Source: Pedobacter indicus (GTDB lineage Bacteria; Bacteroidota; Bacteroidia; Sphingobacteriales; Sphingobacteriaceae). Taken from it: 64,000 nt of DNA. The stretch covers positions 1,674,001-1,738,000 of the forward strand of contig NZ_QRGB01000001.1 in the NCBI RefSeq assembly GCF_003449035.1, written 5' to 3'. This document shows, one piece after another, positions 1 through 64,000 of the stretch (position 1 is its first letter; each line of letters starts with the position of its first letter). The translations under genes and the position numbers were made by a program. The notes beneath the pieces were generated by a model. The model saw nothing but the letters and a program-made list of their open reading frames with translations. It made no database searches and was not told where the DNA came from.

Positions 1-390
1 ACAGCTACCAAATCGCTGGTAGAAAAAATATCATCACAAATTGAAAATGATTTTGGGTTTGAGGTTCCCGTTTTAGTAATGACTAAAAATGAGCTCGAAG
101 AAATTATCGCTGCGAATCCTTTTGCTGATAGTCCTGAGAAAGACCCTACCGCTCTGTATGTGACTTTTTTGGCAGCTAACGTGAGCGATTTTGATCTTGA
201 TCGTATCGAGGAAAAGGCTCAAAAAGATGAGCAGATATACATTGGATCAAAGGCTGTGTATTTATATTGTCCTCATGGCTATGGGAAAACCAAGTTAAAC
301 AATACTTTTTTAGAACGAAGTTTAAAAACAAAGGCGACTACTAGAAATTGGAAGACGACAAAAAAGCTTTTGGAATTAGCCGTTCGCTAA
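1..390 (+). CDS. DUF1697 family protein, 5' end outside the window
   Basis: The reading frame is open from base 1, so an internal ATG at 79 is not the start; the gene begins upstream of the window. The visible 129 residues match the C-terminal part of DUF1697 proteins, which are usually about 180 residues: a short helix-rich segment, then a stretch ending in YCPHGYGKTKLNN and a closing TTRNWKTTKKLLELA. The molecular function of DUF1697 is unknown. It is a small soluble cytosolic protein with no signal peptide in the visible part. The gene is followed by 87 bases without a gene before the next CDS. Family assignment is fairly sure from the conserved C-terminal TTRNW-type motif. Confidence 0.8.
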   Translation, partial: TATKSLVEKISSQIENDFGFEVPVLVMTKNELEEIIAANPFADSPEKDPTALYVTFLAANVSDFDLDRIEEKAQKDEQIYIGSKAVYLYCPHGYGKTKLNNTFLERSLKTKATTRNWKTTKKLLELAVR

Positions 391-477
391 AATTGGAATT
401 ACGCATTTATTTTCCGTATTTTATGGGTACGTTACCGATTTGATAATGTTTGCCAAAAAAATAACCCACACTAAACT

Positions 478-3400
478 ATGAAAAAGACTTGGCTGTCCTT
501 CGTTTTTATATTTTTCGGAGCAACTTTTACTGCATTCTCTCAAGATTCCGTGCAGCGGAAGAAAGAATATCTAAAAGAGATTCTGGATATTAATATTGAT
601 CAGCGCTTTAGAGCAAATACCAGACGTGTTTCTGTAGAAGATAGTACCTGGATGGACTGGTTAAAACGAACGGGAGAGTTGCCACCGGACTTTTCCAAGA
701 TGCGGTCTATCCCTAATTTACCTGAACCTTTAATTGAATATCGGGATGGTAATAAAGTACCGATAACCACTGTTAACCAATGGAAGAAAAAACGAGAATG
801 GATAAAAGCACAGTATCAACACTGGGTTTCTGGTCATGCTCCTGGAGCGCCTGGGAACGTTGAGGCTAACGTATTGACTGATGAGGTACAAGAGAACGGC
901 ACTCGTGTCCAAATGATTGAACTCAGATTTGGTCCAGGTCATAAAGCAAAGATGACTGTCGAATTGATTATCCCTCCGGGAAGTGAAGAAAAACCGGTTT
1001 TTATGACACAATGGAACCATCGTGACTGGGCGCAATTAGCCGTTAAAAGGGGGTACATCGGCTGCGTTTATGCGGCGGCAGATTTGAAGGATGATACGGA
1101 TCCCTATATGTTTATCTATCCTGATTATGACTTTAGCGGGTTGATGAGAAGAGCATTTGGGGCCTCGAGGGTGGTGGATTATCTATTGACGAGGCGTGAA
1201 GTGAATAAAGATCAAATTGCAATAACAGGACACTCCCGAAATGGAAAGCAATCTCTCTGGGCAGCGGCTTTTGATGAGCGAATTTCAGCTGTAGTGTCGA
1301 GTAGCTCGAGTACTGGGGGAGATATGCCCTGGCGCTATGGCGACCCGCAATTTGCAAGCGAAACACTCGACTATGTTATGGCTTGGAATGCTCATTGGTT
1401 TCATCCTCGATTGCGGTTCTTTTCTGGTCGGGAAGATAAGCTTCCAGTCGATCAGAATCTGCTGGGGGCACTGATAGCGCCGAGACCTTTATTGTATCAT
1501 TACTCGATCGTAGAGAGAGGGCTGAATTCCTGGTCGAACGAGCAGAATTATTATTCGGTCAAAAAGGTTTATGACTTTCTCGGGGTGCCAGATCATGTTG
1601 GGGTATTGACCCGCATGGGTCCGCATGCTGTTGCGGCAAGAGATGTCGAGCAGACAATTGACTTTTTGGATATTCAGTTTGGAAGATCGGATCAAAAATG
1701 GTCAAACGAATTGTATTATCCTTATGACTACAAAAAATGGGAGAGTAGCCACCCTGATTATAAGGAAAAAGCAAAGGAAATCGTCCCTGTTAAATTAAAG
1801 AATAACTATCGGAGTACAACAGCGTTTCAAGAAGACAAAGAGAAGATAATCGATAATCTCAATTGGATTCTGGGAGATGAACCTGCCGGTGTTCGCGCGG
1901 TGAATGTAGGTTCATGGCAGCCCGCCAATAGAGATTGGATTAACCTAATAAACCCTATACCACAGGTTAAAGGAGCTAAAGAGATTTATTTGGGTCCCTA
2001 TAGCGCGGTCGGAGACCATGTATCTGCTGTTCTTTATTGTCCGGTAGACAGCAGTTCGGGAGAAATTAAGACAGGAACAAACGGAAGACTACCAGTCGTG
2101 ATTTACTCTCATCAGTATGCTCATTCTTCAGGCTTTGTCAAGGGGCACGATAAAGGGGGGCGATTAGCTACGCGAGATCTTTTCGAATCGCTGGTTAAAC
2201 GTGGCTTTGCTGTAATGGCCATTGATATGTATGGTTTTGGGACACGAATATGGGAGGCGAAGAATTTTGATCTTCGATACCCTCAATGGTCGAAAATGGG
2301 CAAATTTGTCCGCGATATCAGAAGTAGTATGGATGCAATCGACGAGCTGGAGTACTTGGATAATAATCAGATTTATCTGTTGGGAAATACCATTGGTGGC
2401 GCAGTTTCTATTATGGCTGCGGCATTGGACGACCGCGTGGCGGGAGTCGCTACTGTGGCTGCTTTTTCGCCGTGGAGAGCATCAGATAGTCAGTTTGAAT
2501 CGCTTAGAAATTACTCCCATATTCATGGATTTATTCCTCGGATTGGATATTTTGTTGACGAACCAACATCGGTTCCGGTCGACTTCGGTGAGATCATTGC
2601 AGCTTATGCACCGAAACCGATGCTGCTTATTGCTCCAGAACTGGATAGGCATACTGATATTCCTGCCTTGAAAGAAATGATGGGTTCTGTAAATAAGGTT
2701 TACAGTTTATATGATCGAGAAGATAATATACGAGTTATTTATCAGGCAGGTGAAATCAACAGGATGTCAAGAGATATGTACGAGACTGTCGGTGATTTTT
2801 TTCTTAAGCTATCAGAAAGCGGAGATTCTTTGTCTCGGATAGGGAAGACTGAAACGAATCGTGGTTGGGAGATTCTATTCAATGGCGAGAATCCGGCTTC
2901 GAAATGGCGCAGTGTTAAAAACGCGAAATTTCCATCAAAGGGCTGGAAGGTTGTAGATGGAAACCTTGTCATCACGTCAGGTGGAAAAGGCGGGGACATT
3001 ATCACCCGTGAGAAATATTCGGACTTTGAATTGGTCTTTGACTATAAACTAAGCGATTCGGCAAATACCGGTGTGAAATATTTAGTTAACACATTGCAGG
3101 ATTCGAAAGGACGAAGGGTATTAAACGGGCCGGAATTTCAGCTGATTGATGATTATAAACATGAATCGGTGATTGACAATAGAAGTCCGGAAACCAGTAC
3201 GGGTTCTTTGTATTTATTGTATGCACCTGTCGGGAAACAGCTAAACGGTCCGGGTGAGTGGAACAGCGTTCGTATTATCGTGCGAGGCAACCATGTGGAA
3301 CACTGGTTAAATGGGAAAAAGATAGTGGACTATAATCGTGGTTCTTCGGATTTTAGAAAGCGGGTTTCAGAAACTAAATTTAAGGAGTTTAAAGATTATG

Positions 3401-3483
3401 GTGAAGCGGAATCGGGTCATATCCTATTGCAAGATCATAAAGATCAAGCCTATTTCAGAAATATTAAAATACGCAGGTTCTAA
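478..3483 (+). CDS. Secreted trimodular hydrolase: CE15-like esterase + alpha/beta hydrolase + DUF1080
   Basis: 1001 residues with a Sec signal peptide (about 1-21). Residues 90-400 form an alpha/beta hydrolase with GHSRNGK (Ser253) and a candidate catalytic His383 in MGPHAV; the SRxGK nucleophile elbow is that of glucuronoyl esterase/acetyl esterase (CE15-type) proteins. Residues about 490-780 form a second alpha/beta hydrolase of dienelactone-hydrolase/acetyl-xylan-esterase type, but its elbow reads GNTIGG, with Thr638 where Ser is expected, so it may be inactive or non-standard. Residues about 795-1001 are a DUF1080 (3-keto-glycoside hydrolase/LamG-like) domain beginning EILFNGENP. The protein should act on acylated or uronyl-decorated plant glycans in the periplasm or at the surface. 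It is transcribed alone. The domains are clear; the exact substrate is not. Confidence 0.85.
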   Translation: MKKTWLSFVFIFFGATFTAFSQDSVQRKKEYLKEILDINIDQRFRANTRRVSVEDSTWMDWLKRTGELPPDFSKMRSIPNLPEPLIEYRDGNKVPITTVNQWKKKREWIKAQYQHWVSGHAPGAPGNVEANVLTDEVQENGTRVQMIELRFGPGHKAKMTVELIIPPGSEEKPVFMTQWNHRDWAQLAVKRGYIGCVYAAADLKDDTDPYMFIYPDYDFSGLMRRAFGASRVVDYLLTRREVNKDQIAITGHSRNGKQSLWAAAFDERISAVVSSSSSTGGDMPWRYGDPQFASETLDYVMAWNAHWFHPRLRFFSGREDKLPVDQNLLGALIAPRPLLYHYSIVERGLNSWSNEQNYYSVKKVYDFLGVPDHVGVLTRMGPHAVAARDVEQTIDFLDIQFGRSDQKWSNELYYPYDYKKWESSHPDYKEKAKEIVPVKLKNNYRSTTAFQEDKEKIIDNLNWILGDEPAGVRAVNVGSWQPANRDWINLINPIPQVKGAKEIYLGPYSAVGDHVSAVLYCPVDSSSGEIKTGTNGRLPVVIYSHQYAHSSGFVKGHDKGGRLATRDLFESLVKRGFAVMAIDMYGFGTRIWEAKNFDLRYPQWSKMGKFVRDIRSSMDAIDELEYLDNNQIYLLGNTIGGAVSIMAAALDDRVAGVATVAAFSPWRASDSQFESLRNYSHIHGFIPRIGYFVDEPTSVPVDFGEIIAAYAPKPMLLIAPELDRHTDIPALKEMMGSVNKVYSLYDREDNIRVIYQAGEINRMSRDMYETVGDFFLKLSESGDSLSRIGKTETNRGWEILFNGENPASKWRSVKNAKFPSKGWKVVDGNLVITSGGKGGDIITREKYSDFELVFDYKLSDSANTGVKYLVNTLQDSKGRRVLNGPEFQLIDDYKHESVIDNRSPETSTGSLYLLYAPVGKQLNGPGEWNSVRIIVRGNHVEHWLNGKKIVDYNRGSSDFRKRVSETKFKEFKDYGEAESGHILLQDHKDQAYFRNIKIRRF

Positions 3484-3503
3484 ATTCTCTCCCATATATC
3501 CAC

Positions 3504-3719
3504 TTATTTTAGTCTTTCAAAATCAAATTTTCCCTTAAAATCAAATTTTCCCTTAATATACTCATTAAGGAAAGTTCCTTTTGATTGGGCTCTTCGCATG
3601 GCTTGATAGGTTGTTTTTGGAACATTTTTGTATTGATATATGCTGCCCGATTGAAAGCGAATTTCTAACATTGAGTTATGCTCATCATAAGCCAGTGTAT
3701 CAATTACTGTAGAAGGCAT
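3504..3719 (-). CDS. KTSC domain protein
   Basis: 71 residues, with the KTSC-domain pattern: MPSTVIDTLAYDEHNSMLEI, then a beta strand, SGSIYQYKNVP and a helix ending SKGTFLNEYIKGKF. KTSC proteins are small nucleic-acid-associated proteins of unknown function, named for a conserved Lys-Thr-Ser-Cys motif; the Cys is not evident here, where the end reads KGTFLNEYI. The gene lies 24 bases after the topoisomerase IB gene on the same strand, so the two are probably cotranscribed. The C-terminus carries an in-frame 18-base duplication that yields KGKFDF twice. It is convergent with the trimodular hydrolase gene. Confidence 0.75.
   Translation of the reverse strand: MPSTVIDTLAYDEHNSMLEIRFQSGSIYQYKNVPKTTYQAMRRAQSKGTFLNEYIKGKFDFKGKFDFERLK
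3521..3556. repeat. 18-bp perfect tandem duplication
   Basis: The 18-base unit AATCAAATTTTCCCTTAA occurs twice head to tail (3521-3538 and 3539-3556). It lies at the 3' end of the KTSC gene and is in frame, adding six residues (KGKFDF repeated). This is a simple slippage-type duplication. Confidence 0.9.
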
Positions 3720-3743
3720 GGTATAGCAGTTTGATTAGGTCAG

Positions 3744-4756
3744 TCATCTTTTAGAGGTATGCGACTCCAGTAACTTTAACAATTGTTGTTCGGCTTTTAC
3801 TAATGAAGGTTCCTCGTCTTTTTGTGTGAAGGATTTTTTAAAATAAGATTGAGCGCGTCCTTTTTCGTATGCTTCAATCAATGAGTTACATACGTAATAT
3901 TCTCTACAGACAGCACGCGTATTTCCCAGCTTCGAAGCTACAAAGTCATACATTTCAAGAATGTTATTTTTGCATTCGTTTTTATTCTGAAAGGGTTCGA
4001 GCTGACTTAATTTTATAAATGCCCACAGCGTGCCAAACCAAGTTCTAAAGTCTTTTGAACTAAAGTCCTTATCAGAGGCTGCTTGAATGTACCGGTTTAT
4101 ATCGCCCGAATCTATTGCGCAAACCTCACCATCTTCGTCGATAAACTGCAATAGATGCTGACCAGGAATTTCTTTCACGTCTTGTAGTTTTTTTGCCAGT
4201 CTTTTGTCGTGAATTGTGATCTCATGAAGTACACCTTTCTTTCCTTTAAATTGAAAATAAATATCGGCGCCGTTGATCTGAACGTGTTTGTTGGTAAGCG
4301 TTGTTAGACCATAACTTTTATTCATATCACGATAGTGGGCATTACCTGGTCGGATGAGTGTCTCTTCCATCAACTCAAGCGCTAACGCCATCACTTTGTC
4401 CTTCGTTAGTTTCCTTTGTCTGCTGTCTTTTATAATTTTAGACCTGATCAGTGGTAGGGCTTTTCCGAAATCGATAATTTTTACAAATTTCTTCTCTTGC
4501 TGTCTTCGCGTCCACTCCGGATGATATAAATATTGTTTTCGGCCTTTATCATCAATGCCGGTGACTTGGAGATGTCCATTTACCTCGCTACAGATCCACA
4601 CTTTTTCCCAAGTGGGGGGATAACCAGGGCCTTAAACCGCTTAAGTTTCTGTTTGTCTTTCACTAGAATGCCACCGAAATAATAGGCAAATCCTCGTCCT
4701 TTGCGGGTTCGTGTATATCCCGGTTCTGCATCTGTTATATATTGTAAATTGGTCAT
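3744..4756 (-). pseudogene. DNA topoisomerase IB, split by a frameshift in a G6/C6 run
   Basis: Two overlapping minus-strand frames together encode a poxvirus/eukaryote-type topoisomerase IB. The first (ATG at 4756, to 4580) carries the N-terminal ITDAEPGYTRTRKGRGFAYY region up to the conserved IPP. The second (3744-4601) begins in the following WICSEVNGHLQVTGIDDKGR motif and runs to the catalytic region VCREYYVC. The join is a run of six G on the + strand (4614-4619). Adding one base there restores V-I-P-P-T-W-E-K-V-W-I-C, a normal family sequence of about 340 residues. The rest of the gene looks intact, including the catalytic Tyr context, so this is a recent mutation, a phase-variable tract or a sequencing error rather than an old pseudogene. 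An intact enzyme would relax supercoils through a 3'-phosphotyrosine link. Confidence 0.85.
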
Positions 4757-4842
4757 TGCGTTCAGGATTAACAACCACTATTTACTTAAGGTTTTTGATA
4801 TTAAAATTATTGCTATTTTTAGTTTATTTTAATATTTATCCC

Positions 4843-5433
4843 ATGTCAGAATCATTATTGCGGCAAAACATAGAGCGTACGCTCGAGGAGGCAATCTCTG
4901 ATGAAAGCTATAATGCCTTTTGTGAATTAAGCTTTGAGAAGTCATTTGATAAAAAACAATACTTTGTGGAGCCCGGGCGTCCTTGTAATTATCAATATTT
5001 TATATTGGAAGGGTCATGCTACTCATATTACATGAATGAGAAGGGGGATAAAAATGCTATTCAGCTTGCGATTGAGGATTATTGGATAACCGATTCATCC
5101 AGTTTTTTTACCAATAAGGCCGCGGTCTCAACCATTGAAACATTGGAACCTACAAGGGCTTTGTTGTTGAGCAAGGAGAATTTGAATGCGCTTTGCAACA
5201 CCCAGCCAATATTTGATCGTTATTTTCGGATTCTTCTTCAGAACGCGATGTCGACTCTTTACTACCGGATAGCTAAAACTACAAGTGAAGATGCGGAGCA
5301 TCGGTATCGTGAATTTTCTAGGCTATTCCCTCATTTTGTGCAACGAATACCGCAATTTTTGATAGCTTCTTATTTAGGGATTAAACCTCAATCATTGAGC
5401 CGCATCCGGAGGGAGATGCTTTTTAAGGATTAG
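4843..5433 (+). CDS. Crp/Fnr family transcriptional regulator
   Basis: 196 residues from the ATG at 4843; the frame stays open upstream, but the extension is Leu-rich and overlaps the divergent topoisomerase start, so it is not used. The N-terminal 130 residues form a cyclic-nucleotide-binding-like beta barrel (YFVEPGRPCNYQYFILEGSC). The C-terminal 60 residues carry the short DNA-binding end seen in many Bacteroidota members (FLIASYLGIKPQSLSRIRRE), with the recognition helix in SYLGIKPQSLSRIR. The ligand is unknown; the canonical cAMP-binding Arg/Ser pocket is not evident. It lies 84 bases before a YceI gene on the same strand, a common pairing in this phylum, and may control it. Confidence 0.85.
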   Translation: MSESLLRQNIERTLEEAISDESYNAFCELSFEKSFDKKQYFVEPGRPCNYQYFILEGSCYSYYMNEKGDKNAIQLAIEDYWITDSSSFFTNKAAVSTIETLEPTRALLLSKENLNALCNTQPIFDRYFRILLQNAMSTLYYRIAKTTSEDAEHRYREFSRLFPHFVQRIPQFLIASYLGIKPQSLSRIRREMLFKD

Positions 5434-5517
5434 TGTCTATTTTTCTTAACATAGGTGAACTACTTTTTTGGGGATTAGGTGGATCTTTGTATTGTTAAAT
5501 TAAAAATAAAGGAAAAA

Positions 5518-6063
5518 ATGAATACAGTAGACACGACAACTAAATGGGTTTTAGACCCCACACACAGTGAGCTTATCTTTAAGATCAAGCATTTAATGAT
5601 TACAAACGTTAAAGGTGAATTCCAGAAGTTCAACATAACTGTTGATAGTAAGGGTAACGATTTTAGCGACGCAAAGGTTTCTGCAACGATCGAGACAGAT
5701 TCTATTTTTACGAACAACGCTGATCGAGATGCACACTTAAGAAGTGCTGACTTCTTTGATGCTGAGAAGTTTCCGCAAATTACTTTTAACAGCATGGAGC
5801 TTAACAAGCTAGATGATGAAAATTATCAACTAAAAGGCATCTTGGATATGCACGGAGTTGAGAAAGAAGTGATCTTGGATGTTGAGTTTGGTGGTTTTGT
5901 TAAAGACCCATACGGTAACCATAAAGCGGGATTCTCTGTTAGTGGTAAATTGAACCGGAAAGACTGGGGACTAAACTGGAATGCCGCGCTTGAAGCAGGT
6001 GGTGTTATGGTTAGTGAAGAGGTGAGACTAAACGCTGAAGTTCAGTTTGTTAAGGAAGCTTAG
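5518..6063 (+). CDS. YceI family protein
   Basis: 181 residues from the ATG at 5518, with an A/G-rich AAAGGAAAAA just before it; an upstream in-frame start at 5479 lacks such a signal. The sequence is typical of YceI, a lipocalin-like barrel that binds polyisoprenoids or other amphiphiles: WVLDPTHSELIFKIKHLMIT at the start, ADRDAHLRSADFFDAEKFPQ in the middle, and KDWGLNWNAALEAGGVMVSE near the end. There is no signal peptide, so this is the cytoplasmic subtype common in Bacteroidota. It follows the Crp-like regulator and is convergent with nhaA. Confidence 0.93.
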   Translation: MNTVDTTTKWVLDPTHSELIFKIKHLMITNVKGEFQKFNITVDSKGNDFSDAKVSATIETDSIFTNNADRDAHLRSADFFDAEKFPQITFNSMELNKLDDENYQLKGILDMHGVEKEVILDVEFGGFVKDPYGNHKAGFSVSGKLNRKDWGLNWNAALEAGGVMVSEEVRLNAEVQFVKEA

Positions 6064-6075
6064 GATTTCTGATTT

Positions 6076-7266
6076 TTAGAGTTTGCCCTCAGCAATTTCT
6101 TTCTTATTACCTGCAACGGTCAATAGGGTGGATCCGAGGATGGCAGTAAGAACAGAGCCGACCAGGACTGAGAACTTTGCTTCTTCGATTAAAAGAGGGT
6201 CCGCAAACGATAATATGGCGATAAAGATGGACATGGTAAATCCGATGCCGCCCAACAGTCCCACACCAAGCATATGAAGCCAGTTGGCATTCTTAGGTAG
6301 CAAACCTATTTTGGATTTCACAGAAATCCAGGAGACAATGAGAATACCAATTGGCTTTCCTATTAAAAGCCCAAGTATGATCCCTAGTCCCAAATTAGAG
6401 AAAAGACCTTCTAGCATCGCGGATTGAAACTCAATGTTTGTATTGGCCAATGCGAAGATTGGGATGATAATAAAATTAACAGGTTTTGCTAATATATGTT
6501 CTAATTTTTCTAAGGGAGACTCTGTTTCGTCGGGTGTTGTAGGTAGTGTTAAAGCCGTTAATACCCCTGCGATCGTTGCGTGGATTCCTGAATGATGAAT
6601 AAAGTACCAAATGAAAATACCGGGAATCAAATAAAATGCAATATTCTTTACCCCGAATCGGTTGAAAAGGATCAGCACGATGAAAATCGCCCCTGCATAT
6701 CCTAAATAAGTGAAATTTAGTTCTGAAGAATAAAATAGCGCAATGACGAGAATAGCCAGTAAATCATCGACAATTGCCAAGGCTGCTAAAAAAATTTTTA
6801 AAGACATGGGCGCTCTTTTTCCCAGGGCGGTAATGGCCGCTAGTGCAAAAGCAATATCTGTAGCCATGGGTATGCCCCAACCGTGCTCTGTTGGCGTCCC
6901 CTTGTTTAAGAGCATATAAATGAACGCTGGCACTAATGCACCCCCAATAGCGCACAATATAGGCAGTGCAGCTTTTTTGGGCGAAGCAAGCTCTCCTTCG
7001 ACTAATTCGCGTTTGATTTCTAAACCGACCAAGAGAAAGAAGATAGCCATTAACCCATCATTAATCCATAATACGACGGGGTACCTTAAGTGTATGTTTT
7101 CCGTATTAAAACCAATTTGAGTTTCAAGAAAATTATTAAAGCCTTCGCCAAGTGGTGAATTTGCAATGATTAGTGAAATGATAACACAAAAAAGTAGAAT
7201 GATCCCACCGGCAGATTCACTTTTAAGAAAATTAGGAAAAGATTTAAGGTTAATACGATTGCTCAT
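6076..7266 (-). CDS. nhaA: Na+/H+ antiporter NhaA
   Basis: 396 residues with about 12 membrane segments, the usual NhaA length. The ion-binding aspartate pair is present as LAIVDDLLAIL (Asp167/Asp168). Other family stretches are MAIFFLLVGLEIKRELVEGE (about 73-92), MATDIAFALAAI (about 134-145) and a C-terminal GGIGFTMSIFIAILSF. It exchanges external protons for internal sodium across the inner membrane, for sodium and alkaline pH tolerance. It is a single gene, convergent with yceI. Confidence 0.97.
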   Translation of the reverse strand: MSNRINLKSFPNFLKSESAGGIILLFCVIISLIIANSPLGEGFNNFLETQIGFNTENIHLRYPVVLWINDGLMAIFFLLVGLEIKRELVEGELASPKKAALPILCAIGGALVPAFIYMLLNKGTPTEHGWGIPMATDIAFALAAITALGKRAPMSLKIFLAALAIVDDLLAILVIALFYSSELNFTYLGYAGAIFIVLILFNRFGVKNIAFYLIPGIFIWYFIHHSGIHATIAGVLTALTLPTTPDETESPLEKLEHILAKPVNFIIIPIFALANTNIEFQSAMLEGLFSNLGLGIILGLLIGKPIGILIVSWISVKSKIGLLPKNANWLHMLGVGLLGGIGFTMSIFIAILSFADPLLIEEAKFSVLVGSVLTAILGSTLLTVAGNKKEIAEGKL

Positions 7267-7349
7267 TCGACAAATATATTAAAATCGTAATATTTAGAGC
7301 TTATCGTTTCAATTAAAACAATCTAAAACGTAAAAATTTATAAAAAAAC

Positions 7350-8609
7350 CTAGTTGAAGCCAAATATAAACGGGAAGATGAAGGTTACCAAAGCAGTCCA
7401 AATTACATAAATAGGAAGATAGGCGGTAATCATTCGACCGATAACAGCAACTTCTGCTTTTTTGAACAGTACTCGGTAAAAGCGGGCAATTACGCATAGT
7501 AAATTTATCAATATTAATACGTTACTGCCGAGTACGGCGGTTCGATTCGGTGTGAACCCCCATTCTGAGATCCGGAATAGTATGGCCGAAAGTGCTAAAC
7601 CGTTTACAAGCACGGTAACGATTGAAAGTAGCAAAAGTATCCAAAGATTTAAACGATTAGCCGCGTTTTTAGAACTTTCAGCTACCGAGAAGAAGATGAT
7701 TGCGATGACGCCAATCAAAAGCATATTGAACATTAGCAGAAATTCCCGATCGTTGTATGGGTCTTTACCTGAATCGAGGATCGCAATCAAGTAAATGATC
7801 AACATCAGTAATACCAACGGACTGAAAATTTTGGCGATTACTGGCGATACTCTATTTACAAGTTCTGGGTTGCTTTGCGTAAGATATGTTCCGATGAGGG
7901 GAGCGGAAGCAAGGCCAATAATGGAAACGTTGTTGAAGTAGAATTCTTCGATGTTCAGGTCGATCAGCGAAAACAAGCCGATGGTTAATCCGGTTAAAAT
8001 GCCACCGGAAATAAGTATTAAGGTTGTCATTACAATCAGATCGCCATTGTAGCGTAAGTAAGCGAGCCGTCTTTCGCTTGGATCATTGGAACGAGATGAG
8101 AAAGAGAAGCCGAGAATAGACCATAAGAACAAAACTAAATGGATGCACGATAGAACCAAGGTGTCACTTTCTGCTTTTGGGAAAACGTTGATAAAAAAAA
8201 CGGCAACGAGCGTTGCTACAACCATGGGGACGTATTGCTTGGCTTTCAACTTGTTTTTCCAAGCAAAATATGCCGTCAGTACAGGGAATATGGTAAATCC
8301 GACGTTCCTTGTGTAGAAGAATTCTTTGTCGATCGAAAAGAAAGTCGGTAACTTAACGATGATCGTTGCAAATATGCATGCGAAAATGATAAAAATCAGA
8401 TCTTTATTTGTTCGCCATGAACCTTTTTCTCTATTGAAGTTTAGACGCTCATTCCAAAAAGCGGCTAATCTATCGTCTTTTAAGGTAGGATATAACATAT
8501 TAAAAGCATGCTTAAAAGCTACTTTATCCTCCCGATAGAGTTTTTCGACCTCTACTGGATCGTTGAGATGGCAAAGGATTGCATCTTTCGTTTTTGTTAA
8601 AGTGTCCAT
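7350..8609 (-). CDS. DUF4153 integral membrane protein
   Basis: 419 residues: a soluble N-terminal 70 residues, then about ten membrane segments. It resembles DUF4153 proteins (RLAYLRYNGDLIVMTTLILI and the following hydrophobic blocks). The biochemical function is unknown. It is the last gene of a tight three-gene operon, starting 2 bases after the winged-helix regulator. Operons pairing a small regulator with a DUF4153 protein recur in Bacteroidota, which suggests that the regulator senses something connected to this membrane protein; that link is inference. Confidence 0.8.
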   Translation of the reverse strand: MDTLTKTKDAILCHLNDPVEVEKLYREDKVAFKHAFNMLYPTLKDDRLAAFWNERLNFNREKGSWRTNKDLIFIIFACIFATIIVKLPTFFSIDKEFFYTRNVGFTIFPVLTAYFAWKNKLKAKQYVPMVVATLVAVFFINVFPKAESDTLVLSCIHLVLFLWSILGFSFSSRSNDPSERRLAYLRYNGDLIVMTTLILISGGILTGLTIGLFSLIDLNIEEFYFNNVSIIGLASAPLIGTYLTQSNPELVNRVSPVIAKIFSPLVLLMLIIYLIAILDSGKDPYNDREFLLMFNMLLIGVIAIIFFSVAESSKNAANRLNLWILLLLSIVTVLVNGLALSAILFRISEWGFTPNRTAVLGSNVLILINLLCVIARFYRVLFKKAEVAVIGRMITAYLPIYVIWTALVTFIFPFIFGFN

Positions 8610-8611
8610 GA

Positions 8612-8911
8612 TTATTTCTGTGATTTTATTAGTTGTTCTAAGGTATTAAGATGGTTTTCAAAGGCTTCTTTACCTTTTTTGGTCATTGTGTATTTTGTAT
8701 TAGGTTTTCTACCGACGAACGATTTCTTCACGCCAATGAAACCTTCCTTCTCCAGTCCTTTCAGGTGGCTGGCCAGATTCCCGTCAGTTAGCTCAAGAAA
8801 CTCTTTTAAAGAATTAAAGTCAAGCTTGTCATTGACGGCCAATGCCGACATGATGCCAAGTCTGATTCTGCTTTCAAAAGCTTTGTGTAAACCGTCTAAT
8901 GATATCTTCAC
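8612..8911 (-). CDS. Winged-helix transcriptional regulator (HTH_34/MarR-like)
   Basis: 99 residues forming one winged-helix domain: AFESRIRLGIMSALAVNDKL, then LKEFLELTDGNLASHLKGLE as the recognition region and a wing in GFIGVKKSFVGRKPNTKYTM. This is the short DNA-binding family (PF13601-type) usually found as an autoregulated repressor. Its ATG overlaps the stop of the upstream membrane gene by 4 bases, and DUF4153 follows at 2 bases, so all three are translated from one mRNA. A perfect palindrome over the operon promoter (9516-9532) is the likely operator. Confidence 0.9.
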   Translation of the reverse strand: MKISLDGLHKAFESRIRLGIMSALAVNDKLDFNSLKEFLELTDGNLASHLKGLEKEGFIGVKKSFVGRKPNTKYTMTKKGKEAFENHLNTLEQLIKSQK

Positions 8912-9507
8912 CGTTCGTATTTAAAATGCATGTAAATGCCGTAAACTATATGTGCAACCCCAAAACCCAGTGACCACCACAGAAGACTGTTTTGATAGAA
9001 ATAAACTGATAATAAGCCTAAGCATACCTGGATAAGACCCAGTATTTTTACTTCATTTAATGTAAATTTGCCTGCATTATAAAGAGCTAAGCCATAAAAA
9101 ATTAATGAGGCGGGAACCACGAACCTGTCGAAATCCAGGTTGATTAACATCAGTATAAAGATACTTCCTGTCGATAAGGGAACCATCATGTCAATGATAA
9201 GCTTGCGTGTGGTATAATTCCACAACTTTCTTTTGTTTTTCAAAGCTTTCCGATATGAACAGAAAGTAGCCGTTGAGATGGCTAATCCCAATACAGCCAA
9301 TGCCAATATATAGATGCCAAATGGACTCGCTATCGGGATCTCGTAAAAATTATAGTCGAGGAAATGATAGCCAATATAGGTTCCTATCAATGCATAGATC
9401 CCCGCCATGATTCCCGCCCATCCGGAGAGTGACAGAAATTTAGAAGATTGTTCCATCATGGAACGAATTTCTGTGAGTTTTTGAATGTAGTCTTTTTCGT
9501 CTTTCAT
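8908..9507 (-). CDS. Membrane protein, first gene of the regulator/DUF4153 operon
   Basis: 199 residues with a soluble start (KDEKDYIQKLTEIRSMMEQS) and about six membrane segments. I do not recognise a named domain; similar proteins of about 200 residues sit before HTH_34-type regulators in other Bacteroidota. The stop codon overlaps the regulator ATG. It may sense a membrane state or act as a partner of the DUF4153 protein, but nothing in the sequence proves this. Confidence 0.7.
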   Translation of the reverse strand: MKDEKDYIQKLTEIRSMMEQSSKFLSLSGWAGIMAGIYALIGTYIGYHFLDYNFYEIPIASPFGIYILALAVLGLAISTATFCSYRKALKNKRKLWNYTTRKLIIDMMVPLSTGSIFILMLINLDFDRFVVPASLIFYGLALYNAGKFTLNEVKILGLIQVCLGLLSVYFYQNSLLWWSLGFGVAHIVYGIYMHFKYER

Positions 9508-9515
9508 TTAAAAGT

Positions 9516-9555
9516 ACTTTGAATTTCAAAGTTAAATAAAAAATGATTAAAACAA
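9516..9555 (-). promoter_or_regulatory. Promoter and palindromic operator of the regulator/DUF4153 operon
   Basis: On the minus strand a -7 box TAACTTTG (9534-9527) lies 18 bases after a TTG (9555-9553), matching the Bacteroidota sigma consensus. A perfect palindrome of 8-base arms around one base, ACTTTGAATTTCAAAGT (9516-9532), covers the box and ends 8 bases before the start codon of the first gene. A dimeric winged-helix protein binding here would block transcription, and the second gene of the operon encodes such a protein. Binding is inference. Confidence 0.7.
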
Positions 9556-9667
9556 ATACTTTTTATTTTTTCTTGTATTTCTTTGTAACGCAATTATTAT
9601 AAACTTAATTCTCGGTTCTGTGGTTAGTTCTATAACAAACAGATTTTTAAAACTAAAAAATAAAAAC

Positions 9668-10123
9668 ATGTCAGTAGCAAGCAGAACGTCAGAAACACTG
9701 AACGATCTAATTAAGATTAATAATGATCGGATTGAAGGGTACGAGAAGGCCATAAAAGAATTGGATCCTGAAGATACAGATTTACAGAGTCTTTTCAGAG
9801 AATTTTGCGGCCAAAGTGAAAGTTTAAAAAGAGAGTTGCAGCAGGCTGTGTCGGAACTCGGTGAAGAAGTAGAAACCGGGGCTAGCGCTTCAGGCGCGAT
9901 ATATAGGACGTGGATGGATGTTAAGGCTGCTTTTTCCGGAGATACTAGGAAGGCGGTTTTACAAAGTTGTGAGTTCGGTGAAGATGCCGCCCAGAAAGCC
10001 TATCGTACGGCGGAGGAAGAACCCGATATTGCACCTAATACGAAAATATTGATTACCAATCAAAAATTGGAGTTGAAGTCAGCGCATGACCGTGTAAAAG
10101 CTCTTCGCGATAGTATCTCATAG
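9668..10123 (+). CDS. PA2169/DUF2383 family four-helix-bundle protein
   Basis: 151 residues from the ATG at 9668; an upstream in-frame start at 9620 gives an unconserved extension. The sequence matches the DUF2383/PA2169 family: TSETLNDLIKINNDRIEGYE at the start, FREFCGQSESLKRELQQAV in helix 2, a GAIYRTWMDVKAAFSGDTRK segment and a C-terminal helix. These ferritin-like helical bundles are often stress-induced; the activity is unknown. No signal peptide. It is a single gene with a strong terminator behind it. Confidence 0.88.
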   Translation: MSVASRTSETLNDLIKINNDRIEGYEKAIKELDPEDTDLQSLFREFCGQSESLKRELQQAVSELGEEVETGASASGAIYRTWMDVKAAFSGDTRKAVLQSCEFGEDAAQKAYRTAEEEPDIAPNTKILITNQKLELKSAHDRVKALRDSIS

Positions 10124-10165
10124 GATTGTTTGCAAAATCTACTTAAGCGTAGAAGCGTTAATATA

Positions 10166-10196
10166 AAAATCCCCTTTTTTGGGGATTTTTTTTTTT
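10166..10196 (+). terminator. Rho-independent terminator after the DUF2383 gene
   Basis: Stem AAAATCCCC (10166-10174) pairs with GGGGATTTT (10181-10189) around a T-rich loop and runs into a long T tract ending at 10196. Confidence 0.9.
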
Positions 10197-10234
10197 GTGT
10201 ATTGCCTTACCTTTAGATATAATAATTATAAAAT

Positions 10235-10660
10235 ATGAAAGCGATTTATCTTATTGTATCAGCTGTGCTGTTGTTTTTAAATGTGCAAGCACAAGAACGT
10301 GATGTCTTCGAAAAGGGTAATAAAGTATTTTTAGAAAGTTCGTCTAAGAACGAAAATGCTATAAAAACCAATGACGAACTCCTGGGATATTTACAGGAAT
10401 GGGGATATTGGACAGTGGCAGAAAACAAAACCGAATCGGATTTTACGTTGATCACCGATGTGACAGCATCTAAGGGGATGACAGCGGTTTCATGGGGTGG
10501 GACGTCTTACAGTTTGATCGCCAAATTGGTAGATGAAAATGGGGAGGTATTATGGGAGTCTAATGCTTACAAATCAAGTCCGAATGGTACAAATGGTTTT
10601 AATTCAAGTAGGGCTGTGGTAAAAAAGCTAATGAAAGATCTGAAAAAGAAATTTAAATAG
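10235..10660 (+). CDS. Small secreted protein of unknown function
   Basis: 141 residues with a clear Sec signal peptide (AIYLIVSAVLLFLNVQAQ, cleaved near residue 20). The mature part is a compact alpha/beta protein: a helix or loop region, then alternating strands (SDFTLITDV, YSLIAKLVDENGEVLWES) and a Lys-rich C-terminal helix. The strand pattern resembles small exported proteins that report a variable back to an outer membrane assembly, but no family is recognised. The gene stands alone between the terminator and convergent dinB. Confidence 0.7.
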   Translation: MKAIYLIVSAVLLFLNVQAQERDVFEKGNKVFLESSSKNENAIKTNDELLGYLQEWGYWTVAENKTESDFTLITDVTASKGMTAVSWGGTSYSLIAKLVDENGEVLWESNAYKSSPNGTNGFNSSRAVVKKLMKDLKKKFK

Positions 10661-10672
10661 AAATCTGGTTTT

Positions 10673-11776
10673 TCATTGTTTATGTGAAGTGTCTTCGTCT
10701 TCAAATAGTTTTAACTGGATAGCTTGTTGCATGAGCTCGATCTGCGTAAAATTAGAAATCGTAATTCCAAGTAGTCTGATTTTCTTATTGTGCAAATCAG
10801 CCCGATCTAGGAGCGTACAAGCGGTACGATGGATGAGTGCCTTGTCTGAGAAGACGTAAGGGGCTGACAGGCTTCTGGTTATTTGTGTGAAATCATTGAA
10901 CTTGATTTTTAGTGTGAGCGTCTTTCCCGAAAGATTCCGTATTTTGAGACGCTTATTTAACCTGTCAGCGATCCGATCCAACTCTTCAATAATAATATCC
11001 CTTTCTTGCAAATCCTCTCCAAAAGTGTCTTCTACACTTAATGATTTCGTTTCGCGGTTCGGCTGGACTTCACGGTCGTCGATTCCTCTGGCCATATTAT
11101 AAAAATAATGACCTGTTTTGCCAAATAAATGGACTAAAGTCTGTTCATCATATTTTTTTAAATCCGCTCCCGTATGAATATTCAGTTGTCTCATTTTAGA
11201 GGCCGTAACTTTGCCGACTCCGAAAAAACGTTCGATCGGCAGTGCTCCGAGAAACGCATGTATTTTCGAAGGGCCTATAAATGTGAGTCCGTTCGGTTTG
11301 TTCTGGTCAGATGCAATTTTAGCGATAAATTTATTTACTGAAATGCCGGCGGACGCGGTTAACTGCAACTCCTCTTGTATTGCTTTTTTGATCTCGTGAG
11401 CAATATCGAGAGCAGATCCGATACCTTTTTTGTCCGTTGATACATCTAGAAATGCCTCATCCAAAGAAAGTGGTTCAATTATGTCCGTATATCTTCGAAA
11501 GATTTCTCTAATTTGTTGAGATACCTGTTTATAAACATCAAAGCGTGGCCGGGTAAATGTTAGGTGAGGACAAAGCTGCAGCGCTTGTCGGGATGGCATG
11601 GCTGATTTTACTCCAAATTTTCGTGCTTCATAGCTGGCTGTAGCCACAACACCCCTTCCTTCTGGCGATCCGCCAACAGCCAATGGCCTGCCTCGTAATT
11701 CAGGAAAATCCCGTTGATCAACCGAGGCATAAAACGCATCCATGTCGATATGTATGATTTTTCGTTTGTGATCCAT
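10673..11776 (-). CDS. dinB: DNA polymerase IV (Y-family)
   Basis: 367 residues, standard length. Catalytic carboxylates are visible as DMDAFYASVD (Asp11) and SLDEAFLD (Asp106/Glu107). The thumb helix-hairpin region (FFGVGKVTASKM) and little-finger domain follow, and the C-terminus ends in QLKLF (354-358), a canonical sliding-clamp binding motif. It carries out translesion synthesis and can mutate during stress. No LexA-type box was seen upstream. It is convergent with the secreted-protein gene. Confidence 0.97.
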   Translation of the reverse strand: MDHKRKIIHIDMDAFYASVDQRDFPELRGRPLAVGGSPEGRGVVATASYEARKFGVKSAMPSRQALQLCPHLTFTRPRFDVYKQVSQQIREIFRRYTDIIEPLSLDEAFLDVSTDKKGIGSALDIAHEIKKAIQEELQLTASAGISVNKFIAKIASDQNKPNGLTFIGPSKIHAFLGALPIERFFGVGKVTASKMRQLNIHTGADLKKYDEQTLVHLFGKTGHYFYNMARGIDDREVQPNRETKSLSVEDTFGEDLQERDIIIEELDRIADRLNKRLKIRNLSGKTLTLKIKFNDFTQITRSLSAPYVFSDKALIHRTACTLLDRADLHNKKIRLLGITISNFTQIELMQQAIQLKLFEDEDTSHKQ

Positions 11777-11971
11777 GACTTCATAAAGTCCTGTTCAAAT
11801 ATAATTAAAATCAATGCACTAATAAGAGCGCTATAAGAGAAGGAATGTTTCGGAAATTAAGATTGTATTATTTTTTGTTTAAAATATATTACGTTAACTC
11901 AAACGTTTGCATTACATTTGTTTCATCAATTTTAAACAATAACCTTTTTTATAACCTTAATTCATTTTTAC

Positions 11972-14900
11972 ATGGAGTTCAATTTCTACAAACGAATGAG
12001 TGGAAAGACATTTAGGTTCGCGTTGGCCTGCTTTGCAGTCCATTCGTTGACTTTATCTGTTCCGCTTGAATTGCAGGCACATGAAGTGATTGTTAATCGT
12101 CATGGTGAGTCAAGAATCCAGCAATCGGTATCGGGTGTTGTCACCGATGAGAATGGTCAGCCGCTGCAAGCTGTAAGTATCGTGGAGCAAGGTACGACGA
12201 ATGGAACGACGACGGATGCGGCCGGTCGATACTCATTGAATGTATCTAATTCGAATGCGTCCCTACTTTTTTCCTATATCGGTTTTGTGAGTCAGACTGT
12301 GGCTGTGGCCAATCAAAGTTCTATTAATGTAACCCTCGTGGAGGATGTCAATGTGTTGGACGAACTGATCGTAGTTGGTTACGGAACACAGAAGAAAAAA
12401 CTAGTAACTGGCGCCACAATTCAGGTCGATGGTGAAGATCTTCAACGATTGAGTACTGCCAGTGTATTAGGAGCCCTACAAAGTCAATCGCCGGGAGTTC
12501 AGATTACACAGAGTTCCGGCCAGCCTGGTGAAGCTTTCAAAGTAACCATTCGCGGACTTGGAACGATCGGTAATTCGTCGCCTCTGTACGTAATTGACGG
12601 GGTTCCAGGAGGTGATATCAATACACTTAACCCATCCGATATCGCGTCGGTTGACGTTTTAAAAGATGCGGCTTCGGCGGCTATTTATGGTTCGCGTGCA
12701 GCTAATGGTGTTGTACTTGTAACGACCAAACAAGGTAAGCCAGGAAAGCTCACTCTCTCGTATGATGCTTACATTGGTTGGCAGAATGCCTATCGAATGC
12801 CGTCATTATTAACGGCAAAAGAATATATGACTGTGATGGACGAAGTTAGATTTAATGAGGGTCAGGCTCCGTACGACTGGGCTGCACTTATTCCGAAACA
12901 ATATCAACAAATACAAGATGGTACTTGGAATGGGACTAATTGGCTTCGGGAAATCCATAATGATGATGCTTTAACACAAAATCATGCCTTCAATTTGAAT
13001 GGGGGAACGGAGCAATCTAACTTTTCCCTCAGTTATTCCTATTCTGACCAAGAAGGTATATTTGGAAAACCAGTAGAACCTGATTTTTCGAGAAATAACT
13101 TTCGAATTAATTCGAATCATACGCTCCTTAAAAACGATGATTTTGACGTTATAAAAATCGGAGAAAACCTAACCTATTCTTATAGTAAAAAAGGAGGTAT
13201 CGGCATTGGTAACATTTATTGGAACGATATCCATAACATGTTGGTAGGTAATCCGCTGCTGCCAGCATATAACGAAGAAGGTGGATATTATGATCGCGCC
13301 AGCAAAGTGGCTGATGGTTGGAATTTAGATGGCGCTACTTCCAATCCACTCGCAAGTATGGTTTATCAGCGTGGGTTAAATGAAAATAAAAGCCATTCGC
13401 TTTTGGCTAATGTTTATCTGGAAGTCCAGCCCATACAGGATTTGAAGTTTAGAAGCAGTTTCGGATATAAAATGAACTCAAATTCTTATAGACAATACAC
13501 GCCAATTTATGATTTGTCAACAACAACTGCCAATCCGACGGACGATGTTTCGCAAAGTCAAGGGATGGGTTATAGTTATACCTTTGAGAATACACTTTCA
13601 TATGCCAGAACATTCAACGATATGCACAATTTTGATGCTTTGGTTGGAGCTTCGATGGAAAAATGGGGAATGGGAGAGGGCTTAAATGCTTCAAACTCCA
13701 ATTCATTATTCCCTGGATCATGGGATCATGCCTATATCGGTAATGCGTATACAATTGGGACAACGACTGTGATCGGAGGAATGAGATGGCCGGAAGGTGG
13801 ATTATCATCATTCTTCGGTAGGGTAAACTATAACTATAATGAGACCTACATGGCCACGTTGATAATGCGAGCTGATGGTTCGTCTAACTTTGCTCACGAT
13901 CATCGGTGGGGCTATTTTCCATCGGTAGCCGCCGGATGGGTTCTCACAAACGAATCATTTATGGAGAGTACGCAAGGTTGGTTAGACTTCATGAAGTTTA
14001 GAGCTAGTTGGGGACAAAATGGTAACGCTAGTATCGATCCGTTCCAATATTTGGCCACCATCGCTTTCGATAGCGGCAACGGATATTACTTTGGGGATAA
14101 TAAAAATGATTTGATTACTGGAGCTTATCCAGACATTTTACCGAATCCCATTATCACTTGGGAGACTTCTGAGCAATTAAATATCGGTATCGACTCCAGA
14201 TTTGCGCACAATAGGCTTGGCTTCACATTCGATTGGTATAAGAAAACGACGAAAGACTGGTTAGTTGAGGCTCCTATTTTAGCTATCTATGGAACGAACC
14301 CCCCTTTTATTAATGGTGGTGTTATTGAAAATACAGGTATCGAACTTGGTTTGACCTGGGACGAGACTATTGGTGAATTCCGTTACGGTATTAATCTGAA
14401 TGGAGCGTATAATAAAAATGAAGTTACCAGAATTGATAACAGAGAGGGAATCATTCATGGTCCGGAACATGTATTGAGCCAGGGAACAACCGAAATGTAT
14501 CGCGCACAAGTCGGCTTCCCGGTCGGTTATTTTTATGGTTATGAAACCGGAGGCATCTTCCAGACTCAAGAGCAAATTAATAATTATCGGAATCAAGGTC
14601 TAGGGGTATTGGTAAATGCGCAACCTGGTGATGTTATATTTGTCGACAACAATGGTGATGGCGCCATTACTGAGGCAGATAAAAAGCTCATTGGGAACCC
14701 TCACCCCGACTTTACTGGTGGTTTGAATATTAATTTTGGATATAAAGGTTTCGATTTGTCTTTGACTGCAACGGGAGCCTTCGGACATCAAATTGCTAAG
14801 TCTTATCGTTCATTCGCGGACAGTCCATTGCAGAATTATACAACGGAAGTATTCCAGCGTTGGCACGGAGAAGGCACTTCAAATAAGTATCCTCGCCTGA

Positions 14901-15196
14901 CAATGGGTAGTCATACCAACAGTCAGTACATTTCTGATATTTATATTGAAGACGGAGATTTTGTTAAGATTCAGAATGTAACCCTCGGATATGATTTAAA
15001 ATCCGTTTTCTTAAACATGCCTTTCTCGAAAGCTCGCCTTTATGTGACCGGACAAAATCTTTTTACTATTACGGGTTATTCGGGTATGGATCCTGAGATT
15101 GGTTATGGCTATGATCAATCTTGGGTATCAGGTATAGACCTTGGATTTTACCCGAGTCCGCGCACCTTTTTGGTTGGTTTAAATCTTACATTTTAA
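11972..15196 (+). CDS. SusC/RagA family TonB-dependent outer membrane transporter
   Basis: 1074 residues. The N-terminus is basic and hydrophobic (export signal, about 1-37), followed by a carboxypeptidase-regulatory-like domain (VSGVVTDENGQPLQAVSI, about 52-130), a TonB box-like LDELIVVGYG with the SusC signature, the plug (SPLYVIDGVPGGDIN, then DVLKDAASAAIYGSRAANG) and a 22-strand barrel ending in an aromatic residue. It imports oligosaccharides or similar ligands with its SusD partner, which starts 11 bases downstream. A -7 box TACATTTG lies at 11913-11920, about 50 bases before the start, without a good upstream TTG. No sigma/anti-sigma or hybrid two-component regulator is nearby, so substrate control is not visible here. 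Confidence 0.97.
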   Translation: MEFNFYKRMSGKTFRFALACFAVHSLTLSVPLELQAHEVIVNRHGESRIQQSVSGVVTDENGQPLQAVSIVEQGTTNGTTTDAAGRYSLNVSNSNASLLFSYIGFVSQTVAVANQSSINVTLVEDVNVLDELIVVGYGTQKKKLVTGATIQVDGEDLQRLSTASVLGALQSQSPGVQITQSSGQPGEAFKVTIRGLGTIGNSSPLYVIDGVPGGDINTLNPSDIASVDVLKDAASAAIYGSRAANGVVLVTTKQGKPGKLTLSYDAYIGWQNAYRMPSLLTAKEYMTVMDEVRFNEGQAPYDWAALIPKQYQQIQDGTWNGTNWLREIHNDDALTQNHAFNLNGGTEQSNFSLSYSYSDQEGIFGKPVEPDFSRNNFRINSNHTLLKNDDFDVIKIGENLTYSYSKKGGIGIGNIYWNDIHNMLVGNPLLPAYNEEGGYYDRASKVADGWNLDGATSNPLASMVYQRGLNENKSHSLLANVYLEVQPIQDLKFRSSFGYKMNSNSYRQYTPIYDLSTTTANPTDDVSQSQGMGYSYTFENTLSYARTFNDMHNFDALVGASMEKWGMGEGLNASNSNSLFPGSWDHAYIGNAYTIGTTTVIGGMRWPEGGLSSFFGRVNYNYNETYMATLIMRADGSSNFAHDHRWGYFPSVAAGWVLTNESFMESTQGWLDFMKFRASWGQNGNASIDPFQYLATIAFDSGNGYYFGDNKNDLITGAYPDILPNPIITWETSEQLNIGIDSRFAHNRLGFTFDWYKKTTKDWLVEAPILAIYGTNPPFINGGVIENTGIELGLTWDETIGEFRYGINLNGAYNKNEVTRIDNREGIIHGPEHVLSQGTTEMYRAQVGFPVGYFYGYETGGIFQTQEQINNYRNQGLGVLVNAQPGDVIFVDNNGDGAITEADKKLIGNPHPDFTGGLNINFGYKGFDLSLTATGAFGHQIAKSYRSFADSPLQNYTTEVFQRWHGEGTSNKYPRLTMGSHTNSQYISDIYIEDGDFVKIQNVTLGYDLKSVFLNMPFSKARLYVTGQNLFTITGYSGMDPEIGYGYDQSWVSGIDLGFYPSPRTFLVGLNLTF

Positions 15197-15207
15197 AACG
15201 CAAGACG

Positions 15208-16896
15208 ATGAAAAAAATTATATGTTTAATAGCGCTTTCTACAGTTTTTCTCTCATGTGAGAAAAACCTGGATTCTCTTAGCTATGATAAAAAAAATACA
15301 GGTAACTTCCCTTCGACGGTTACTGATGCCAATCAGATGTTGACTGGTATTTATTCGACATTAAGTCAGGCAATCTCTAATCCTCAGCATTCTCATTTTT
15401 ACATGTCTGAACTTGCGTCAGATGATCGATTTGGAGGTGGTGGTGAAAATGACAAAGATATGCAGGGGCTGGATCATTTAATGAACACGAAGAGCAGTCG
15501 TTTTGAACCTTTCTGGATCGCTCGTTATCAGGGGATTTTTAGAGCTAATACAGCTATTGAAAACCTAGACAAAGTTGAAGGGTGGGAAAGTGATGCACAA
15601 AAAAACCAAGTATTAGGGGAGGCTCACTTTTTACGTGCGTTGTTCTATTTCGAGCTGTCACAAATGTTCGGAGAGGTTCCTTTGGTAATTAGTACAGTAG
15701 CAGAGAATATACCTAAGGCTCCCGCCGATGAAACCTACGCGCAGATTGCTTATGACTTGCAACAAGCGATTAATCTGATGCCTTCAAGTCCTTACTCCTC
15801 GGTGATATCAGGACATGCTACAAAATGGGCTGCACAGGCATTGATGGCACGTGTATTTCTATTTTACACAGGCTATTATAATAAAACTGACTTGCCAGTA
15901 GCCAATGATGGTGGTGTGGTAAACAAAGCTCAGGTAATTACTTGGATCGATGAATGTGTGAACAACAGCGGACATGGTTTAGTAGATGATTTTCGTAGTC
16001 TCTGGCCATATTCTAACGACTTGACCGCTAAAGATTATGACGCATACACAGGTCCTCTGTGGGTTGGAGATGGCAATAAAGAAGTTGTGTTTGCTGTAAA
16101 GTTTGGAACTTCGGTAGATTGGGGTGAAAACTATCAGTTAGGGTACTCCAATCAATACGTGTTGCATTTTGGTTTACGCTCTAATAACGGTCTGGCTGAC
16201 ACATTTCCGTTCGGTCAAGGTTGGGGGGCAGGCCCGGTTAACTCGCGGCTATGGACTGAATGGCGCACTTCAGAACCGAATGATATCAGAAGAACTGCAT
16301 CGATTATGAATGCAGAGACAGATGTAGAAAATTATATCTACGGTGCAGACAGTCAAATGGAAGAAACTGGTTTTTGGCAGAAAAAATACATACCGATCAC
16401 AGCCTACGATGAAGGTACGCTGGTTCCTTCATATGCTATAATAAAATTCAACGCACCAGCAGATATGCAGATTTCTCATACGCAAGACCTGGTTCTGATT
16501 CGTTTCGCAGACGTGCTTTTGATGCAATCTGAACTGAAAGAAGACGCCACTGGCATGAATAAAGTTCGTGCACGCGCGAATCTTCCGGCAGTATCTTATT
16601 CTTTAGCAGCCCTAAAAAAAGAGCGCCGCTGGGAATTAGCCTTTGAAGGTCTTCGTTATTTTGATTTAATGCGCTGGGGAGATGCTGCAAATGCGTTGGC
16701 GGCACAAGAAGGTGTTGCTATAAAAAATAAGGGCATTGATACTCAAATGAAAGCATTTGGTGGCGGTTATAAAGCTCGATTTGAGGCAACTGGAGGGTTC
16801 TGGGCTATTCCTGAAGCTCAGATTCAACTGTCTGAAGGTGTTTTAACTCAGAATAAAGGCTGGGGTACTCCCGCAGCAGAATTTACTGGATGGTAA
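15208..16896 (+). CDS. SusD/RagB family nutrient-binding lipoprotein
   Basis: 562 residues from the ATG at 15208; the frame is open upstream but the extension overlaps susC. The lipobox FLSC puts the lipidated Cys at residue 17. A SusD-like TPR fold is supported by VLGEAHFLRALFYFELSQMF (about 131-150), with ALMARVFLFYTGYY and the C-terminal RRWELAFEGLRYFDLMRWGD characteristic of the family. It forms the lid of the SusC transporter and binds glycans at the cell surface. It is the second gene of the SusC-SusD-lipoprotein operon. Confidence 0.97.
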   Translation: MKKIICLIALSTVFLSCEKNLDSLSYDKKNTGNFPSTVTDANQMLTGIYSTLSQAISNPQHSHFYMSELASDDRFGGGGENDKDMQGLDHLMNTKSSRFEPFWIARYQGIFRANTAIENLDKVEGWESDAQKNQVLGEAHFLRALFYFELSQMFGEVPLVISTVAENIPKAPADETYAQIAYDLQQAINLMPSSPYSSVISGHATKWAAQALMARVFLFYTGYYNKTDLPVANDGGVVNKAQVITWIDECVNNSGHGLVDDFRSLWPYSNDLTAKDYDAYTGPLWVGDGNKEVVFAVKFGTSVDWGENYQLGYSNQYVLHFGLRSNNGLADTFPFGQGWGAGPVNSRLWTEWRTSEPNDIRRTASIMNAETDVENYIYGADSQMEETGFWQKKYIPITAYDEGTLVPSYAIIKFNAPADMQISHTQDLVLIRFADVLLMQSELKEDATGMNKVRARANLPAVSYSLAALKKERRWELAFEGLRYFDLMRWGDAANALAAQEGVAIKNKGIDTQMKAFGGGYKARFEATGGFWAIPEAQIQLSEGVLTQNKGWGTPAAEFTGW

Positions 16897-16915
16897 GAAT
16901 AAAAGACTTAAAATT

Positions 16916-17752
16916 ATGAAAAGATATGTAGCATATGTAGTGGTATTAATGATTTCGCTAATTGTAATGAGTTGCGAATCAGTAGAAGACCGTTTGGATA
17001 TGGGTGGGTTTATTAGTGCTGAACAACTTGATATATCTGCCACCCCGATCGTAATAGATGGCAAGAATACGAACAAAGTTGTTCTGGATAATAAAAGCCC
17101 GGTGCTGTCTTCATGGAATTTTGGAGTCGGTCAAACGCAAAAGAAAACCGATACCGTTCTGTTGGTTGTAGAAGGGGAGAACGAAATTGTTTTTACCGGC
17201 AGGAACCCGGATGGATCGGAAATAAAAAAAACATTGACTGTTAATGTCGATGAGCTTTATTTCGAGGTTCCACTTGAATGGGGGATTTTGACCGGTGGAT
17301 CAGAGAAAGAATGGATTTGGGACGATTCAGATGGTGGCGTTTGGGGAAATGGAGGGTATCTTGCAAATGTTGAACCTGCTTGGTGGATAGTCAGTTTAGC
17401 TGATGTTAGCGGTCAAGCGCCGGGCGAAGGCACAGGAGCAAAAATGACCTTTTCATTAAGTGGCGCGACATTTACGAAAGTCAAATCGGACGGAACTACC
17501 GAAACAGGAACCTTCTTATTTAATATGACTAACAAAACGACTAAGCCGGATGGCACGGTTTGGGCAAAAGGGAAATTAACACTAAAAGGAACAACAGTTC
17601 TATGTGGAGTTTCACCAGATGAAGGGAAAATTCCAGTTTATGAATATGATATTATTGTTTTGGACAATGAAGAAATGGTGCTGAGTTATGCACCACCGGG
17701 AACTGCTGAGTGGGGTACTGCTTATTTCTGGAAGTTTAGAGCGAGCAAATAA
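16916..17752 (+). CDS. Surface lipoprotein of the SusCD locus, PKD-like N-domain
   Basis: 278 residues, lipobox VMSC with Cys20. Residues about 35-120 look like an immunoglobulin/PKD-type beta domain (DATPIVIDGKN-like strands ending in VNVDELYFEV). The C-terminal half is Trp-rich (EWIWDDSDGGVWGNGGYLAN, PAWWIVSL, YFWKF) and contains TTETGTFLFNMTNKT, as seen in carbohydrate-binding or SusE/F-position proteins. It is 19 bases behind susD and ends the operon at a strong terminator. It probably binds the imported glycan outside the cell; the exact family is not recognised. Confidence 0.75.
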   Translation: MKRYVAYVVVLMISLIVMSCESVEDRLDMGGFISAEQLDISATPIVIDGKNTNKVVLDNKSPVLSSWNFGVGQTQKKTDTVLLVVEGENEIVFTGRNPDGSEIKKTLTVNVDELYFEVPLEWGILTGGSEKEWIWDDSDGGVWGNGGYLANVEPAWWIVSLADVSGQAPGEGTGAKMTFSLSGATFTKVKSDGTTETGTFLFNMTNKTTKPDGTVWAKGKLTLKGTTVLCGVSPDEGKIPVYEYDIIVLDNEEMVLSYAPPGTAEWGTAYFWKFRASK

Positions 17753-17778
17753 GTTTGAATGTAAATAATGGTAAGTTA

Positions 17779-17815
17779 GGGGGTTGTATCAAGTAGTTGA
17801 AGCAACCCCCTTTTT
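17779..17815 (+). terminator. Terminator of the SusCD operon
   Basis: GGGGGTTG (17779-17786) pairs with CAACCCCC (17803-17810) across a 16-base loop, followed by TTTTT. It also sits just after the convergent PfpI gene end and may serve both. Confidence 0.88.
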
Positions 17816-17823
17816 AATAAACT

Positions 17824-18369
17824 TTAATGTTTGCCTTCAGCGAACTCCTCAATCATTTTTTTATTGAAAGCGTCAAGGTCCTTGGGTGAACGGCTGGTTA
17901 CCAAACCTTTGTCAACAATAACTTCTTTGTCCTCCCAGTTGACACCTGCATTGATTAAATCGGTTCTTATCGAGGGATATGAGGTCATTTTTCGTCCTTT
18001 CAATAAACCTGTTTCTATAAGTATTTGAGGTCCGTGACAAATAGCTGCTATCGGTTTGCCGCTTTTTATAAAATTTTTGACGAATGCGACCGCATCGTTA
18101 TTTTCTCGCAACTTATCTGGATTCATAACGCCGCCCGGTAGAAGAAGGGCATCATAACCATCAACGGAAACGTCGGCTATGTTTTTGTCAACACCTAAAG
18201 TAATTCCCCAGTTTTCTTTATCCCAACTGCGTATTTGTTCTTTTTGTGGTGAAACGATATGAACGGTGGCGCCTGCCTCTTCCAATGCGGTTTTCGGACT
18301 TACCAGTTCAGACTCTTCAAATCCATCCTCAGATAATATTGCTATTTTTTTGTTTTCTAGTTTCGACAT
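17824..18369 (-). CDS. DJ-1/PfpI family protein (type 1 glutamine amidotransferase-like)
   Basis: 181 residues, the family's usual length. The nucleophile elbow is AAICHGPQIL with Cys111 followed by His112. A conserved acid lies near the start (EDGFEESELV, Glu18). Such proteins act as deglycases, chaperones or proteases; the activity cannot be read from the sequence. Cytosolic, single gene, convergent with the SusCD operon. Confidence 0.93.
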   Translation of the reverse strand: MSKLENKKIAILSEDGFEESELVSPKTALEEAGATVHIVSPQKEQIRSWDKENWGITLGVDKNIADVSVDGYDALLLPGGVMNPDKLRENNDAVAFVKNFIKSGKPIAAICHGPQILIETGLLKGRKMTSYPSIRTDLINAGVNWEDKEVIVDKGLVTSRSPKDLDAFNKKMIEEFAEGKH

Positions 18370-18471
18370 GCTCTTTATATTAGATTAGTGAATTTATTAT
18401 AGAGAGTAACGCGAGGTTTAAGTAATTGTTTATAATTATTTGAATCGATTTGGATTTACTTGCCAGTAATA

Positions 18472-18789
18472 TCAGGGTCTCCAAAATGTCTCACCGTCTG
18501 CTTTTAGCAGAGAATTCGTATTACTGGGTATTACAGGGATTACTTCCGGACTGTTGTTTATATCGTATTTTTGTCCATCGGCGGGGATTATCTTCAGATT
18601 CCAGGTCGATTTGCCAGAAACGGGTGCATGTATATAATTGGTGCCAACTAAAAGATGCCGCCCATCTGGAGAGAACTCCGCAAAATTTTCAACTCCATCA
18701 CCGTCTGTAACCTGTACTAGATTGCTTCCATCAATATTCATTAAATAGATATGGTTGCCTATATAAAATGAGAGTTTTGTTGCGCACCT
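18472..18789 (-). pseudogene. Remnant of a TolB/PD40-type beta-propeller protein
   Basis: The minus-strand frame encodes IYLMNIDGSNLVQVTDGDG and FAEFSPDGRHLLVGTNYIH, which are the blade motifs of PD40/WD40-like TolB-type proteins. The similarity continues upstream of the ATG at 18741 (LSFYIGNHIYL) until a stop at 18792-18790. Only about 106 codons remain, without a signal peptide or the remaining blades of a normal 300-residue or longer protein. I read it as the C-terminal remnant of a deleted gene. A short expressed ORF from 18741 cannot be excluded. Confidence 0.6.
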
Positions 18790-18918
18790 TTAAAAATAAT
18801 AGTTGCGCATGGCTCTGTATTAAAATTAAATGATAAAGATGTTGCATTACGAAGCATAAATTCCTACATTCAATGTCCGAAACCGAAAATTATTTATCAC
18901 AAACCATTTGAAAGACGT

Positions 18919-21609
18919 ATGTTAATCAAACCCAGACCGCTGTTCATGTTGGCCGTAGTGTGCTCGGCCATTGTATTTAATGCTTGTAATAAGGAGCCAG
19001 AGAACGAAGAGCCTGTTGACCCGAAAGTAGAAAAGTTTACGGTTCCGGAAGATTTTGTGATTGAACATCTATACAGCCCGTCCGACGAAGAAAGGGGTTC
19101 TTGGGTTTCTATGACTTTTGATGATTATGGGAGGATGATTGCTTCGGATCAGTTCGGAGGAATTTATAGACTTACTATTCCCGAGATCGGCAATGACAGC
19201 ATTCCTTTGAAAATAGATAGCCTTCACTTTCCGTTGGTGGGGGAAGCCGTGACTGACACATCAAAGAAAAAAGTGGGGATGGGCTTTGCTCAAGGCTTGT
19301 TATGGGCTCATAATAGTCTATACGTAATGGTTAATCATCGTGGTGATGAAGTTTTAAGAAAGACGAGCGGGCTTTATCGACTTCAAGACACGGATATGGA
19401 TGATGAATTTGACAAAGTTACACAGTTGCTAGAACTGAAGGGAGATGGTGAACACGGCCCCCATAGTGTCATTCTTGGCCCTGATGACGAGTCGATTTAT
19501 GTTGTAGCGGGTAATCATACTGATATCCCCGGAATGGACGCTTATCGTCTTCCGCCTACTTGGCAGGAAGATAATCTCTTACAGCAAATCAAAGACCCCC
19601 AAGGACATGCTACCGACCGGATGGCTCCGGGAGGGTGGATAGCGAAGACTGATTCTGTAGGTTCAACATGGGAGTTGATCGCTGCTGGGTTTCGCAACAC
19701 GTTTGATATTGCCTTTAACGATGTAGGGGAGCTCTTTGCTTATGATTCGGATATGGAGTGGGATTTTGGAATGAGCTGGTATCGCCCCACGCGAATATTA
19801 CACGTAACGAGCGGAAGTGAGTTTGGTTGGCGGACAGGTAATGGTAAATGGTCGCCTGCTTATCCTGATAATTTACCTGCAATGATTAACATTGGTCAGG
19901 GTTCTCCGACAAATTTGGTTTATGGAAATAATGCACTCTTCCCTGACAAGTATCGTAACAGTTTATTTGCTTTTGACTGGAGTTTTGGAATTATTTATTT
20001 GATTGGTTTGGAGTCAGATGGAGCAACGTATCAAGCTACTGCAGAAGAGTTTATAACCGGTTCGCCTTTGCCGTTGACTGATGGTGAATTTGGTCCTGAC
20101 GGTGCTATGTATTTCCTCACAGGAGGGAGGGAGCTGGAATCTGACCTTTATCGTGTCTATCACAAGGATTATCAGAAAATAAAAGATAGAAATAAACAAA
20201 AAATCGATGATTTAAATGCTTATCAGCGTGTGCGACGCCAAATCGAGCGTTATCATACGGACACGATTGCTGAGGCGATTGATGCCGTGTGGCCTTTTCT
20301 ACGCAACAACGATCGGCACATACGTTATGCGGCCAGAATCGCTCTTGAACATCAAGACCCAGCTCTATGGAAGGAACGCGCGTTCAAAGAACGAAGTGTA
20401 CAAGCAGCGATCCAATCGATGGTTGCCTTGGCAAGAACGGGTGATGCTGATTTACAACCTGCTATATTAAGTAAGGTAATGACCATCAATTTACCTGTAC
20501 AAGCAGAGGAAAAGCAATTGGATATTATACGTGCTATAGAACTGACCTTGGCTCGCATGGGTAATCCGGATGAAGTTTTGTCAGCACGGTTAATCGGTTA
20601 TTTAGAGCAAATTTATCCTGCAGCCACCAATGCACTGAACCGGGAACTAAGTAAAGTGCTTGTTCATCTGGGCGATGAGGAGGCGATACCTAAAACATTG
20701 AAATTGTTGGCGACGGCGGAAGATGATTCAACCTATCAGGAGACCGTTACCCAGTCCTCAGATCTTATTTTAAGAAATCCGCAATACGGTCTGGATATAG
20801 CAAACTTATTAACCAAGACACCTCCAGCTCAGCAAATTTATTTGGCGACGGTGCTAAGTAAAGCAAAGTATGGTTGGAATGATGAAACGAGAGACGAATA
20901 CTTCAAATGGTTTTATGACGCGTTCGGATACAAAGGAGGGAATAGTTACATTGGTTTTGTCAATCGTGCACGATCCTTTGCACTTGAAAACGTACCGCAG
21001 TCACAATTTGACCATTATAATGAAATTTCAGGAGATTCACTAGTGAACCAAGCCGGAACGGCACTGTTTACAACAGATGAAGGACCAAAAGGTCCAGGGA
21101 GACCATGGAAAATGGATGAAGCTTTGCCGATCGTTGAGGCCGATTCAGGTAAGCGGGATTTCGAAAAAGGGATGATGCTGTTTTCTTCCATCCGCTGTAA
21201 GTCATGCCATACAATGAAAGGTGAAGGAGGAACAATAGGCCCCGACCTAACACAGCTCGGAACCCGCTTTTCAGCTAAAGATATGCTTGAGGCAATCATC
21301 GAGCCTAATAACATCATATCAGATCAGTATGCATCAACGGTATTTTCATTTAAAGATGGTACCTCGATGTTGGCAAAATTGATCGATGAAGATGACGACT
21401 ACTACCATGTTTCGCAAAACCCTTATGCCCCGCATATTCTGAAAGAAATACCAAAGAAAGAGATTGTCAGTTACAAGTTGGCAGAGATATCGGTTATGCC
21501 TCCAGCTACCATCAATGTATTAAATGAAGATGAGTTGAAGAACCTGCTTGCTTACCTGATGGCTGGCGGAGATGAAGATCATGAAGTTTATAATAAAAAG
21601 AAAAAATAG
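18919..21609 (+). CDS. Lipoprotein: sorbosone-dehydrogenase-like propeller, HEAT region and cytochrome c
   Basis: 896 residues, lipobox FNAC with Cys23. Residues about 40-410 are a six-bladed propeller of the membrane-bound dehydrogenase/L-sorbosone dehydrogenase type (PVC-type heme-binding). The middle (about 430-700) is helical with HEAT-like repeats. The C-terminal 150 residues are a cytochrome c with CKSCH (Cys760, Cys763, His764), then IGPDLTQLGTRF and MPPATINVLNEDELKNLLAY, the usual Met-ligand end. It likely oxidises a sugar or glycoside on the periplasmic side of a membrane and passes electrons to its own heme. Its end overlaps the following DUF1080 gene by 38 bases. Substrate unknown. 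Confidence 0.9.
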   Translation: MLIKPRPLFMLAVVCSAIVFNACNKEPENEEPVDPKVEKFTVPEDFVIEHLYSPSDEERGSWVSMTFDDYGRMIASDQFGGIYRLTIPEIGNDSIPLKIDSLHFPLVGEAVTDTSKKKVGMGFAQGLLWAHNSLYVMVNHRGDEVLRKTSGLYRLQDTDMDDEFDKVTQLLELKGDGEHGPHSVILGPDDESIYVVAGNHTDIPGMDAYRLPPTWQEDNLLQQIKDPQGHATDRMAPGGWIAKTDSVGSTWELIAAGFRNTFDIAFNDVGELFAYDSDMEWDFGMSWYRPTRILHVTSGSEFGWRTGNGKWSPAYPDNLPAMINIGQGSPTNLVYGNNALFPDKYRNSLFAFDWSFGIIYLIGLESDGATYQATAEEFITGSPLPLTDGEFGPDGAMYFLTGGRELESDLYRVYHKDYQKIKDRNKQKIDDLNAYQRVRRQIERYHTDTIAEAIDAVWPFLRNNDRHIRYAARIALEHQDPALWKERAFKERSVQAAIQSMVALARTGDADLQPAILSKVMTINLPVQAEEKQLDIIRAIELTLARMGNPDEVLSARLIGYLEQIYPAATNALNRELSKVLVHLGDEEAIPKTLKLLATAEDDSTYQETVTQSSDLILRNPQYGLDIANLLTKTPPAQQIYLATVLSKAKYGWNDETRDEYFKWFYDAFGYKGGNSYIGFVNRARSFALENVPQSQFDHYNEISGDSLVNQAGTALFTTDEGPKGPGRPWKMDEALPIVEADSGKRDFEKGMMLFSSIRCKSCHTMKGEGGTIGPDLTQLGTRFSAKDMLEAIIEPNNIISDQYASTVFSFKDGTSMLAKLIDEDDDYYHVSQNPYAPHILKEIPKKEIVSYKLAEISVMPPATINVLNEDELKNLLAYLMAGGDEDHEVYNKKKK

Positions 21610-22345
21610 GTTTACAATAACTGCATGTTGTATTATTGTTTTCATATCAGCTTGTAATCCACCAAGCCAGCGTGTTGCAGATGCAGAAGACGATGGTTTC
21701 GTTAACCTTTTTAATGAGGAAAACTTGGATGGTTGGGAAGGGGATCCGGCTTACTGGCGTGTTGAAAATGGTATTGTTACAGGAGAACTGGGACCAGACA
21801 CCCCACCACTAAAAAATAACACGTTTCTTATTTGGAGAGGAGGTTATGTCGGCGACTTTGAACTCAAAACCGAGTTTAGAATCTCAGCAAATGGTAATAG
21901 CGGAATAAATTACCGAAGTCAGGAAATCTCGGGGTTGCCTTACGTGTTAAGCGGGTACCAAGCAGATATCGATGGCCAAAACAGATATAGTGGGCAGAAT
22001 TATGACGAAAGGAAAAGGACGACTTTAGCGTACCGTGGTGAAAAGACAATGATTACCGCATCCGAGGGCGGGAGGGTACAAAATGGGGCTTGGAGCGGTC
22101 GGGTTGTTGAAACATTGGGAGATCCGGATTCGTTAAGTGCCCTTATTAAGCTAGGTGAATGGAATAAATATCATATTATAGCAAAAGATAATCACCTACA
22201 ACATTATATCAATGGCACCTTGATGAGTGATGTCACAGACAACCATCCTAAAATGGCTTCAATGAAGGGATTACTGGGTATTCAAATACATACAGGTCCT
22301 CCTATGAAGATAGAATACCGTAATTTCCGATTAAAAACAGAATAA
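21572..22345 (+). CDS. DUF1080 lipoprotein (3-keto-glycoside hydrolase family)
   Basis: 257 residues with an Arg/Lys-rich start and lipobox ISAC (Cys28); an alternative ATG is at 21581. Residues about 40-257 form one DUF1080 domain (FVNLFNEENLDGWEGDPAYW, GDFELKTEFRIS, GNSGINYRSQEI, EWNKYHIIAKDNHLQHYING). The family includes enzymes that cleave 3-keto-glycosides and 3-keto-disaccharides. It overlaps the dehydrogenase-cytochrome gene by 38 bases, so the pair is almost certainly coexpressed: oxidation first, cleavage second. Function is inferred from family and context. Confidence 0.9.
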   Translation: MKIMKFIIKRKNRFTITACCIIVFISACNPPSQRVADAEDDGFVNLFNEENLDGWEGDPAYWRVENGIVTGELGPDTPPLKNNTFLIWRGGYVGDFELKTEFRISANGNSGINYRSQEISGLPYVLSGYQADIDGQNRYSGQNYDERKRTTLAYRGEKTMITASEGGRVQNGAWSGRVVETLGDPDSLSALIKLGEWNKYHIIAKDNHLQHYINGTLMSDVTDNHPKMASMKGLLGIQIHTGPPMKIEYRNFRLKTE

Positions 22346-22388
22346 ACTTCGATTGGGCATAGAGCCCGTATGTAACAGTAAATCCTGA

Positions 22389-23156
22389 TTATTCTTCAAG
22401 TACAAAGGGCAGTATCAATTCTTTCCATTCTTGATATGCTTTCCCATTTAAATGCAGACCATCATTCGTTAAGTCTTTTTTTAATTTACCTTCTGCATCA
22501 ATGAATGATCGGTGGAGGTCGATGAATTTGTAACTATATTTTACTGCATTTTCTGAAAGAACCGTATTGATTTGTTCGATAGCCTTTCCGTTTTTGGTGT
22601 GATTGTTAAATTTCTTATAAAAATCATTAACAGGAAGAATACTCTGGATATACAGTTTTGTGTCGGGGCTATCCTGTTTTAGAATTCGGGCAATTAAAAA
22701 TATATTATCAATAACCTCCTGTTGAGGTATTTTATGTTCAAGGTCATTTGTTCCTATCAAAAGAAAAACCTTTAGAGGTTTACGATTCGTGATTTCATCT
22801 AAGCGATTAAGGATGCCCGCTGTTTTATCACCACTGATTCCACGATTGATGATGCTGCTGTTCGCGAATAGTTCACTCCACTCGGCCCCATCGGTTATAC
22901 TGTTGCCTAAAAATACAATTGAGTTGGGATGTATCGGTAAGGAGCGAAAATGTGATACTCTCTGTTGATAATAGGTGGAAAAAAGGCTATCATGTAGATG
23001 GTTAGGTATTCGTGCCGGTTCGGTTATCGAGCTGGTTTCAACGATTTGTTTTTCCTGTGCAAATATTGATATTAGATTGAAGTTGGAGTAAAGCAATGCA
23101 AAAAACAGTGTGAAAAGAAGCTTCTTGGACTTTGGTTTCGGTCGATTGATTTTCAT
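22389..23156 (-). CDS. Exported SGNH/GDSL hydrolase
   Basis: 255 residues with a signal peptide (about 1-34). SGNH blocks are present: GNSITDG with Ser86, a Gly in NRGISGD, GTND with Asn137, and NDGLHLNGKAY with Asp232/His235 completing the triad. These enzymes remove acyl groups from carbohydrates or lipids in the periplasm. The gene is on the opposite strand to the DUF1080 gene and convergent with it. It shares a strand with the barrel gene at 23238, whose end is 82 bases upstream. Confidence 0.93.
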   Translation of the reverse strand: MKINRPKPKSKKLLFTLFFALLYSNFNLISIFAQEKQIVETSSITEPARIPNHLHDSLFSTYYQQRVSHFRSLPIHPNSIVFLGNSITDGAEWSELFANSSIINRGISGDKTAGILNRLDEITNRKPLKVFLLIGTNDLEHKIPQQEVIDNIFLIARILKQDSPDTKLYIQSILPVNDFYKKFNNHTKNGKAIEQINTVLSENAVKYSYKFIDLHRSFIDAEGKLKKDLTNDGLHLNGKAYQEWKELILPFVLEE

Positions 23157-23237
23157 TTAATATTTTTTATAAACAAACTTACATTTTTAGTAGACAATAT
23201 ATTAAGAGGATCACTATTAAATTTTCGTCGAAATACT

Positions 23238-24008
23238 TCAGAACCTGTAGCCGACAGCCAAGCCTGCCCGAACTCCGGTCCAGGGGCCTTTGGCATGGAT
23301 GGTTGCTCCTTCGGAATTAACTTCACTGGATAGATCAACGACCGGAACATCTTCTAATATCGATAGTTGGTCTCGCAGGGCATTCTGTTCTCTCTCCGTT
23401 AAGTTTTTATGAGTAGTGAGATCACCTTTCGATGTTCCATACTGAGGACCTAAGATCCACCAATCCAGATACCACTGATTCGCTAGTTTCCATTGAGCTC
23501 CGAATAGTACTCCGCCGGTGAATGTCGATATGCCTCCTGTCATATTTACTTCTTCTTCAATATAGATATCAGACTGATCATCACGGTATTCAATATGGAT
23601 CGGTAGATCGGCAGAGTAGCGGGATATCCTAACAAAAGGAGCAACATAAAAGCCTTGCAGGGTCTCTTTCCCAAAATAAAATTTAACCTCCGGCGTAAAA
23701 GCGATGTTTCCAGTTTGAAGTTGATTTAAATGTGACCAGACCTCATTATTGTCGATGATGTTTTCGAAGACAGATTGAAAAGGAAGACTACCTTTCGGCA
23801 TAAAGCGTATGCCCGCTGCGGCGGAGATGCTCGGGGTGACCGCTCGTTCGTATTGAAATGAGAAGCTTCCTATGGGTAACCCAGCGACATTCCATTTAAT
23901 CATATTCGGTTGAGGGATGTCAAATCTCCCGTTCGGTTGATCTTGTGCGAGAGACATCTGCGTGTTAATCAACAAAATAATAAGGATAAAGAGGCCTATT
24001 TTATACAT
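23238..24008 (-). CDS. Outer membrane beta-barrel protein (DUF3575-like)
   Basis: 256 residues, signal peptide about 1-21 (FILIILLINTQMSLAQ). The mature part has alternating beta strands (KWNVAGLPIGSFSFQYERAV, FTPEVKFYFGKE, APFVRISRY) and ends in GLAVGYRF, the aromatic C-terminus used by the Bam machine. It resembles DUF3575-type porin-like proteins. The function is unknown. Confidence 0.8.
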   Translation of the reverse strand: MYKIGLFILIILLINTQMSLAQDQPNGRFDIPQPNMIKWNVAGLPIGSFSFQYERAVTPSISAAAGIRFMPKGSLPFQSVFENIIDNNEVWSHLNQLQTGNIAFTPEVKFYFGKETLQGFYVAPFVRISRYSADLPIHIEYRDDQSDIYIEEEVNMTGGISTFTGGVLFGAQWKLANQWYLDWWILGPQYGTSKGDLTTHKNLTEREQNALRDQLSILEDVPVVDLSSEVNSEGATIHAKGPWTGVRAGLAVGYRF

Positions 24009-24148
24009 AATTATGGATTGGATACTGGACTAACAAGTATAGTGAATAAGTGTTTTCTTTTAAATTGTACACGGTGGTTCTTTATTTCTTTTATATATTT
24101 AACGAAAAATAAGGCTCTTCTTGTTTTTAAAATGCATAAAAAACTCTT

Positions 24149-25114
24149 ATGAAAAAAACACTTATACTTGCACTTTGTTGTTTCCTTTCCGTTGGGGTAA
24201 GTTTTAATTTAATGGCAGCAAAATACTCGCAGCAGACTGCATCGCAGCCTGATAAAAAAGATCTTTTGGGTCGTTGGGACTTGACGGTAGACGTAAACGG
24301 GAAACCCTCGCCTTCATGGTTGGAGGTAAAGCTTTCGGGAAACAGAACCCTGATAGGATCTTTTGTAGCTATTGTAGGTAGCGCACGTCCGGTCTCTGAA
24401 ATACAATACGACAATGGTCAGTTTCACTTCGAGATACCACCACAATGGGAATCGGGGAACCAAAACCTTCAAGTCAAAGGTGCCTTGCAAGGATTGGAAC
24501 TTAGGGGAACCGTTGTTATGAGCGATGGGAAAGAGTATTCTTTCAAAGGAGTCAAAGCCCCTGCATTAAAACGGTCGGCCGACATCGAGTGGGGAGAAGC
24601 TGTTGACTTATTTAATGGGAAGGATCTGGCAGGTTGGAAGGCTACGGGCGAGAACCAATGGGAGGTGATAAACGGTGTATTGACCAGTGCTCAGTCAGGT
24701 GCAAACTTGGTTTCTGATCAGAAGTTCAATGATTTTAAATTACACGTTGAGTTCAGATATAAGAAGGGAAGTAATAGTGGTGTCTATTTAAGAGGAAGGC
24801 ACGAAGTGCAGATCGAAGATAGCCCAAAAGATGCTCACCCTGACAGTCATTTGTTTAGCGGTGTTTATGGCTTCCTTCCGCCTAGTGAAATCGCAGCCTT
24901 AGGTCCGGACACGTGGCAAACATATGACATAACGCTGATTGGCCGTATGGTTACTATCGTAGCGAATGGGAAAACCGTCATTTCTAATCAGGAGATCCCT
25001 GGTATAACGGGCGGGGCACTTGATAGTAATGAAGGAGAACCAGGGCCAATTTATATTCAGGGAGATCATGGGCCTATTGAATTCCGGAAAATTACGATCA
25101 CCGAGCCAAAATAA
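24149..25114 (+). CDS. Exported DUF1080 protein with an N-terminal beta domain
   Basis: 321 residues with a signal peptide (KTLILALCCFLSVGVSF, cleaved near residue 25). Residues about 38-135 form a beta domain (LGRWDLTVDVNGKPSPSWLE), followed by DUF1080 at about 148-320 (AVDLFNGKDLAGWKATGENQ, KKGSNSGVYLRGRHEVQIED, DTWQTYDITLIGRMVTIVAN). It is the type expected to hydrolyse 3-keto-glycosides in the periplasm. Single gene, divergent from the barrel gene and convergent with the LpxH-like gene. Confidence 0.9.
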   Translation: MKKTLILALCCFLSVGVSFNLMAAKYSQQTASQPDKKDLLGRWDLTVDVNGKPSPSWLEVKLSGNRTLIGSFVAIVGSARPVSEIQYDNGQFHFEIPPQWESGNQNLQVKGALQGLELRGTVVMSDGKEYSFKGVKAPALKRSADIEWGEAVDLFNGKDLAGWKATGENQWEVINGVLTSAQSGANLVSDQKFNDFKLHVEFRYKKGSNSGVYLRGRHEVQIEDSPKDAHPDSHLFSGVYGFLPPSEIAALGPDTWQTYDITLIGRMVTIVANGKTVISNQEIPGITGGALDSNEGEPGPIYIQGDHGPIEFRKITITEPK

Positions 25115-25139
25115 GTCGCTCGGTACCAGGTTTCAAAAT

Positions 25140-25979
25140 CTATTGTCGAAATTGCTTTAGTATCTGGTGCACGTCCAATTTTGCACTCAAATCTTCCGCA
25201 TCATACGATTCGGTGTCTTCTTCAGTATTGTTGAATGACATCGAATTGTATTTATAGATTGACCATTCGTCGTTATGATATTCCAATGCACTTAAATTCT
25301 CTACCCAGTCCCCTGAGTTTAAGTAAAGAACATTTCCATTTTCAGTTTCGATGGTTTTAAGTTCAGGCTGATGGATGTGACCGCATACGACATAAGTATA
25401 CCCTTTGTCTACCGCTAGCTCCGCTGCAGTATACTCAAAATCATTAATGAATTTAACCGCATTTTTGAAGCTAGCTTTGACACGTTTAGAGAAGCTCATT
25501 TTCTCGCGTTTCATCATTGTTAAGCACCAGTTTACAAAACTATTGATCAGAATCAATGTGTCATACCCAATGGCTCCCAATTTGGCTAACCACTTGGAGT
25601 GCTGCATCGTAACATCGAAGACATCACCGTGAAAAAACCAAGCTTCTTTCTCACCGAGGTTCATGACCAGTTTATCAGCTAAATAGAAGTTGCCGATTTG
25701 TAAATCACTGAACTTTCTCAGCATCTCATCGTGGTTGCCCGTTAAATAATGCACTTTGGTTCCCTCTGTAAGGAATTTCATAATTCGGCGAACTACCTTC
25801 ATATGTGAATCCGGCCAGTATGATTTGCTGAATTGCCAGATATCTATGATATCACCGTTTAAAATAAGGGTTTTGGGACGGATACTTTTAAGGTAATTCA
25901 AAAGTTCTTTGGCGTGGCAGCCATAGGTGCCTAAATGAACATCGGATATGACCACTAGGTCAACTTCTCGTTTTGTCAT
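25140..25979 (-). CDS. Metallophosphoesterase, LpxH-like UDP-2,3-diacylglucosamine diphosphatase
   Basis: 279 residues. The dinuclear metal motifs are complete: ISDVHLG (Asp13, His15), NGDIIDIW (Asp43), GNHDE (Asn82, His83), FHGDV (His117) and CGHIHQP (His201, His203). This is the COG2908 layout of LpxH-like enzymes, which hydrolyse UDP-2,3-diacylglucosamine in lipid A synthesis. Several Bacteroidota carry more than one copy, so another substrate is possible. Cytosolic or peripheral membrane. Confidence 0.88.
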   Translation of the reverse strand: MTKREVDLVVISDVHLGTYGCHAKELLNYLKSIRPKTLILNGDIIDIWQFSKSYWPDSHMKVVRRIMKFLTEGTKVHYLTGNHDEMLRKFSDLQIGNFYLADKLVMNLGEKEAWFFHGDVFDVTMQHSKWLAKLGAIGYDTLILINSFVNWCLTMMKREKMSFSKRVKASFKNAVKFINDFEYTAAELAVDKGYTYVVCGHIHQPELKTIETENGNVLYLNSGDWVENLSALEYHNDEWSIYKYNSMSFNNTEEDTESYDAEDLSAKLDVHQILKQFRQ

Positions 25980-26165
25980 GTGACGCTTAATGTAATGCTA
26001 CAAAACTCGCATTTAAATATAAACTCAATGATAACCGAATGTTAAATGTTGTAATTGAACGACTGCGAAATCGGTGCAATAATTAAGGTAGAATTCAAGA
26101 AAGGTTAAGATAGTGGAAGTTTAATCGAAAAATATGAGATATATTTGGAGCCTTAACTTAATTTT

Positions 26166-28598
26166 ATGAAAATATTAAAGTTCTTCGCCGGTATACTTTG
26201 TTTATGTTTTGTCCTTTTTAGTCTCTCATGTAATAAGCGACCGGGGAACCCCAGAATATTGGTGTTTAGTAAGACCGCCGGGTTTTATCATGAATCTATA
26301 CCCAAGGGCGTTGCTACTATTCAAAAACTAGGCGCGGAAAATAATATCATTGTCGATACGACAACCAATGCCGATTGGTTTACAGATGATTCGCTAAAGA
26401 ATTACTCCGCTGTCGTTTTCCTGAGTACAACAGGTGATGTGCTTGATCATTATCAGGAAGCAGCCTTTGAGCGGTACATCCAAGCTGGAGGTGGCTTTGT
26501 AGGTATTCACGCTGCGGCTGATACCGAATACGAATGGGGATGGTACGGTCGGTTAGTAGGGGCATATTTCAAAAGTCATCCTGAACAGCAAAAGGCCACT
26601 TTGAATATCGTAGATGATAGTCATGTTTCAACGAAACATCTACCCAAAGTATGGGAAAGAAAAGACGAGTGGTACGATTTTAAAAATATAAGTGAGGACA
26701 TTCAGGTCATCATGACTATTGATGAGGACTCGTACAAAGGGGGGCGCAATCCAGACGAACATCCTATGGCATGGTACCAGGAGTATGATGGTGGCCGAGC
26801 ATTTTATACGGCTTTAGGTCATACCGATGAATCCTACGATGACCCTCTCTTTCTACAGCATATTTTAGGAGGAATTGAATACGCGATCGGCGGAAATAAG
26901 AAATTGAACTATAAAAAGGTAAGGACCTTGAATGTGCCTGAAGAGGAACGTTTTACCAAAACACAATTAGTTGAAGGAGTGTTTAACGAGCCAACAGAAA
27001 TGGCCATCTTGCCTAATTTGGACATTTTGATTGTCCAGAGAAGAGGTGAGGTTATGTTGTTTTCTAATGAAAGTCAGGAAGTAAAGCAAGTAGGTTATCT
27101 GGATGTGTACCATGAGTCAGGTGTGCCTGGTGTTAATGCCGAGGAAGGTCTGATGGGCATCGTCGCAGATCCTGATTTTCAGGAAAATGGATATATCTAT
27201 ATGTATTATAGCCCGGCTGATACTTCAGTTAATCGCCTGTCTCGTTTTGAATTTAAAAATGACACGGTCGATAATGCTACGGAAAAGACTGTTCTTGAAT
27301 TTTACTCACAGCGGGGCATTTGTTGTCATACAGGCGGGTCGCTAGCGTTCGGAGAGAAAAGAGAACTATTTTTGTCAACTGGCGACAATTCCACACCATT
27401 TGATCAGCCCAATGAGGCCTTTGCTAACCACGGGTTTGCTCCGTTGGACGCAAGACCCGGATTCGAACAATACGATGCGCGAAGGACTGCTGGAAATACC
27501 AATGATCTGCGAGGGAAAATATTACGGATTATTGTTAACAAGGATGGTAGTTATGATATTCCGGAAGGAAATCTTTTTAAGGATCAGGAAAAAACCAAGC
27601 CTGAAATCTATGTAATGGGAGATCGTAACCCATACAGGATATCAATCGATAGGAAAACGAATTACCTGTATTGGGGTGAGGTTGGCCCCGATGCTGCCAA
27701 TGATAGTCTGGATACTCGCGGACCAAAAGGCTACGACGAAATCAATCAAGCTCGGAAACCTGGTAATTTCGGCTGGCCTCTGTTTGTTGGGGACAACTAT
27801 CCGTATCGTGCATATGATTACGCTACTGGCGAGAGCGGGGAAGTGTTTGATCCGGCCAAACCCATCAATAGCTCTCCGAATAACACAGGCTTGACTGAGC
27901 TGCCACCTGCGCAGCCTGCATTTATCTGGTATCCTTATGGTGAGTCACCTGATTTCCCAAGTGTTGGTACGGGTGGGCGGAACGCAATGGCAGGACCTGT
28001 TTACTATGCAGAGGATTTCCCCGAAGAAACGCGTTATCCAGATTATTACAACGGTAAATTATTTATTTACGATTGGGTTAGAGGCTGGATGAAGGCGGTA
28101 ACCATGCAAGAAAATGGTGATTTCGATAAAATGGAGCCATTTATGACTGGTACAACGCTTCATGCGCCAATCGAAATGGAAGTAGGCCCTGATGGGCGGC
28201 TCTATTTATTAGAGTATGGGAAAGGCTGGTTTGCAAAGAACCCCGATGCAGGCTTGATTCGTTTAGATTATAATTCGGGTCCAATCGAAAAGCGACCTGA
28301 TGAAGCTGAAGTTTCGACTGCCAACAAGCCAAAAGGTAGTGTATTGGTTTCTTCGCTCGACTGTGCTGCCTGTCATAAAGAATCTGAAGAGTCTGTAGGT
28401 CCTTCTTATCGAAGTATTGCAGAAAAATATAAGGACGATTCGCACGCGATTCCATATTTGTCTGCTAAGATCATTGATGGTAGTACCGGGGTATGGGGGG
28501 CAAACGTCATGCCTGCACACCCGGCTATGAAAGAAGCAGACGCAAATGCAATAGCGGAATGGATAATGGCGTTAAATGAACAAGGGCATCAACAATAG
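26166..28598 (+). CDS. Lipoprotein: ThuA domain + PQQ-type sugar dehydrogenase propeller + cytochrome c
   Basis: 810 residues, lipobox SLSC with Cys22. Residues about 30-240 form a ThuA/glutamine-amidotransferase-like domain (GGGFVGIHAAADTEYEWGWY, GHTDESYDDPLFLQHILGGI). Residues about 260-700 form a glucose/sorbosone dehydrogenase propeller (EEGLMGIVADPDFQENGYIY, CCHTGGSLAFGE, DLRGKILRI, GYDEINQ). The C-terminus is a cytochrome c with CAACH (Cys733, Cys736, His737) and MPAHPAMKEADANAIAEWIM. It likely oxidises a sugar derivative outside the cytoplasm and passes electrons to the fused heme. The ThuA role is unknown. The DUF72 gene follows at 6 bases. Confidence 0.92.
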   Translation: MKILKFFAGILCLCFVLFSLSCNKRPGNPRILVFSKTAGFYHESIPKGVATIQKLGAENNIIVDTTTNADWFTDDSLKNYSAVVFLSTTGDVLDHYQEAAFERYIQAGGGFVGIHAAADTEYEWGWYGRLVGAYFKSHPEQQKATLNIVDDSHVSTKHLPKVWERKDEWYDFKNISEDIQVIMTIDEDSYKGGRNPDEHPMAWYQEYDGGRAFYTALGHTDESYDDPLFLQHILGGIEYAIGGNKKLNYKKVRTLNVPEEERFTKTQLVEGVFNEPTEMAILPNLDILIVQRRGEVMLFSNESQEVKQVGYLDVYHESGVPGVNAEEGLMGIVADPDFQENGYIYMYYSPADTSVNRLSRFEFKNDTVDNATEKTVLEFYSQRGICCHTGGSLAFGEKRELFLSTGDNSTPFDQPNEAFANHGFAPLDARPGFEQYDARRTAGNTNDLRGKILRIIVNKDGSYDIPEGNLFKDQEKTKPEIYVMGDRNPYRISIDRKTNYLYWGEVGPDAANDSLDTRGPKGYDEINQARKPGNFGWPLFVGDNYPYRAYDYATGESGEVFDPAKPINSSPNNTGLTELPPAQPAFIWYPYGESPDFPSVGTGGRNAMAGPVYYAEDFPEETRYPDYYNGKLFIYDWVRGWMKAVTMQENGDFDKMEPFMTGTTLHAPIEMEVGPDGRLYLLEYGKGWFAKNPDAGLIRLDYNSGPIEKRPDEAEVSTANKPKGSVLVSSLDCAACHKESEESVGPSYRSIAEKYKDDSHAIPYLSAKIIDGSTGVWGANVMPAHPAMKEADANAIAEWIMALNEQGHQQ

Positions 28599-28604
28599 AA
28601 CGAT

Positions 28605-29477
28605 ATGAAATTTGGGCAAGTAGAAAATCCCGAGGAAGTTGATTTTACACTTCCTCCAGACCATCCAGATACTGCTAGGAATCTAAGAGCTGGCAAGAGT
28701 AAACCTTTTAAAGTCTATATCGGTTGTGCTAAATGGAACAGAGCCGACCTAAAAGGCTTCTATCCGCGCGGTACAAAAGATGAATTGAGTTACTATTCAA
28801 CTCAATTTAACTCGATAGAGCTTAATGCAACATTCTATAATGCTCCCAGCAAAGAGCAGGTCGCGACATGGCGTGATAAGACTCCCGACGGATTTAAGTT
28901 TTTTCCTAAACTTAGTAATAGCATCAGTCATTTCAGACGCTTATTGAATGTAGGTGAGTTTGTTGCTGGTTTTTGCGACTCGATCGTCCATTTTGAAGAT
29001 AAACTGGGTGTTACGTTTTTACAGTTGCATGATAACTTCAAGCCGAAAGATTACGATCGTTTAGAGAAATTTGTTAAAGATTTCCCTAAAGCTGTACCTT
29101 TAGCTGTTGAGTTGAGGAACACCGAATGGGTAAGTTCGGAAAAAATTGCTGATCAGGTTTTTGGTTTATTCGAGAAGGAAGGTGTGATTCCTATTCTTGT
29201 CGATGCTGCGGGTCGCCGTGATCTCCTACACATGAGATTGACCAGTCCAGATGCATTCATTCGTTATGTCGGAGCAAATCATCCGTCTGATTACGATCGG
29301 CTAGATGAGTGGGTAGATCGTATTGCCGAATGGCGGGCTGCGGGCCTGGACTCGCTCTATTTCTTTATTCACCAGAACATAGAAAAGGAGTCTCCATTAT
29401 TGGCCGAGCATTTCACTAAAAAAATGAATGACCGATTTGATCATTTAGATCTTACGATTCCTCGAGGCCGATCTTAA
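28605..29477 (+). CDS. DUF72 domain protein
   Basis: 290 residues, no signal peptide. The DUF72 TIM-barrel pattern is visible: YIGCAKWNRADLKGFYPRGT, YYSTQFNSIELNATFYNAPS, LAVELRNTEW and a C-terminal YFFIHQNIE. The function is unknown; the fold resembles TIM-barrel metal enzymes. It begins 6 bases after the ThuA dehydrogenase gene, so it is cotranscribed with it. Its 3' end overlaps the convergent helicase gene by 26 bases. Confidence 0.93.
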   Translation: MKFGQVENPEEVDFTLPPDHPDTARNLRAGKSKPFKVYIGCAKWNRADLKGFYPRGTKDELSYYSTQFNSIELNATFYNAPSKEQVATWRDKTPDGFKFFPKLSNSISHFRRLLNVGEFVAGFCDSIVHFEDKLGVTFLQLHDNFKPKDYDRLEKFVKDFPKAVPLAVELRNTEWVSSEKIADQVFGLFEKEGVIPILVDAAGRRDLLHMRLTSPDAFIRYVGANHPSDYDRLDEWVDRIAEWRAAGLDSLYFFIHQNIEKESPLLAEHFTKKMNDRFDHLDLTIPRGRS

Positions 29478-30762
29478 CTTTTTTATTTTTTATTTTTTCA
29501 TTCGCAAGCAAGTCTAGTACCTGTCTTGCTTTTTTTCGTTTAACCGCAGCATAGGAAGTCTTATCATACACTTCGATTCTTCCCAACTCTTCTTTATCAA
29601 GACACCCTTTTTTCAGAAATAGTCCTACAATGTCAATCTTGTTCACCTTATCCTTTTTACCCGCGGCCACAAAGAAGGTAACCCATTCAGGAGGATGAGG
29701 AAGTGCGTTTTGTTCAGGGAGGGCAAGGAAGTCGACGTTTTCTTTGTTGACGTAATCAGGCAGCTGTCCGTCATGTACCAATAAGTAAGCTGTGCCCGAA
29801 GACTGCATCCTGGCCGTTCTTCCATTCCGGTGAATATAAGTATCCTCATTGCTGAGTTGGTAATGAATTATGCATGCAATATCAGGTATATCCAAGCCAC
29901 GGGAAGCGAGGTCCGTACAAATTAACAAATGATGGGTTCCATTTCTAAACTGCAACAGCGCTTTCTCGCGATCAACTTGCTCCATACCTCCATGAAATGT
30001 TCCATGGTTGATTTCATTATTGTGCAACATGTCGCTGATTCGTTGAACAACTTCACGATGATTGCAAAAAACCAACGTAGCTTGGTTGCCGATATAGCAG
30101 ATTAACGAAAGCAAGGTTTCTATTTTTTCCTCGGGGCTTGTGGTAATAGCCTTGATTCTAATATTGGGCTTATGAGCATTCTTATCTAGAAAATTAACAA
30201 CGGTTGCATCATTTCCGATCCCAACAAAATCAGGTATTTCTTCAAGTGTCGTGGCGGAAGTTAAAATTCTTTTCGAAACCTGTCGTAAATTTCGAATGAT
30301 CGTTTCCATATCATCATGGAAACCAAACTCCAACGATTTATCAAACTCATCCAAGATCAGGTATTGTACAGTTTCGGGATCAAAATTATTATTCCGAAGG
30401 TGATAGTGAATCCTGCCCGGTGTACCGATCAATAGAGCAGGAGGGTCTAAGAGACTATTTTTCTCAATCTTCGACGAGTGACCGCCATAACAGCAAGTCG
30501 CTTTTAGACCCGTACCCATTTTTTTCCAAACTTGCTCAATCTGTAAGGCTAGTTCACGTGAAGGTGTTAGAATAAGAGCCTGGACACCGCGTTTTTCTTT
30601 TTTCAGTACATTCAGAATTGGGAATAAAAAAGCAAGTGTTTTGCCCGAGCCAGTAGGTGCCAACAAAACAAGATCTTGAGCCCGTGCAGCATCAATGCTT
30701 GCAAGTTGCATATCGTTGAGCTCATCGATATTTAGATTTCTGAGTATCTGCTTTTTTATCAT
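29452..30762 (-). CDS. DEAD-box ATP-dependent RNA helicase, DbpA-like
   Basis: 436 residues from the ATG at 30762, which overlaps the stop of nagA by 4 bases (ATGA); a longer frame to 30813 is less likely. Motifs in order: Q-motif with NDMQLASIDAA, Walker A APTGSGKT, TPSREL, TPGR, DEFD (instead of DEAD) in LILDEFDKSLEFGF, SAT, ASRGLDIPD and HRNGRTAR. The C-terminal 70 residues carry a DbpA-type RNA-binding domain (KIDIVGLFLKKGCLDKEELG). It probably remodels ribosomal RNA during assembly. The DEFD variant is seen in Bacteroidota relatives. Confidence 0.92.
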   Translation of the reverse strand: MIKKQILRNLNIDELNDMQLASIDAARAQDLVLLAPTGSGKTLAFLFPILNVLKKEKRGVQALILTPSRELALQIEQVWKKMGTGLKATCCYGGHSSKIEKNSLLDPPALLIGTPGRIHYHLRNNNFDPETVQYLILDEFDKSLEFGFHDDMETIIRNLRQVSKRILTSATTLEEIPDFVGIGNDATVVNFLDKNAHKPNIRIKAITTSPEEKIETLLSLICYIGNQATLVFCNHREVVQRISDMLHNNEINHGTFHGGMEQVDREKALLQFRNGTHHLLICTDLASRGLDIPDIACIIHYQLSNEDTYIHRNGRTARMQSSGTAYLLVHDGQLPDYVNKENVDFLALPEQNALPHPPEWVTFFVAAGKKDKVNKIDIVGLFLKKGCLDKEELGRIEVYDKTSYAAVKRKKARQVLDLLANEKIKNKKVKIGLEES

Positions 30763-31868
30763 TCCGTAAAGGTAAACCAAACCTTCTTTAGATTGAAATC
30801 TTTGTCGAGCCAAAGCAGATTGGCATTTCTACCCGTTTCAATCGTTCCTAAACGGTCTAGCATACCGATTACTTCGGCCGGAATGGATGTAGCCATTAAG
30901 AATGCCTCAGCAGGTTCAATACCTACATGCTGAATGCAGTTTCGAACCCCTTCCAACAACTCGATTGCCGATCCGGATAAAATTCCTTCAGGAGTCTCAT
31001 AATGATCTTTATTCTTTTGGTGCTTGTAGACACCCTCATTTGAAGAGGCTACAGCGTCGGTGATAATAAATAGTTTCCTGCCCAACTCCCTTTTCGCGAG
31101 CGCGAGCATTGGATAGCTGACATGGATGCCGTCAGGTATGATGCTAGCATAGCTCTTCTTTTCAAATATTGACAAAATGAGACCAGGTTCCCGATGATGC
31201 AATGACGGCATAGCATTAAAAAGGTGAGTCGCTGTTGTCACATATTTATTTAAAAAGCTCTGCGCCTCTTCATAGGTTGCATTACTGTGTCCCGCAGATA
31301 GGATTACATTATTGTCTTTTAAGAGTTTCAGTACATTCTCATCCTGAAGTTCAGGTGCCACCGTCATCATTTTTATTTCTCCCTCAGCCATGTCAAGCCA
31401 ACGCTGAATGTCGTCGATAGTTGCCTTGCGTATTAAATTATCCGGATGTGCCCCCTTTTTTTCAGGGTTCAGAAAGGGGCCTTCTAGGTGTAGACCCAAA
31501 AAAGCACCCTTACTTTGTGGTCGAAATGCTTTTGCTGATTTGATAGCTCTTTCGACAACCTCGTCTGTATTGGTCGCCACGGTCGCAAGGAACCCGCATA
31601 GTCCTTCATTGATCAGGTCGTTCTCCATTCCTTGCAAGTTTGAAACTGAGGGGTGACCACCAAAATAGTTTCCTTCAGTTCCATACAATTGAAGATCAAT
31701 AAGCCCCGGAACAAGGTATCCGTCCTCCAGATCAATAACTTCTGCACTATCTTCTTCAATCTTTTTTTCCTCTCGGATGAAAGAAATTTTTTTATGTTCT
31801 ACACCAACCTGTAAATTATGCTTAAATTGATCTTTATACAATATAGATCCATTTGTAAATATGACCAT
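30759..31868 (-). CDS. nagA: N-acetylglucosamine-6-phosphate deacetylase
   Basis: 369 residues from the ATG at 31868; two upstream in-frame starts (31889 and 31940) add an unconserved tail. Amidohydrolase motifs are present: LVPGLIDLQLYG, HLEGPFLNPEKKGAH (metal Glu), SAGHSNATYEEA, THLFNAMPSLHHREPG, IIPDGIHV and ITDAVA with the catalytic Asp. It converts GlcNAc-6-phosphate to glucosamine-6-phosphate and acetate, for amino-sugar use and peptidoglycan recycling. The helicase gene overlaps its stop codon. Confidence 0.93.
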   Translation of the reverse strand: MVIFTNGSILYKDQFKHNLQVGVEHKKISFIREEKKIEEDSAEVIDLEDGYLVPGLIDLQLYGTEGNYFGGHPSVSNLQGMENDLINEGLCGFLATVATNTDEVVERAIKSAKAFRPQSKGAFLGLHLEGPFLNPEKKGAHPDNLIRKATIDDIQRWLDMAEGEIKMMTVAPELQDENVLKLLKDNNVILSAGHSNATYEEAQSFLNKYVTTATHLFNAMPSLHHREPGLILSIFEKKSYASIIPDGIHVSYPMLALAKRELGRKLFIITDAVASSNEGVYKHQKNKDHYETPEGILSGSAIELLEGVRNCIQHVGIEPAEAFLMATSIPAEVIGMLDRLGTIETGRNANLLWLDKDFNLKKVWFTFTE

Positions 31869-31958
31869 GTTATTAAAATTATTAGGCATCTTATGGACAA
31901 AAAAAGAATAATGCTTTACGCTTGTAAGATGTAAAAACAAAATTAATAGAATTTATAT

Positions 31959-32696
31959 ATGTTTCGTCATTTCGGTGAAAGAAGGAACTTAAGCCATAAT
32001 CTTCAGCTTGCAACGCTACTTTCCTTTGTGGCTGGTGTTGTTAACATTAATGGGGTTTTTTATATCAAAACACTTACAACGAATGTAACAGGGCATTTTG
32101 CCTTCTTTGCGGAAGAGTTTGTATTGAGTAACTACCGACTTGCTGCTATTTATGGTGCGTATGTGGCGAGTTTTTTATTAGGGTCCTTTGTGTCGGGCTT
32201 TTTAATGCAATTAATTGCCCGGCGAAAAAAGCGGATGTCTCCGGTTTTGCTACCAATTTTACTTGAGATGCTCGTCATTACACTGGTATGGTATTATAGT
32301 TATACTACTGAATGGCCGGTTGAGAAGATTCATATCGTAGCAGCTTCTCTGCTATTCGCTATGAGTGTTCAGAATGGTCTGGTAACTTTAGTATCCAATT
32401 CGATCGTGCGTACGACCCACCTGACAGGTATGTTTACCGATTTGGGAATAGAGCTGGCTCAATTGTTTTTTTATCGTAAACCTACCGATCGAAAGAAGCT
32501 GAAGCAAAGCATTTTTCTACGCCTCGCCATTATCGTATTTTTCTTTTTAGGTTGTATCATTGGTGGTTTCCTATACAAATTCGTTTCCTTTCATGCTTTA
32601 TTACTTGCCGTCGGAATTCTTGGTTACGCGCTTTTTTACGATGCACTCAAATATCAATTCTATTTCCTAAAGCGTAGGTTTATGTCCGGTATTTAA
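31959..32696 (+). CDS. YoaK/DUF1275 family membrane protein
   Basis: 245 residues with six to seven membrane segments. The DUF1275 signature is present: LLSFVAGVVNINGVFYIKTL followed by TTNVTGHFAFFAEE, then FAMSVQNGLVTLVSNSIVRT and THLTGMFTDLGIELAQLFF. The family is small and its function is not established; a transport role is assumed. The gene is divergent from nagA and ends before the threonine leader. Confidence 0.9.
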   Translation: MFRHFGERRNLSHNLQLATLLSFVAGVVNINGVFYIKTLTTNVTGHFAFFAEEFVLSNYRLAAIYGAYVASFLLGSFVSGFLMQLIARRKKRMSPVLLPILLEMLVITLVWYYSYTTEWPVEKIHIVAASLLFAMSVQNGLVTLVSNSIVRTTHLTGMFTDLGIELAQLFFYRKPTDRKKLKQSIFLRLAIIVFFFLGCIIGGFLYKFVSFHALLLAVGILGYALFYDALKYQFYFLKRRFMSGI

Positions 32697-32724
32697 TGAA
32701 TATTTTAAATATTCAAATTATTTC

Positions 32725-32756
32725 TTGCAATATTCAAAATTAAACACTTACTTTAC
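32725..32756 (+). promoter_or_regulatory. Probable promoter of the threonine operon
   Basis: TTG at 32725-32727 and TACTTTAC at 32749-32756 are 21 bases apart, close to the Bacteroidota TTG-N19-21-TAnnTTTG consensus with a mismatch in the last base. It precedes the leader peptide by 18 bases. Confidence 0.5.
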
Positions 32757-32774
32757 CCTCATAAACAAAATAGT

Positions 32775-32852
32775 GTGAAAACGAATTTAATTATTACATC
32801 CATTATTATTACCATCGGGGGGATATTCAACCGGAAGGCAATAATGCTGTGA
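32775..32852 (+). CDS. Threonine operon leader peptide
   Basis: A 25-codon frame starting with GTG, too short for ordinary gene finding. Eleven of its 25 codons are Ile (8) or Thr (3), with a dense run IITSIIITI at codons 6-14. The rest is GGIFNRKAIML. It lies between the promoter and a strong terminator before thrA, so the run of regulatory codons should sense charged tRNA-Thr and tRNA-Ile. It acts in cis by ribosome stalling, not as a protein. Confidence 0.85.
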   Translation: MKTNLIITSIIITIGGIFNRKAIML

Positions 32853-32910
32853 TGTAGTTACATAAAATATACAGAAGCGCCTTCCTCGAATCAGGAAGGC
32901 GCTTTTTTTT
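32833..32910 (+). promoter_or_regulatory. Transcription attenuator of the threonine operon
   Basis: The terminator hairpin pairs AAGCGCCTTCCT (32875-32886) with AGGAAGGCGCTT (32893-32904) around CGAATC and is followed by eight T. The same 5' arm contains GCCTTCC (32879-32885), which is complementary to GGAAGGC at 32833-32839 inside codons 20-22 of the leader. A ribosome stalled on the Ile/Thr run (32790-32816) leaves GGAAGGC free to form an antiterminator; a ribosome reaching the stop (32850-32852) covers it and lets the terminator form. The pairings are seen directly; the mechanism follows the classic attenuation model. Confidence 0.85.
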
Positions 32911-32945
32911 GATTATGCAACCAATAAATAAAATATAACTAGAAC

Positions 32946-35402
32946 ATGATGAAAATCTTAAAATTTGGAGGCAGTTCCGTAGGTTCGGCCGAAAGTATCA
33001 ACCGGCTGATGACAATACTAAAAGGTGAGGAAGGGAACGACGAAAAGCCGATTATTGTACTTTCTGCCATGCAGGGTGTTACGAATCTTCTTACTGAAAT
33101 GGCCATTCGTGCCTCCAAAGGAGAGAGCTTTGAAGCTGACCTCAAAGAACTCGAAAATATGCATTTCCAGGTCGTTAAAAAACTAATGACCGTCCGTAGC
33201 CAAAACCCTGTCTTTACTCAATTGAAAATTTACTTTAATCAGCTCGAAGACATATTACAGGGGGTGCTCACACTTCAGGAGCTGAGTCCACAAATTAAAG
33301 ATAAAATAGTAAGTTTCGGTGAGCGTTGTTCCGTGCTTTTGGTAAGTCACATTGCTGCACAATATTTTCCACAAACGCTTGCCGTTGATGCTTCGAGCCT
33401 AATCAAGACCGATCATACTTTTGGTAATGCACGTGTTGATATTGACTTGTCTGAGAAACGCATTCAAGAATTTGTTGATGCAAATAAAGGTAAATTGCTT
33501 TTCGTGACAGGGTTTATTGCTTCAACACCTGAAGGAAAAATAACAACACTGGGAAGAGGAGGAAGTGATTATACTGCAGCGATCTTTGGTTCAGCTGTCA
33601 ACGCCTCTAGTGTCGAAATCTGGACCGATGTCGATGGAATGCTGACAGCTGACCCCCGTATAGTAAAGAAGGCGTTCTCTTTGCCAGTACTATCCTACAC
33701 GGAAGCAATGGAGCTGTCTTATTTCGGTGCAAAGGTTATCTATCCACCAACCATGATGCCGGCCTTTTTAAAGAATATTCCGATTGTAATCAAAAACTCG
33801 TTTAACCCAAGCTTTGCCGGGACAGTCATTCAGGCCGATAGTGGCAGATCGTCGTTTCCGATTAAAGGCATTTCATCGATCAATAAGGTTAGTATTCTAA
33901 ATCTCAGCGGAAGCGGAATGATCGGAAAGGCCGGCTTTAGTGGTAAGCTATTTACCTTGCTGGCGCAAAACCATATCAATGTTATTTTGATAACTCAATC
34001 CTCGTCAGAACACAGTATCACGTTCGCAGTTCACCCAGAAGATGCTTTGCAGGCGAAATATCTTATCGAAAGTGAATTTGAGCTTGAGATCGCGGCCGAT
34101 AAACTAAACAGTCCGGAATTGGAAGGGGAGCTATCTATTTTGGCTATAGTCGGTGAGAATATGAAGAAAACACCAGGTATGTCGGGACGCCTTTTTTATG
34201 CATTGGGGAGGAATGGTGTCAACGTTCGAGCTATAGCTCAAGGCTCTTCGGAATATAATATTTCAGTGATCATCTCTCAGAACGACTTATCCAAAGCGTT
34301 AAATGCTGTTCACGACGCGTTTTTCTCGAGCTTAAAAACAACTCTTCATACCTTCTGTTTGGGGACAGGAAATATTAGTAGCACCTTGCTTTCTCAGATC
34401 CGGAAACAACATGAGTTTTTAAAAGAGAACAATGATATTGAAATCAAGCTTGTGGGTATCAGCAATAGCCGAAAAATGCATATTGACCTGAACGGTATCC
34501 CATTAGGTAATTGGAGTGATACATTGGATAGTAATGGTAAAGATGCAGATTTAAAGCTGTTTATTGAAGAAATGAAAGAATTGAATTTGCCAAACTGTGT
34601 GTTACTTGACAATACCGCGAGCAATGAGCCTGTCCGATTTTACGAGGATGTATTTTCTTCTAATATTTCCTTGGTAACATGTAATAAATTGGCGAATTCG
34701 GGATCTTATAGTCAGTACAAATCACTGAAAGAATGTGCACGGAAGCACGGGGTGGATTTCTTCTACGAAACCAATGTTGGCGCCGGACTGCCAATTGTTC
34801 GGACACTCAAAGAATTGATGACCAGCGGGGACAGAATCATTAGTATTGAAGCGATATTGTCAGGTACCATCTCCTATATTTTTAATAACTATATTGGTGA
34901 CAAGAGTTTTTATGAGGTTGTTAAAACCGCACAGGAACTTGGCTTTACAGAACCTGACCCAAGAGATGACTTGAAGGGCGCTGACTTTATGCGTAAATTC
35001 CTGATCCTTGCTCGTGATTCTGGCTTAACACTTGAACCCGAAGATATAAAGCTTGAAGATATTCTGCCACGCAAATGCATAGAAGCACCATCTGTAGAAG
35101 CTTTCTATGATGAGCTTCAAGCTTCAGAGGAGCATTTTAAAGCATTAAAAGATCGTGCTGAAGCCGAGAATAAAGTGATACGCTATATCGGAAAATTAGA
35201 AGACGGGCAGGTTAATATCCGTTTGGAATTAGTGGATAGCTCTCATCCCTTTTATAGCCTTTCAGGGAGTGATAATGTGATCTCCTTCATCACAGAAAGA
35301 TATTCTCAACGACCTTTGGTGGTCAAAGGTCCTGGTGCCGGCGCTGAAGTAACAGCAGCTGGCGTATTTGCTGAACTTGTAAACGTAGGTCATAATGCTT
35401 AA
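32946..35402 (+). CDS. thrA: Bifunctional aspartate kinase/homoserine dehydrogenase
   Basis: 818 residues, the usual size for the fused enzyme (a second ATG is at 32949). Aspartate kinase spans about 1-290 (KILKFGGSSVGSAESINRLM, TTLGRGGSDYTAA), two ACT regulatory domains about 310-455, and homoserine dehydrogenase about 465-815 (LLDNTASNEP, YETNVGAGLPIVRTLKEL, GTISYIFN, GFTEPDPRDDLKGADFMRKF). It performs the first and third steps from aspartate to threonine and methionine. Threonine feedback through the ACT domains is expected. First gene of the thrABC operon. Confidence 0.98.
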   Translation: MMKILKFGGSSVGSAESINRLMTILKGEEGNDEKPIIVLSAMQGVTNLLTEMAIRASKGESFEADLKELENMHFQVVKKLMTVRSQNPVFTQLKIYFNQLEDILQGVLTLQELSPQIKDKIVSFGERCSVLLVSHIAAQYFPQTLAVDASSLIKTDHTFGNARVDIDLSEKRIQEFVDANKGKLLFVTGFIASTPEGKITTLGRGGSDYTAAIFGSAVNASSVEIWTDVDGMLTADPRIVKKAFSLPVLSYTEAMELSYFGAKVIYPPTMMPAFLKNIPIVIKNSFNPSFAGTVIQADSGRSSFPIKGISSINKVSILNLSGSGMIGKAGFSGKLFTLLAQNHINVILITQSSSEHSITFAVHPEDALQAKYLIESEFELEIAADKLNSPELEGELSILAIVGENMKKTPGMSGRLFYALGRNGVNVRAIAQGSSEYNISVIISQNDLSKALNAVHDAFFSSLKTTLHTFCLGTGNISSTLLSQIRKQHEFLKENNDIEIKLVGISNSRKMHIDLNGIPLGNWSDTLDSNGKDADLKLFIEEMKELNLPNCVLLDNTASNEPVRFYEDVFSSNISLVTCNKLANSGSYSQYKSLKECARKHGVDFFYETNVGAGLPIVRTLKELMTSGDRIISIEAILSGTISYIFNNYIGDKSFYEVVKTAQELGFTEPDPRDDLKGADFMRKFLILARDSGLTLEPEDIKLEDILPRKCIEAPSVEAFYDELQASEEHFKALKDRAEAENKVIRYIGKLEDGQVNIRLELVDSSHPFYSLSGSDNVISFITERYSQRPLVVKGPGAGAEVTAAGVFAELVNVGHNA

Positions 35403-36366
35403 AGAACAAATAGAATTCATGAAAAATGTGGAAAGCAAGCAGGAGGTAAAAGTATTTGCTCCTGCCACCGTTGCAAACGTTATTTGCGGTTACGATATCT
35501 TAGGTTTTGCTTTAGATAAGCCGGGTGATGAAGTCGTAATGAGACGAAAAGAAACTCCGGGGGTGCAAATTGTAAACATCGAAGGAGATGATGGATTGCT
35601 TCCCTGGGAAGCTGAAAAAAACACGGTGTCGGCATCTGTTCAAAACTACCTGGCTCAGATTGGGCAACCTGATTTGGGGGTAGAGATCGAACTGTATAAG
35701 CAAATGCCGATAGGAAGTGGACTGGGGTCAAGCGCTGCCAGCACTGTAGCGGGGCTTTTCGCGATCAACCAATTACTTGGGGAGCAACTTACACAAAAAG
35801 AGCTTTTGCCTTTGGCATTGAAAGGTGAGGAGCTGGCTTGCGGCTATCCGCATGCTGATAATGTAACGCCTGCATTATTGGGGGGCTTTACCTTGATCCG
35901 GAGCTCGGATCCGCTCGACGTAGTACATCTACCTGTGCCGTCTGAGTTGCATTGCGCAGTTGTTTTCCCACACGTCGATGTTCCCACACGAGCAGCACGT
36001 GAAATGATTCGGAAAAACGTACCTTTAAAAGACGCGGTGAAACAATGGGGAAATATTGCCGGACTCGTTAGTGGTCTTTTTATGAATGATTATAACCTCA
36101 TTGCAAGAAGTATGGAAGACGTACTGATCGAACCAACACGAGCCATCCTTATTCCCGAATTTTATGAGATGCGTAAAATAGCAATGGAAGTCGGGGCGTT
36201 GAGTTTTGGGATATCCGGTTCCGGCCCTTCTGTCTTTTCCTTTGCAAGGAGTCCTGAGTTAGCTGCTGAAATTGCAGAAGCTATTAAATCTCACCTGAAA
36301 AAAAATGATATCGACTGTAATACCTACATTTCCTCGGTTAATACCCTAGGGCCAAAAGTGCTTTAA
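35395..36366 (+). CDS. thrB: Homoserine kinase
   Basis: 323 residues; overlaps thrA by 8 bases, with an alternative ATG at 35419 in front of VESKQEVKVFAPATVANV. GHMP kinase motifs are visible: the substrate-binding NVICGYDILGFALDKPGDEV, the ATP loop PIGSGLGSSAAS and a C-terminal SFGISGSGPSVFSF. It phosphorylates homoserine for threonine synthase. Second gene of thrABC. Confidence 0.97.
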   Translation: MLKEQIEFMKNVESKQEVKVFAPATVANVICGYDILGFALDKPGDEVVMRRKETPGVQIVNIEGDDGLLPWEAEKNTVSASVQNYLAQIGQPDLGVEIELYKQMPIGSGLGSSAASTVAGLFAINQLLGEQLTQKELLPLALKGEELACGYPHADNVTPALLGGFTLIRSSDPLDVVHLPVPSELHCAVVFPHVDVPTRAAREMIRKNVPLKDAVKQWGNIAGLVSGLFMNDYNLIARSMEDVLIEPTRAILIPEFYEMRKIAMEVGALSFGISGSGPSVFSFARSPELAAEIAEAIKSHLKKNDIDCNTYISSVNTLGPKVL

Positions 36367-36380
36367 AACTAAAATTCAAA

Positions 36381-37685
36381 ATGAAATTCTATAGTACCAA
36401 TAATAAACAACTGTCCGTTTCTTTTAAAGATGCAGTTTTTAACAGTTTGCCCAGGGATAGAGGCTTATATATGCCATTATCTATACCAAAGCTTAATCCA
36501 AATTTTATTGACAATATTCATGCGTTAAGCTTTCAGGAGTTAGCGTTAGAAGTGGCGAGAGCAATTATTGAAGATGATATCCCCTCCGATGATTTAAAGA
36601 AGATTGTTGACGATACATTAAGTTTTGATGCCCCGGTAGTAAAGTTAGGGGATGGTAGCTATGTCCTTGAGCTTTTTCATGGTCCTTCGCTAGCCTTCAA
36701 AGACTTTGGAGCTCGTTTTATGAGTCGGATCATGGCTTATTTCTCTCAAAAAAACGATGTCACTTTAGACGTGCTTGTTGCAACATCCGGTGATACCGGA
36801 GGGGCGGTAGCTTTAGGATTTGATGGCGTGCCGAATACACGGGTCACCATTTTATATCCCAAAGGAAAGGTAAGTCCGGTTCAGGAGCTTCAATTATGTA
36901 CCAATGGGGGGAATATTCAGGCTATCGAGGTAGATGGAACATTTGATGACTGTCAAGATCTTGTTAAAAAGGCTTTTAACGATGATGACATAAATAAAAA
37001 ATTAACATTAACATCTGCCAACTCAATCAATATTTCGAGATTGATTCCGCAAAGTTTTTATTACTTTAACGCATATAGACAGCTTTTACAGGAGGGTGAG
37101 AAGGACATCGTGTTCGTTGTTCCCAGCGGAAATTTTGGTAACCTGACGGCCGGTTTGTTTGCTTATAAAATGGGCTTACCTGTAAAACATTTTGTCGCCG
37201 CCACCAACGCCAATGATGTAGTGCCTCGTTTTCTCAATGGACAATCGTACGAACCCCAAGCAGCGATCCAGACGATATCTAATGCGATGGACGTGGGCAA
37301 TCCTAGTAACTGGAGTCGCATTTTAGATCTATTTGGTAATGATGTTGATGAGCTCAAGAAACTGATTACAGCCTATTCTTTTAATGATGACGAAACCCAT
37401 GTGGCGATCGAGCAGATTTATCAAAAAGACAATTACATTGCCTGTCCTCATACCGCTGTTGCATGGCTGGCTGCTCAGCGATATCGATCAGAGCAGCCGA
37501 GCGATGACGCTATCGTTTCTTTATCTACAGCGCATCCCTGTAAGTTCCCTGACGTGTTTCCAGAAACGATACGCGATAATATTGAAATTCCCGACACAGT
37601 TAACGCCTTGAAAAATAAGGATCAAAATAAGGTAAAATTAAGTAACAGTTATGATGATTTTAAAGCCTTTCTGATGACATATTAG
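36381..37685 (+). CDS. thrC: Threonine synthase
   Basis: 434 residues, starting 14 bases after thrB. A PLP-binding Lys sits in HGPSLAFKDFGARFM; the phosphate loop is VATSGDTGGAVALGF, and the C-terminal half shows VVPSGNFGNLTAGLFA. It converts O-phosphohomoserine to threonine. Third gene of the operon. Confidence 0.97.
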   Translation: MKFYSTNNKQLSVSFKDAVFNSLPRDRGLYMPLSIPKLNPNFIDNIHALSFQELALEVARAIIEDDIPSDDLKKIVDDTLSFDAPVVKLGDGSYVLELFHGPSLAFKDFGARFMSRIMAYFSQKNDVTLDVLVATSGDTGGAVALGFDGVPNTRVTILYPKGKVSPVQELQLCTNGGNIQAIEVDGTFDDCQDLVKKAFNDDDINKKLTLTSANSINISRLIPQSFYYFNAYRQLLQEGEKDIVFVVPSGNFGNLTAGLFAYKMGLPVKHFVAATNANDVVPRFLNGQSYEPQAAIQTISNAMDVGNPSNWSRILDLFGNDVDELKKLITAYSFNDDETHVAIEQIYQKDNYIACPHTAVAWLAAQRYRSEQPSDDAIVSLSTAHPCKFPDVFPETIRDNIEIPDTVNALKNKDQNKVKLSNSYDDFKAFLMTY

Positions 37686-37732
37686 GATAAAGCTCAATTG
37701 TTGGTTACTTTTGCGACCTATCAATCTATTTC

Positions 37733-38959
37733 ATGAAAACGAAATCTATAAGCGGTTACCAGGGTGCTAACCAAACAGTTTATCCTATTCTGTTCGCCAT
37801 TAGCTTTTCGCACCTTCTCAATGATACGATCCAGTCGCTTATTCCGTCGATTTATCCGCTGATTAAGGACGATTTCTCGCTGAGTTTTTCTCAGATCGGC
37901 ATGATAACCCTGGTTTTCCAGATGTCGTCATCGCTTTTCCAACCGGTTGTCGGAAATTTAACTGATCGCCGACCCTTTCCCTACGCGCTACCGATCGGAA
38001 TGGCTCTCAGTCTCTGTGGGTTGGTGATGCTTGCCTTTGCTGGAAGCTTTCATCTGGTATTGCTTTCCGTTGCCTTTATTGGTCTAGGTTCATCTGTTTT
38101 CCATCCAGAAGCGTCGAGGATGGCTCATGCTGCATCCGGAGGGAAGAGAGGTCTCGCTCAATCTATTTTCCAGGTCGGAGGCAATACTGGCAGTTCCTTA
38201 GGCCCTTTACTTGCGGCCGTAATTGTGGCGCCTTTCGGTAAATTCAATGTCATTTACTTCTCCGTAGCTGCCCTCATTGCAATTATCGTATTGTACAGAA
38301 TAGGCTCATGGTATAGACCAAAGGCGCTACGAGCACAGGTGTTGAAACGGAGAAAGGTACCTGCAGAAAAGTCCATATACCCCCAAAGTACAATCATAAC
38401 CTCGGTTATTATACTGCTTGTACTTATCTTCTCGAAATATTTCTACTTTGCAAGCATTACGAGCTATTTCACGTTTTACTTGATCGATAAGTTTGACGTA
38501 TCTGTGCCGTCGTCCCAGATCCATTTGTTTATGTTTCTGTTTGCGGTTGCAGCAGGAACGATGGTTGGGGGGCCGGTAGGTGACCGGATTGGAAGGAAAT
38601 ACGTTATCTGGGCTTCGATATTAGGTGCTGCTCCTTTTACATTGCTGATGCCTTATGCTAATCTTTTTTGGACGGCTGTTCTGTCCGTGATTATTGGATT
38701 TGTAATCGCTTCCGCTTTTTCGGCGATCCTGGTATATGCGCAGGAGTTGCTTCCCGGAAAGATCGGATTGGTATCAGGCTTATTCTTCGGCTTCGCTTTT
38801 GGCATGGGAGGGATCGGTTCGGCACTGCTAGGAAAGCTGGCAGATGAGACCAGTATTTCCTACGTTTATCATATCTGTTCTTTCCTTCCTTTGCTCGGTT
38901 TTATTGCTGTATTTTTACCTGATCACAAAAGGATTAAAAAGAAGAATATGGATAAATAA
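37733..38959 (+). CDS. MFS transporter, fosmidomycin resistance type
   Basis: 408 residues with 12 membrane segments. Family stretches: LLNDTIQSLIPSIYPLIKDD, SSLFQPVVGNLTDRRPFPYA, FHPEASRMAHAASGGKRGLA and a QSIFQVGGNTGSSLGPLLAA loop, all typical of Fsr-type exporters. It pumps small hydrophilic compounds out of the cell; the real substrate is not known. It lies 47 bases after thrC, so it may be read through from that operon or use its own promoter. Confidence 0.9.
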   Translation: MKTKSISGYQGANQTVYPILFAISFSHLLNDTIQSLIPSIYPLIKDDFSLSFSQIGMITLVFQMSSSLFQPVVGNLTDRRPFPYALPIGMALSLCGLVMLAFAGSFHLVLLSVAFIGLGSSVFHPEASRMAHAASGGKRGLAQSIFQVGGNTGSSLGPLLAAVIVAPFGKFNVIYFSVAALIAIIVLYRIGSWYRPKALRAQVLKRRKVPAEKSIYPQSTIITSVIILLVLIFSKYFYFASITSYFTFYLIDKFDVSVPSSQIHLFMFLFAVAAGTMVGGPVGDRIGRKYVIWASILGAAPFTLLMPYANLFWTAVLSVIIGFVIASAFSAILVYAQELLPGKIGLVSGLFFGFAFGMGGIGSALLGKLADETSISYVYHICSFLPLLGFIAVFLPDHKRIKKKNMDK

Positions 38960-39047
38960 TAAATTTATATAATTTTAATATAATATCTGATTATTAATGT
39001 TTTGTAAATTGATATAGAAAAAATCTATAGGGTAAAAACTAGAAAAA

Positions 39048-39662
39048 ATGACAAAAAGTTCTGCAAAAAAGCTTGAAATTTTAACACAGAGAACAGAAGG
39101 AAAATACGATGCATTTTTATATGATTGCGATGGCACATTGGCTAACAATATGCCCTTGCATAAAGCGGCCTATGTCAAAGCAGCCTCTAAGTATAATATC
39201 GAACTTGACCCAAATTTGATTGATGAACTTGCAGGCTGGCCAACAGTGAAAGTAGCTGAAGAGATCAACCGTCGTTATGCGACCAACCTTGATCCGGTCA
39301 CTTTCGGTAAAGAAAAATCTCTCCTTTATGTTAGTGAGTTTATATCCCAGACCGAGCCTATTGATTATGTCGTGGATCATCTCAAGAATCACGTCGGTAA
39401 AATTAAAATAGCTGTAGTCTCTGGAGGAAGTCGGAGTACTGTAGAGAAAACCCTGACCACCTTGGGTATCTTGCCTTACATCGAGCTTTTGGTATGTGCT
39501 GGGGAAACACCAAAAGGGAAGCCATTTCCAGATCCATTCTTACGTGCTGCTGAGCTTCTAGAGGTTAATCCATCACGTTGCATTGTCTTTGAAGACGGGG
39601 ATCCGGGTGTTCAAGCAGCCGAAGCAGCCGGTATGGATTGGATACGTGTTGATCAGATTTAA
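39048..39662 (+). CDS. HAD superfamily phosphatase, beta-phosphoglucomutase-like
   Basis: 204 residues. HAD motifs: YDCDGTLANN (nucleophile Asp26 and Asp28), AVVSGGSRSTVEKTL (motif II), KGKPFPDPFL (motif III Lys) and VFEDGDPGVQAAEAAGM (motif IV). The four-helix cap lies in about 35-95. It probably dephosphorylates a small sugar phosphate. Its end overlaps the convergent TonB receptor gene by 4 bases. Confidence 0.92.
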   Translation: MTKSSAKKLEILTQRTEGKYDAFLYDCDGTLANNMPLHKAAYVKAASKYNIELDPNLIDELAGWPTVKVAEEINRRYATNLDPVTFGKEKSLLYVSEFISQTEPIDYVVDHLKNHVGKIKIAVVSGGSRSTVEKTLTTLGILPYIELLVCAGETPKGKPFPDPFLRAAELLEVNPSRCIVFEDGDPGVQAAEAAGMDWIRVDQI

Positions 39663-41740
39663 ATTCTAACCTTAGCGCCGAAAGAGAAGTTCGCGAGTGG
39701 TGCTGCGTTGAAGTAGCGACCACCAAATGCGTTGATGTCATTGCCCAGACTATATTTCTCATTCAGAATATTGTTGGCACTGAAAAAGATGTTTAACCCA
39801 ACGCGATTGATGCGTGTCGTGTAATCGATCTTCGCCTGCAAAAGATTAAAGCTGTCAGCGAATACATCATTTGCATCGTTTAAAGGAATAGATGAAGTAT
39901 AGGTATGTTGAACATTGATGCCTAAGTTTTTAGGTAATCGTGCATAAAGGTTATTAACCACAATGGTAGAAGGTACACCCGTTAATTTATTTCCCGAATA
40001 ATCATTGCCGTCATTAACGTAGTCTCCGAAGTTGAACTTGCTAAAAGTTAGATTTGAGCCTAACTGTATTGCTCGAAAAAAACGTTGATGATCGGTTTCC
40101 CATAGTGTCGAATGCAGTGATAACTCCAATCCTCTTTGGTTAACAGAACCGGCGTTTAAGAAATATTCTGCTCCATTTTCTCTTGATTGACGAACCAAGC
40201 CGTCTTCCATGCGGTAGTAGAAAATGCCTGCGTCCGCTTGCATCCATTCATTGTACCATCGGAGTCCGGTTTCGTAGTTCCATCCGGTTTCGGCTACCAG
40301 ATCCGTATTGATAATCCGGTCGGACGGTCTAACTTCTGCTGTGGTAGGCGGCGAATAGCCACGGCCTGCTGAAGCCCGCCAGCTTAATTCGTTGCTTAAC
40401 ACATAAGAAAGAGCCAACCTCGGCATCCACTCTCCTTTGAAAGCTATTTTAGAAAAGTCGGTCTCTTCATCCGGATATAGTCCTTTGAACGAATAATGAT
40501 AGTAGTTTAGACTGTTAGCTAGTTCGACGAACAGTTTTTTCTTCCAGTCAGCCGTAAAACGCGCGAAGTAAAAATACTGACCAGAGCGGAAGGCATCACC
40601 TGATTGTTCATCGCCCTGGATCCCCCCGTTATTGTCATAATTCTTTATACTGGCGTGATTTTTTTGCCATTCTGCCCCTGCACTAAGTAACCAGGATAGA
40701 TCACGATTCTGTTTGTTTTGGAAATTGAAATAGATCCTAAAACCATAGTTCTTTTCAATCCTAAATTCATAATTGGTTATAAACGGGTTTTCAAAGTCGG
40801 TATACGTTCCAAATATACTGACTACATGGCTTAAGCGATTACTGATTTTTGCATCGTGTACCAACCCTCCAAATAGGGTTTTATTGTAAATGCCTGCTTT
40901 CTGTTCGGCTGCACCCGGATTAGGGCCTGCCGCTTTTCTTGCGGACCTAGGGTTCTCATCATATTGTTCTTGGTTCAATCCTCCAGGAGTCAGATAGTGC
41001 ATGTCAGAGTAGAAACCCAATAGTCGGATTTCATTCGTGGGGATGTAGTTGTAACGGTGAACCGTCTGCAAAAAATGTCGGCTCATGGCACTGTTTTCAC
41101 GGTAACCATCAGCAGATAAGTAGGCATGATTGAAACTAAAGCGATATTTGTCGTCAGGTTGATAGCGTACCCCAACCTGTTCTTGAAATAATCCATACGA
41201 TCCTGCTGTTACACTGGCCTTTGCCTCATTCGTATGCCTGCCAGAACCATAAGGTGACAGTAAAACAACGCCGCCTGAATTAGCGCCAAATAAACTACCG
41301 TCTGGTCCTTTTAGCACGTTAATTTCAGAGATGCTAGCCGCATCGATCAGATTTAAATAAGTATTCCCTCCGGCATCGGTAAGAGGGATTTCGTCATAAT
41401 AAACCTTTACATTTCTCACACCAAAAGGAGAGCGCAATAAACTGCCCCGAACAGAAAGTCGGTAACTGCCTGGTGATCGTTCTTCCATCCGCACACCAGG
41501 AATGGTATTCAAACTCGGTAGTAAACTGGTTTGATCGTGTAAATTCAATTGTAAGCTATCAAGATGGCCTACAGAGGTTGTAAGCCGAAACAGAGGCTGT
41601 TCCTGCAGATAGGCCCTGACAGACACCGCTTTTAAGTTTTGCGTACTGTCTCCTGAATAAACCTGAGCGTAACTGAATAAAGAACAATATGATAAAATAA
41701 CGGTAAATGCTAAGAATGGAAGGAAGTTTGTTTTAGTCAC
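39659..41740 (-). CDS. TonB-dependent outer membrane receptor
   Basis: 693 residues with a signal peptide (about 1-26). There is no carboxypeptidase-like N-domain. The plug is at about 60-160 (PSLNTIPGVRMEERSPGSYR, VKVYYDEIPLTDAGGNTYLN, INVLKGPDGSLFGANSGGVV), then a 22-strand barrel ending FGAKVRI. Size and shape fit receptors for iron complexes or other small ligands. No siderophore or heme gene is next to it, so the ligand is open. Confidence 0.92.
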   Translation of the reverse strand: MTKTNFLPFLAFTVILSYCSLFSYAQVYSGDSTQNLKAVSVRAYLQEQPLFRLTTSVGHLDSLQLNLHDQTSLLPSLNTIPGVRMEERSPGSYRLSVRGSLLRSPFGVRNVKVYYDEIPLTDAGGNTYLNLIDAASISEINVLKGPDGSLFGANSGGVVLLSPYGSGRHTNEAKASVTAGSYGLFQEQVGVRYQPDDKYRFSFNHAYLSADGYRENSAMSRHFLQTVHRYNYIPTNEIRLLGFYSDMHYLTPGGLNQEQYDENPRSARKAAGPNPGAAEQKAGIYNKTLFGGLVHDAKISNRLSHVVSIFGTYTDFENPFITNYEFRIEKNYGFRIYFNFQNKQNRDLSWLLSAGAEWQKNHASIKNYDNNGGIQGDEQSGDAFRSGQYFYFARFTADWKKKLFVELANSLNYYHYSFKGLYPDEETDFSKIAFKGEWMPRLALSYVLSNELSWRASAGRGYSPPTTAEVRPSDRIINTDLVAETGWNYETGLRWYNEWMQADAGIFYYRMEDGLVRQSRENGAEYFLNAGSVNQRGLELSLHSTLWETDHQRFFRAIQLGSNLTFSKFNFGDYVNDGNDYSGNKLTGVPSTIVVNNLYARLPKNLGINVQHTYTSSIPLNDANDVFADSFNLLQAKIDYTTRINRVGLNIFFSANNILNEKYSLGNDINAFGGRYFNAAPLANFSFGAKVRI

Positions 41741-41820
41741 TGTGGATTGTCTTTAAGCTTTCATTTCAAAAGCTTTAAAGATACGTATTATCAGCGGCAA
41801 TTTATTCTTAACTTAGAACC

Positions 41821-42702
41821 ATGGGCTTAAAATTCAATAACATTACTGATATAAAATCCTTTCTGGATGATAAGGTGGAACAATACAACCAGCCAAAGTT
41901 TATTGAGGATGATCCGATTGTCATCCCTCATCAGTTTTCTGCGCAGCAGGATATTGAGTTAATGGGCTTTTTCGCTTCAATCTTGGCATGGGGGCTGCGT
42001 AAGACGATTATCAGCAAATGTCATGAATTGATTGACCGCATGGACGGCCGGCCTTATCAGTTTGTTGTTGAACACAAACAAAGTGACCTGAAAGCACTTC
42101 TTGGTTTTAAGCACCGTACCTTTAATGATACTGATCTTTTGCATTTTATTCGCTTTTTCAAACACCATTACAATCATTACAATTCTTTAGAAGATGCTTT
42201 TATTCCGCGTGTACCAGATGGGGAATTCAGAGAAGAGTTTTTAGAGTTCCAATCGGGTGACGAGATCGTTGTTGAAAGCTCTTCTGCTTGTTTTCAAAAT
42301 AAGTTAAGGAGAGGACCCGTATCCGTCGAAGAAGCGTTGAACCATTTTAAAACGTATTTCTTCAATTTGGAAGATTCGCCCGCACGTACAAAGAAACATA
42401 TCAGCTCACCGTTGCAAAACTCCACCTGTAAGCGCTTGAACATGTTTTTGCGCTGGATGGTGCGTCGCGATGATAAGGGTGTTGACTTTGGTATTTGGAG
42501 TAAAATTAAGCCGAACGCGCTCATCTGTCCTTGTGACGTCCATGTCGACCGTGTTGCCCGGAAGCTTGGTCTTATCGAGCGTAAACAAACCGACTGGAAG
42601 ACCGCAGTGGAATTGACGGAGAACTTAAAATCGTTTGATCCGGACGATCCCGTTAAATATGATTTTGCTTTATTCGGTTTAGGCGTCGAAAAGGCGATGT
42701 AA
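41821..42702 (+). CDS. TIGR02757 family protein
   Basis: 293 residues without signal peptide. It matches TIGR02757, a Bacteroidota-wide family of unknown function: EDDPIVIPHQFSAQQDIELM, then ILAWGLRKTI, LNMFLRWMVRRDDKGVDFGI and CPCDVHVDRVARKLGLIERK. The fold is predicted to be helical and resembles HhH DNA glycosylases, but no catalytic residue is evident. Divergent from the TonB receptor. Confidence 0.9.
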   Translation: MGLKFNNITDIKSFLDDKVEQYNQPKFIEDDPIVIPHQFSAQQDIELMGFFASILAWGLRKTIISKCHELIDRMDGRPYQFVVEHKQSDLKALLGFKHRTFNDTDLLHFIRFFKHHYNHYNSLEDAFIPRVPDGEFREEFLEFQSGDEIVVESSSACFQNKLRRGPVSVEEALNHFKTYFFNLEDSPARTKKHISSPLQNSTCKRLNMFLRWMVRRDDKGVDFGIWSKIKPNALICPCDVHVDRVARKLGLIERKQTDWKTAVELTENLKSFDPDDPVKYDFALFGLGVEKAM

Positions 42703-42728
42703 AAATTTAAAATTAGTAATGAATAAAT

Positions 42729-42762
42729 AAGGGCCGATGATTTTCAAATCATCGGCCCTTAA
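42729..42762. terminator. Bidirectional terminator between TIGR02757 and lpd
   Basis: AAGGGCCGATGATT (42729-42742) pairs with AATCATCGGCCCTT (42747-42760) with a short loop; A-rich sequence before and T-rich after allow it to act on both strands for these convergent genes. Confidence 0.88.
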
Positions 42763-42781
42763 TATTACGATTACTTTCAAC

Positions 42782-44170
42782 TTACAGGTGAATCACCTCC
42801 CCATAAGCATCCGCAGTAGCTTCCATAATAGCTTCACTCATCGTTGGGTGAGGATGAACCGCTTTCAATATCTCATGACCAGTAGTTTCCAATTTACGGG
42901 CAACAACCGCCTCTGCAATCATTTCCGTCACATTAGCACCGATCATATGAGCGCCTAATAGTTCACCGTATTTAGCATCATAAATCATTTTGATAAAACC
43001 ATCTTTTGCGCCGGCAGCACTTGCTTTTCCGGAAGCAGAGAAAGGAAACTTACCGATTTTTAATTCGTAACCCGCTTCTTTAGCAGCCTTTTCAGTCAAA
43101 CCAACGGAAGCTACTTCCGGCGAGCAGTAGGTACATCCTGGAATATTGCTATAATTGATCGGTTCTACATCCATTCCTGCTATTTTTTCGACACAAGTGA
43201 TACCTTCGGCAGATGCAACGTGTGCTAACGCCTGACCTTTTACAATGTCTCCGATTGCATAAACGCCGTCAATATTGGTTTTGTAGAAATCATCTACCAC
43301 AACATGGCCCTTCTCAGTTTTGACTCCTACTTCTTCTAATCCCAAGTTTTCGATGTTTGGTGTAATCCCTACCGCTGATAATACGACTGTAGCTTCAAGC
43401 TCTTGCGTACCTTTCGAGTTTTTAACCGAAACTTTGTTCGTAGAACCTGATTGTTTCACAGCAGTTACTTCTGAGCTGGTCATTATCTTGATTCCCGCTT
43501 TTTTCAAGCTTTTCTCCAATTGTTTTGAAACATCTTCATCCTCAACCGGGACAATTCTGTCCATAAATTCAACAATTGTTACCTTTGTGCCGATAGCGTT
43601 ATAAAAATAAGCAAATTCAACACCGATTGCTCCGGACCCCACCACGATAATAGATTCCGGTTGTTTTTCCAGGTTCATCGCCTGGCGGTATCCGATTACA
43701 TTTTTGCCATCTTGCTTCAAGTTCGGAAGCTCGCGTGAGCGTGCCCCGGTTGCCAAGATCGTATGTTTTGCTGTATATTCTTTTGCTGAACCATCTTTGT
43801 CCTTTACAGAGATTTTTCCTCCCTTTTTGATGGTTGCAGTGCCCATGATCACATCAATCTTGTTCTTTTTCATCAGGAACTGGATTCCCTTGCTCATACC
43901 TTCAGCTACACCACGGCTCCGTTTCACCACAGCTGAAAAATCTACTTTACCACCATCCACTTGGATACCATAGTCTTCCGCATGATTAAGGTATTCGAAA
44001 ACCTGTGCGCTCTTCAATAATGCTTTGGTTGGGATACATCCCCAGTTTAAGCAAATACCACCTAAGGCTTCGCGTTCAATAATAGCCGTTTTGAAACCTA
44101 GTTGAGATGCTCTGATTGCTGCTACATAGCCGCCGGGGCCACTTCCAATAACAATGATGTCGTAATTCAT
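42782..44170 (-). CDS. lpdA: Dihydrolipoyl dehydrogenase
   Basis: 462 residues. FAD-binding GSGPGGYVAAIRA, the redox disulfide GGICLNWGCIP (Cys40/Cys45), NAD-binding GSGAIGVEFAY and the C-terminal HPHPTMSEAI with His441/Glu446 are all present. It reoxidises dihydrolipoamide in pyruvate and 2-oxo-acid dehydrogenase complexes or the glycine cleavage system. It stands alone, without E1/E2 genes. A -7 box TAAGTTTG is on the minus strand at 44235-44228, about 58 bases before the start. Confidence 0.97.
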   Translation of the reverse strand: MNYDIIVIGSGPGGYVAAIRASQLGFKTAIIEREALGGICLNWGCIPTKALLKSAQVFEYLNHAEDYGIQVDGGKVDFSAVVKRSRGVAEGMSKGIQFLMKKNKIDVIMGTATIKKGGKISVKDKDGSAKEYTAKHTILATGARSRELPNLKQDGKNVIGYRQAMNLEKQPESIIVVGSGAIGVEFAYFYNAIGTKVTIVEFMDRIVPVEDEDVSKQLEKSLKKAGIKIMTSSEVTAVKQSGSTNKVSVKNSKGTQELEATVVLSAVGITPNIENLGLEEVGVKTEKGHVVVDDFYKTNIDGVYAIGDIVKGQALAHVASAEGITCVEKIAGMDVEPINYSNIPGCTYCSPEVASVGLTEKAAKEAGYELKIGKFPFSASGKASAAGAKDGFIKMIYDAKYGELLGAHMIGANVTEMIAEAVVARKLETTGHEILKAVHPHPTMSEAIMEATADAYGEVIHL

Positions 44171-44409
44171 ATTTTTAAATGTTAGCGTTCTTAATTTTAA
44201 CCATCATGAAGGTTCGCTCTTCAGCTACAAACTTACATAAATTTTTAGTTTTGATTTAATAGTTACAAGAACTTGTTTTCGAGACTTTGTCTTCTCGGTT
44301 TCAATTATTTAACGATAAGATAATATTATTAATAGAAAAATAATCTATTCGTAACGCCATGGAAAAAGAGGGAATCTATGTTTGTAGAAACAATTAAACT
44401 CACTTGAAT

Positions 44410-47400
44410 ATGAAGAAGTTTCTACTTTTTTTCTTAATGCTACTAAGCAGCGCTACACTCTATGCGCAGGTTACAACGAGTAGCCTTACAGGAACGGTTC
44501 TGGAACCGAATGGCGAAAGCGCCATCGGAACCAGCGTGAAAGCTACCCACGTACCCAGCGGTACAAGCTATTCTACTGTTGTTAACGAAACCGGGAGGTT
44601 CAATATCCCGAACATGCGGGTTGGCGGGCCGTATATTGTTGAAATGAGCTATATCGGTTACCAAACCTCTACTTTTGAAAACATCACTTTATTGCTGGGA
44701 CAGCCTTTTGTGATCAATGCTACCTTAGCAGAAGGAGGAACGGAATTGACTGAAGTTGTAATCATGGGTCAAACAGGTTCTAAACTAAACACCAACAGAA
44801 CAGGTGCTAGTACAAACATCAGTACCGATGCATTAGAAACCTTGCCGACCATCAGTCGCAGTCTAACAGATTTTACCAGATTGACACCTCAGTCATCAGG
44901 AACATCTTTTGCCGGAAGAGACGGACGTTATAATAACTTGCAAATCGACGGGTCCAACTTCAACAATGGTTTTGGTCTGAGTGACGCGCCGCTTCCAGGT
45001 GGTAACTCACAACCGATATCTTTAGATGCGATTGAAGAAGTTCAGGTAAACATTGCGCCTTTTGATATTCGTCAGAGCGGATTTACAGGCGCTGGAATCA
45101 ATGCCGTTACCCGGAGCGGTACCAATACCTTCACCGGATCGGTTTACGGCTATTATAACAATGAAAGCTTTCAGGGTAATAAAATTAATGATATTGAATT
45201 AGATGAAAGCGAAGATGCTGCCACCAAAAACTATGGTTTCCGCTTAGGTGGTTCGATTATCAAAAACAAGCTGTTTTTCTTCGTAAACGCCGAGCGGGTT
45301 GAAGAGACGGGTGCAAATGCCTCTGGGGCGAACCTTTGGAGAGCCTCTGAGAACGGAGTTGCAGACCCCGATCGTAATATCGCACGTACAAGTATCGCTG
45401 ATTTAACCGCAGTGAGGGATCACTTAATTAACCAATGGGGCTACGATCCGGGACGTTATGAGGGTTATGCGAACGATGCAAAGCAGCATAGTACGAAGTT
45501 CTTAGCACGTATCGACTGGAACATCAATGATATTCACAAGCTGGCTGTACGCTATAATCAGGTTGTGGGTATTTCAAATGCCTTGACCAATGCGTCTTCA
45601 GGCCCATCACCCCGATCGAGTACAGGGCGCGTAAGCTCTAACTCCATTTCTTTTGAGAACTCAAATTATGGAATGGAAAATACCGTACGGTCGATCACAG
45701 CTGAACTGTCAAGTAATTTCAGTCCGAGTCTTTCCAATCAGTTTTTAGCGACCTACAGTAAAATACAAGACAAAAGAACATCCAACAGCGATGTTTTCCC
45801 AATGGTTGATATCTGGGATGGAAGTGCTACCGGAACCAATTACATGACTTTTGGTTATGAATTATTTACTTATAATAACGACGTAGTCAATGATAACTAC
45901 TCATTTGTGAACAACCTTACTTTTGTTACTGGTGATCATACCATCACAGGTGGGGCAGCCTTTGAAATACAAAAATTTGGTAATGCCTACGTGCGCATGG
46001 GAACCTCGTATTACCGTTACGAGTCCGTAGAAGATTTTCTTTCTACCGGCGGGCCCAATGAAGTGGCACCGATCATGTTTGGGGTAACCTATCCGTATGA
46101 AGGTATGGATCCTTATAGCCGTGTAAACTTCGGACAGGCATCTTTATATGTTCAAGATCGTTATGCAGTGAATGATCGACTAGATATTACAGCCGGATTG
46201 CGTGCAGAGTTGCCTATTTATTTGAATGATTTAACACCAAATCAGGGAATCAACAACATGGAGTTACTTGGTTCAGACGGGAACCCTAAAAACTACGATT
46301 CCGGAAATTGGCCAAAATCACGTATCATGCTTTCCCCTCGTATTGGCTTTAACTATGATGTCGAGGGTGATCGCAGTCTGATTCTCCGAGGCGGAACAGG
46401 AATCTTTACTGGCCGTATCCCGTTTGTTTGGTTAACCAACATGCCTACCAATGCCGGTGTTATCCAAAACAATGTTGAACCTCAAAGCTATGATCAAGTA
46501 GCTGGTTGGATTGGCGGGATTCGCTTCAATCCAGACCCTTATCACTGGGTGAACAATCCAGTTCCCGGTTCGGAAGGTGTATTTATCAAAAACCCATCAG
46601 GAGGTAATCCAAGTTCATTCGCTTTAGTCGATGATGAATTCAAAATGCCGAAAGTATGGAGAACTAGTTTCGGTGTTGATTATCAGATCCCCAATACGCC
46701 ATTGACTGCGGTAGCCGATCTTTTATATACAAGAGACATTAATGCAGTCTATCAGTTTGGCGCGAACCGTGCCACCAATGTTGCGAAAATGAGCTATGCG
46801 CCTGGAGACGAGAGAGATTTTTATACAACGGACAATGTCGCTTATAATGATGCTATCGGTGCTAACAACGCTACTATCTTAACCAATACGAAAGAAAAAG
46901 GTCATTCATACAGTGCAACTGTCGGTCTGACTTTACCTCAACGAACGGCTGGATTTACTGGAGGTATTTACTATACTCATTCCGGCGCTAAAGAGGTTTC
47001 TGGAAATCCCGGCTCGAATGCTTCTTCTGCTTGGGTGGGAAGTCCATCGATTAACAACCCGAACGAACAATTATTGTATCAGTCAGCCTATGCGCTTCCA
47101 CATCGTGTAAATGCTAATATTTCCTATGCGGTTGAGTACCTGAACCATTTGGCAACTACGTTCTCGATTTTCTATAACGGATCGCATCAGGGAAGGTTCT
47201 CATATCAGTATAACTCTGATTTTAATGGTGACGGGATCGCAGCAGATTTGATTTTCTTACCGCAAAACACATCCGATATCACCTTTGTAGATATTACAAA
47301 CGATGATGGCGTTCTGTTTACTGCAGCTGAACAGGCCGCGGCATTTGACGCTTATATCGCTAAAAATGATCTAGAACAATACAGAGGAGAATATTTGAAA

Positions 47401-47736
47401 AGGAATGATTTCCTGTTGCCTTGGTTAAACCGTTTTGATGTGCGCATCGCACAGGAAATCATGGCACCGGTTGCGGGTCGCAGACATTCGCTGGAGATCA
47501 GTCTGGATATTTTGAACTTTGGTAATCTTTTAAACAAGGAATGGGGTGTTCAGAAAACATTGAATAATGCACAACGCTTATTGAGCCCGGCGAGCATCAG
47601 TGCTACGAACCCAACGTTTAGAATGATGACCGTTTCCGAGGGAAGTCAAGTGATCTTACCTGAAACTCCTTTCCGCGACGTGGTTTCTTATAATTCAACC
47701 TGGAAAATGCAGTTGGGTCTTCGTTACTCATTCTAA
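44410..47736 (+). CDS. Oar-like TonB-dependent receptor with carboxypeptidase-type N-domain
   Basis: 1108 residues from the ATG at 44410 (a TTG two codons upstream is not needed). Signal peptide about 1-19, carboxypeptidase-regulatory-like domain about 25-110 (LTGTVLEPNGESAIGTSVKA), plug about 120-230 (GRDGRYNNLQIDGSNFNNGF, GINAVTRSGTNTFTG) and a large barrel ending LQLGLRYSF-like (MQLGLRYSF). Oar-type receptors transport large ligands or take part in protein export and adhesion; the ligand is unknown. It is monocistronic and followed by a terminator. Confidence 0.93.
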   Translation: MKKFLLFFLMLLSSATLYAQVTTSSLTGTVLEPNGESAIGTSVKATHVPSGTSYSTVVNETGRFNIPNMRVGGPYIVEMSYIGYQTSTFENITLLLGQPFVINATLAEGGTELTEVVIMGQTGSKLNTNRTGASTNISTDALETLPTISRSLTDFTRLTPQSSGTSFAGRDGRYNNLQIDGSNFNNGFGLSDAPLPGGNSQPISLDAIEEVQVNIAPFDIRQSGFTGAGINAVTRSGTNTFTGSVYGYYNNESFQGNKINDIELDESEDAATKNYGFRLGGSIIKNKLFFFVNAERVEETGANASGANLWRASENGVADPDRNIARTSIADLTAVRDHLINQWGYDPGRYEGYANDAKQHSTKFLARIDWNINDIHKLAVRYNQVVGISNALTNASSGPSPRSSTGRVSSNSISFENSNYGMENTVRSITAELSSNFSPSLSNQFLATYSKIQDKRTSNSDVFPMVDIWDGSATGTNYMTFGYELFTYNNDVVNDNYSFVNNLTFVTGDHTITGGAAFEIQKFGNAYVRMGTSYYRYESVEDFLSTGGPNEVAPIMFGVTYPYEGMDPYSRVNFGQASLYVQDRYAVNDRLDITAGLRAELPIYLNDLTPNQGINNMELLGSDGNPKNYDSGNWPKSRIMLSPRIGFNYDVEGDRSLILRGGTGIFTGRIPFVWLTNMPTNAGVIQNNVEPQSYDQVAGWIGGIRFNPDPYHWVNNPVPGSEGVFIKNPSGGNPSSFALVDDEFKMPKVWRTSFGVDYQIPNTPLTAVADLLYTRDINAVYQFGANRATNVAKMSYAPGDERDFYTTDNVAYNDAIGANNATILTNTKEKGHSYSATVGLTLPQRTAGFTGGIYYTHSGAKEVSGNPGSNASSAWVGSPSINNPNEQLLYQSAYALPHRVNANISYAVEYLNHLATTFSIFYNGSHQGRFSYQYNSDFNGDGIAADLIFLPQNTSDITFVDITNDDGVLFTAAEQAAAFDAYIAKNDLEQYRGEYLKRNDFLLPWLNRFDVRIAQEIMAPVAGRRHSLEISLDILNFGNLLNKEWGVQKTLNNAQRLLSPASISATNPTFRMMTVSEGSQVILPETPFRDVVSYNSTWKMQLGLRYSF

Positions 47737-47785
47737 CGATCTGAGTTTGTCTAAACACTAGAATTTTCAAAAGTATCATGCCCGT

Positions 47786-47836
47786 ACACGGAATCGTCTA
47801 TTTTTTAAACAAAAGCGGACGATTCCGTGTTTTTAT
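47786..47836 (+). terminator. Terminator after the Oar-like receptor
   Basis: ACACGGAATCGTC (47786-47798) pairs with GACGATTCCGTGT (47818-47830) across a 19-base AT-rich loop, followed by TTTT. Confidence 0.85.
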
Positions 47837-47869
47837 AAAACATCCAGGAGTATTTAAAATCAATGTGTT

Positions 47870-48766
47870 ATGAAAAAAGAGGCAACAAAAAAGGAAGCTA
47901 AGAAAAAAGAGATCAAGGCAAAAAAGGCACCAAAAGGTCAGGTTCAAAAAGATCAACCGGGTGATGAATATAAAATGGACCCCCGTCCAGAATCTACTCC
48001 TGATGATCCGGCAGCCGGTAGGCTCGAGGGGAAGGTTGCTATTATTTCCGGGGGTGACAGTGGTATCGGTCGCGCGGTTGCGTTAGCCTTTGTAGCAGAA
48101 GGTGCTTCGGTTGTTCTCGCTTATCTCGATGAAAAAAAGGATGCGGAAGAAACCAAAAAGCTGGTTGGAAAAGCCGGAGGCGACTGTTTGCTGATATCAG
48201 CCGATGTTACTGAGGTAAAATCCTGTGAAAAGATTATAGCTAAGACCATTGACCGCTTTAAGAAAATCGATATTTTAGTCAACAACGCTGCGGTTCAATA
48301 TCCTCAGAACTCGCTGGCAGATATTACAGATGAGCAACTGGACAAAACCTTTAAGACGAATATCCTTTCGTACTTTTATTTGACAAGAGCAGCTTTGCCA
48401 TATCTGAAAAAAGGGGCGAGTATTATCAACACAACCTCGGTTACCGCATACAGAGGTAGCGGGCATTTGATCGACTATGCATCTACCAAGGGTGCAATCG
48501 TCGGGTTTACACGTTCGTTGGCCACCAATCTGGCGAAGAAAGGCATACGGGTAAACGGAGTGGCGCCGGGACCTATCTGGACACCGTTAATCCCTTCCAG
48601 CTTTACGAAAAAGCAAGTAGCTGAATTTGGTAAGGACGTACCGCTGGGTCGTCCGGGACAGCCTAACGAGGTAGCCCCGTCATACGTTTTTCTGGCTTCT
48701 GATGACGCGAGCTATATGACCGGTCAAATAATCCATCCGAATGGTGGCGAAATTATAAATGGCTAA
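47870..48766 (+). CDS. SDR family oxidoreductase (YghA/GsP39-type)
   Basis: 298 residues. The first 35 are Lys-rich and low-complexity; then DPRPESTPDDPAAGRLEGKV leads into the Rossmann fold (GGDSGIGRAVA, 61-71) with NNA at 138-140 and the catalytic Ser190, Tyr203 and Lys207. The N-terminal PRP-type arm is typical of the YghA/general stress protein 39 group. Substrate unknown. The glycosyltransferase gene follows at 8 bases, so the SDR gene may head that operon. Confidence 0.93.
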   Translation: MKKEATKKEAKKKEIKAKKAPKGQVQKDQPGDEYKMDPRPESTPDDPAAGRLEGKVAIISGGDSGIGRAVALAFVAEGASVVLAYLDEKKDAEETKKLVGKAGGDCLLISADVTEVKSCEKIIAKTIDRFKKIDILVNNAAVQYPQNSLADITDEQLDKTFKTNILSYFYLTRAALPYLKKGASIINTTSVTAYRGSGHLIDYASTKGAIVGFTRSLATNLAKKGIRVNGVAPGPIWTPLIPSSFTKKQVAEFGKDVPLGRPGQPNEVAPSYVFLASDDASYMTGQIIHPNGGEIING

Positions 48767-48774
48767 TCTATCGA

Positions 48775-49941
48775 ATGAGAAAAATTAAAGTGGCTTTTTT
48801 TGCCGAAATCCTGATCGATGATTTCGATGGTGCCTCGCGAACCATGTTTCAATTGATCAACCGCATTCCTAACGAGGAGTTTGATTTCCTGTTTATTTAT
48901 GGAAAAGGATCTGAGGAAATTGCCAATCAAGCTTGTTTTAAGGTGCCGATACTGGATCTGCCGATGAACGCAGGTTATACGATGGCATTGCCCTCTATGG
49001 CGAAAGCGAAATTAAAAAAGCGACTTGCCAGTTTTTCACCCGATGTCGTTCACATAGCAACACCCTCCCTTTTAGGAGCATTTGCATTAAAATACGCCCG
49101 GCAACATGCTTTGCCCGTTATCAGTATCTATCATACTCATTTTGTATCTTATGTCGCTTATTATTTAAGGCGCCTGCCATTTTTAATTGAGCCTGTCAAG
49201 CATTTTCTTACCGACAATCAGCGGAACTTTTACAATCGCTGCGATCTGGTATATGTTCCGGCTCAAAGTATCAAGACAGAACTTCAAGACTTTGGAATTT
49301 TACAGTCGAAAATGAAGTTATGGCAACGAGGGATCGATACGGAGCTTTTTTCTCCGAAGCACCGCGACAAACTCTATTTGGAAAAACTAACTGGAAATCA
49401 GCATCCGACTATTCTTTTTGTAAGTCGCCTCGTTTGGGAAAAGAATCTCGAGACCCTATTTCGCATTTATGAACTCATTCAAAAGTGCGGGCGTCAGGTT
49501 AACCTGGTAATCGGCGGTGATGGAGCTGCCAGACAGGCTTGCATCGAACATATGCCTGAAGCAATATTTACAGGAAAAGTCAACCATCAGCAGCTGGCAA
49601 CATTGTATGCAAGCGCAGATGTTTTTTTGTTTCCGTCTGTTTCTGAAGCCTACGGCAATGTAGTACTTGAGGCCATGGCATCCGGACTGCCCTGTGTTAT
49701 TGCTGATGGCGGGGGTTCAAAAGACTTTGTTCAGAATGGGGTGAACGGATTTAAATGCAATCCGTACGATGAACATGATTATCTGAAAAAAATATTATTA
49801 GTTTTGCAAGATGATGAGCTAAGGGGAATGTTTTCCCTTGCCGGCCTTAAATATAGTCATCGACTTAGTTGGGATCAGCTTGCTGAAGTTTATTTTAATG
49901 ATCTTCAAAGTTTGACTGCTTCTTCAAAGATGGCAATATAA
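48775..49941 (+). CDS. GT4-type glycosyltransferase
   Basis: 388 residues, GT-B fold. The N-domain has ILIDDFDGASRTMFQLINRI and HTHFVSYVAYYLRR; the C-domain has the donor-binding FVSRLVWEKNLETL and FPSVSEAYGNVVLEAMASGL (E-X7-E). The arrangement resembles lipid glycosyltransferases such as SqdX/MgtA, which add sugar to diacylglycerol or another lipid. No signal peptide. It is followed 9 bases later by a membrane protein and then a second glycosyltransferase. Confidence 0.88.
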   Translation: MRKIKVAFFAEILIDDFDGASRTMFQLINRIPNEEFDFLFIYGKGSEEIANQACFKVPILDLPMNAGYTMALPSMAKAKLKKRLASFSPDVVHIATPSLLGAFALKYARQHALPVISIYHTHFVSYVAYYLRRLPFLIEPVKHFLTDNQRNFYNRCDLVYVPAQSIKTELQDFGILQSKMKLWQRGIDTELFSPKHRDKLYLEKLTGNQHPTILFVSRLVWEKNLETLFRIYELIQKCGRQVNLVIGGDGAARQACIEHMPEAIFTGKVNHQQLATLYASADVFLFPSVSEAYGNVVLEAMASGLPCVIADGGGSKDFVQNGVNGFKCNPYDEHDYLKKILLVLQDDELRGMFSLAGLKYSHRLSWDQLAEVYFNDLQSLTASSKMAI

Positions 49942-49950
49942 GCACATACT

Positions 49951-50904
49951 ATGAAGAAGTGGTTAACCATTATTATTACGATTGGCATCCTCGTATCGTT
50001 GTACTTTTTTCTACAAGCGACCGATATGAATCAAGTGATGAAATCAGTTTCACACGTAGGATACCGCTTTGTTGTGTTGATTCTTGTCACCGGAATAGCC
50101 TATCTCCTTGGCACATTAAGCTGGCAATATTGCCTTGGCGATAAGCATCGGGCGGTTTCATTGGGTAGATTATACTTGATCAGGCATGTAGGGGAGACCT
50201 TCACACTCTTTAATCCCGCAAGTGTCGTCGGGGGTGATTCGCTTAAGGCCGTGATGCTGAGCAAGTATGGTATAGATTCAAAGCGTGCAGCCGCATCTGT
50301 ACTCTTATCACGCCTTATGATGATGGCCAGTCAGCTCACTCTTTTTCTCTCTTCCTTTGTCGCCATGATGATTCAACTACCTATGTTGAAGGTTTTTGAC
50401 GCCAATCTGCAAACTTCAGCGATCTCTCCTTTTCTGGCGGCCAAATCAAAATCATTGCGAGTGAAAGTAATGAATTTCGTTCGCGAAGTTCCCCCTCTTA
50501 TCCGGGAGAATAGAAAATTTATGTGGCTATCGGTTTTGTTTGCGGTTCTGCATTGGATTTTTGGGGCACTGGAGTTTTATTTCATTCTCAAGTTTCTGAA
50601 CATTGACATCACCATCGTACAGGCCCTGGTGATCGATCTCGGAGTTGTTTTTTTTAAAACAGCCGGTGCATTTGTTCCCGGGCAGATAGGTTTTGAAGAG
50701 TATGGCAATAAAATCATGCTGTCGATAGTGGGCGTCAGCAGTGCGGAGGTATGGGTAACGGCATCAATTTTAAGGAGGGCGCGTCAACTGGTGTGGATCG
50801 GGCTGGGTGTTGCTTTTTATTTTATATTCTTCAGTAAGAAGCAACAGCCTGAGGAGGAGCCCGAATTAATAGAAGAAAGTGGAAATACTATTTATAAGCC
50901 ATAA
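49951..50904 (+). CDS. Lysylphosphatidylglycerol synthetase/UPF0104-type membrane protein
   Basis: 317 residues with about eight membrane segments and a short charged tail. The UPF0104/LPG-synthetase TM-domain pattern is visible: HVGETFTLFNPASVVGGDSL, DSKRAAASVLLSRLMMMASQ and DLGVVFFKTAGAFVPGQIGF with EEYGNKIM. These proteins act as lipid flippases or transporters of glycolipid intermediates. Its 3' end overlaps the next glycosyltransferase by 26 bases, so it is probably the flippase of a glycolipid made by the neighbours. Confidence 0.85.
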   Translation: MKKWLTIIITIGILVSLYFFLQATDMNQVMKSVSHVGYRFVVLILVTGIAYLLGTLSWQYCLGDKHRAVSLGRLYLIRHVGETFTLFNPASVVGGDSLKAVMLSKYGIDSKRAAASVLLSRLMMMASQLTLFLSSFVAMMIQLPMLKVFDANLQTSAISPFLAAKSKSLRVKVMNFVREVPPLIRENRKFMWLSVLFAVLHWIFGALEFYFILKFLNIDITIVQALVIDLGVVFFKTAGAFVPGQIGFEEYGNKIMLSIVGVSSAEVWVTASILRRARQLVWIGLGVAFYFIFFSKKQQPEEEPELIEESGNTIYKP

Positions 50905-52051
50905 ATATCCCCCGGCGGTGGGTGGCATGGAGAAACAAAGCTTTGAGCTGATCAACGGCATGAAAGCTTTGGCAAAGGTTCATTCCATTGTATATGACGG
51001 AACCGGGAGTCGTTTTCATTTTTTTCGGACGTTGAATCGACAAATTCTTCGGAAAATAGAGAGTCACCCCGATATCTCGATCATTCACTACAACGATGGT
51101 CTTTTGGCAGCCTTTAGTTTACTTCACCGTGGCTACGGGCACATCAAGCGAACTGCGACATTCCATGGTCTGGATGTGGTGTTTCCAAGTTCGTTTTATC
51201 AGAAATTAATCATTCCAAAATTCAATAGCTTTGAGCGGATCATTGCGGTAAGCCGGGCGACAGCCCAGGCTTGTATCGAAAGGGGAATTCAAGCAGCCAA
51301 GGTCGTAGTTATCAACAATGGAGTAGATGACCCTTTGCCCTCCAACCTTAGTCGTGAGCAGCTGGATAAGCTATTGCTTGCACGTTACGGGTTAAACGCC
51401 GTCAATCGAAAAGTTCTGATATGCATGGGACGGGCTGTCAAAAGAAAGGGCTTTTCTTGGTTTATCAAAGAGGTCATGCCGGAGATGCCCGAAGGTGTTC
51501 TTCTGTTGATGGTTGGCCCGCTTTCCCGTCAAAAGAGAGATCCCTGGTATATTCGCTATGCCCCTCGTTTTGTCCGCCAGAAGTTAGAACTCTTTCTCGG
51601 CTATCCGTCTGATGAATCGCATATCGATGAATTGATTGCCAGACCTGAATTTCATAAGCAAGTTATTCGTTTGGGGACATTACCTGACAATGAGGTTCAG
51701 GCGCTCTTCGTTCATTCAGAGGCTTTTATTATGCCGAATATTGAAGTAAAAGGGGATATGGAAGGCTTCGGGCTGGTTTGTCTGGAGGCTGCCATATGTG
51801 GGGCACATGTGCTGGCTTCGGCTAGTGGTGGAATTACCGATGCGATTATTCACCAAAAAAATGGCGAACTGATTGAATCCGGCAATTCGGGAGCATGGAT
51901 TGAAAAGCTGCTCGCCATCCTTAACCGCCCAACGGATGCTAAGTTAGCTGCAACAGGTATTAGCGACTTTACACGATCAAACTTCACTTGGTCGAAAATG
52001 TGCGCCGGATATGGTAAGGAGTTTCAATTATTAGTGTCAAAAAACAAATAG
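50879..52051 (+). CDS. GT4-type glycosyltransferase
   Basis: 390 residues starting with GTG at 50879, inside the upstream gene. The start is supported by the family N-terminus ILFISHKYPPAVGGMEKQSF that begins right after it. GT-B motifs: ICMGRAVKRKGFSWF and MEGFGLVCLEAAICGAHVLA (E-X7-E). Acceptor unknown. Together with the other GT4 and the flippase-like protein it suggests synthesis of a surface or membrane glycolipid. Confidence 0.88.
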   Translation: MEILFISHKYPPAVGGMEKQSFELINGMKALAKVHSIVYDGTGSRFHFFRTLNRQILRKIESHPDISIIHYNDGLLAAFSLLHRGYGHIKRTATFHGLDVVFPSSFYQKLIIPKFNSFERIIAVSRATAQACIERGIQAAKVVVINNGVDDPLPSNLSREQLDKLLLARYGLNAVNRKVLICMGRAVKRKGFSWFIKEVMPEMPEGVLLLMVGPLSRQKRDPWYIRYAPRFVRQKLELFLGYPSDESHIDELIARPEFHKQVIRLGTLPDNEVQALFVHSEAFIMPNIEVKGDMEGFGLVCLEAAICGAHVLASASGGITDAIIHQKNGELIESGNSGAWIEKLLAILNRPTDAKLAATGISDFTRSNFTWSKMCAGYGKEFQLLVSKNK

Positions 52052-52124
52052 ATAATGTAATTATTAGTTAACTCATGGTTAATAATAAAGGCGTAATCTA
52101 GCGGAAATTTAATCACTCGCAATT

Positions 52125-54941
52125 ATGTCTAAATTTTACCAGTTTATTGCCCTGTTATTCATTTTCATACTTCCTGTTCAGGCTTTCGCACAAAGCGGTG
52201 TTGTAAGCGGCAAGGTAACCGATCATCAAAAAGTGTCACTACCCGGCGCTACCGTCAAACTGTCGCCCATCAACCGCTACACCGTTTCAACACAGACGGG
52301 TACATTTGAGCTACTGAATGTACCCGCAGGTAATTACGAAATTTCGATTGACTACCTTGGTTACAAACCGGTTCGACAATCAATTACTGTAGCTGAAGGC
52401 GGAAACACCCGTATTGACCTCGTACTGGAGGATGGTTCTACCGAGATGAATGCCGTTATTGTCATGGGTGATTTGTTACGAGGGCAGGCGAGGGCGCTTA
52501 ATCAGCAAAGAAGTAATCAAAATATATCCAACGTCATTTCTTCAGATCAGGTAGGGCGTTTTCCTGATGCGAACATTGGCGACGCCTTGAAGCGGGTGCC
52601 CGGCATTACGATGCAAAATGATCAAGGGGAAGCAAGGAATATTATTATCAGAGGACTGGCTTCGGAATTGAATTCCGTAACATTAAACGGCGATCGGATT
52701 CCTTCGGCTGAGGGTGATAACCGAAAGGTGCAGATGGACTTAATCCCTTCTGATATGATTTCTGTCATTGAGGTAAATAAAACACTGACACCAGATATGG
52801 ATGCCGACGCCATCGGCGGTTCCGTGAATTTGGTTACACGCGCCGCACCAAATGGTGAGCGTATTTCGGCAACCTTGGCAACAGGATACAATCCCATTCG
52901 GGAAAAGGCGCTGTATTCAGGCTCATTCGTTTATGGTAACCGATTTGCTGATAATGCGTTGGGATTGGTTTTGAGCGGATCCTATAATAATAATGACTAT
53001 GGCTCTGACGATGTGGAAGCTGAGTGGGTTGAAGAAGATGGCCTGGAATACATCGAAGGCTATGAAATTCGTAAATATGATGTAAAACGGGTACGGCGAA
53101 GCATTTCAGCAGCACTGGATTATAAAATCAATGATAACCATATCCTCTACGCCACGGCTATGTACAATTGGCGCGATGATTTAGAAAACCGCTTTAAGAA
53201 TGAGATGAGTGATATGGTTCCTGTCTTAGATGGAAGCGGTCAGATTGTCGGATACGAAGGGACGGTTGTGCGTGAAACCAAAGGGGGTATTGGTAACAGC
53301 AGAAACCATAGTCGCCGTTTAGAAGATCAGCGTATGCAGAACTATTCTTTACGGGGCGAGCATCTGTTGGGAACCCGACTGGATATGGATTGGTCCGTAA
53401 ATTATTCGACCGCCAGTGAAGATCGCCCGAACGAGCGCTATATTGCTTTTGAACAAGAAGGCGTCGGTTTTACATTTAATGGCGATCCGCGCATACCATT
53501 GTTCACTCCTTCTGCTGATTTTAATGCGGAAAGCTTGGAGCTCGATGAAATTTCGGAAAATCACGACTATACCAACGAAACTGAATTTGGTGCAAAAGTG
53601 AACCTCCGAGTTCCTTTTTCAGTTATAAATGATCAGAAAGGAAGGTTGCGTTTTGGTGCTCGTGTGCGTATCAAAACGAAGGATCGGGATAATATCTTCA
53701 ATGAGTACTCACCAATCGACGACCTGGGGGTCTTGGGTGAGGTGAATAATGTATTTTGGCCGGGAGATAATTTTCAACCCGGATCACATCTGGTGCCAGG
53801 CTTATTCGCCTCGTCAAATTTGCTCGGAAATCTCGATCTGACCAATGGATCTTTGTTTGAAGAAGAGGCTGTTCCGGATGAATATTTAACTGTTAATTAC
53901 TCGGCAGATGAAAAGATATACGCAGGTTATTTGCGGTGGGATCAGGATATTACGGATGAGATATCCATGATCGCCGGTGCGCGGGTCGAATTCACAGGCA
54001 TTGATTATACAGGCAACCTGGTTCAGGATGAAGAAGAGCTTACCGGAACAAGAAATGTGAAGAACGACTATGTTAATGTGCTGCCAAGCCTGACATTTAA
54101 ATTTGTTCCGGAGGAAAATCTGATCTTTAGGCTGGCCGCAACGACTGCATTGGCGCGACCAAATTATTACGCTCTGAGCCCCTTCGTTGCAAGCATACCA
54201 AGCGACCGTGAACTCCTGGCCGGTAATCCGGATCTAAAAGCGACCTATGCCTATAATCTGGATATGATGGTTGAGAAATACTTTACTTCGGTGGGCATCA
54301 TCTCCGGAGGCGTTTTCTACAAGCAGCTAGATGATTTTATTTATACGTACTACGATCAGTCTTATTCAAGAGATAAATTCGCTGCCGATTTTCCAGATGT
54401 CCAAAACCCAGTTCCCGCAGGAGAAAAATGGGAATTTGTTCAAACCAGAAATGGTGAGAGTGTTGATGTATATGGAATTGAACTAGCGGCGCAAAGACAA
54501 TTGGACTTCTTGCCAGGTAAGTTTCTAAGCGGCTTTGGAGTATATGCTAACTACACGTACACCAAGTCGATCGCTAAAGGTATTTCCAATGAAGACGGTG
54601 ATTTTCGCGAAGATGTGAGTTTGCCGGGTACTGCGCCACATATGTTAAACGGGTCACTTTCCTGGGAAAACGAGAAGTTTTTGGCGAGACTGTCCTTAAA
54701 TTATACAGCGGCCTACTTGGATGCATTAGGGGAGTCTGCTTTCTCGGATGCCTACTATGATGAGCAACTTTTCCTGGATGCCAATGCCTCTTATAAAGTG
54801 ACCCCGCTTTTAAGACTCTTTGCCGAAGCAAATAACCTGACCAATCAGCCGCTACGTTATTACCAGGGGATTTCCTCTCGCACCATGCAAGCGGAATATT
54901 ACAGACCCCGCTATACTATCGGCCTGAAACTAGATCTATAA
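52125..54941 (+). CDS. TonB-dependent receptor, probable phytate/inositol phosphate uptake
   Basis: 938 residues; signal peptide about 1-23, carboxypeptidase-like domain about 24-105 (VSGKVTDHQKVSLPGATVKL), plug about 110-220 (IGDALKRVPGITMQNDQGEA, IIRGLASELNSVTLNGDRIP, VIEVNKTLTPDMDADAIGGS) and a barrel ending GLKLDL. This TonB receptor type with IRGL...VTLNGDR and DMDADAIGG is the Caulobacter-style family. The phytase gene follows at 31 bases, so the ligand is likely phytate or its products; this is context-based. Confidence 0.9.
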   Translation: MSKFYQFIALLFIFILPVQAFAQSGVVSGKVTDHQKVSLPGATVKLSPINRYTVSTQTGTFELLNVPAGNYEISIDYLGYKPVRQSITVAEGGNTRIDLVLEDGSTEMNAVIVMGDLLRGQARALNQQRSNQNISNVISSDQVGRFPDANIGDALKRVPGITMQNDQGEARNIIIRGLASELNSVTLNGDRIPSAEGDNRKVQMDLIPSDMISVIEVNKTLTPDMDADAIGGSVNLVTRAAPNGERISATLATGYNPIREKALYSGSFVYGNRFADNALGLVLSGSYNNNDYGSDDVEAEWVEEDGLEYIEGYEIRKYDVKRVRRSISAALDYKINDNHILYATAMYNWRDDLENRFKNEMSDMVPVLDGSGQIVGYEGTVVRETKGGIGNSRNHSRRLEDQRMQNYSLRGEHLLGTRLDMDWSVNYSTASEDRPNERYIAFEQEGVGFTFNGDPRIPLFTPSADFNAESLELDEISENHDYTNETEFGAKVNLRVPFSVINDQKGRLRFGARVRIKTKDRDNIFNEYSPIDDLGVLGEVNNVFWPGDNFQPGSHLVPGLFASSNLLGNLDLTNGSLFEEEAVPDEYLTVNYSADEKIYAGYLRWDQDITDEISMIAGARVEFTGIDYTGNLVQDEEELTGTRNVKNDYVNVLPSLTFKFVPEENLIFRLAATTALARPNYYALSPFVASIPSDRELLAGNPDLKATYAYNLDMMVEKYFTSVGIISGGVFYKQLDDFIYTYYDQSYSRDKFAADFPDVQNPVPAGEKWEFVQTRNGESVDVYGIELAAQRQLDFLPGKFLSGFGVYANYTYTKSIAKGISNEDGDFREDVSLPGTAPHMLNGSLSWENEKFLARLSLNYTAAYLDALGESAFSDAYYDEQLFLDANASYKVTPLLRLFAEANNLTNQPLRYYQGISSRTMQAEYYRPRYTIGLKLDL

Positions 54942-54972
54942 ACCAGATAAATCGAATATATTTAAAACAAAT

Positions 54973-56046
54973 ATGATGAAGATAACCTTATTAATAACCA
55001 TAGTTGCTTTTTTCTCACTGGGAACACTGATCTCTTGTGACAACGGTCAGCAGACGACCGACCCCAATGCTGTCAAACCACTTTATGTCACCGATCCTGT
55101 CAAACATGATACGGATGACCCCGCCGTATGGGTGAACCCGGACAATCCGGCTGAGTCCTTAGTTCTGGGAACCGACAAAGACGAAGACGGTGCGCTATAT
55201 GTTTATGATCTGAAAGGGAAAATTATTGAAGACAAGGTAATCCGTGATTTGAAAAGACCAAACAATGTCGATGTTGCTTATGGCTTATCGCTTGGTGAAA
55301 AGAAGGTTGATATAGCGGTTCTTACAGAAAGATTTACCCATAAACTGAGAATCTATTCCCTACCTGATATGAAGGCGATCGACAATGGGGGACTAGCGAT
55401 GTTCGAAGGGGAAACCGGAGAAGAGTATCGCGATTTGATGGGGATTGCTTTGTATACCAATGAAGCCGGAGAAATCTATGCTATCGTCGGCAGAAAAGCA
55501 GGCCCGACAGATGGGAGTTACCTATGGCAATACCTGTTGGAGGACGATGGGAACGGTGATGTGAAAGCTACCTTGGTCAGGAAGTTTGGTGAATTTAGTG
55601 GTAAAAAAGAAATAGAGGCCATTGCGGTCGATAATGAACTCGGTTATATCTATTATTCTGACGAGCAGTACGGTGTTCGAAAATACTACGCTGATCCTGA
55701 CAACGGAAATGAAGAACTTGCTTTGTTTGCAACGGAGGGCTACAAGGAGGACAATGAAGGTATCAGCTTCTACAAAACATCGGATACCACAGGCTACATC
55801 CTGGTGTCTGACCAAAGCGCAAATCATTTTAAAGTTTACAAGCGCGAAGGTGGAGCTACCCCGCATAACCACGAGCAGCTAGCCTCTATCCCCGTGTCGA
55901 CAAATAACAGCGATGGTTCTGAAACGATATCCATCCCGCTGAATGATGATTTCAAACACGGTCTTTTCGTAGCGATGAGTGATGACAAAACGTTTCACTA
56001 CTACCGCTGGGAAGATATAGCAGGTACCCTGCTCGATATAAACTAA
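54973..56046 (+). CDS. Beta-propeller 3-phytase lipoprotein
   Basis: 357 residues, lipobox LISC with Cys22; a second ATG at 54976 is an equal start. The six-bladed phytase signature is clear: DTDDPAVWVNPDNPAESLVL, GTDKDEDGALYVYDLKGKI, RPNNVDVAYGLSLG and EGISFYKTSDTTGYILVSDQ, with acidic loops that bind Ca2+. It removes phosphate from phytate outside the cytoplasm. With the TonB receptor in front it forms a phytate-use pair. Confidence 0.95.
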   Translation: MMKITLLITIVAFFSLGTLISCDNGQQTTDPNAVKPLYVTDPVKHDTDDPAVWVNPDNPAESLVLGTDKDEDGALYVYDLKGKIIEDKVIRDLKRPNNVDVAYGLSLGEKKVDIAVLTERFTHKLRIYSLPDMKAIDNGGLAMFEGETGEEYRDLMGIALYTNEAGEIYAIVGRKAGPTDGSYLWQYLLEDDGNGDVKATLVRKFGEFSGKKEIEAIAVDNELGYIYYSDEQYGVRKYYADPDNGNEELALFATEGYKEDNEGISFYKTSDTTGYILVSDQSANHFKVYKREGGATPHNHEQLASIPVSTNNSDGSETISIPLNDDFKHGLFVAMSDDKTFHYYRWEDIAGTLLDIN

Positions 56047-56093
56047 ACCTTAACACCTGAGAGAAAATTTAGCTACGTAAATTTTCGTTTAAC

Positions 56094-56146
56094 GAAACCG
56101 TTTTGAGGGGTTTTATTTCATGAACCTTTCAAAACGGTTTTTTTAT
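56094..56146 (+). terminator. Terminator after the phytase gene
   Basis: AAACCGTTTTGAGGGG (56095-56110) pairs with CCTTTCAAAACGGTTT (56125-56140), with small mismatches near the loop, followed by a T-rich run. Confidence 0.85.
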
Positions 56147-56258
56147 TGACGAATTTCAAACCTTTTTCGACTCATTTTTCGCGAACACCCCACGGCGACC
56201 AAGCGGCTTTTTCTCCTGAAATGGAAGGACCCTTGTTATTAAAATGTTTTAGACTTAG

Positions 56259-56313
56259 TCGGACATTGTTCGGACATTGTTCGGACATTGTTCGGATGTT
56301 CTTCGGATATTAG
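56259..56313. repeat. Five-unit 11-bp tandem repeat array
   Basis: Three exact copies of TCGGACATTGT (56259-56291) are followed by two diverged copies TCGGATGTTCT and TCGGATATTAG, with exactly 11-bp spacing. It lies in the 430-base non-coding stretch between the phytase terminator and the DUF6266 gene, which otherwise holds only the hairpin described next. Slippage-prone or protein-binding DNA. Confidence 0.85.
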
Positions 56314-56338
56314 ACGTGTGTGCACGATTAATATCCGA
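56303..56338. repeat. Inverted repeat next to the 11-bp array
   Basis: TCGGATATTA (56303-56312) pairs with TAATATCCGA (56329-56338), and an inner CGTG/CACG stem (56315-56318 and 56323-56326) encloses TGTG. The first arm is the last unit of the 11-bp array. No T tract follows, so it is not a simple terminator. Confidence 0.75.
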
Positions 56339-56476
56339 TTGAGGTACGACGAACTTCTATCTATGCCCTGTATCATAATAGTGTAAATTCAGACCGGTTG
56401 TTGAGCGTGGATATTGACTTTGATCTGGTTTTTGCCGATCTTATGGTTTTTTAATTTTCACTTAATATTTTTTATT

Positions 56477-57118
56477 ATGGCGGTTTTTAAAGATGGGATC
56501 ATGGGATCCTTTAAAGGTCGTGTTGGAAACGTTGTTGGTTACGAATGGCGAGGGCTATCGGTTATGCGCAGCCGGCCACGGATTAAGAAAAATCGTAAAC
56601 CGACGGAAAAACAGTTAGCGAACCGGGCACGATTCAATTTAATGCAGGAGTATTTACGCTTCCGTATAGGCTTTGTTCGCAAGGGGTTCTCTTTAGCTCC
56701 CGAATTGGAAAGAATGTCGCAGTTTAACGTCGCAATGTCTTATAACCTATCTTATGCGATAGCCGGCGAATACCCTCATTGGTATATAGACTACAGCAAA
56801 GTGGTTTTCTCAAAGGGAGATTTAGAGTTGCCGAAGGGGATTTCACTCGCTCTGGAAAAGAATATTTTACGTGTGTCCTGGGACACCGAAAAGGAGGGTG
56901 CCGCTGCCGATGATGATCAAGCAATGGTTATGGTTTCTGGCAGTAATGATGTTATTGGAAAACACAGTGGTAATTTACGAGAAGATGGCGAAGAGTTAAT
57001 CGACCTGGTGGGTGAGGAGGAGGGTACGGAACTGTTTGTTCATATTGCGTTTATATCTGACGATCGTAGTCGGGTATCAGATAGCCTGTTCTTAGGTTCT
57101 GTGGTGGTCGGACAATAA
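56477..57118 (+). CDS. DUF6266 family protein
   Basis: 213 residues from the ATG at 56477; the in-frame start at 56414 gives a hydrophobic, unconserved tail. The DUF6266 N-terminus is clear: FKDGIMGSFKGRVGNVVGYE then RSRPRIKKNRKPTEKQLANR and RFNLMQEYLRF. It has a basic, possibly nucleic-acid-binding N-terminal half and an acidic C-terminal half. Function unknown; many copies occur in Sphingobacteriaceae genomes. It lies between the repeat array and two tRNA genes. Confidence 0.85.
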   Translation: MAVFKDGIMGSFKGRVGNVVGYEWRGLSVMRSRPRIKKNRKPTEKQLANRARFNLMQEYLRFRIGFVRKGFSLAPELERMSQFNVAMSYNLSYAIAGEYPHWYIDYSKVVFSKGDLELPKGISLALEKNILRVSWDTEKEGAAADDDQAMVMVSGSNDVIGKHSGNLREDGEELIDLVGEEEGTELFVHIAFISDDRSRVSDSLFLGSVVVGQ

Positions 57119-57220
57119 GGGTTTTTTTGAGGAAATACGTTACTTTGTTTATTAAATTAAAAATAAGCTCCTCTGAATAAGGTAGTTTTACAACTATTGT
57201 CAATTTTTTTCAAAAAAGGC

Positions 57221-57250
57221 TTGACATGTATGTAAAACTACCTATATTTG
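57221..57250 (+). promoter_or_regulatory. Promoter of the tRNA-Gly/tRNA-Leu region
   Basis: TTG at 57221-57223 and TATATTTG at 57243-57250 have 19 bases between them, an exact match to the Bacteroidota TTG-N19-TAnnTTTG promoter. tRNA-Gly begins 18 bases after the box. Confidence 0.85.
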
Positions 57251-57267
57251 CATTCACCAAAACAAAA

Positions 57268-57340
57268 GCGAAAGTAGCTCAGTTGGTAGAGCGCAACCTT
57301 GCCAAGGTTGAGGTCGCGAGTTCGAACCTCGTCTTTCGCT
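57268..57340 (+). tRNA. tRNA-Gly (GCC)
   Basis: 73 bases with a 7-bp acceptor stem (GCGAAAG / CTTTCGC), D arm GCTCAGTTGGTAGAGC, anticodon loop TTGCCAA (anticodon GCC), T arm GCGAGTTCGAACCTCG-type and discriminator T. The next three bases are CCA, so the 3' end may be encoded. Confidence 0.95.
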
Positions 57341-57348
57341 CCAAAAAC

Positions 57349-57373
57349 AAATCCCTTATTGTAAGGGATTTTA
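57349..57373 (+). terminator. Hairpin between tRNA-Gly and tRNA-Leu
   Basis: AAATCCCTTA (57349-57358) pairs with TAAGGGATTT (57362-57371) around a 3-base loop, followed by TTA. It may terminate tRNA-Gly or mark a processing site. Confidence 0.75.
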
Positions 57374-57406
57374 TGTTTAAACCGGTGTCGCAAGACACTT
57401 TTAAAC

Positions 57407-57492
57407 GCTGAAGTGGTGGAACTGGTAGACACGCAGGACTTAAAATCCTGTTCGCCCTAAAGCGAGTGCGGGTTCGATTCCCGCCTTCAGTA
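57407..57492 (+). tRNA. tRNA-Leu (UAA)
   Basis: 86 bases with the acceptor stem GCTGAAG / CTTCAGT (one G-U pair), a type II long variable arm (GTTCGCCCTAAAGCGAGT), anticodon loop CTTAAAA (anticodon UAA) and T loop GTTCGATTC. Such tRNA genes are frequent integration sites, and the accessory region starts right behind it. Confidence 0.95.
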
Positions 57493-57497
57493 CTTTT

Positions 57498-57536
57498 AAA
57501 GAAGCGAACCGCAGATGGCTCGCTTCTTTTGTTTTT
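57498..57536. terminator. Terminator behind tRNA-Leu
   Basis: AAAGAAGCGA (57498-57507) pairs with TCGCTTCTTT (57520-57529), followed by TTTGTTTTT. It also closes the convergent higA gene. Confidence 0.88.
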
Positions 57537-57897
57537 ATATCCTGCTTAATATAAAATCGGCAGGTATATGTAGTTTATCGTATATCCCTTTCAAGAAATC
57601 GATATCGGGCTTTCGTTTTCCTTTTAATATCTGGTTGATCTTGGGAAGCGGTATGTTTGTCTCTTTGGCCAGATCAGTCTGGCTCATATCTCGTTCAAAC
57701 ATCTTGACCTTGACCATATCAATGATGGTTTTGGGTGCTGGGAATGTATAATATCTGCTTTCGTATTCCTGTACTTGTGCGGTCTTATCTTGCAGGGCTT
57801 GTAACTCTTCGGGGGTTACATTGTTTTCTCCCTTTTTCATGATATCATTGATACTGTTGATAGTATCGGTGTATTGTTTTTCATTTTTAATCTTCAT
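57535..57897 (-). CDS. HigA-type antitoxin
   Basis: 120 residues. The N-terminal half is helical; residues about 65-118 are a helix-turn-helix (MSQTDLAKETNIPLPKINQI then LKGKRKPDIDFLKGIYDKLH). This is the HigA architecture with a C-terminal HTH. It lies 1 base behind the toxin gene and should bind toxin and the palindrome at 58231-58253. Confidence 0.88.
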   Translation of the reverse strand: MKIKNEKQYTDTINSINDIMKKGENNVTPEELQALQDKTAQVQEYESRYYTFPAPKTIIDMVKVKMFERDMSQTDLAKETNIPLPKINQILKGKRKPDIDFLKGIYDKLHIPADFILSRI

Positions 57898-57898
57898 C

Positions 57899-58192
57899 TT
57901 ACAGATCTTTTAAGTTCAACTTGTCATATTCGCTATGTGTGCCGATAAACCGGATAAAAACGGTTCTTACATTGAAGAAGATACGGGCTACCAGTCTACA
58001 ATCATTCCCTTTAATATTAAAGATAAATAGACTATCCCCCACACCGTCTACACTGTTAATGGTTTTTTTCATTTCTGCAAAGTTCTTCCAATCGGAGGCA
58101 GCGGTAATGTTGTGACATCTTTCCAGAGCATTATAATACTCTGGATGTGTCTCTGCATACTCTTTTATGACCTTCGTTGATATGATCACCAT
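57899..58192 (-). CDS. HigB-type mRNA interferase toxin
   Basis: 97 residues, HigB_toxin family (PF09907-type): ISTKVIKEYAETHPEYYNAL, SLFIFNIKGNDCRLVARIFF and FIRFIGTHSEYDKL. These toxins cleave ribosome-associated mRNA. Toxin before antitoxin is the standard HigBA order. Only 4 bases separate the -7 box (TATCTTTG, 58204-58197) from its ATG, so the mRNA may be leaderless. Confidence 0.9.
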   Translation of the reverse strand: MVIISTKVIKEYAETHPEYYNALERCHNITAASDWKNFAEMKKTINSVDGVGDSLFIFNIKGNDCRLVARIFFNVRTVFIRFIGTHSEYDKLNLKDL

Positions 58193-58196
58193 GAAA

Positions 58197-58253
58197 CAAA
58201 GATAGAGGATTTTATTTTAAAAATTATAAAAATATTTCATAAAATGAAATATT
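58197..58253 (-). promoter_or_regulatory. Promoter and palindromic operator of the first HigBA operon
   Basis: The minus-strand -7 box TATCTTTG covers 58204-58197. Further upstream is a perfect inverted repeat, AATATTTCAT (58231-58240) and ATGAAATATT (58244-58253), with AAA between the arms. This is a likely HigA operator. No good TTG is found 19-21 bases before the box. Confidence 0.7.
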
Positions 58254-58279
58254 GAATACCAACAAACAAGCTTAATGAG

Positions 58280-58342
58280 CAGATAATTCAAAGTTTATGA
58301 TCAGATATTCCAAAATTTAATCGCTGATATTCCAAAGTTTAA
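58280..58342 (+). repeat. Three 22-bp-spaced direct repeats before the DUF4143 ATPase
   Basis: Copies of the consensus CAGATATTCCAAAGTTTAA begin at 58280, 58302 and 58324, spaced exactly 22 bases, about two DNA turns. The first is diverged (ATAATTCAAAGTTTA). The last abuts a -7 box TATATTTG (58344-58351), so a protein bound along one DNA face would control the ATPase gene. Confidence 0.8.
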
Positions 58343-58375
58343 CTATATTTGATGGAAAACAAAATAGATTGTGCT

Positions 58376-59533
58376 ATGTCTGAATGGATAGAGAGAACAA
58401 TGGCTAAGGAGATAAGAAAACGGATTAAACAATATCCGATCCTAGCGGTAACGGGTCCACGACAATCCGGCAAAACCACCTTGTTAAAAACGCTGTTTCC
58501 CGATTATGGTTATGTGTCTCTTGAAAATCCCGATCATCGGTCTTTTGCACAGGAAGATCCAAATGGCTTTCTTCAACAATATGCTAATAATGCCATATTG
58601 GATGAAGTTCAACGAGTACCAGAATTGTTTTCCTATTTGCAAACTGTGGTTGATGAATCTGGCCAAATGGGGCAATACATCCTTTCTGGATCGCAAAATT
58701 TTCATTTACTTAAGCACATTACTCAGTCATTGGCCGGGCGTGTTGCTCTCTTCCGACTTTTACCCCTGGATACCCACGAGCTAGAGCAAGCTAAAAAATT
58801 GCCCACAAACTATTTAGATGCCTGCATTCAGGGAGGGTACCCCGCTATTTATCATAGAAGTTTAGATCCAACGGATTTTTACGCCAACTACATTCGCACA
58901 TACATAGAAAAGGATGTGACAGAATTGATTAATATCCGTGATATGAATAGCTTCCGGACGTTCCTCGGATTGTGTGCAGCAAGAGCAGGTCAACTTTTGA
59001 ACTTGACTGCGCTGGCTAATGATTGTAATATTTCTCAACCTACTGCAAAGGCCTGGTTGTCTGTTTTAGAAAGCAGTTATCTTGTTTTCTTGCTTTATCC
59101 TTATCATGATAACTTCAATAAACGCTTGGTAAAAACGCCTAAACTATATTTTTATGATGTTGGTTTATTGACCCATTTATTGCAAATTCGTGAACCTAAA
59201 GAATTGGCCGTAAATAGACTAAAGGGTAATATCTTTGAGAATTTCGTCATTGCCAATTTTCAAAAGTTTAATGAGAATCGATACGAGCATCTTAATTATT
59301 ATTTTTGGCAAGATCACAATGGCTTAGAAATTGACCTATTGCTAAAAACTGCAAATGCGTTTGATGTATATGAGGTCAAATCTACTCAGACGTTAAGCGG
59401 CGCGCTATTCAAAAATCTTCAACATTTCACCGAAATAGTGAAGCCACACGCTGTTCAGCCGCACCTGATTTATGGTGGAGATCAATCTTTAGTTCGAAGC
59501 AATGTACAGGTATTGTCCTGGAGAATGGTATAG
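58376..59533 (+). CDS. AAA ATPase with DUF4143 nuclease-like C-domain
   Basis: 385 residues from the ATG at 58376; an in-frame ATG at 58352 lies directly against the -7 box (58344-58351), so a transcript from it would start downstream of 58352. Walker A GPRQSGKTTL (about 27-36), Walker B-like AILDEVQRVPE, a SGSQ sensor, and the DUF4143 domain with LEIDLLL and YEVKST (D-x(n)-E-x-K type) at about 310-345. It belongs to a widespread family of mobile ATPases of uncertain function (AAA_14/DUF4143). It sits alone between TA modules. Confidence 0.85.
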   Translation: MSEWIERTMAKEIRKRIKQYPILAVTGPRQSGKTTLLKTLFPDYGYVSLENPDHRSFAQEDPNGFLQQYANNAILDEVQRVPELFSYLQTVVDESGQMGQYILSGSQNFHLLKHITQSLAGRVALFRLLPLDTHELEQAKKLPTNYLDACIQGGYPAIYHRSLDPTDFYANYIRTYIEKDVTELINIRDMNSFRTFLGLCAARAGQLLNLTALANDCNISQPTAKAWLSVLESSYLVFLLYPYHDNFNKRLVKTPKLYFYDVGLLTHLLQIREPKELAVNRLKGNIFENFVIANFQKFNENRYEHLNYYFWQDHNGLEIDLLLKTANAFDVYEVKSTQTLSGALFKNLQHFTEIVKPHAVQPHLIYGGDQSLVRSNVQVLSWRMV

Positions 59534-59560
59534 TAAAAATAAAGCTGCGAAATTAAAAGG

Positions 59561-59620
59561 ACACTGATCCGAATTTTCGAAAAGGACTTGAACAGGAAAA
59601 TAGGCTTTACGTTTCTGTAA
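59561..59620 (+). pseudogene. Remnant of a second antitoxin gene (3' end)
   Basis: In the frame ending at a stop at 59618 the sequence reads TLIRIFEKDLNRKIGFTFL, nearly identical to the C-terminus of the XRE antitoxin at 60109-60408 (TLIRIFEKGLNKKIGFTFL). The similarity continues past the stop. Upstream the rest of the gene is missing. It is the relic of a former tandem TA copy. The wider gap 59534-59776 holds this relic and the toxin promoter. Confidence 0.85.
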
Positions 59621-59740
59621 TTGAATATTGTTAACTATAAAAAGCATTTTAGGTTTATTTTGCTTTCTATATATAGCATTTTGGAACTGCCTTATCAGCG
59701 ATTTCAAAAACGAATCCCTAACGTGTAATCTTCAAAATAT

Positions 59741-59771
59741 TTGGAAAATGTTATCTTTTAAGATAACTTTG
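59741..59771 (+). promoter_or_regulatory. Promoter and operator of the RelE/XRE module
   Basis: TTG (59741-59743) and TAACTTTG (59764-59771) are spaced 20 bases apart. The palindrome GTTATCTT-TT-AAGATAAC (59750-59767) lies between and partly over the -7 box. The start codon (59777) comes 5 bases after the box, so transcription should begin at or next to the ATG. Confidence 0.8.
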
Positions 59772-59776
59772 TGTGG

Positions 59777-60112
59777 ATGATCAGGGAAATAATATTTTAT
59801 CAAAATCACTTCACCGACTTTTATCAAAAGCAGGATGAGAAGGTAAAGTCAAAGATTAAATATACTCTAGATCTAATAAGGCAGGTGGAACGGGTTCCGG
59901 ATAAATTTCTGAAGCATATGATTGGGTATGATGGTCTTTATGAGGTGAGGGTGCAGGTAAAGTCTAATATTTATCGAATTTTCTGTTGCTTTGACAACAA
60001 CCGCATCGTGGTTCTCTTTAATGGGTTCCAAAAGAAAACGCAGAAAACGCCGCAACAAGAAATTGACAGGGCTGTTAAATTAAAAGAAGAGTATTTTAAA
60101 AACAAGATATGA
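59777..60112 (+). CDS. RelE/ParE-family toxin (Gp49/HigB-like)
   Basis: 111 residues from the ATG at 59777; a GTG two codons upstream overlaps the -7 box region and is rejected. Phage-derived Gp49-like toxin pattern: FYQNHFTDFYQKQDEKVKSK, FLKHMIGYDGLYEVRVQV and YRIFCCFDNNRIVVLFNGFQ with KKTQKTP, the RNase-active C-terminal surface. Its stop overlaps the antitoxin ATG by 4 bases. Confidence 0.9.
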   Translation: MIREIIFYQNHFTDFYQKQDEKVKSKIKYTLDLIRQVERVPDKFLKHMIGYDGLYEVRVQVKSNIYRIFCCFDNNRIVVLFNGFQKKTQKTPQQEIDRAVKLKEEYFKNKI

Positions 60113-60408
60113 AAAGCTACGACCAAGTAAAGAATTTTGAAGAACTGTTGGAACTAGAACATGGCAAGGTGGGCACTACATCGCGAAATGAGTACGAAGA
60201 AAACGCCCAGATGTTTATCATTAGTGAGATGCTAAAGGAAGCCAGACGGGAAGCTAATCTTACACAAGAACAGTTAGCCGAACTTTCCGGGACAAAAAAA
60301 AGCTATATTTCTAAGCTCGAAAACGCTAAGGGCAATATTCAGCTTTCGACACTGATTCGAATTTTCGAAAAGGGCTTGAACAAGAAAATCGGCTTTACGT
60401 TTCTGTAA
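60109..60408 (+). CDS. XRE-family antitoxin
   Basis: 99 residues. An HTH lies at about 38-85 (MLKEARREANLTQEQLAELS, GTKKSYISKLENAKGNIQLS) and the C-terminus ends IFEKGLNKKIGFTFL, the usual end for antitoxins of this type. It overlaps the toxin by ATGA, so the two are coupled. It should neutralise the toxin and bind the palindrome at 59750-59767. The remnant at 59561-59620 is a copy of its 3' end. Confidence 0.92.
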   Translation: MKSYDQVKNFEELLELEHGKVGTTSRNEYEENAQMFIISEMLKEARREANLTQEQLAELSGTKKSYISKLENAKGNIQLSTLIRIFEKGLNKKIGFTFL

Positions 60409-60810
60409 TTGAAAAAGGGAGCTATTAAAAAGCAGGTTTAGCTCGGCATTACAAAAATCAACTCTATCTATTTATCTATTTGATCTTTTTGTAAAAATCA
60501 GTAAACCGTTTGCCGGATTTGCTAAATAATACTGAGTCTGCAAATTCATTGTAATAGGAATAGTTAATATCCGCGATATCGATTTTATTAATAATCGTAA
60601 TATTGAAATTGTCCTTGAGGTGTTTAGCAGGAGGTACTGGATCATGATAATACGACCGGGAAAATAATCACTTTCAACCAAGGAAAAACACCGATTAAAG
60701 ACGTTGTAAAGAATATCTAATCTTATTGTAGCGTAATTGTGACGAAGCTCGTATTGGATAAAAGTACGAGTCCAAGCTGTTTTGTGCTCGGTCAATAGAT
60801 TAAAACAAAC
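60409..60810 (+). other. Non-coding stretch with possible decayed coding fragments
   Basis: No intact gene is seen. Forward frames contain protein-like pieces broken by stops and a frame change: FVKISKPFAGFAK near 60489-60530, then VNIRDIDFINNRNIEIVLEV near 60563-60622, and TTGKIITFNQGKTPIKDVVK ending at a stop at 60718-60720. A 107-codon frame on the minus strand here has no family-like features. I read the stretch as a decayed gene, with low certainty. Confidence 0.35.
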
Positions 60811-61281
60811 GTGAAAAAAACTACTATTCTGGGAAACCTCCAGACAAACAGCTTTGTGCTTGTTCTTGTTCTGTCTTTTTTATTAGTTTCTTGCCAGAAG
60901 GAAGAGACAGATGGCGAAGCTTTAAAGTGTACGGTTGTGGTGAAAGAAGGCTCTGATGATAATGTAATCGGCAAGTGGAAATTGGTAATTGCCGAAACTA
61001 CTTTTTTCAAACCAAGGAAAGAAGATTACTCATGCCGAGAAGTATTTTATACGTTTCGGGAGGATGGCAAATTGGTGATCACAAGTAATCACGAAAACCT
61101 CATCGGTTACGATGTAGGAGAGTATGCTTTTGAGTTTGACAAAATTGAGCATGAGGAGGCGCAATACCACTCGCTGAAGATTGGGAACGGGAATATCGGG
61201 TGTAGCATCGAGAACAATCATATGATTTTAGATAATTCACCTTTAGACGGTCCTAAACTTCTCTTAATGAGAGTAGAATGA
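60811..61281 (+). CDS. Lipocalin-like lipoprotein
   Basis: 156 residues with lipobox LVSC (Cys28). The mature part has the lipocalin-like pattern common in Bacteroidota: VIGKWKLVIAETTFFKP, YTFREDGKLVITSN and an IGNGNIGCSIENNHMIL end. It is probably anchored in the outer membrane; ligand unknown. Convergent with recX. Confidence 0.8.
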   Translation: MKKTTILGNLQTNSFVLVLVLSFLLVSCQKEETDGEALKCTVVVKEGSDDNVIGKWKLVIAETTFFKPRKEDYSCREVFYTFREDGKLVITSNHENLIGYDVGEYAFEFDKIEHEEAQYHSLKIGNGNIGCSIENNHMILDNSPLDGPKLLLMRVE

Positions 61282-61340
61282 TCCTTTTTACTATTTCTTG
61301 CAAGGGTACTAATAGTTGCTAAAAATGAGAATATCGATGG

Positions 61341-61823
61341 TTACTTGTCACTCAATATCTCAAAAATCAAACTTTGTTCAAAGCCTCTGCTAACCGCATA
61401 TTGGGCTAGTTTCATTTTTCGTTTGTAAGGGTGAGGCTCTTTGAGTAGTCTTGATTTTTTTTCGATAACCTGCTCGAGCGTGCTCATATATTCACTGGGA
61501 TCAATGCTCGCTAAGGACTCTTTTATTAGGCGCGGCGATATTCTTTTCTGTTGCAGACCGTTTTTGATTTTGATCCTTCCCCATTGTTTCATTTTAAATT
61601 TGCCGGAAACATAGGCATAGGCAAAACGTTCTTCGTTGAGAAAGTTTTCCGTAATTAATTCGGATATAATGTTCTCTACATCAGATTGATGTAGACCCCA
61701 GTTATAGAGTTTGTCTCGTACCTCTTGCTGTGCTCGCTCTTGATAGGCGCAAAAACCTTCTGCTCGCTTTTTCGCCTGCATGGGGGTAAGTCGGTTATTT
61801 TTTTTCTGATCCGAATCAATCAT
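61341..61823 (-). CDS. recX: Regulatory protein RecX
   Basis: 160 residues with the RecX three-helix repeats: FCAYQERAQQEVRDKLYNWG, DVENIISELITENFLNEERF and AYAYVSGKFKMKQWGRIKIK, followed by the C-terminal repeat. It binds RecA filaments and limits recombination. No recA is nearby. It lies between TA modules, next to the second higA on the same strand. Confidence 0.93.
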   Translation of the reverse strand: MIDSDQKKNNRLTPMQAKKRAEGFCAYQERAQQEVRDKLYNWGLHQSDVENIISELITENFLNEERFAYAYVSGKFKMKQWGRIKIKNGLQQKRISPRLIKESLASIDPSEYMSTLEQVIEKKSRLLKEPHPYKRKMKLAQYAVSRGFEQSLIFEILSDK

Positions 61824-61849
61824 GTTGATTTTTCTTTTCTTAAACTATA

Positions 61850-62203
61850 CTATAGTTGCATGAAGAGTTCAGCAGGCAAGTTAAAGTACTTGCGTAGTTT
61901 TCGAGCGGTATTTAAGGTTAATTCCCTGCGGCCAGACAAAACAGAAGAAACATGACCTTTGCTGCCTATAATTGGCTCCAACTCCTTAGCTTTGATTCCA
62001 CGCTCCTCCATTTTTAATTTTATAACCTCAATAGGGTCAATAGTCGGTATTTGAATGTGTTTATCTTCATAATCTTTGATTAACACCAATAGCAATGCTA
62101 ACTCATCTGCCTCGACTGTGCCATCTTCCACGTGGAAGATGGCCATTGTTCTCTTCACAGCTGTTTGATATTGTTCTTCTGTATTTAATACTTTCCAGTC
62201 CAT
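61850..62203 (-). CDS. HigA-type antitoxin, second module
   Basis: 117 residues. The N-terminal half is helical; about 62-115 is an HTH (MEERGIKAKELEPIIGSKGH then VSSVLSGRRELTLNTARKLR). It is 4 bases behind its toxin. Only weakly similar to the first HigA outside the HTH layout, so the modules are old paralogues. Confidence 0.88.
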   Translation of the reverse strand: MDWKVLNTEEQYQTAVKRTMAIFHVEDGTVEADELALLLVLIKDYEDKHIQIPTIDPIEVIKLKMEERGIKAKELEPIIGSKGHVSSVLSGRRELTLNTARKLRKYFNLPAELFMQL

Positions 62204-62207
62204 CTTT

Positions 62208-62534
62208 TTATCCTTTATAAGTTAATATTTTCGTGTCGAAGGTCACTGTTTCTGCGTCCATTTTGTCGTATTCTTTATGTGTGCCGAACCAGATTATATA
62301 AGCGGCACGTTGTTGAAAATTCACAGATACTATTAACCGATAATCGTTTCCTTTAATATTAAATATTACTCTACCGTTTGCTACAATACTCGCATTCCCA
62401 TATACATTCTTTAAGTCATTGAAACTTCCGAAGTCTTGTTTTAAAAATTCGGTATACCATATCAATAATGAGCTTTTAGCGCTTGGGTATTTTTCGGCAT
62501 AGTACAATATAGACCGTCGTACGATTATATTCAT
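62208..62534 (-). CDS. HigB-type mRNA interferase toxin, second module
   Basis: 108 residues from the ATG at 62534. The same frame stays open to 62813, but that extension overlaps the murF start on the other strand and is unconserved. HigB core: GRVIFNIKGNDYRLIVSVNF and WFGTHKEYDKMD, shared with the first HigB. The -7 box TATCTTTG (62549-62542) is 7 bases from the ATG. Confidence 0.9.
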   Translation of the reverse strand: MNIIVRRSILYYAEKYPSAKSSLLIWYTEFLKQDFGSFNDLKNVYGNASIVANGRVIFNIKGNDYRLIVSVNFQQRAAYIIWFGTHKEYDKMDAETVTFDTKILTYKG

Positions 62535-62541
62535 TTCTATA

Positions 62542-62574
62542 CAAAGATAATAAAAGTTTTCAAAATGAAAACAA
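62542..62574 (-). promoter_or_regulatory. Promoter and operator of the second HigBA operon
   Basis: The minus-strand box TATCTTTG (62549-62542) is preceded by TTG (62574-62572) at 22 bases. The inverted repeat GTTTTCA-AAA-TGAAAAC (62556-62572) fills the space between them, the classic position for an antitoxin operator. It shares the TTTCA/TGAAA half-sites with the first HigBA palindrome but has a shorter spacer. Confidence 0.75.
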
Positions 62575-62630
62575 ACATTAGTTGACAATTTTTTCATCTT
62601 AACCCAAAAAATGATGAAATTCGTTGTAGA

Positions 62631-64000
62631 ATGCATACCCAGCTCTATACCATTGACCGCATTGCGGATATTATTGCCGACCGATATCGAATCGTCCGAC
62701 CTGATGATGAAATTCTCCATCTGATCTACGATACCAGAAAAATCAATGATGGCGGGCGGTCGCTTTTTTTTGCATTGAAAGCCGATCTGGATGGTCATGC
62801 TTTTATCGAGCAAGCCTACCGGGCTGGGGTGAGAAACTTTGTTGTGATAGAAGGGAAGGTTGATGAGCGTGCTTATCCGGATGCAAACTTTCTATTTGTC
62901 GAAAGTACTTTGGCTGCCCTACAGCAATTAGCAAAATATCATCGCACACAGTTTGACATTCCTGTAATTGCTATTACAGGAAGTAATGGGAAGACGATTG
63001 TGAAAGAATGGTTGTTCCAGCTTTTGTATCCCGAATTCAATATTGCCCGAAGTCCTAAGAGTTATAATTCACAATTAGGGGTGGCTTTGTCTTTATGGCA
63101 ACTCTCTGCTGAAAATACCTTGGCAATTATTGAAGCAGGTATCAGCCGCGTGGGTGAAATGGAGCGTTTGCAGAATATCATTCGTCCGACGATAGGTGTG
63201 TTGACGAACATAGGAACTGCACATAGTGAGGGTTTTAAAAGTAATGTGGAGAAGCTGTCTGAAAAGCTTTTTTTGTTTAAAGGTGCAGAAAAGTTAATCT
63301 TATCGCCGAAATATATCAGCGTGGGAACAACCCTCCCTGAGAATACTGAGGTGATTTCATGGGGTGATGAAGAGGGGTGTGATTTGCAGATCAAAGAAAT
63401 CAACAAAGGCACTTATACGCAAATTACAGCGATATATAAAGGAGAGACGGTTGATATTCAGATCACCCTCAGTGATGATGCTTCAATTGAGAATGCAATC
63501 TCTTGTTGGACGGTGCTTCTTGGTTTGGGTTATGCGCCGGAATTGATTAAACAGCGGATGATTGCTTTATTTCCAGTTGAGATGCGACTGGAACTGAAAA
63601 ATGGGATCAATAACTGTTCGATTATTGATGATTCATATAGCTGCGATGTCGCTTCATTGATAATCGCATTGAATTTTTTGCAGCAGCAAAATCAAGCTGG
63701 AAAGAAAACTGTTATTCTCTCAGATATTCCCGAGATCAAAGGTAATAAGGAAAGTGTCTACCGTACGGTTGCTCAGTTGATAAAGATTAATAAAATTGAT
63801 CGGTTCATTGGCGTGGGCGAGGAGATTTCTTCTTTTCGACATTTATTTGATAGTGACTCGCTGTTTTATTCTTCGACGGAGGGGTTTCTGGCAGCTGCCG
63901 CAAACATTGGTTTTCAAGACGAAGTCATTTTACTAAAGGGCGCGCGGGTTTTTTCTTTTGAGAGAATTAGCCGGATTCTTACGCAGAAGACGCATGATAC
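62631..64000 (+). CDS. murF: UDP-N-acetylmuramoyl-tripeptide:D-Ala-D-Ala ligase, probably fused to alanine racemase (3' end outside the window)
   Basis: 456 codons are visible from the ATG at 62631 and the frame is open to the end of the window. Mur-ligase motifs: YDTRKINDGGRSLFFALKAD, the P-loop AITGSNGKTIVKEW, SYNSQLGVALSLW, IEAGISRVGEMERLQ and TNIGTAHSEGFKS, and a C-domain with DDSYSCDVAS. The usual DxYNANP is DDSYSCDVAS here, as in the Bacteroidota form in which MurF is fused to alanine racemase. The racemase part would lie beyond the window. It adds D-Ala-D-Ala to the peptidoglycan precursor. Divergent from the second HigBA module. Confidence 0.93.
   Translation, partial: MHTQLYTIDRIADIIADRYRIVRPDDEILHLIYDTRKINDGGRSLFFALKADLDGHAFIEQAYRAGVRNFVVIEGKVDERAYPDANFLFVESTLAALQQLAKYHRTQFDIPVIAITGSNGKTIVKEWLFQLLYPEFNIARSPKSYNSQLGVALSLWQLSAENTLAIIEAGISRVGEMERLQNIIRPTIGVLTNIGTAHSEGFKSNVEKLSEKLFLFKGAEKLILSPKYISVGTTLPENTEVISWGDEEGCDLQIKEINKGTYTQITAIYKGETVDIQITLSDDASIENAISCWTVLLGLGYAPELIKQRMIALFPVEMRLELKNGINNCSIIDDSYSCDVASLIIALNFLQQQNQAGKKTVILSDIPEIKGNKESVYRTVAQLIKINKIDRFIGVGEEISSFRHLFDSDSLFYSSTEGFLAAAANIGFQDEVILLKGARVFSFERISRILTQKTHD

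Follow-up and report, generated by a model that had tools for sequence, protein, structure and literature searches.

The question and the locus

Does a stretch of some 10 kb in Pedobacter indicus encode a single extracytoplasmic pathway, in which a glycoside is oxidised by haem-bearing lipoproteins and then cleaved by DUF1080 proteins? Such a pathway had been proposed in a preliminary description of the window, a term used here for the whole 64,000-nucleotide stretch of DNA that was analysed. The proposal drew on two lipoproteins that join a sugar-dehydrogenase-type propeller to a C-terminal cytochrome c (with the motifs CKSCH and CAACH, respectively), a ThuA domain in one of them, a DUF1080 lipoprotein overlapping the first by 38 bases, and another DUF1080 protein located between this pair and the second. 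All of these elements were recovered, and the genes concerned, named A to D, are listed here together with the transport genes that precede them:

11972..17752, plus strand: SusC/SusD genes and the gene of a SusE-like lipoprotein, upstream of A
18919..21609, plus strand: gene A, open reading frame for a lipoprotein of 896 aa (lipobox FNAC)
21572..22345, plus strand: gene B, open reading frame for a DUF1080 (3-keto-disaccharide hydrolase family) lipoprotein (lipobox ISAC)
24149..25114, plus strand: gene C, secreted protein with an extra N-terminal domain and a C-terminal DUF1080 domain (signal peptide, without lipobox)
26166..28598, plus strand: gene D, lipoprotein of 810 aa with ThuA domain, GSDH propeller and cytochrome c

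Matches to the DUF1080 profile (PF06439) reach 133 bits in B and 145 bits in C, the Pfam cut-off being 26.8. To these a third DUF1080 domain of the window has to be added, which the preliminary description had overlooked; it belongs to a 1001-aa protein (478-3483) that also comprises a glucuronyl-esterase-like domain and an alpha/beta hydrolase. B, C and D are separated from one another by unrelated genes on the opposite strand, and since an opposite-strand PfpI gene likewise separates the SusCD set from A, co-transcription of A with SusCD is not implied. Between the PfpI gene and A, at about 18420-18830 of the minus strand, lies an apparent TolB/WD40-like remnant that has no start codon. A Bacteroidetes-type promoter pattern was not found upstream of A, C or D. 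As had been pointed out before, the usual GMC and Gfo/Idh oxidoreductases are absent from the window (no gene of either kind), while the genome carries 24 Gfo/Idh/MocA and three GMC genes elsewhere.

Conservation of the A-B pair

The search covered 80 genomes, namely that of the window and 79 relatives. A occurs in six of them (the window and five relatives) and B in eight, including all six with A, a co-occurrence with a hypergeometric probability of 9e-8 if kinship among the 80 genomes is ignored. Of the pairing that the preliminary description had anticipated in relatives, the A-B part thus stood, whereas C was near D in none of 10 relatives. In all five A-bearing relatives B lies on the contig of A, just downstream of a Gfo/Idh gene, and the same locus holds genes for a DUF4432 protein, an orphan protein of 401 aa, an AP_endonuc_2 TIM barrel and a Gfo/Idh/MocA protein, often beside SusCD. 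For instance, the relative closest by its A protein (G028) shows the order SusC-SusD-A-DUF4432-401aa-ThuA-TIM ... MFS-SusC-SusD-TIM-Gfo/Idh-B.

A scan of named genomes yielded at least 591 relatives of A, of which the best 80 loci, from 31 named genera and 12 named families of Bacteroidota, were analysed. Because some contigs end near A, the neighbour counts at these 80 loci are lower bounds: B and DUF4432 were each present at 51 or more, the 401-aa gene at no fewer than 50, and TIM barrel, Gfo/Idh and SusD-like genes at at least 45, 43 and 39, respectively. B follows A directly at 36 of the loci, with a 4-base overlap at 11, and it was not met within about 9 kb at 29; where it is missing, ThuA and TIM barrel genes sometimes come after A (Dyadobacter, Emticicia). 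The B proteins make up a distinct DUF1080 subfamily, found mostly at A loci. Among the other products, the operon Gfo/Idh protein, which has no evident signal peptide, comes closest to levoglucosan dehydrogenase, with a score of 329 bits against a cut-off of 650, and the TIM barrels are of the AP_endonuc_2/psicose-epimerase type. At those A loci for which the mapping included a GMC reference, no GMC gene was recognised. The recurrent neighbours of A included no recognisable lactonase or aldonate gene, and the literature searched contained no paper that connects DUF1080 with DUF4432 or with haem proteins of the PVC type. On this record of gene order, conservation and co-occurrence, A and B very probably form a real, conserved module of an operon of the keto-sugar type.

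The 401-aa family and gene loss

Within the 80 genomes, the 401-aa gene is confined to exactly the five A-bearing relatives and is found only with A. Its product (exemplified by L041 6015-7220, and present in the four other relatives and at 50 of the 80 named A loci) keeps about 80% identity across Bacteroidota, has no relative by sequence in Pfam, NCBIfam or PDB, and is modelled by AlphaFold2 with a pLDDT of 52.7, a confidence that does not permit a structure-based search. The genome of the window contains neither this gene nor a DUF4432 gene, the control for the latter search having matched in E. coli. In a tree of A, the window's sequence falls in a six-member clade (support 99) whose other five members have the 401-aa gene; the genome of the window has lost both genes. 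The whole tree implies 15 or more changes in the presence of the 401-aa gene near A, some of them perhaps an artefact of short contigs. The cytoplasmic arm of the operon is thus frequently gained and lost, and an A-B pair without it is a recurrent state. A sign test across the tree gave no significant dependence of B on the 401-aa gene (median p 0.29).

Architecture of protein A

An AlphaFold2 model of A (mean pLDDT 80.5, with low values near the haem) comprises a six-bladed propeller (residues 46-415), HEAT-type helices (434-690), which had gone unmentioned earlier, and a haem domain (748-881) with the motif CKSCH at residues 760-764. This propeller-HEAT-haem layout is that of the PVC-type haem-binding CxxCH proteins (TIGR02604/TIGR02603). 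The haem domain of A reaches 86 bits with TIGR02603, above the cut-off of 68, but the TIGR02604 match of its propeller, at 71 bits, stays below the cut-off of 122, so that A is to be regarded as a divergent relative of these proteins and not as a member; it also lacks the Pfam domain DUF7133. A Pfam search of A named only the cytochrome and made no GSDH call. The haem-ligand residues C760, C763, H764 and M860 are invariant in all 44 A sequences, and Met860 is taken as the likely axial ligand, its site matching that of the Kustd1711 diheme cytochrome, a relative of the haem domain of which the M292C and M292H mutant structures have been solved.

When the propeller was compared with solved structures by Foldseek, the aldose and glucose dehydrogenases 2ism, 1c9u and 3das ranked among the best matches, with E values from 7.7e-12 to 5e-10, and VIA-align gave a Z of 21.6 for 3a9g versus 19.7 for designed propellers. 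As modelled, the N-terminal domain of A is thus closest to PQQ sugar dehydrogenases, by a small margin over generic propellers. A and D, presented earlier as two proteins of one kind, share no close kinship: their hhalign match (probability 90%, E 1.3e-6) is confined to the propeller. In a profile alignment of the two, His179 of A pairs with His388 of D, and Arg259-Asn260 with Arg487-Asn488, the D residues in question corresponding to the His and the Arg-Asn pair with which soluble glucose dehydrogenase carries out catalysis; the three residues of A are invariant in the 44 sequences. Asp407 and Gly507-Pro508 of D, presumably the active-site Asp and the calcium ligands of the same enzyme, are not matched in A, where Asn199 and the invariant acidic sequence DSDMEWD stand instead. 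The idea that DMEWD might be a hallmark of all PVC-type propellers was rejected, as the motif was not found in the paralogues tested and hence marks the branch of A only. PqqC had no match in the 80 genomes, in a search that gave no positive control signal.

Proteins C and D

D is composed of a ThuA domain (30-240), a GSDH domain (273-553, 133 bits) and a cytochrome c (723-803) with the motif CAACH. In all 16 D-type sequences, the haem-ligand residues C733, C736, H737 and M782 are invariant, Met782 being taken as the probable axial ligand, and so are the residues typical of PQQ dehydrogenases, H388, D407, R487-N488 and G507-P508. The PKD and CBM6 domains present in most relatives are missing from the window's D. 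Its orthologues mostly stand alone. One locus (L099, genome G041) has a D-type protein together with a GMC/Gluconate_2-dh3 pair, a Tat Gfo/Idh, an MFS transporter, a further Gfo/Idh, a TIM barrel, a small cytochrome c and a DUF1080 protein.

That A, B, C and D belong to a single pathway of 10 kb in which two dehydrogenases work in parallel, the proposal of the preliminary description, is suggested by their proximity in the window, by the occurrence of D near A in the relative G004 and at two Segetibacter loci as well, and by the company that D keeps at L099. Yet these are, with the window, the only places where D lies near A; C orthologues were near D in none of 10 relatives, a DUF1080 neighbour is missing at most D loci, and the intervening opposite-strand genes are unrelated. 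The four-gene pathway is accordingly very improbable: a single pathway is retained for A-B only, while C and D, set aside on their context in relatives, are best treated as separate from the pair.

Comparison with known systems

In the lactose cluster of Caulobacter, the membrane-bound LacABC is a lactose 3-dehydrogenase that oxidises lactose in the periplasm, and fitness data indicate that growth on lactose requires the DUF1080 protein and that the transporter, two epimerases and a reductase of the cluster also matter (PMC9007349). The locus described here is similar, by analogy of parts, in linking an extracytoplasmic dehydrogenase to a DUF1080 protein, with transporter, epimerases and reductase, whereas the oxidant would be a single propeller-HEAT-cytochrome lipoprotein instead of the three-part LacABC complex. 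A gene set of this kind (dehydrogenase, DUF1080, epimerase, reductase) is present in the relatives, and only A-B is left of it in the window. The BT2157-BT2159 pathway of Bacteroides (NCBIfam NF058561, NF058563) likewise joins the oxidation of a glycoside outside the cytoplasm to a DUF1080 hydrolase; there the oxidant, the periplasmic glycoside 3-dehydrogenase BT2158 (PMC11300592), is a Gfo/Idh/MocA enzyme, and the pathway includes no haem protein.

Regarding proteins built like A, no shown function of PVC-type haem-binding CxxCH proteins was found in the literature searched, and for the PSCyt proteins of Verrucomicrobia an action on carbohydrates has been suggested (PMC5615132). The fungal AA12 quinohaemoprotein CcPDH resembles A in that a propeller sugar dehydrogenase is fused to a cytochrome, with passage of electrons between the domains, but it has haem b and proven PQQ, and it is thought to act at C-1, as are the quinoprotein sugar dehydrogenases of this propeller fold, and not at C-3 (PMC4332668). 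The aldose sugar dehydrogenases (PDB 2ism, 3das, 2g8s), which are the nearest solved folds to the propeller of A and the nearest sequences to the GSDH domain of D, differ from A in having no haem, and A differs from them in the missing Gly-Pro calcium ligands. For a protein from Teredinibacter that combines propeller and cytochrome, neither PQQ binding nor glucose dehydrogenase activity was observed (PMC10916295).

A possible pathway and its alternatives

The reading we prefer, with a probability of roughly 0.45, is that A-B represents the extracytoplasmic half of a conserved keto-sugar catabolic operon of Bacteroidota, with A as the oxidant; the role of A as the keto-forming enzyme is equally tentative. 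All catalysis, the carbon oxidised, the cofactor and the electron path are here what we infer, largely by analogy. The substrate would reach the periplasm, in relatives via the neighbouring SusCD. There the sugar would lie in the middle of the propeller of lipid-anchored A, which would oxidise one of its hydroxyls by means of a bound cofactor; the haem at the C-terminus of A would take up the electrons and hand them to the respiratory chain. B would then split the keto-glycoside by the DUF1080 reaction, and in relatives DUF4432, the 401-aa protein, the TIM barrel and Gfo/Idh/MocA would take over in the cytoplasm, isomerising and reducing the keto-sugar. In P. indicus, with DUF4432 and the 401-aa gene lost and no Gfo/Idh gene beside A-B, the products would have to go to other enzymes. 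Two further loci of the same genome (L052 1201-4350, L053 6708-9638) encode, beside Gfo/Idh and TIM genes, ThuA-DUF7133-HEAT proteins that end in an azurin-type copper domain. As this domain replaces the cytochrome at the same end, the swapped carrier suggests that such propellers pass electrons. The Gfo/Idh, TIM-barrel and ThuA genes of the relatives' operon, familiar from keto-sugar pathways, speak for A as the oxidant, and the missing Gly-Pro and Asp, which D retains, speak against it. Also to be set against it are the action at C-1 ascribed to quinoprotein relatives, the PqqC search with neither a match nor a positive control signal, the Teredinibacter protein that binds no PQQ and the 29 of 80 A loci lacking B within about 9 kb, and the operon Gfo/Idh could itself be the oxidant; we know of no activity for any A-type protein.

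A serious rival is the oxidation of C-1, A being a quinoprotein-type aldose dehydrogenase that makes lactones from free reducing sugars, and the roles of B and the operon lying at other points in the use of the same sugar. The nearest folds of A, aldose sugar dehydrogenases and soluble glucose dehydrogenase, point in this direction, as does the action at C-1 ascribed to its haem-fused relative CcPDH (PMC4332668). However, the conserved partner of A is a DUF1080 protein, known members of that family cleave 3-keto-glycosides, the Gfo/Idh, TIM and ThuA partners fit keto-sugars too, and lactonase and aldonate genes go unrecognised among the recurrent neighbours, all of which leaves C-1 oxidation rather unlikely.

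Slightly better odds, though still well short of even, are given to A as a binding or electron-handling protein, the keto step being left to the operon Gfo/Idh or to other dehydrogenases among the 24 Gfo/Idh and three GMC proteins of the genome. The ability of Gfo/Idh enzymes to form keto groups is proven (BT2158, PMC11300592), adjacent Gfo/Idh and DUF1080 genes resembling BT2158-BT2157 exist elsewhere in the window's own genome (L045-L047), and the cofactor residues of A are partly lost. What argues against this explanation is that the operon Gfo/Idh, unlike the lipoproteins A and B, lacks an evident signal peptide, that the tree shows A repeatedly in the absence of the 401-aa gene, and that His179 and the Arg-Asn of A are invariant.

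Implications

The cleavage of keto-glycosides is an alternative to classical glycoside hydrolases, and the conserved A-B pair points to a candidate case of glycoside breakdown by prior oxidation. More speculatively, and with doubts that outweigh those about A as the oxidant, A may be a self-contained, haem-linked glycoside 3-dehydrogenase with a cofactor site unlike that of PQQ sugar dehydrogenases. It would then serve a conserved Bacteroidota operon that includes an orphan 401-aa family, and represent a third, unrelated class of keto-forming enzymes beside Gfo/Idh (BT2158) and GMC, the type to which the LacABC dehydrogenase belongs. The A-B pair and the full operon of the relatives together offer a small, clean system in which to test A as the oxidant. 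If A does have this role, many propeller-haem proteins of Bacteroidota to which no function is attached would gain a testable one, and so, by analogy, would the PVC-type haem proteins.
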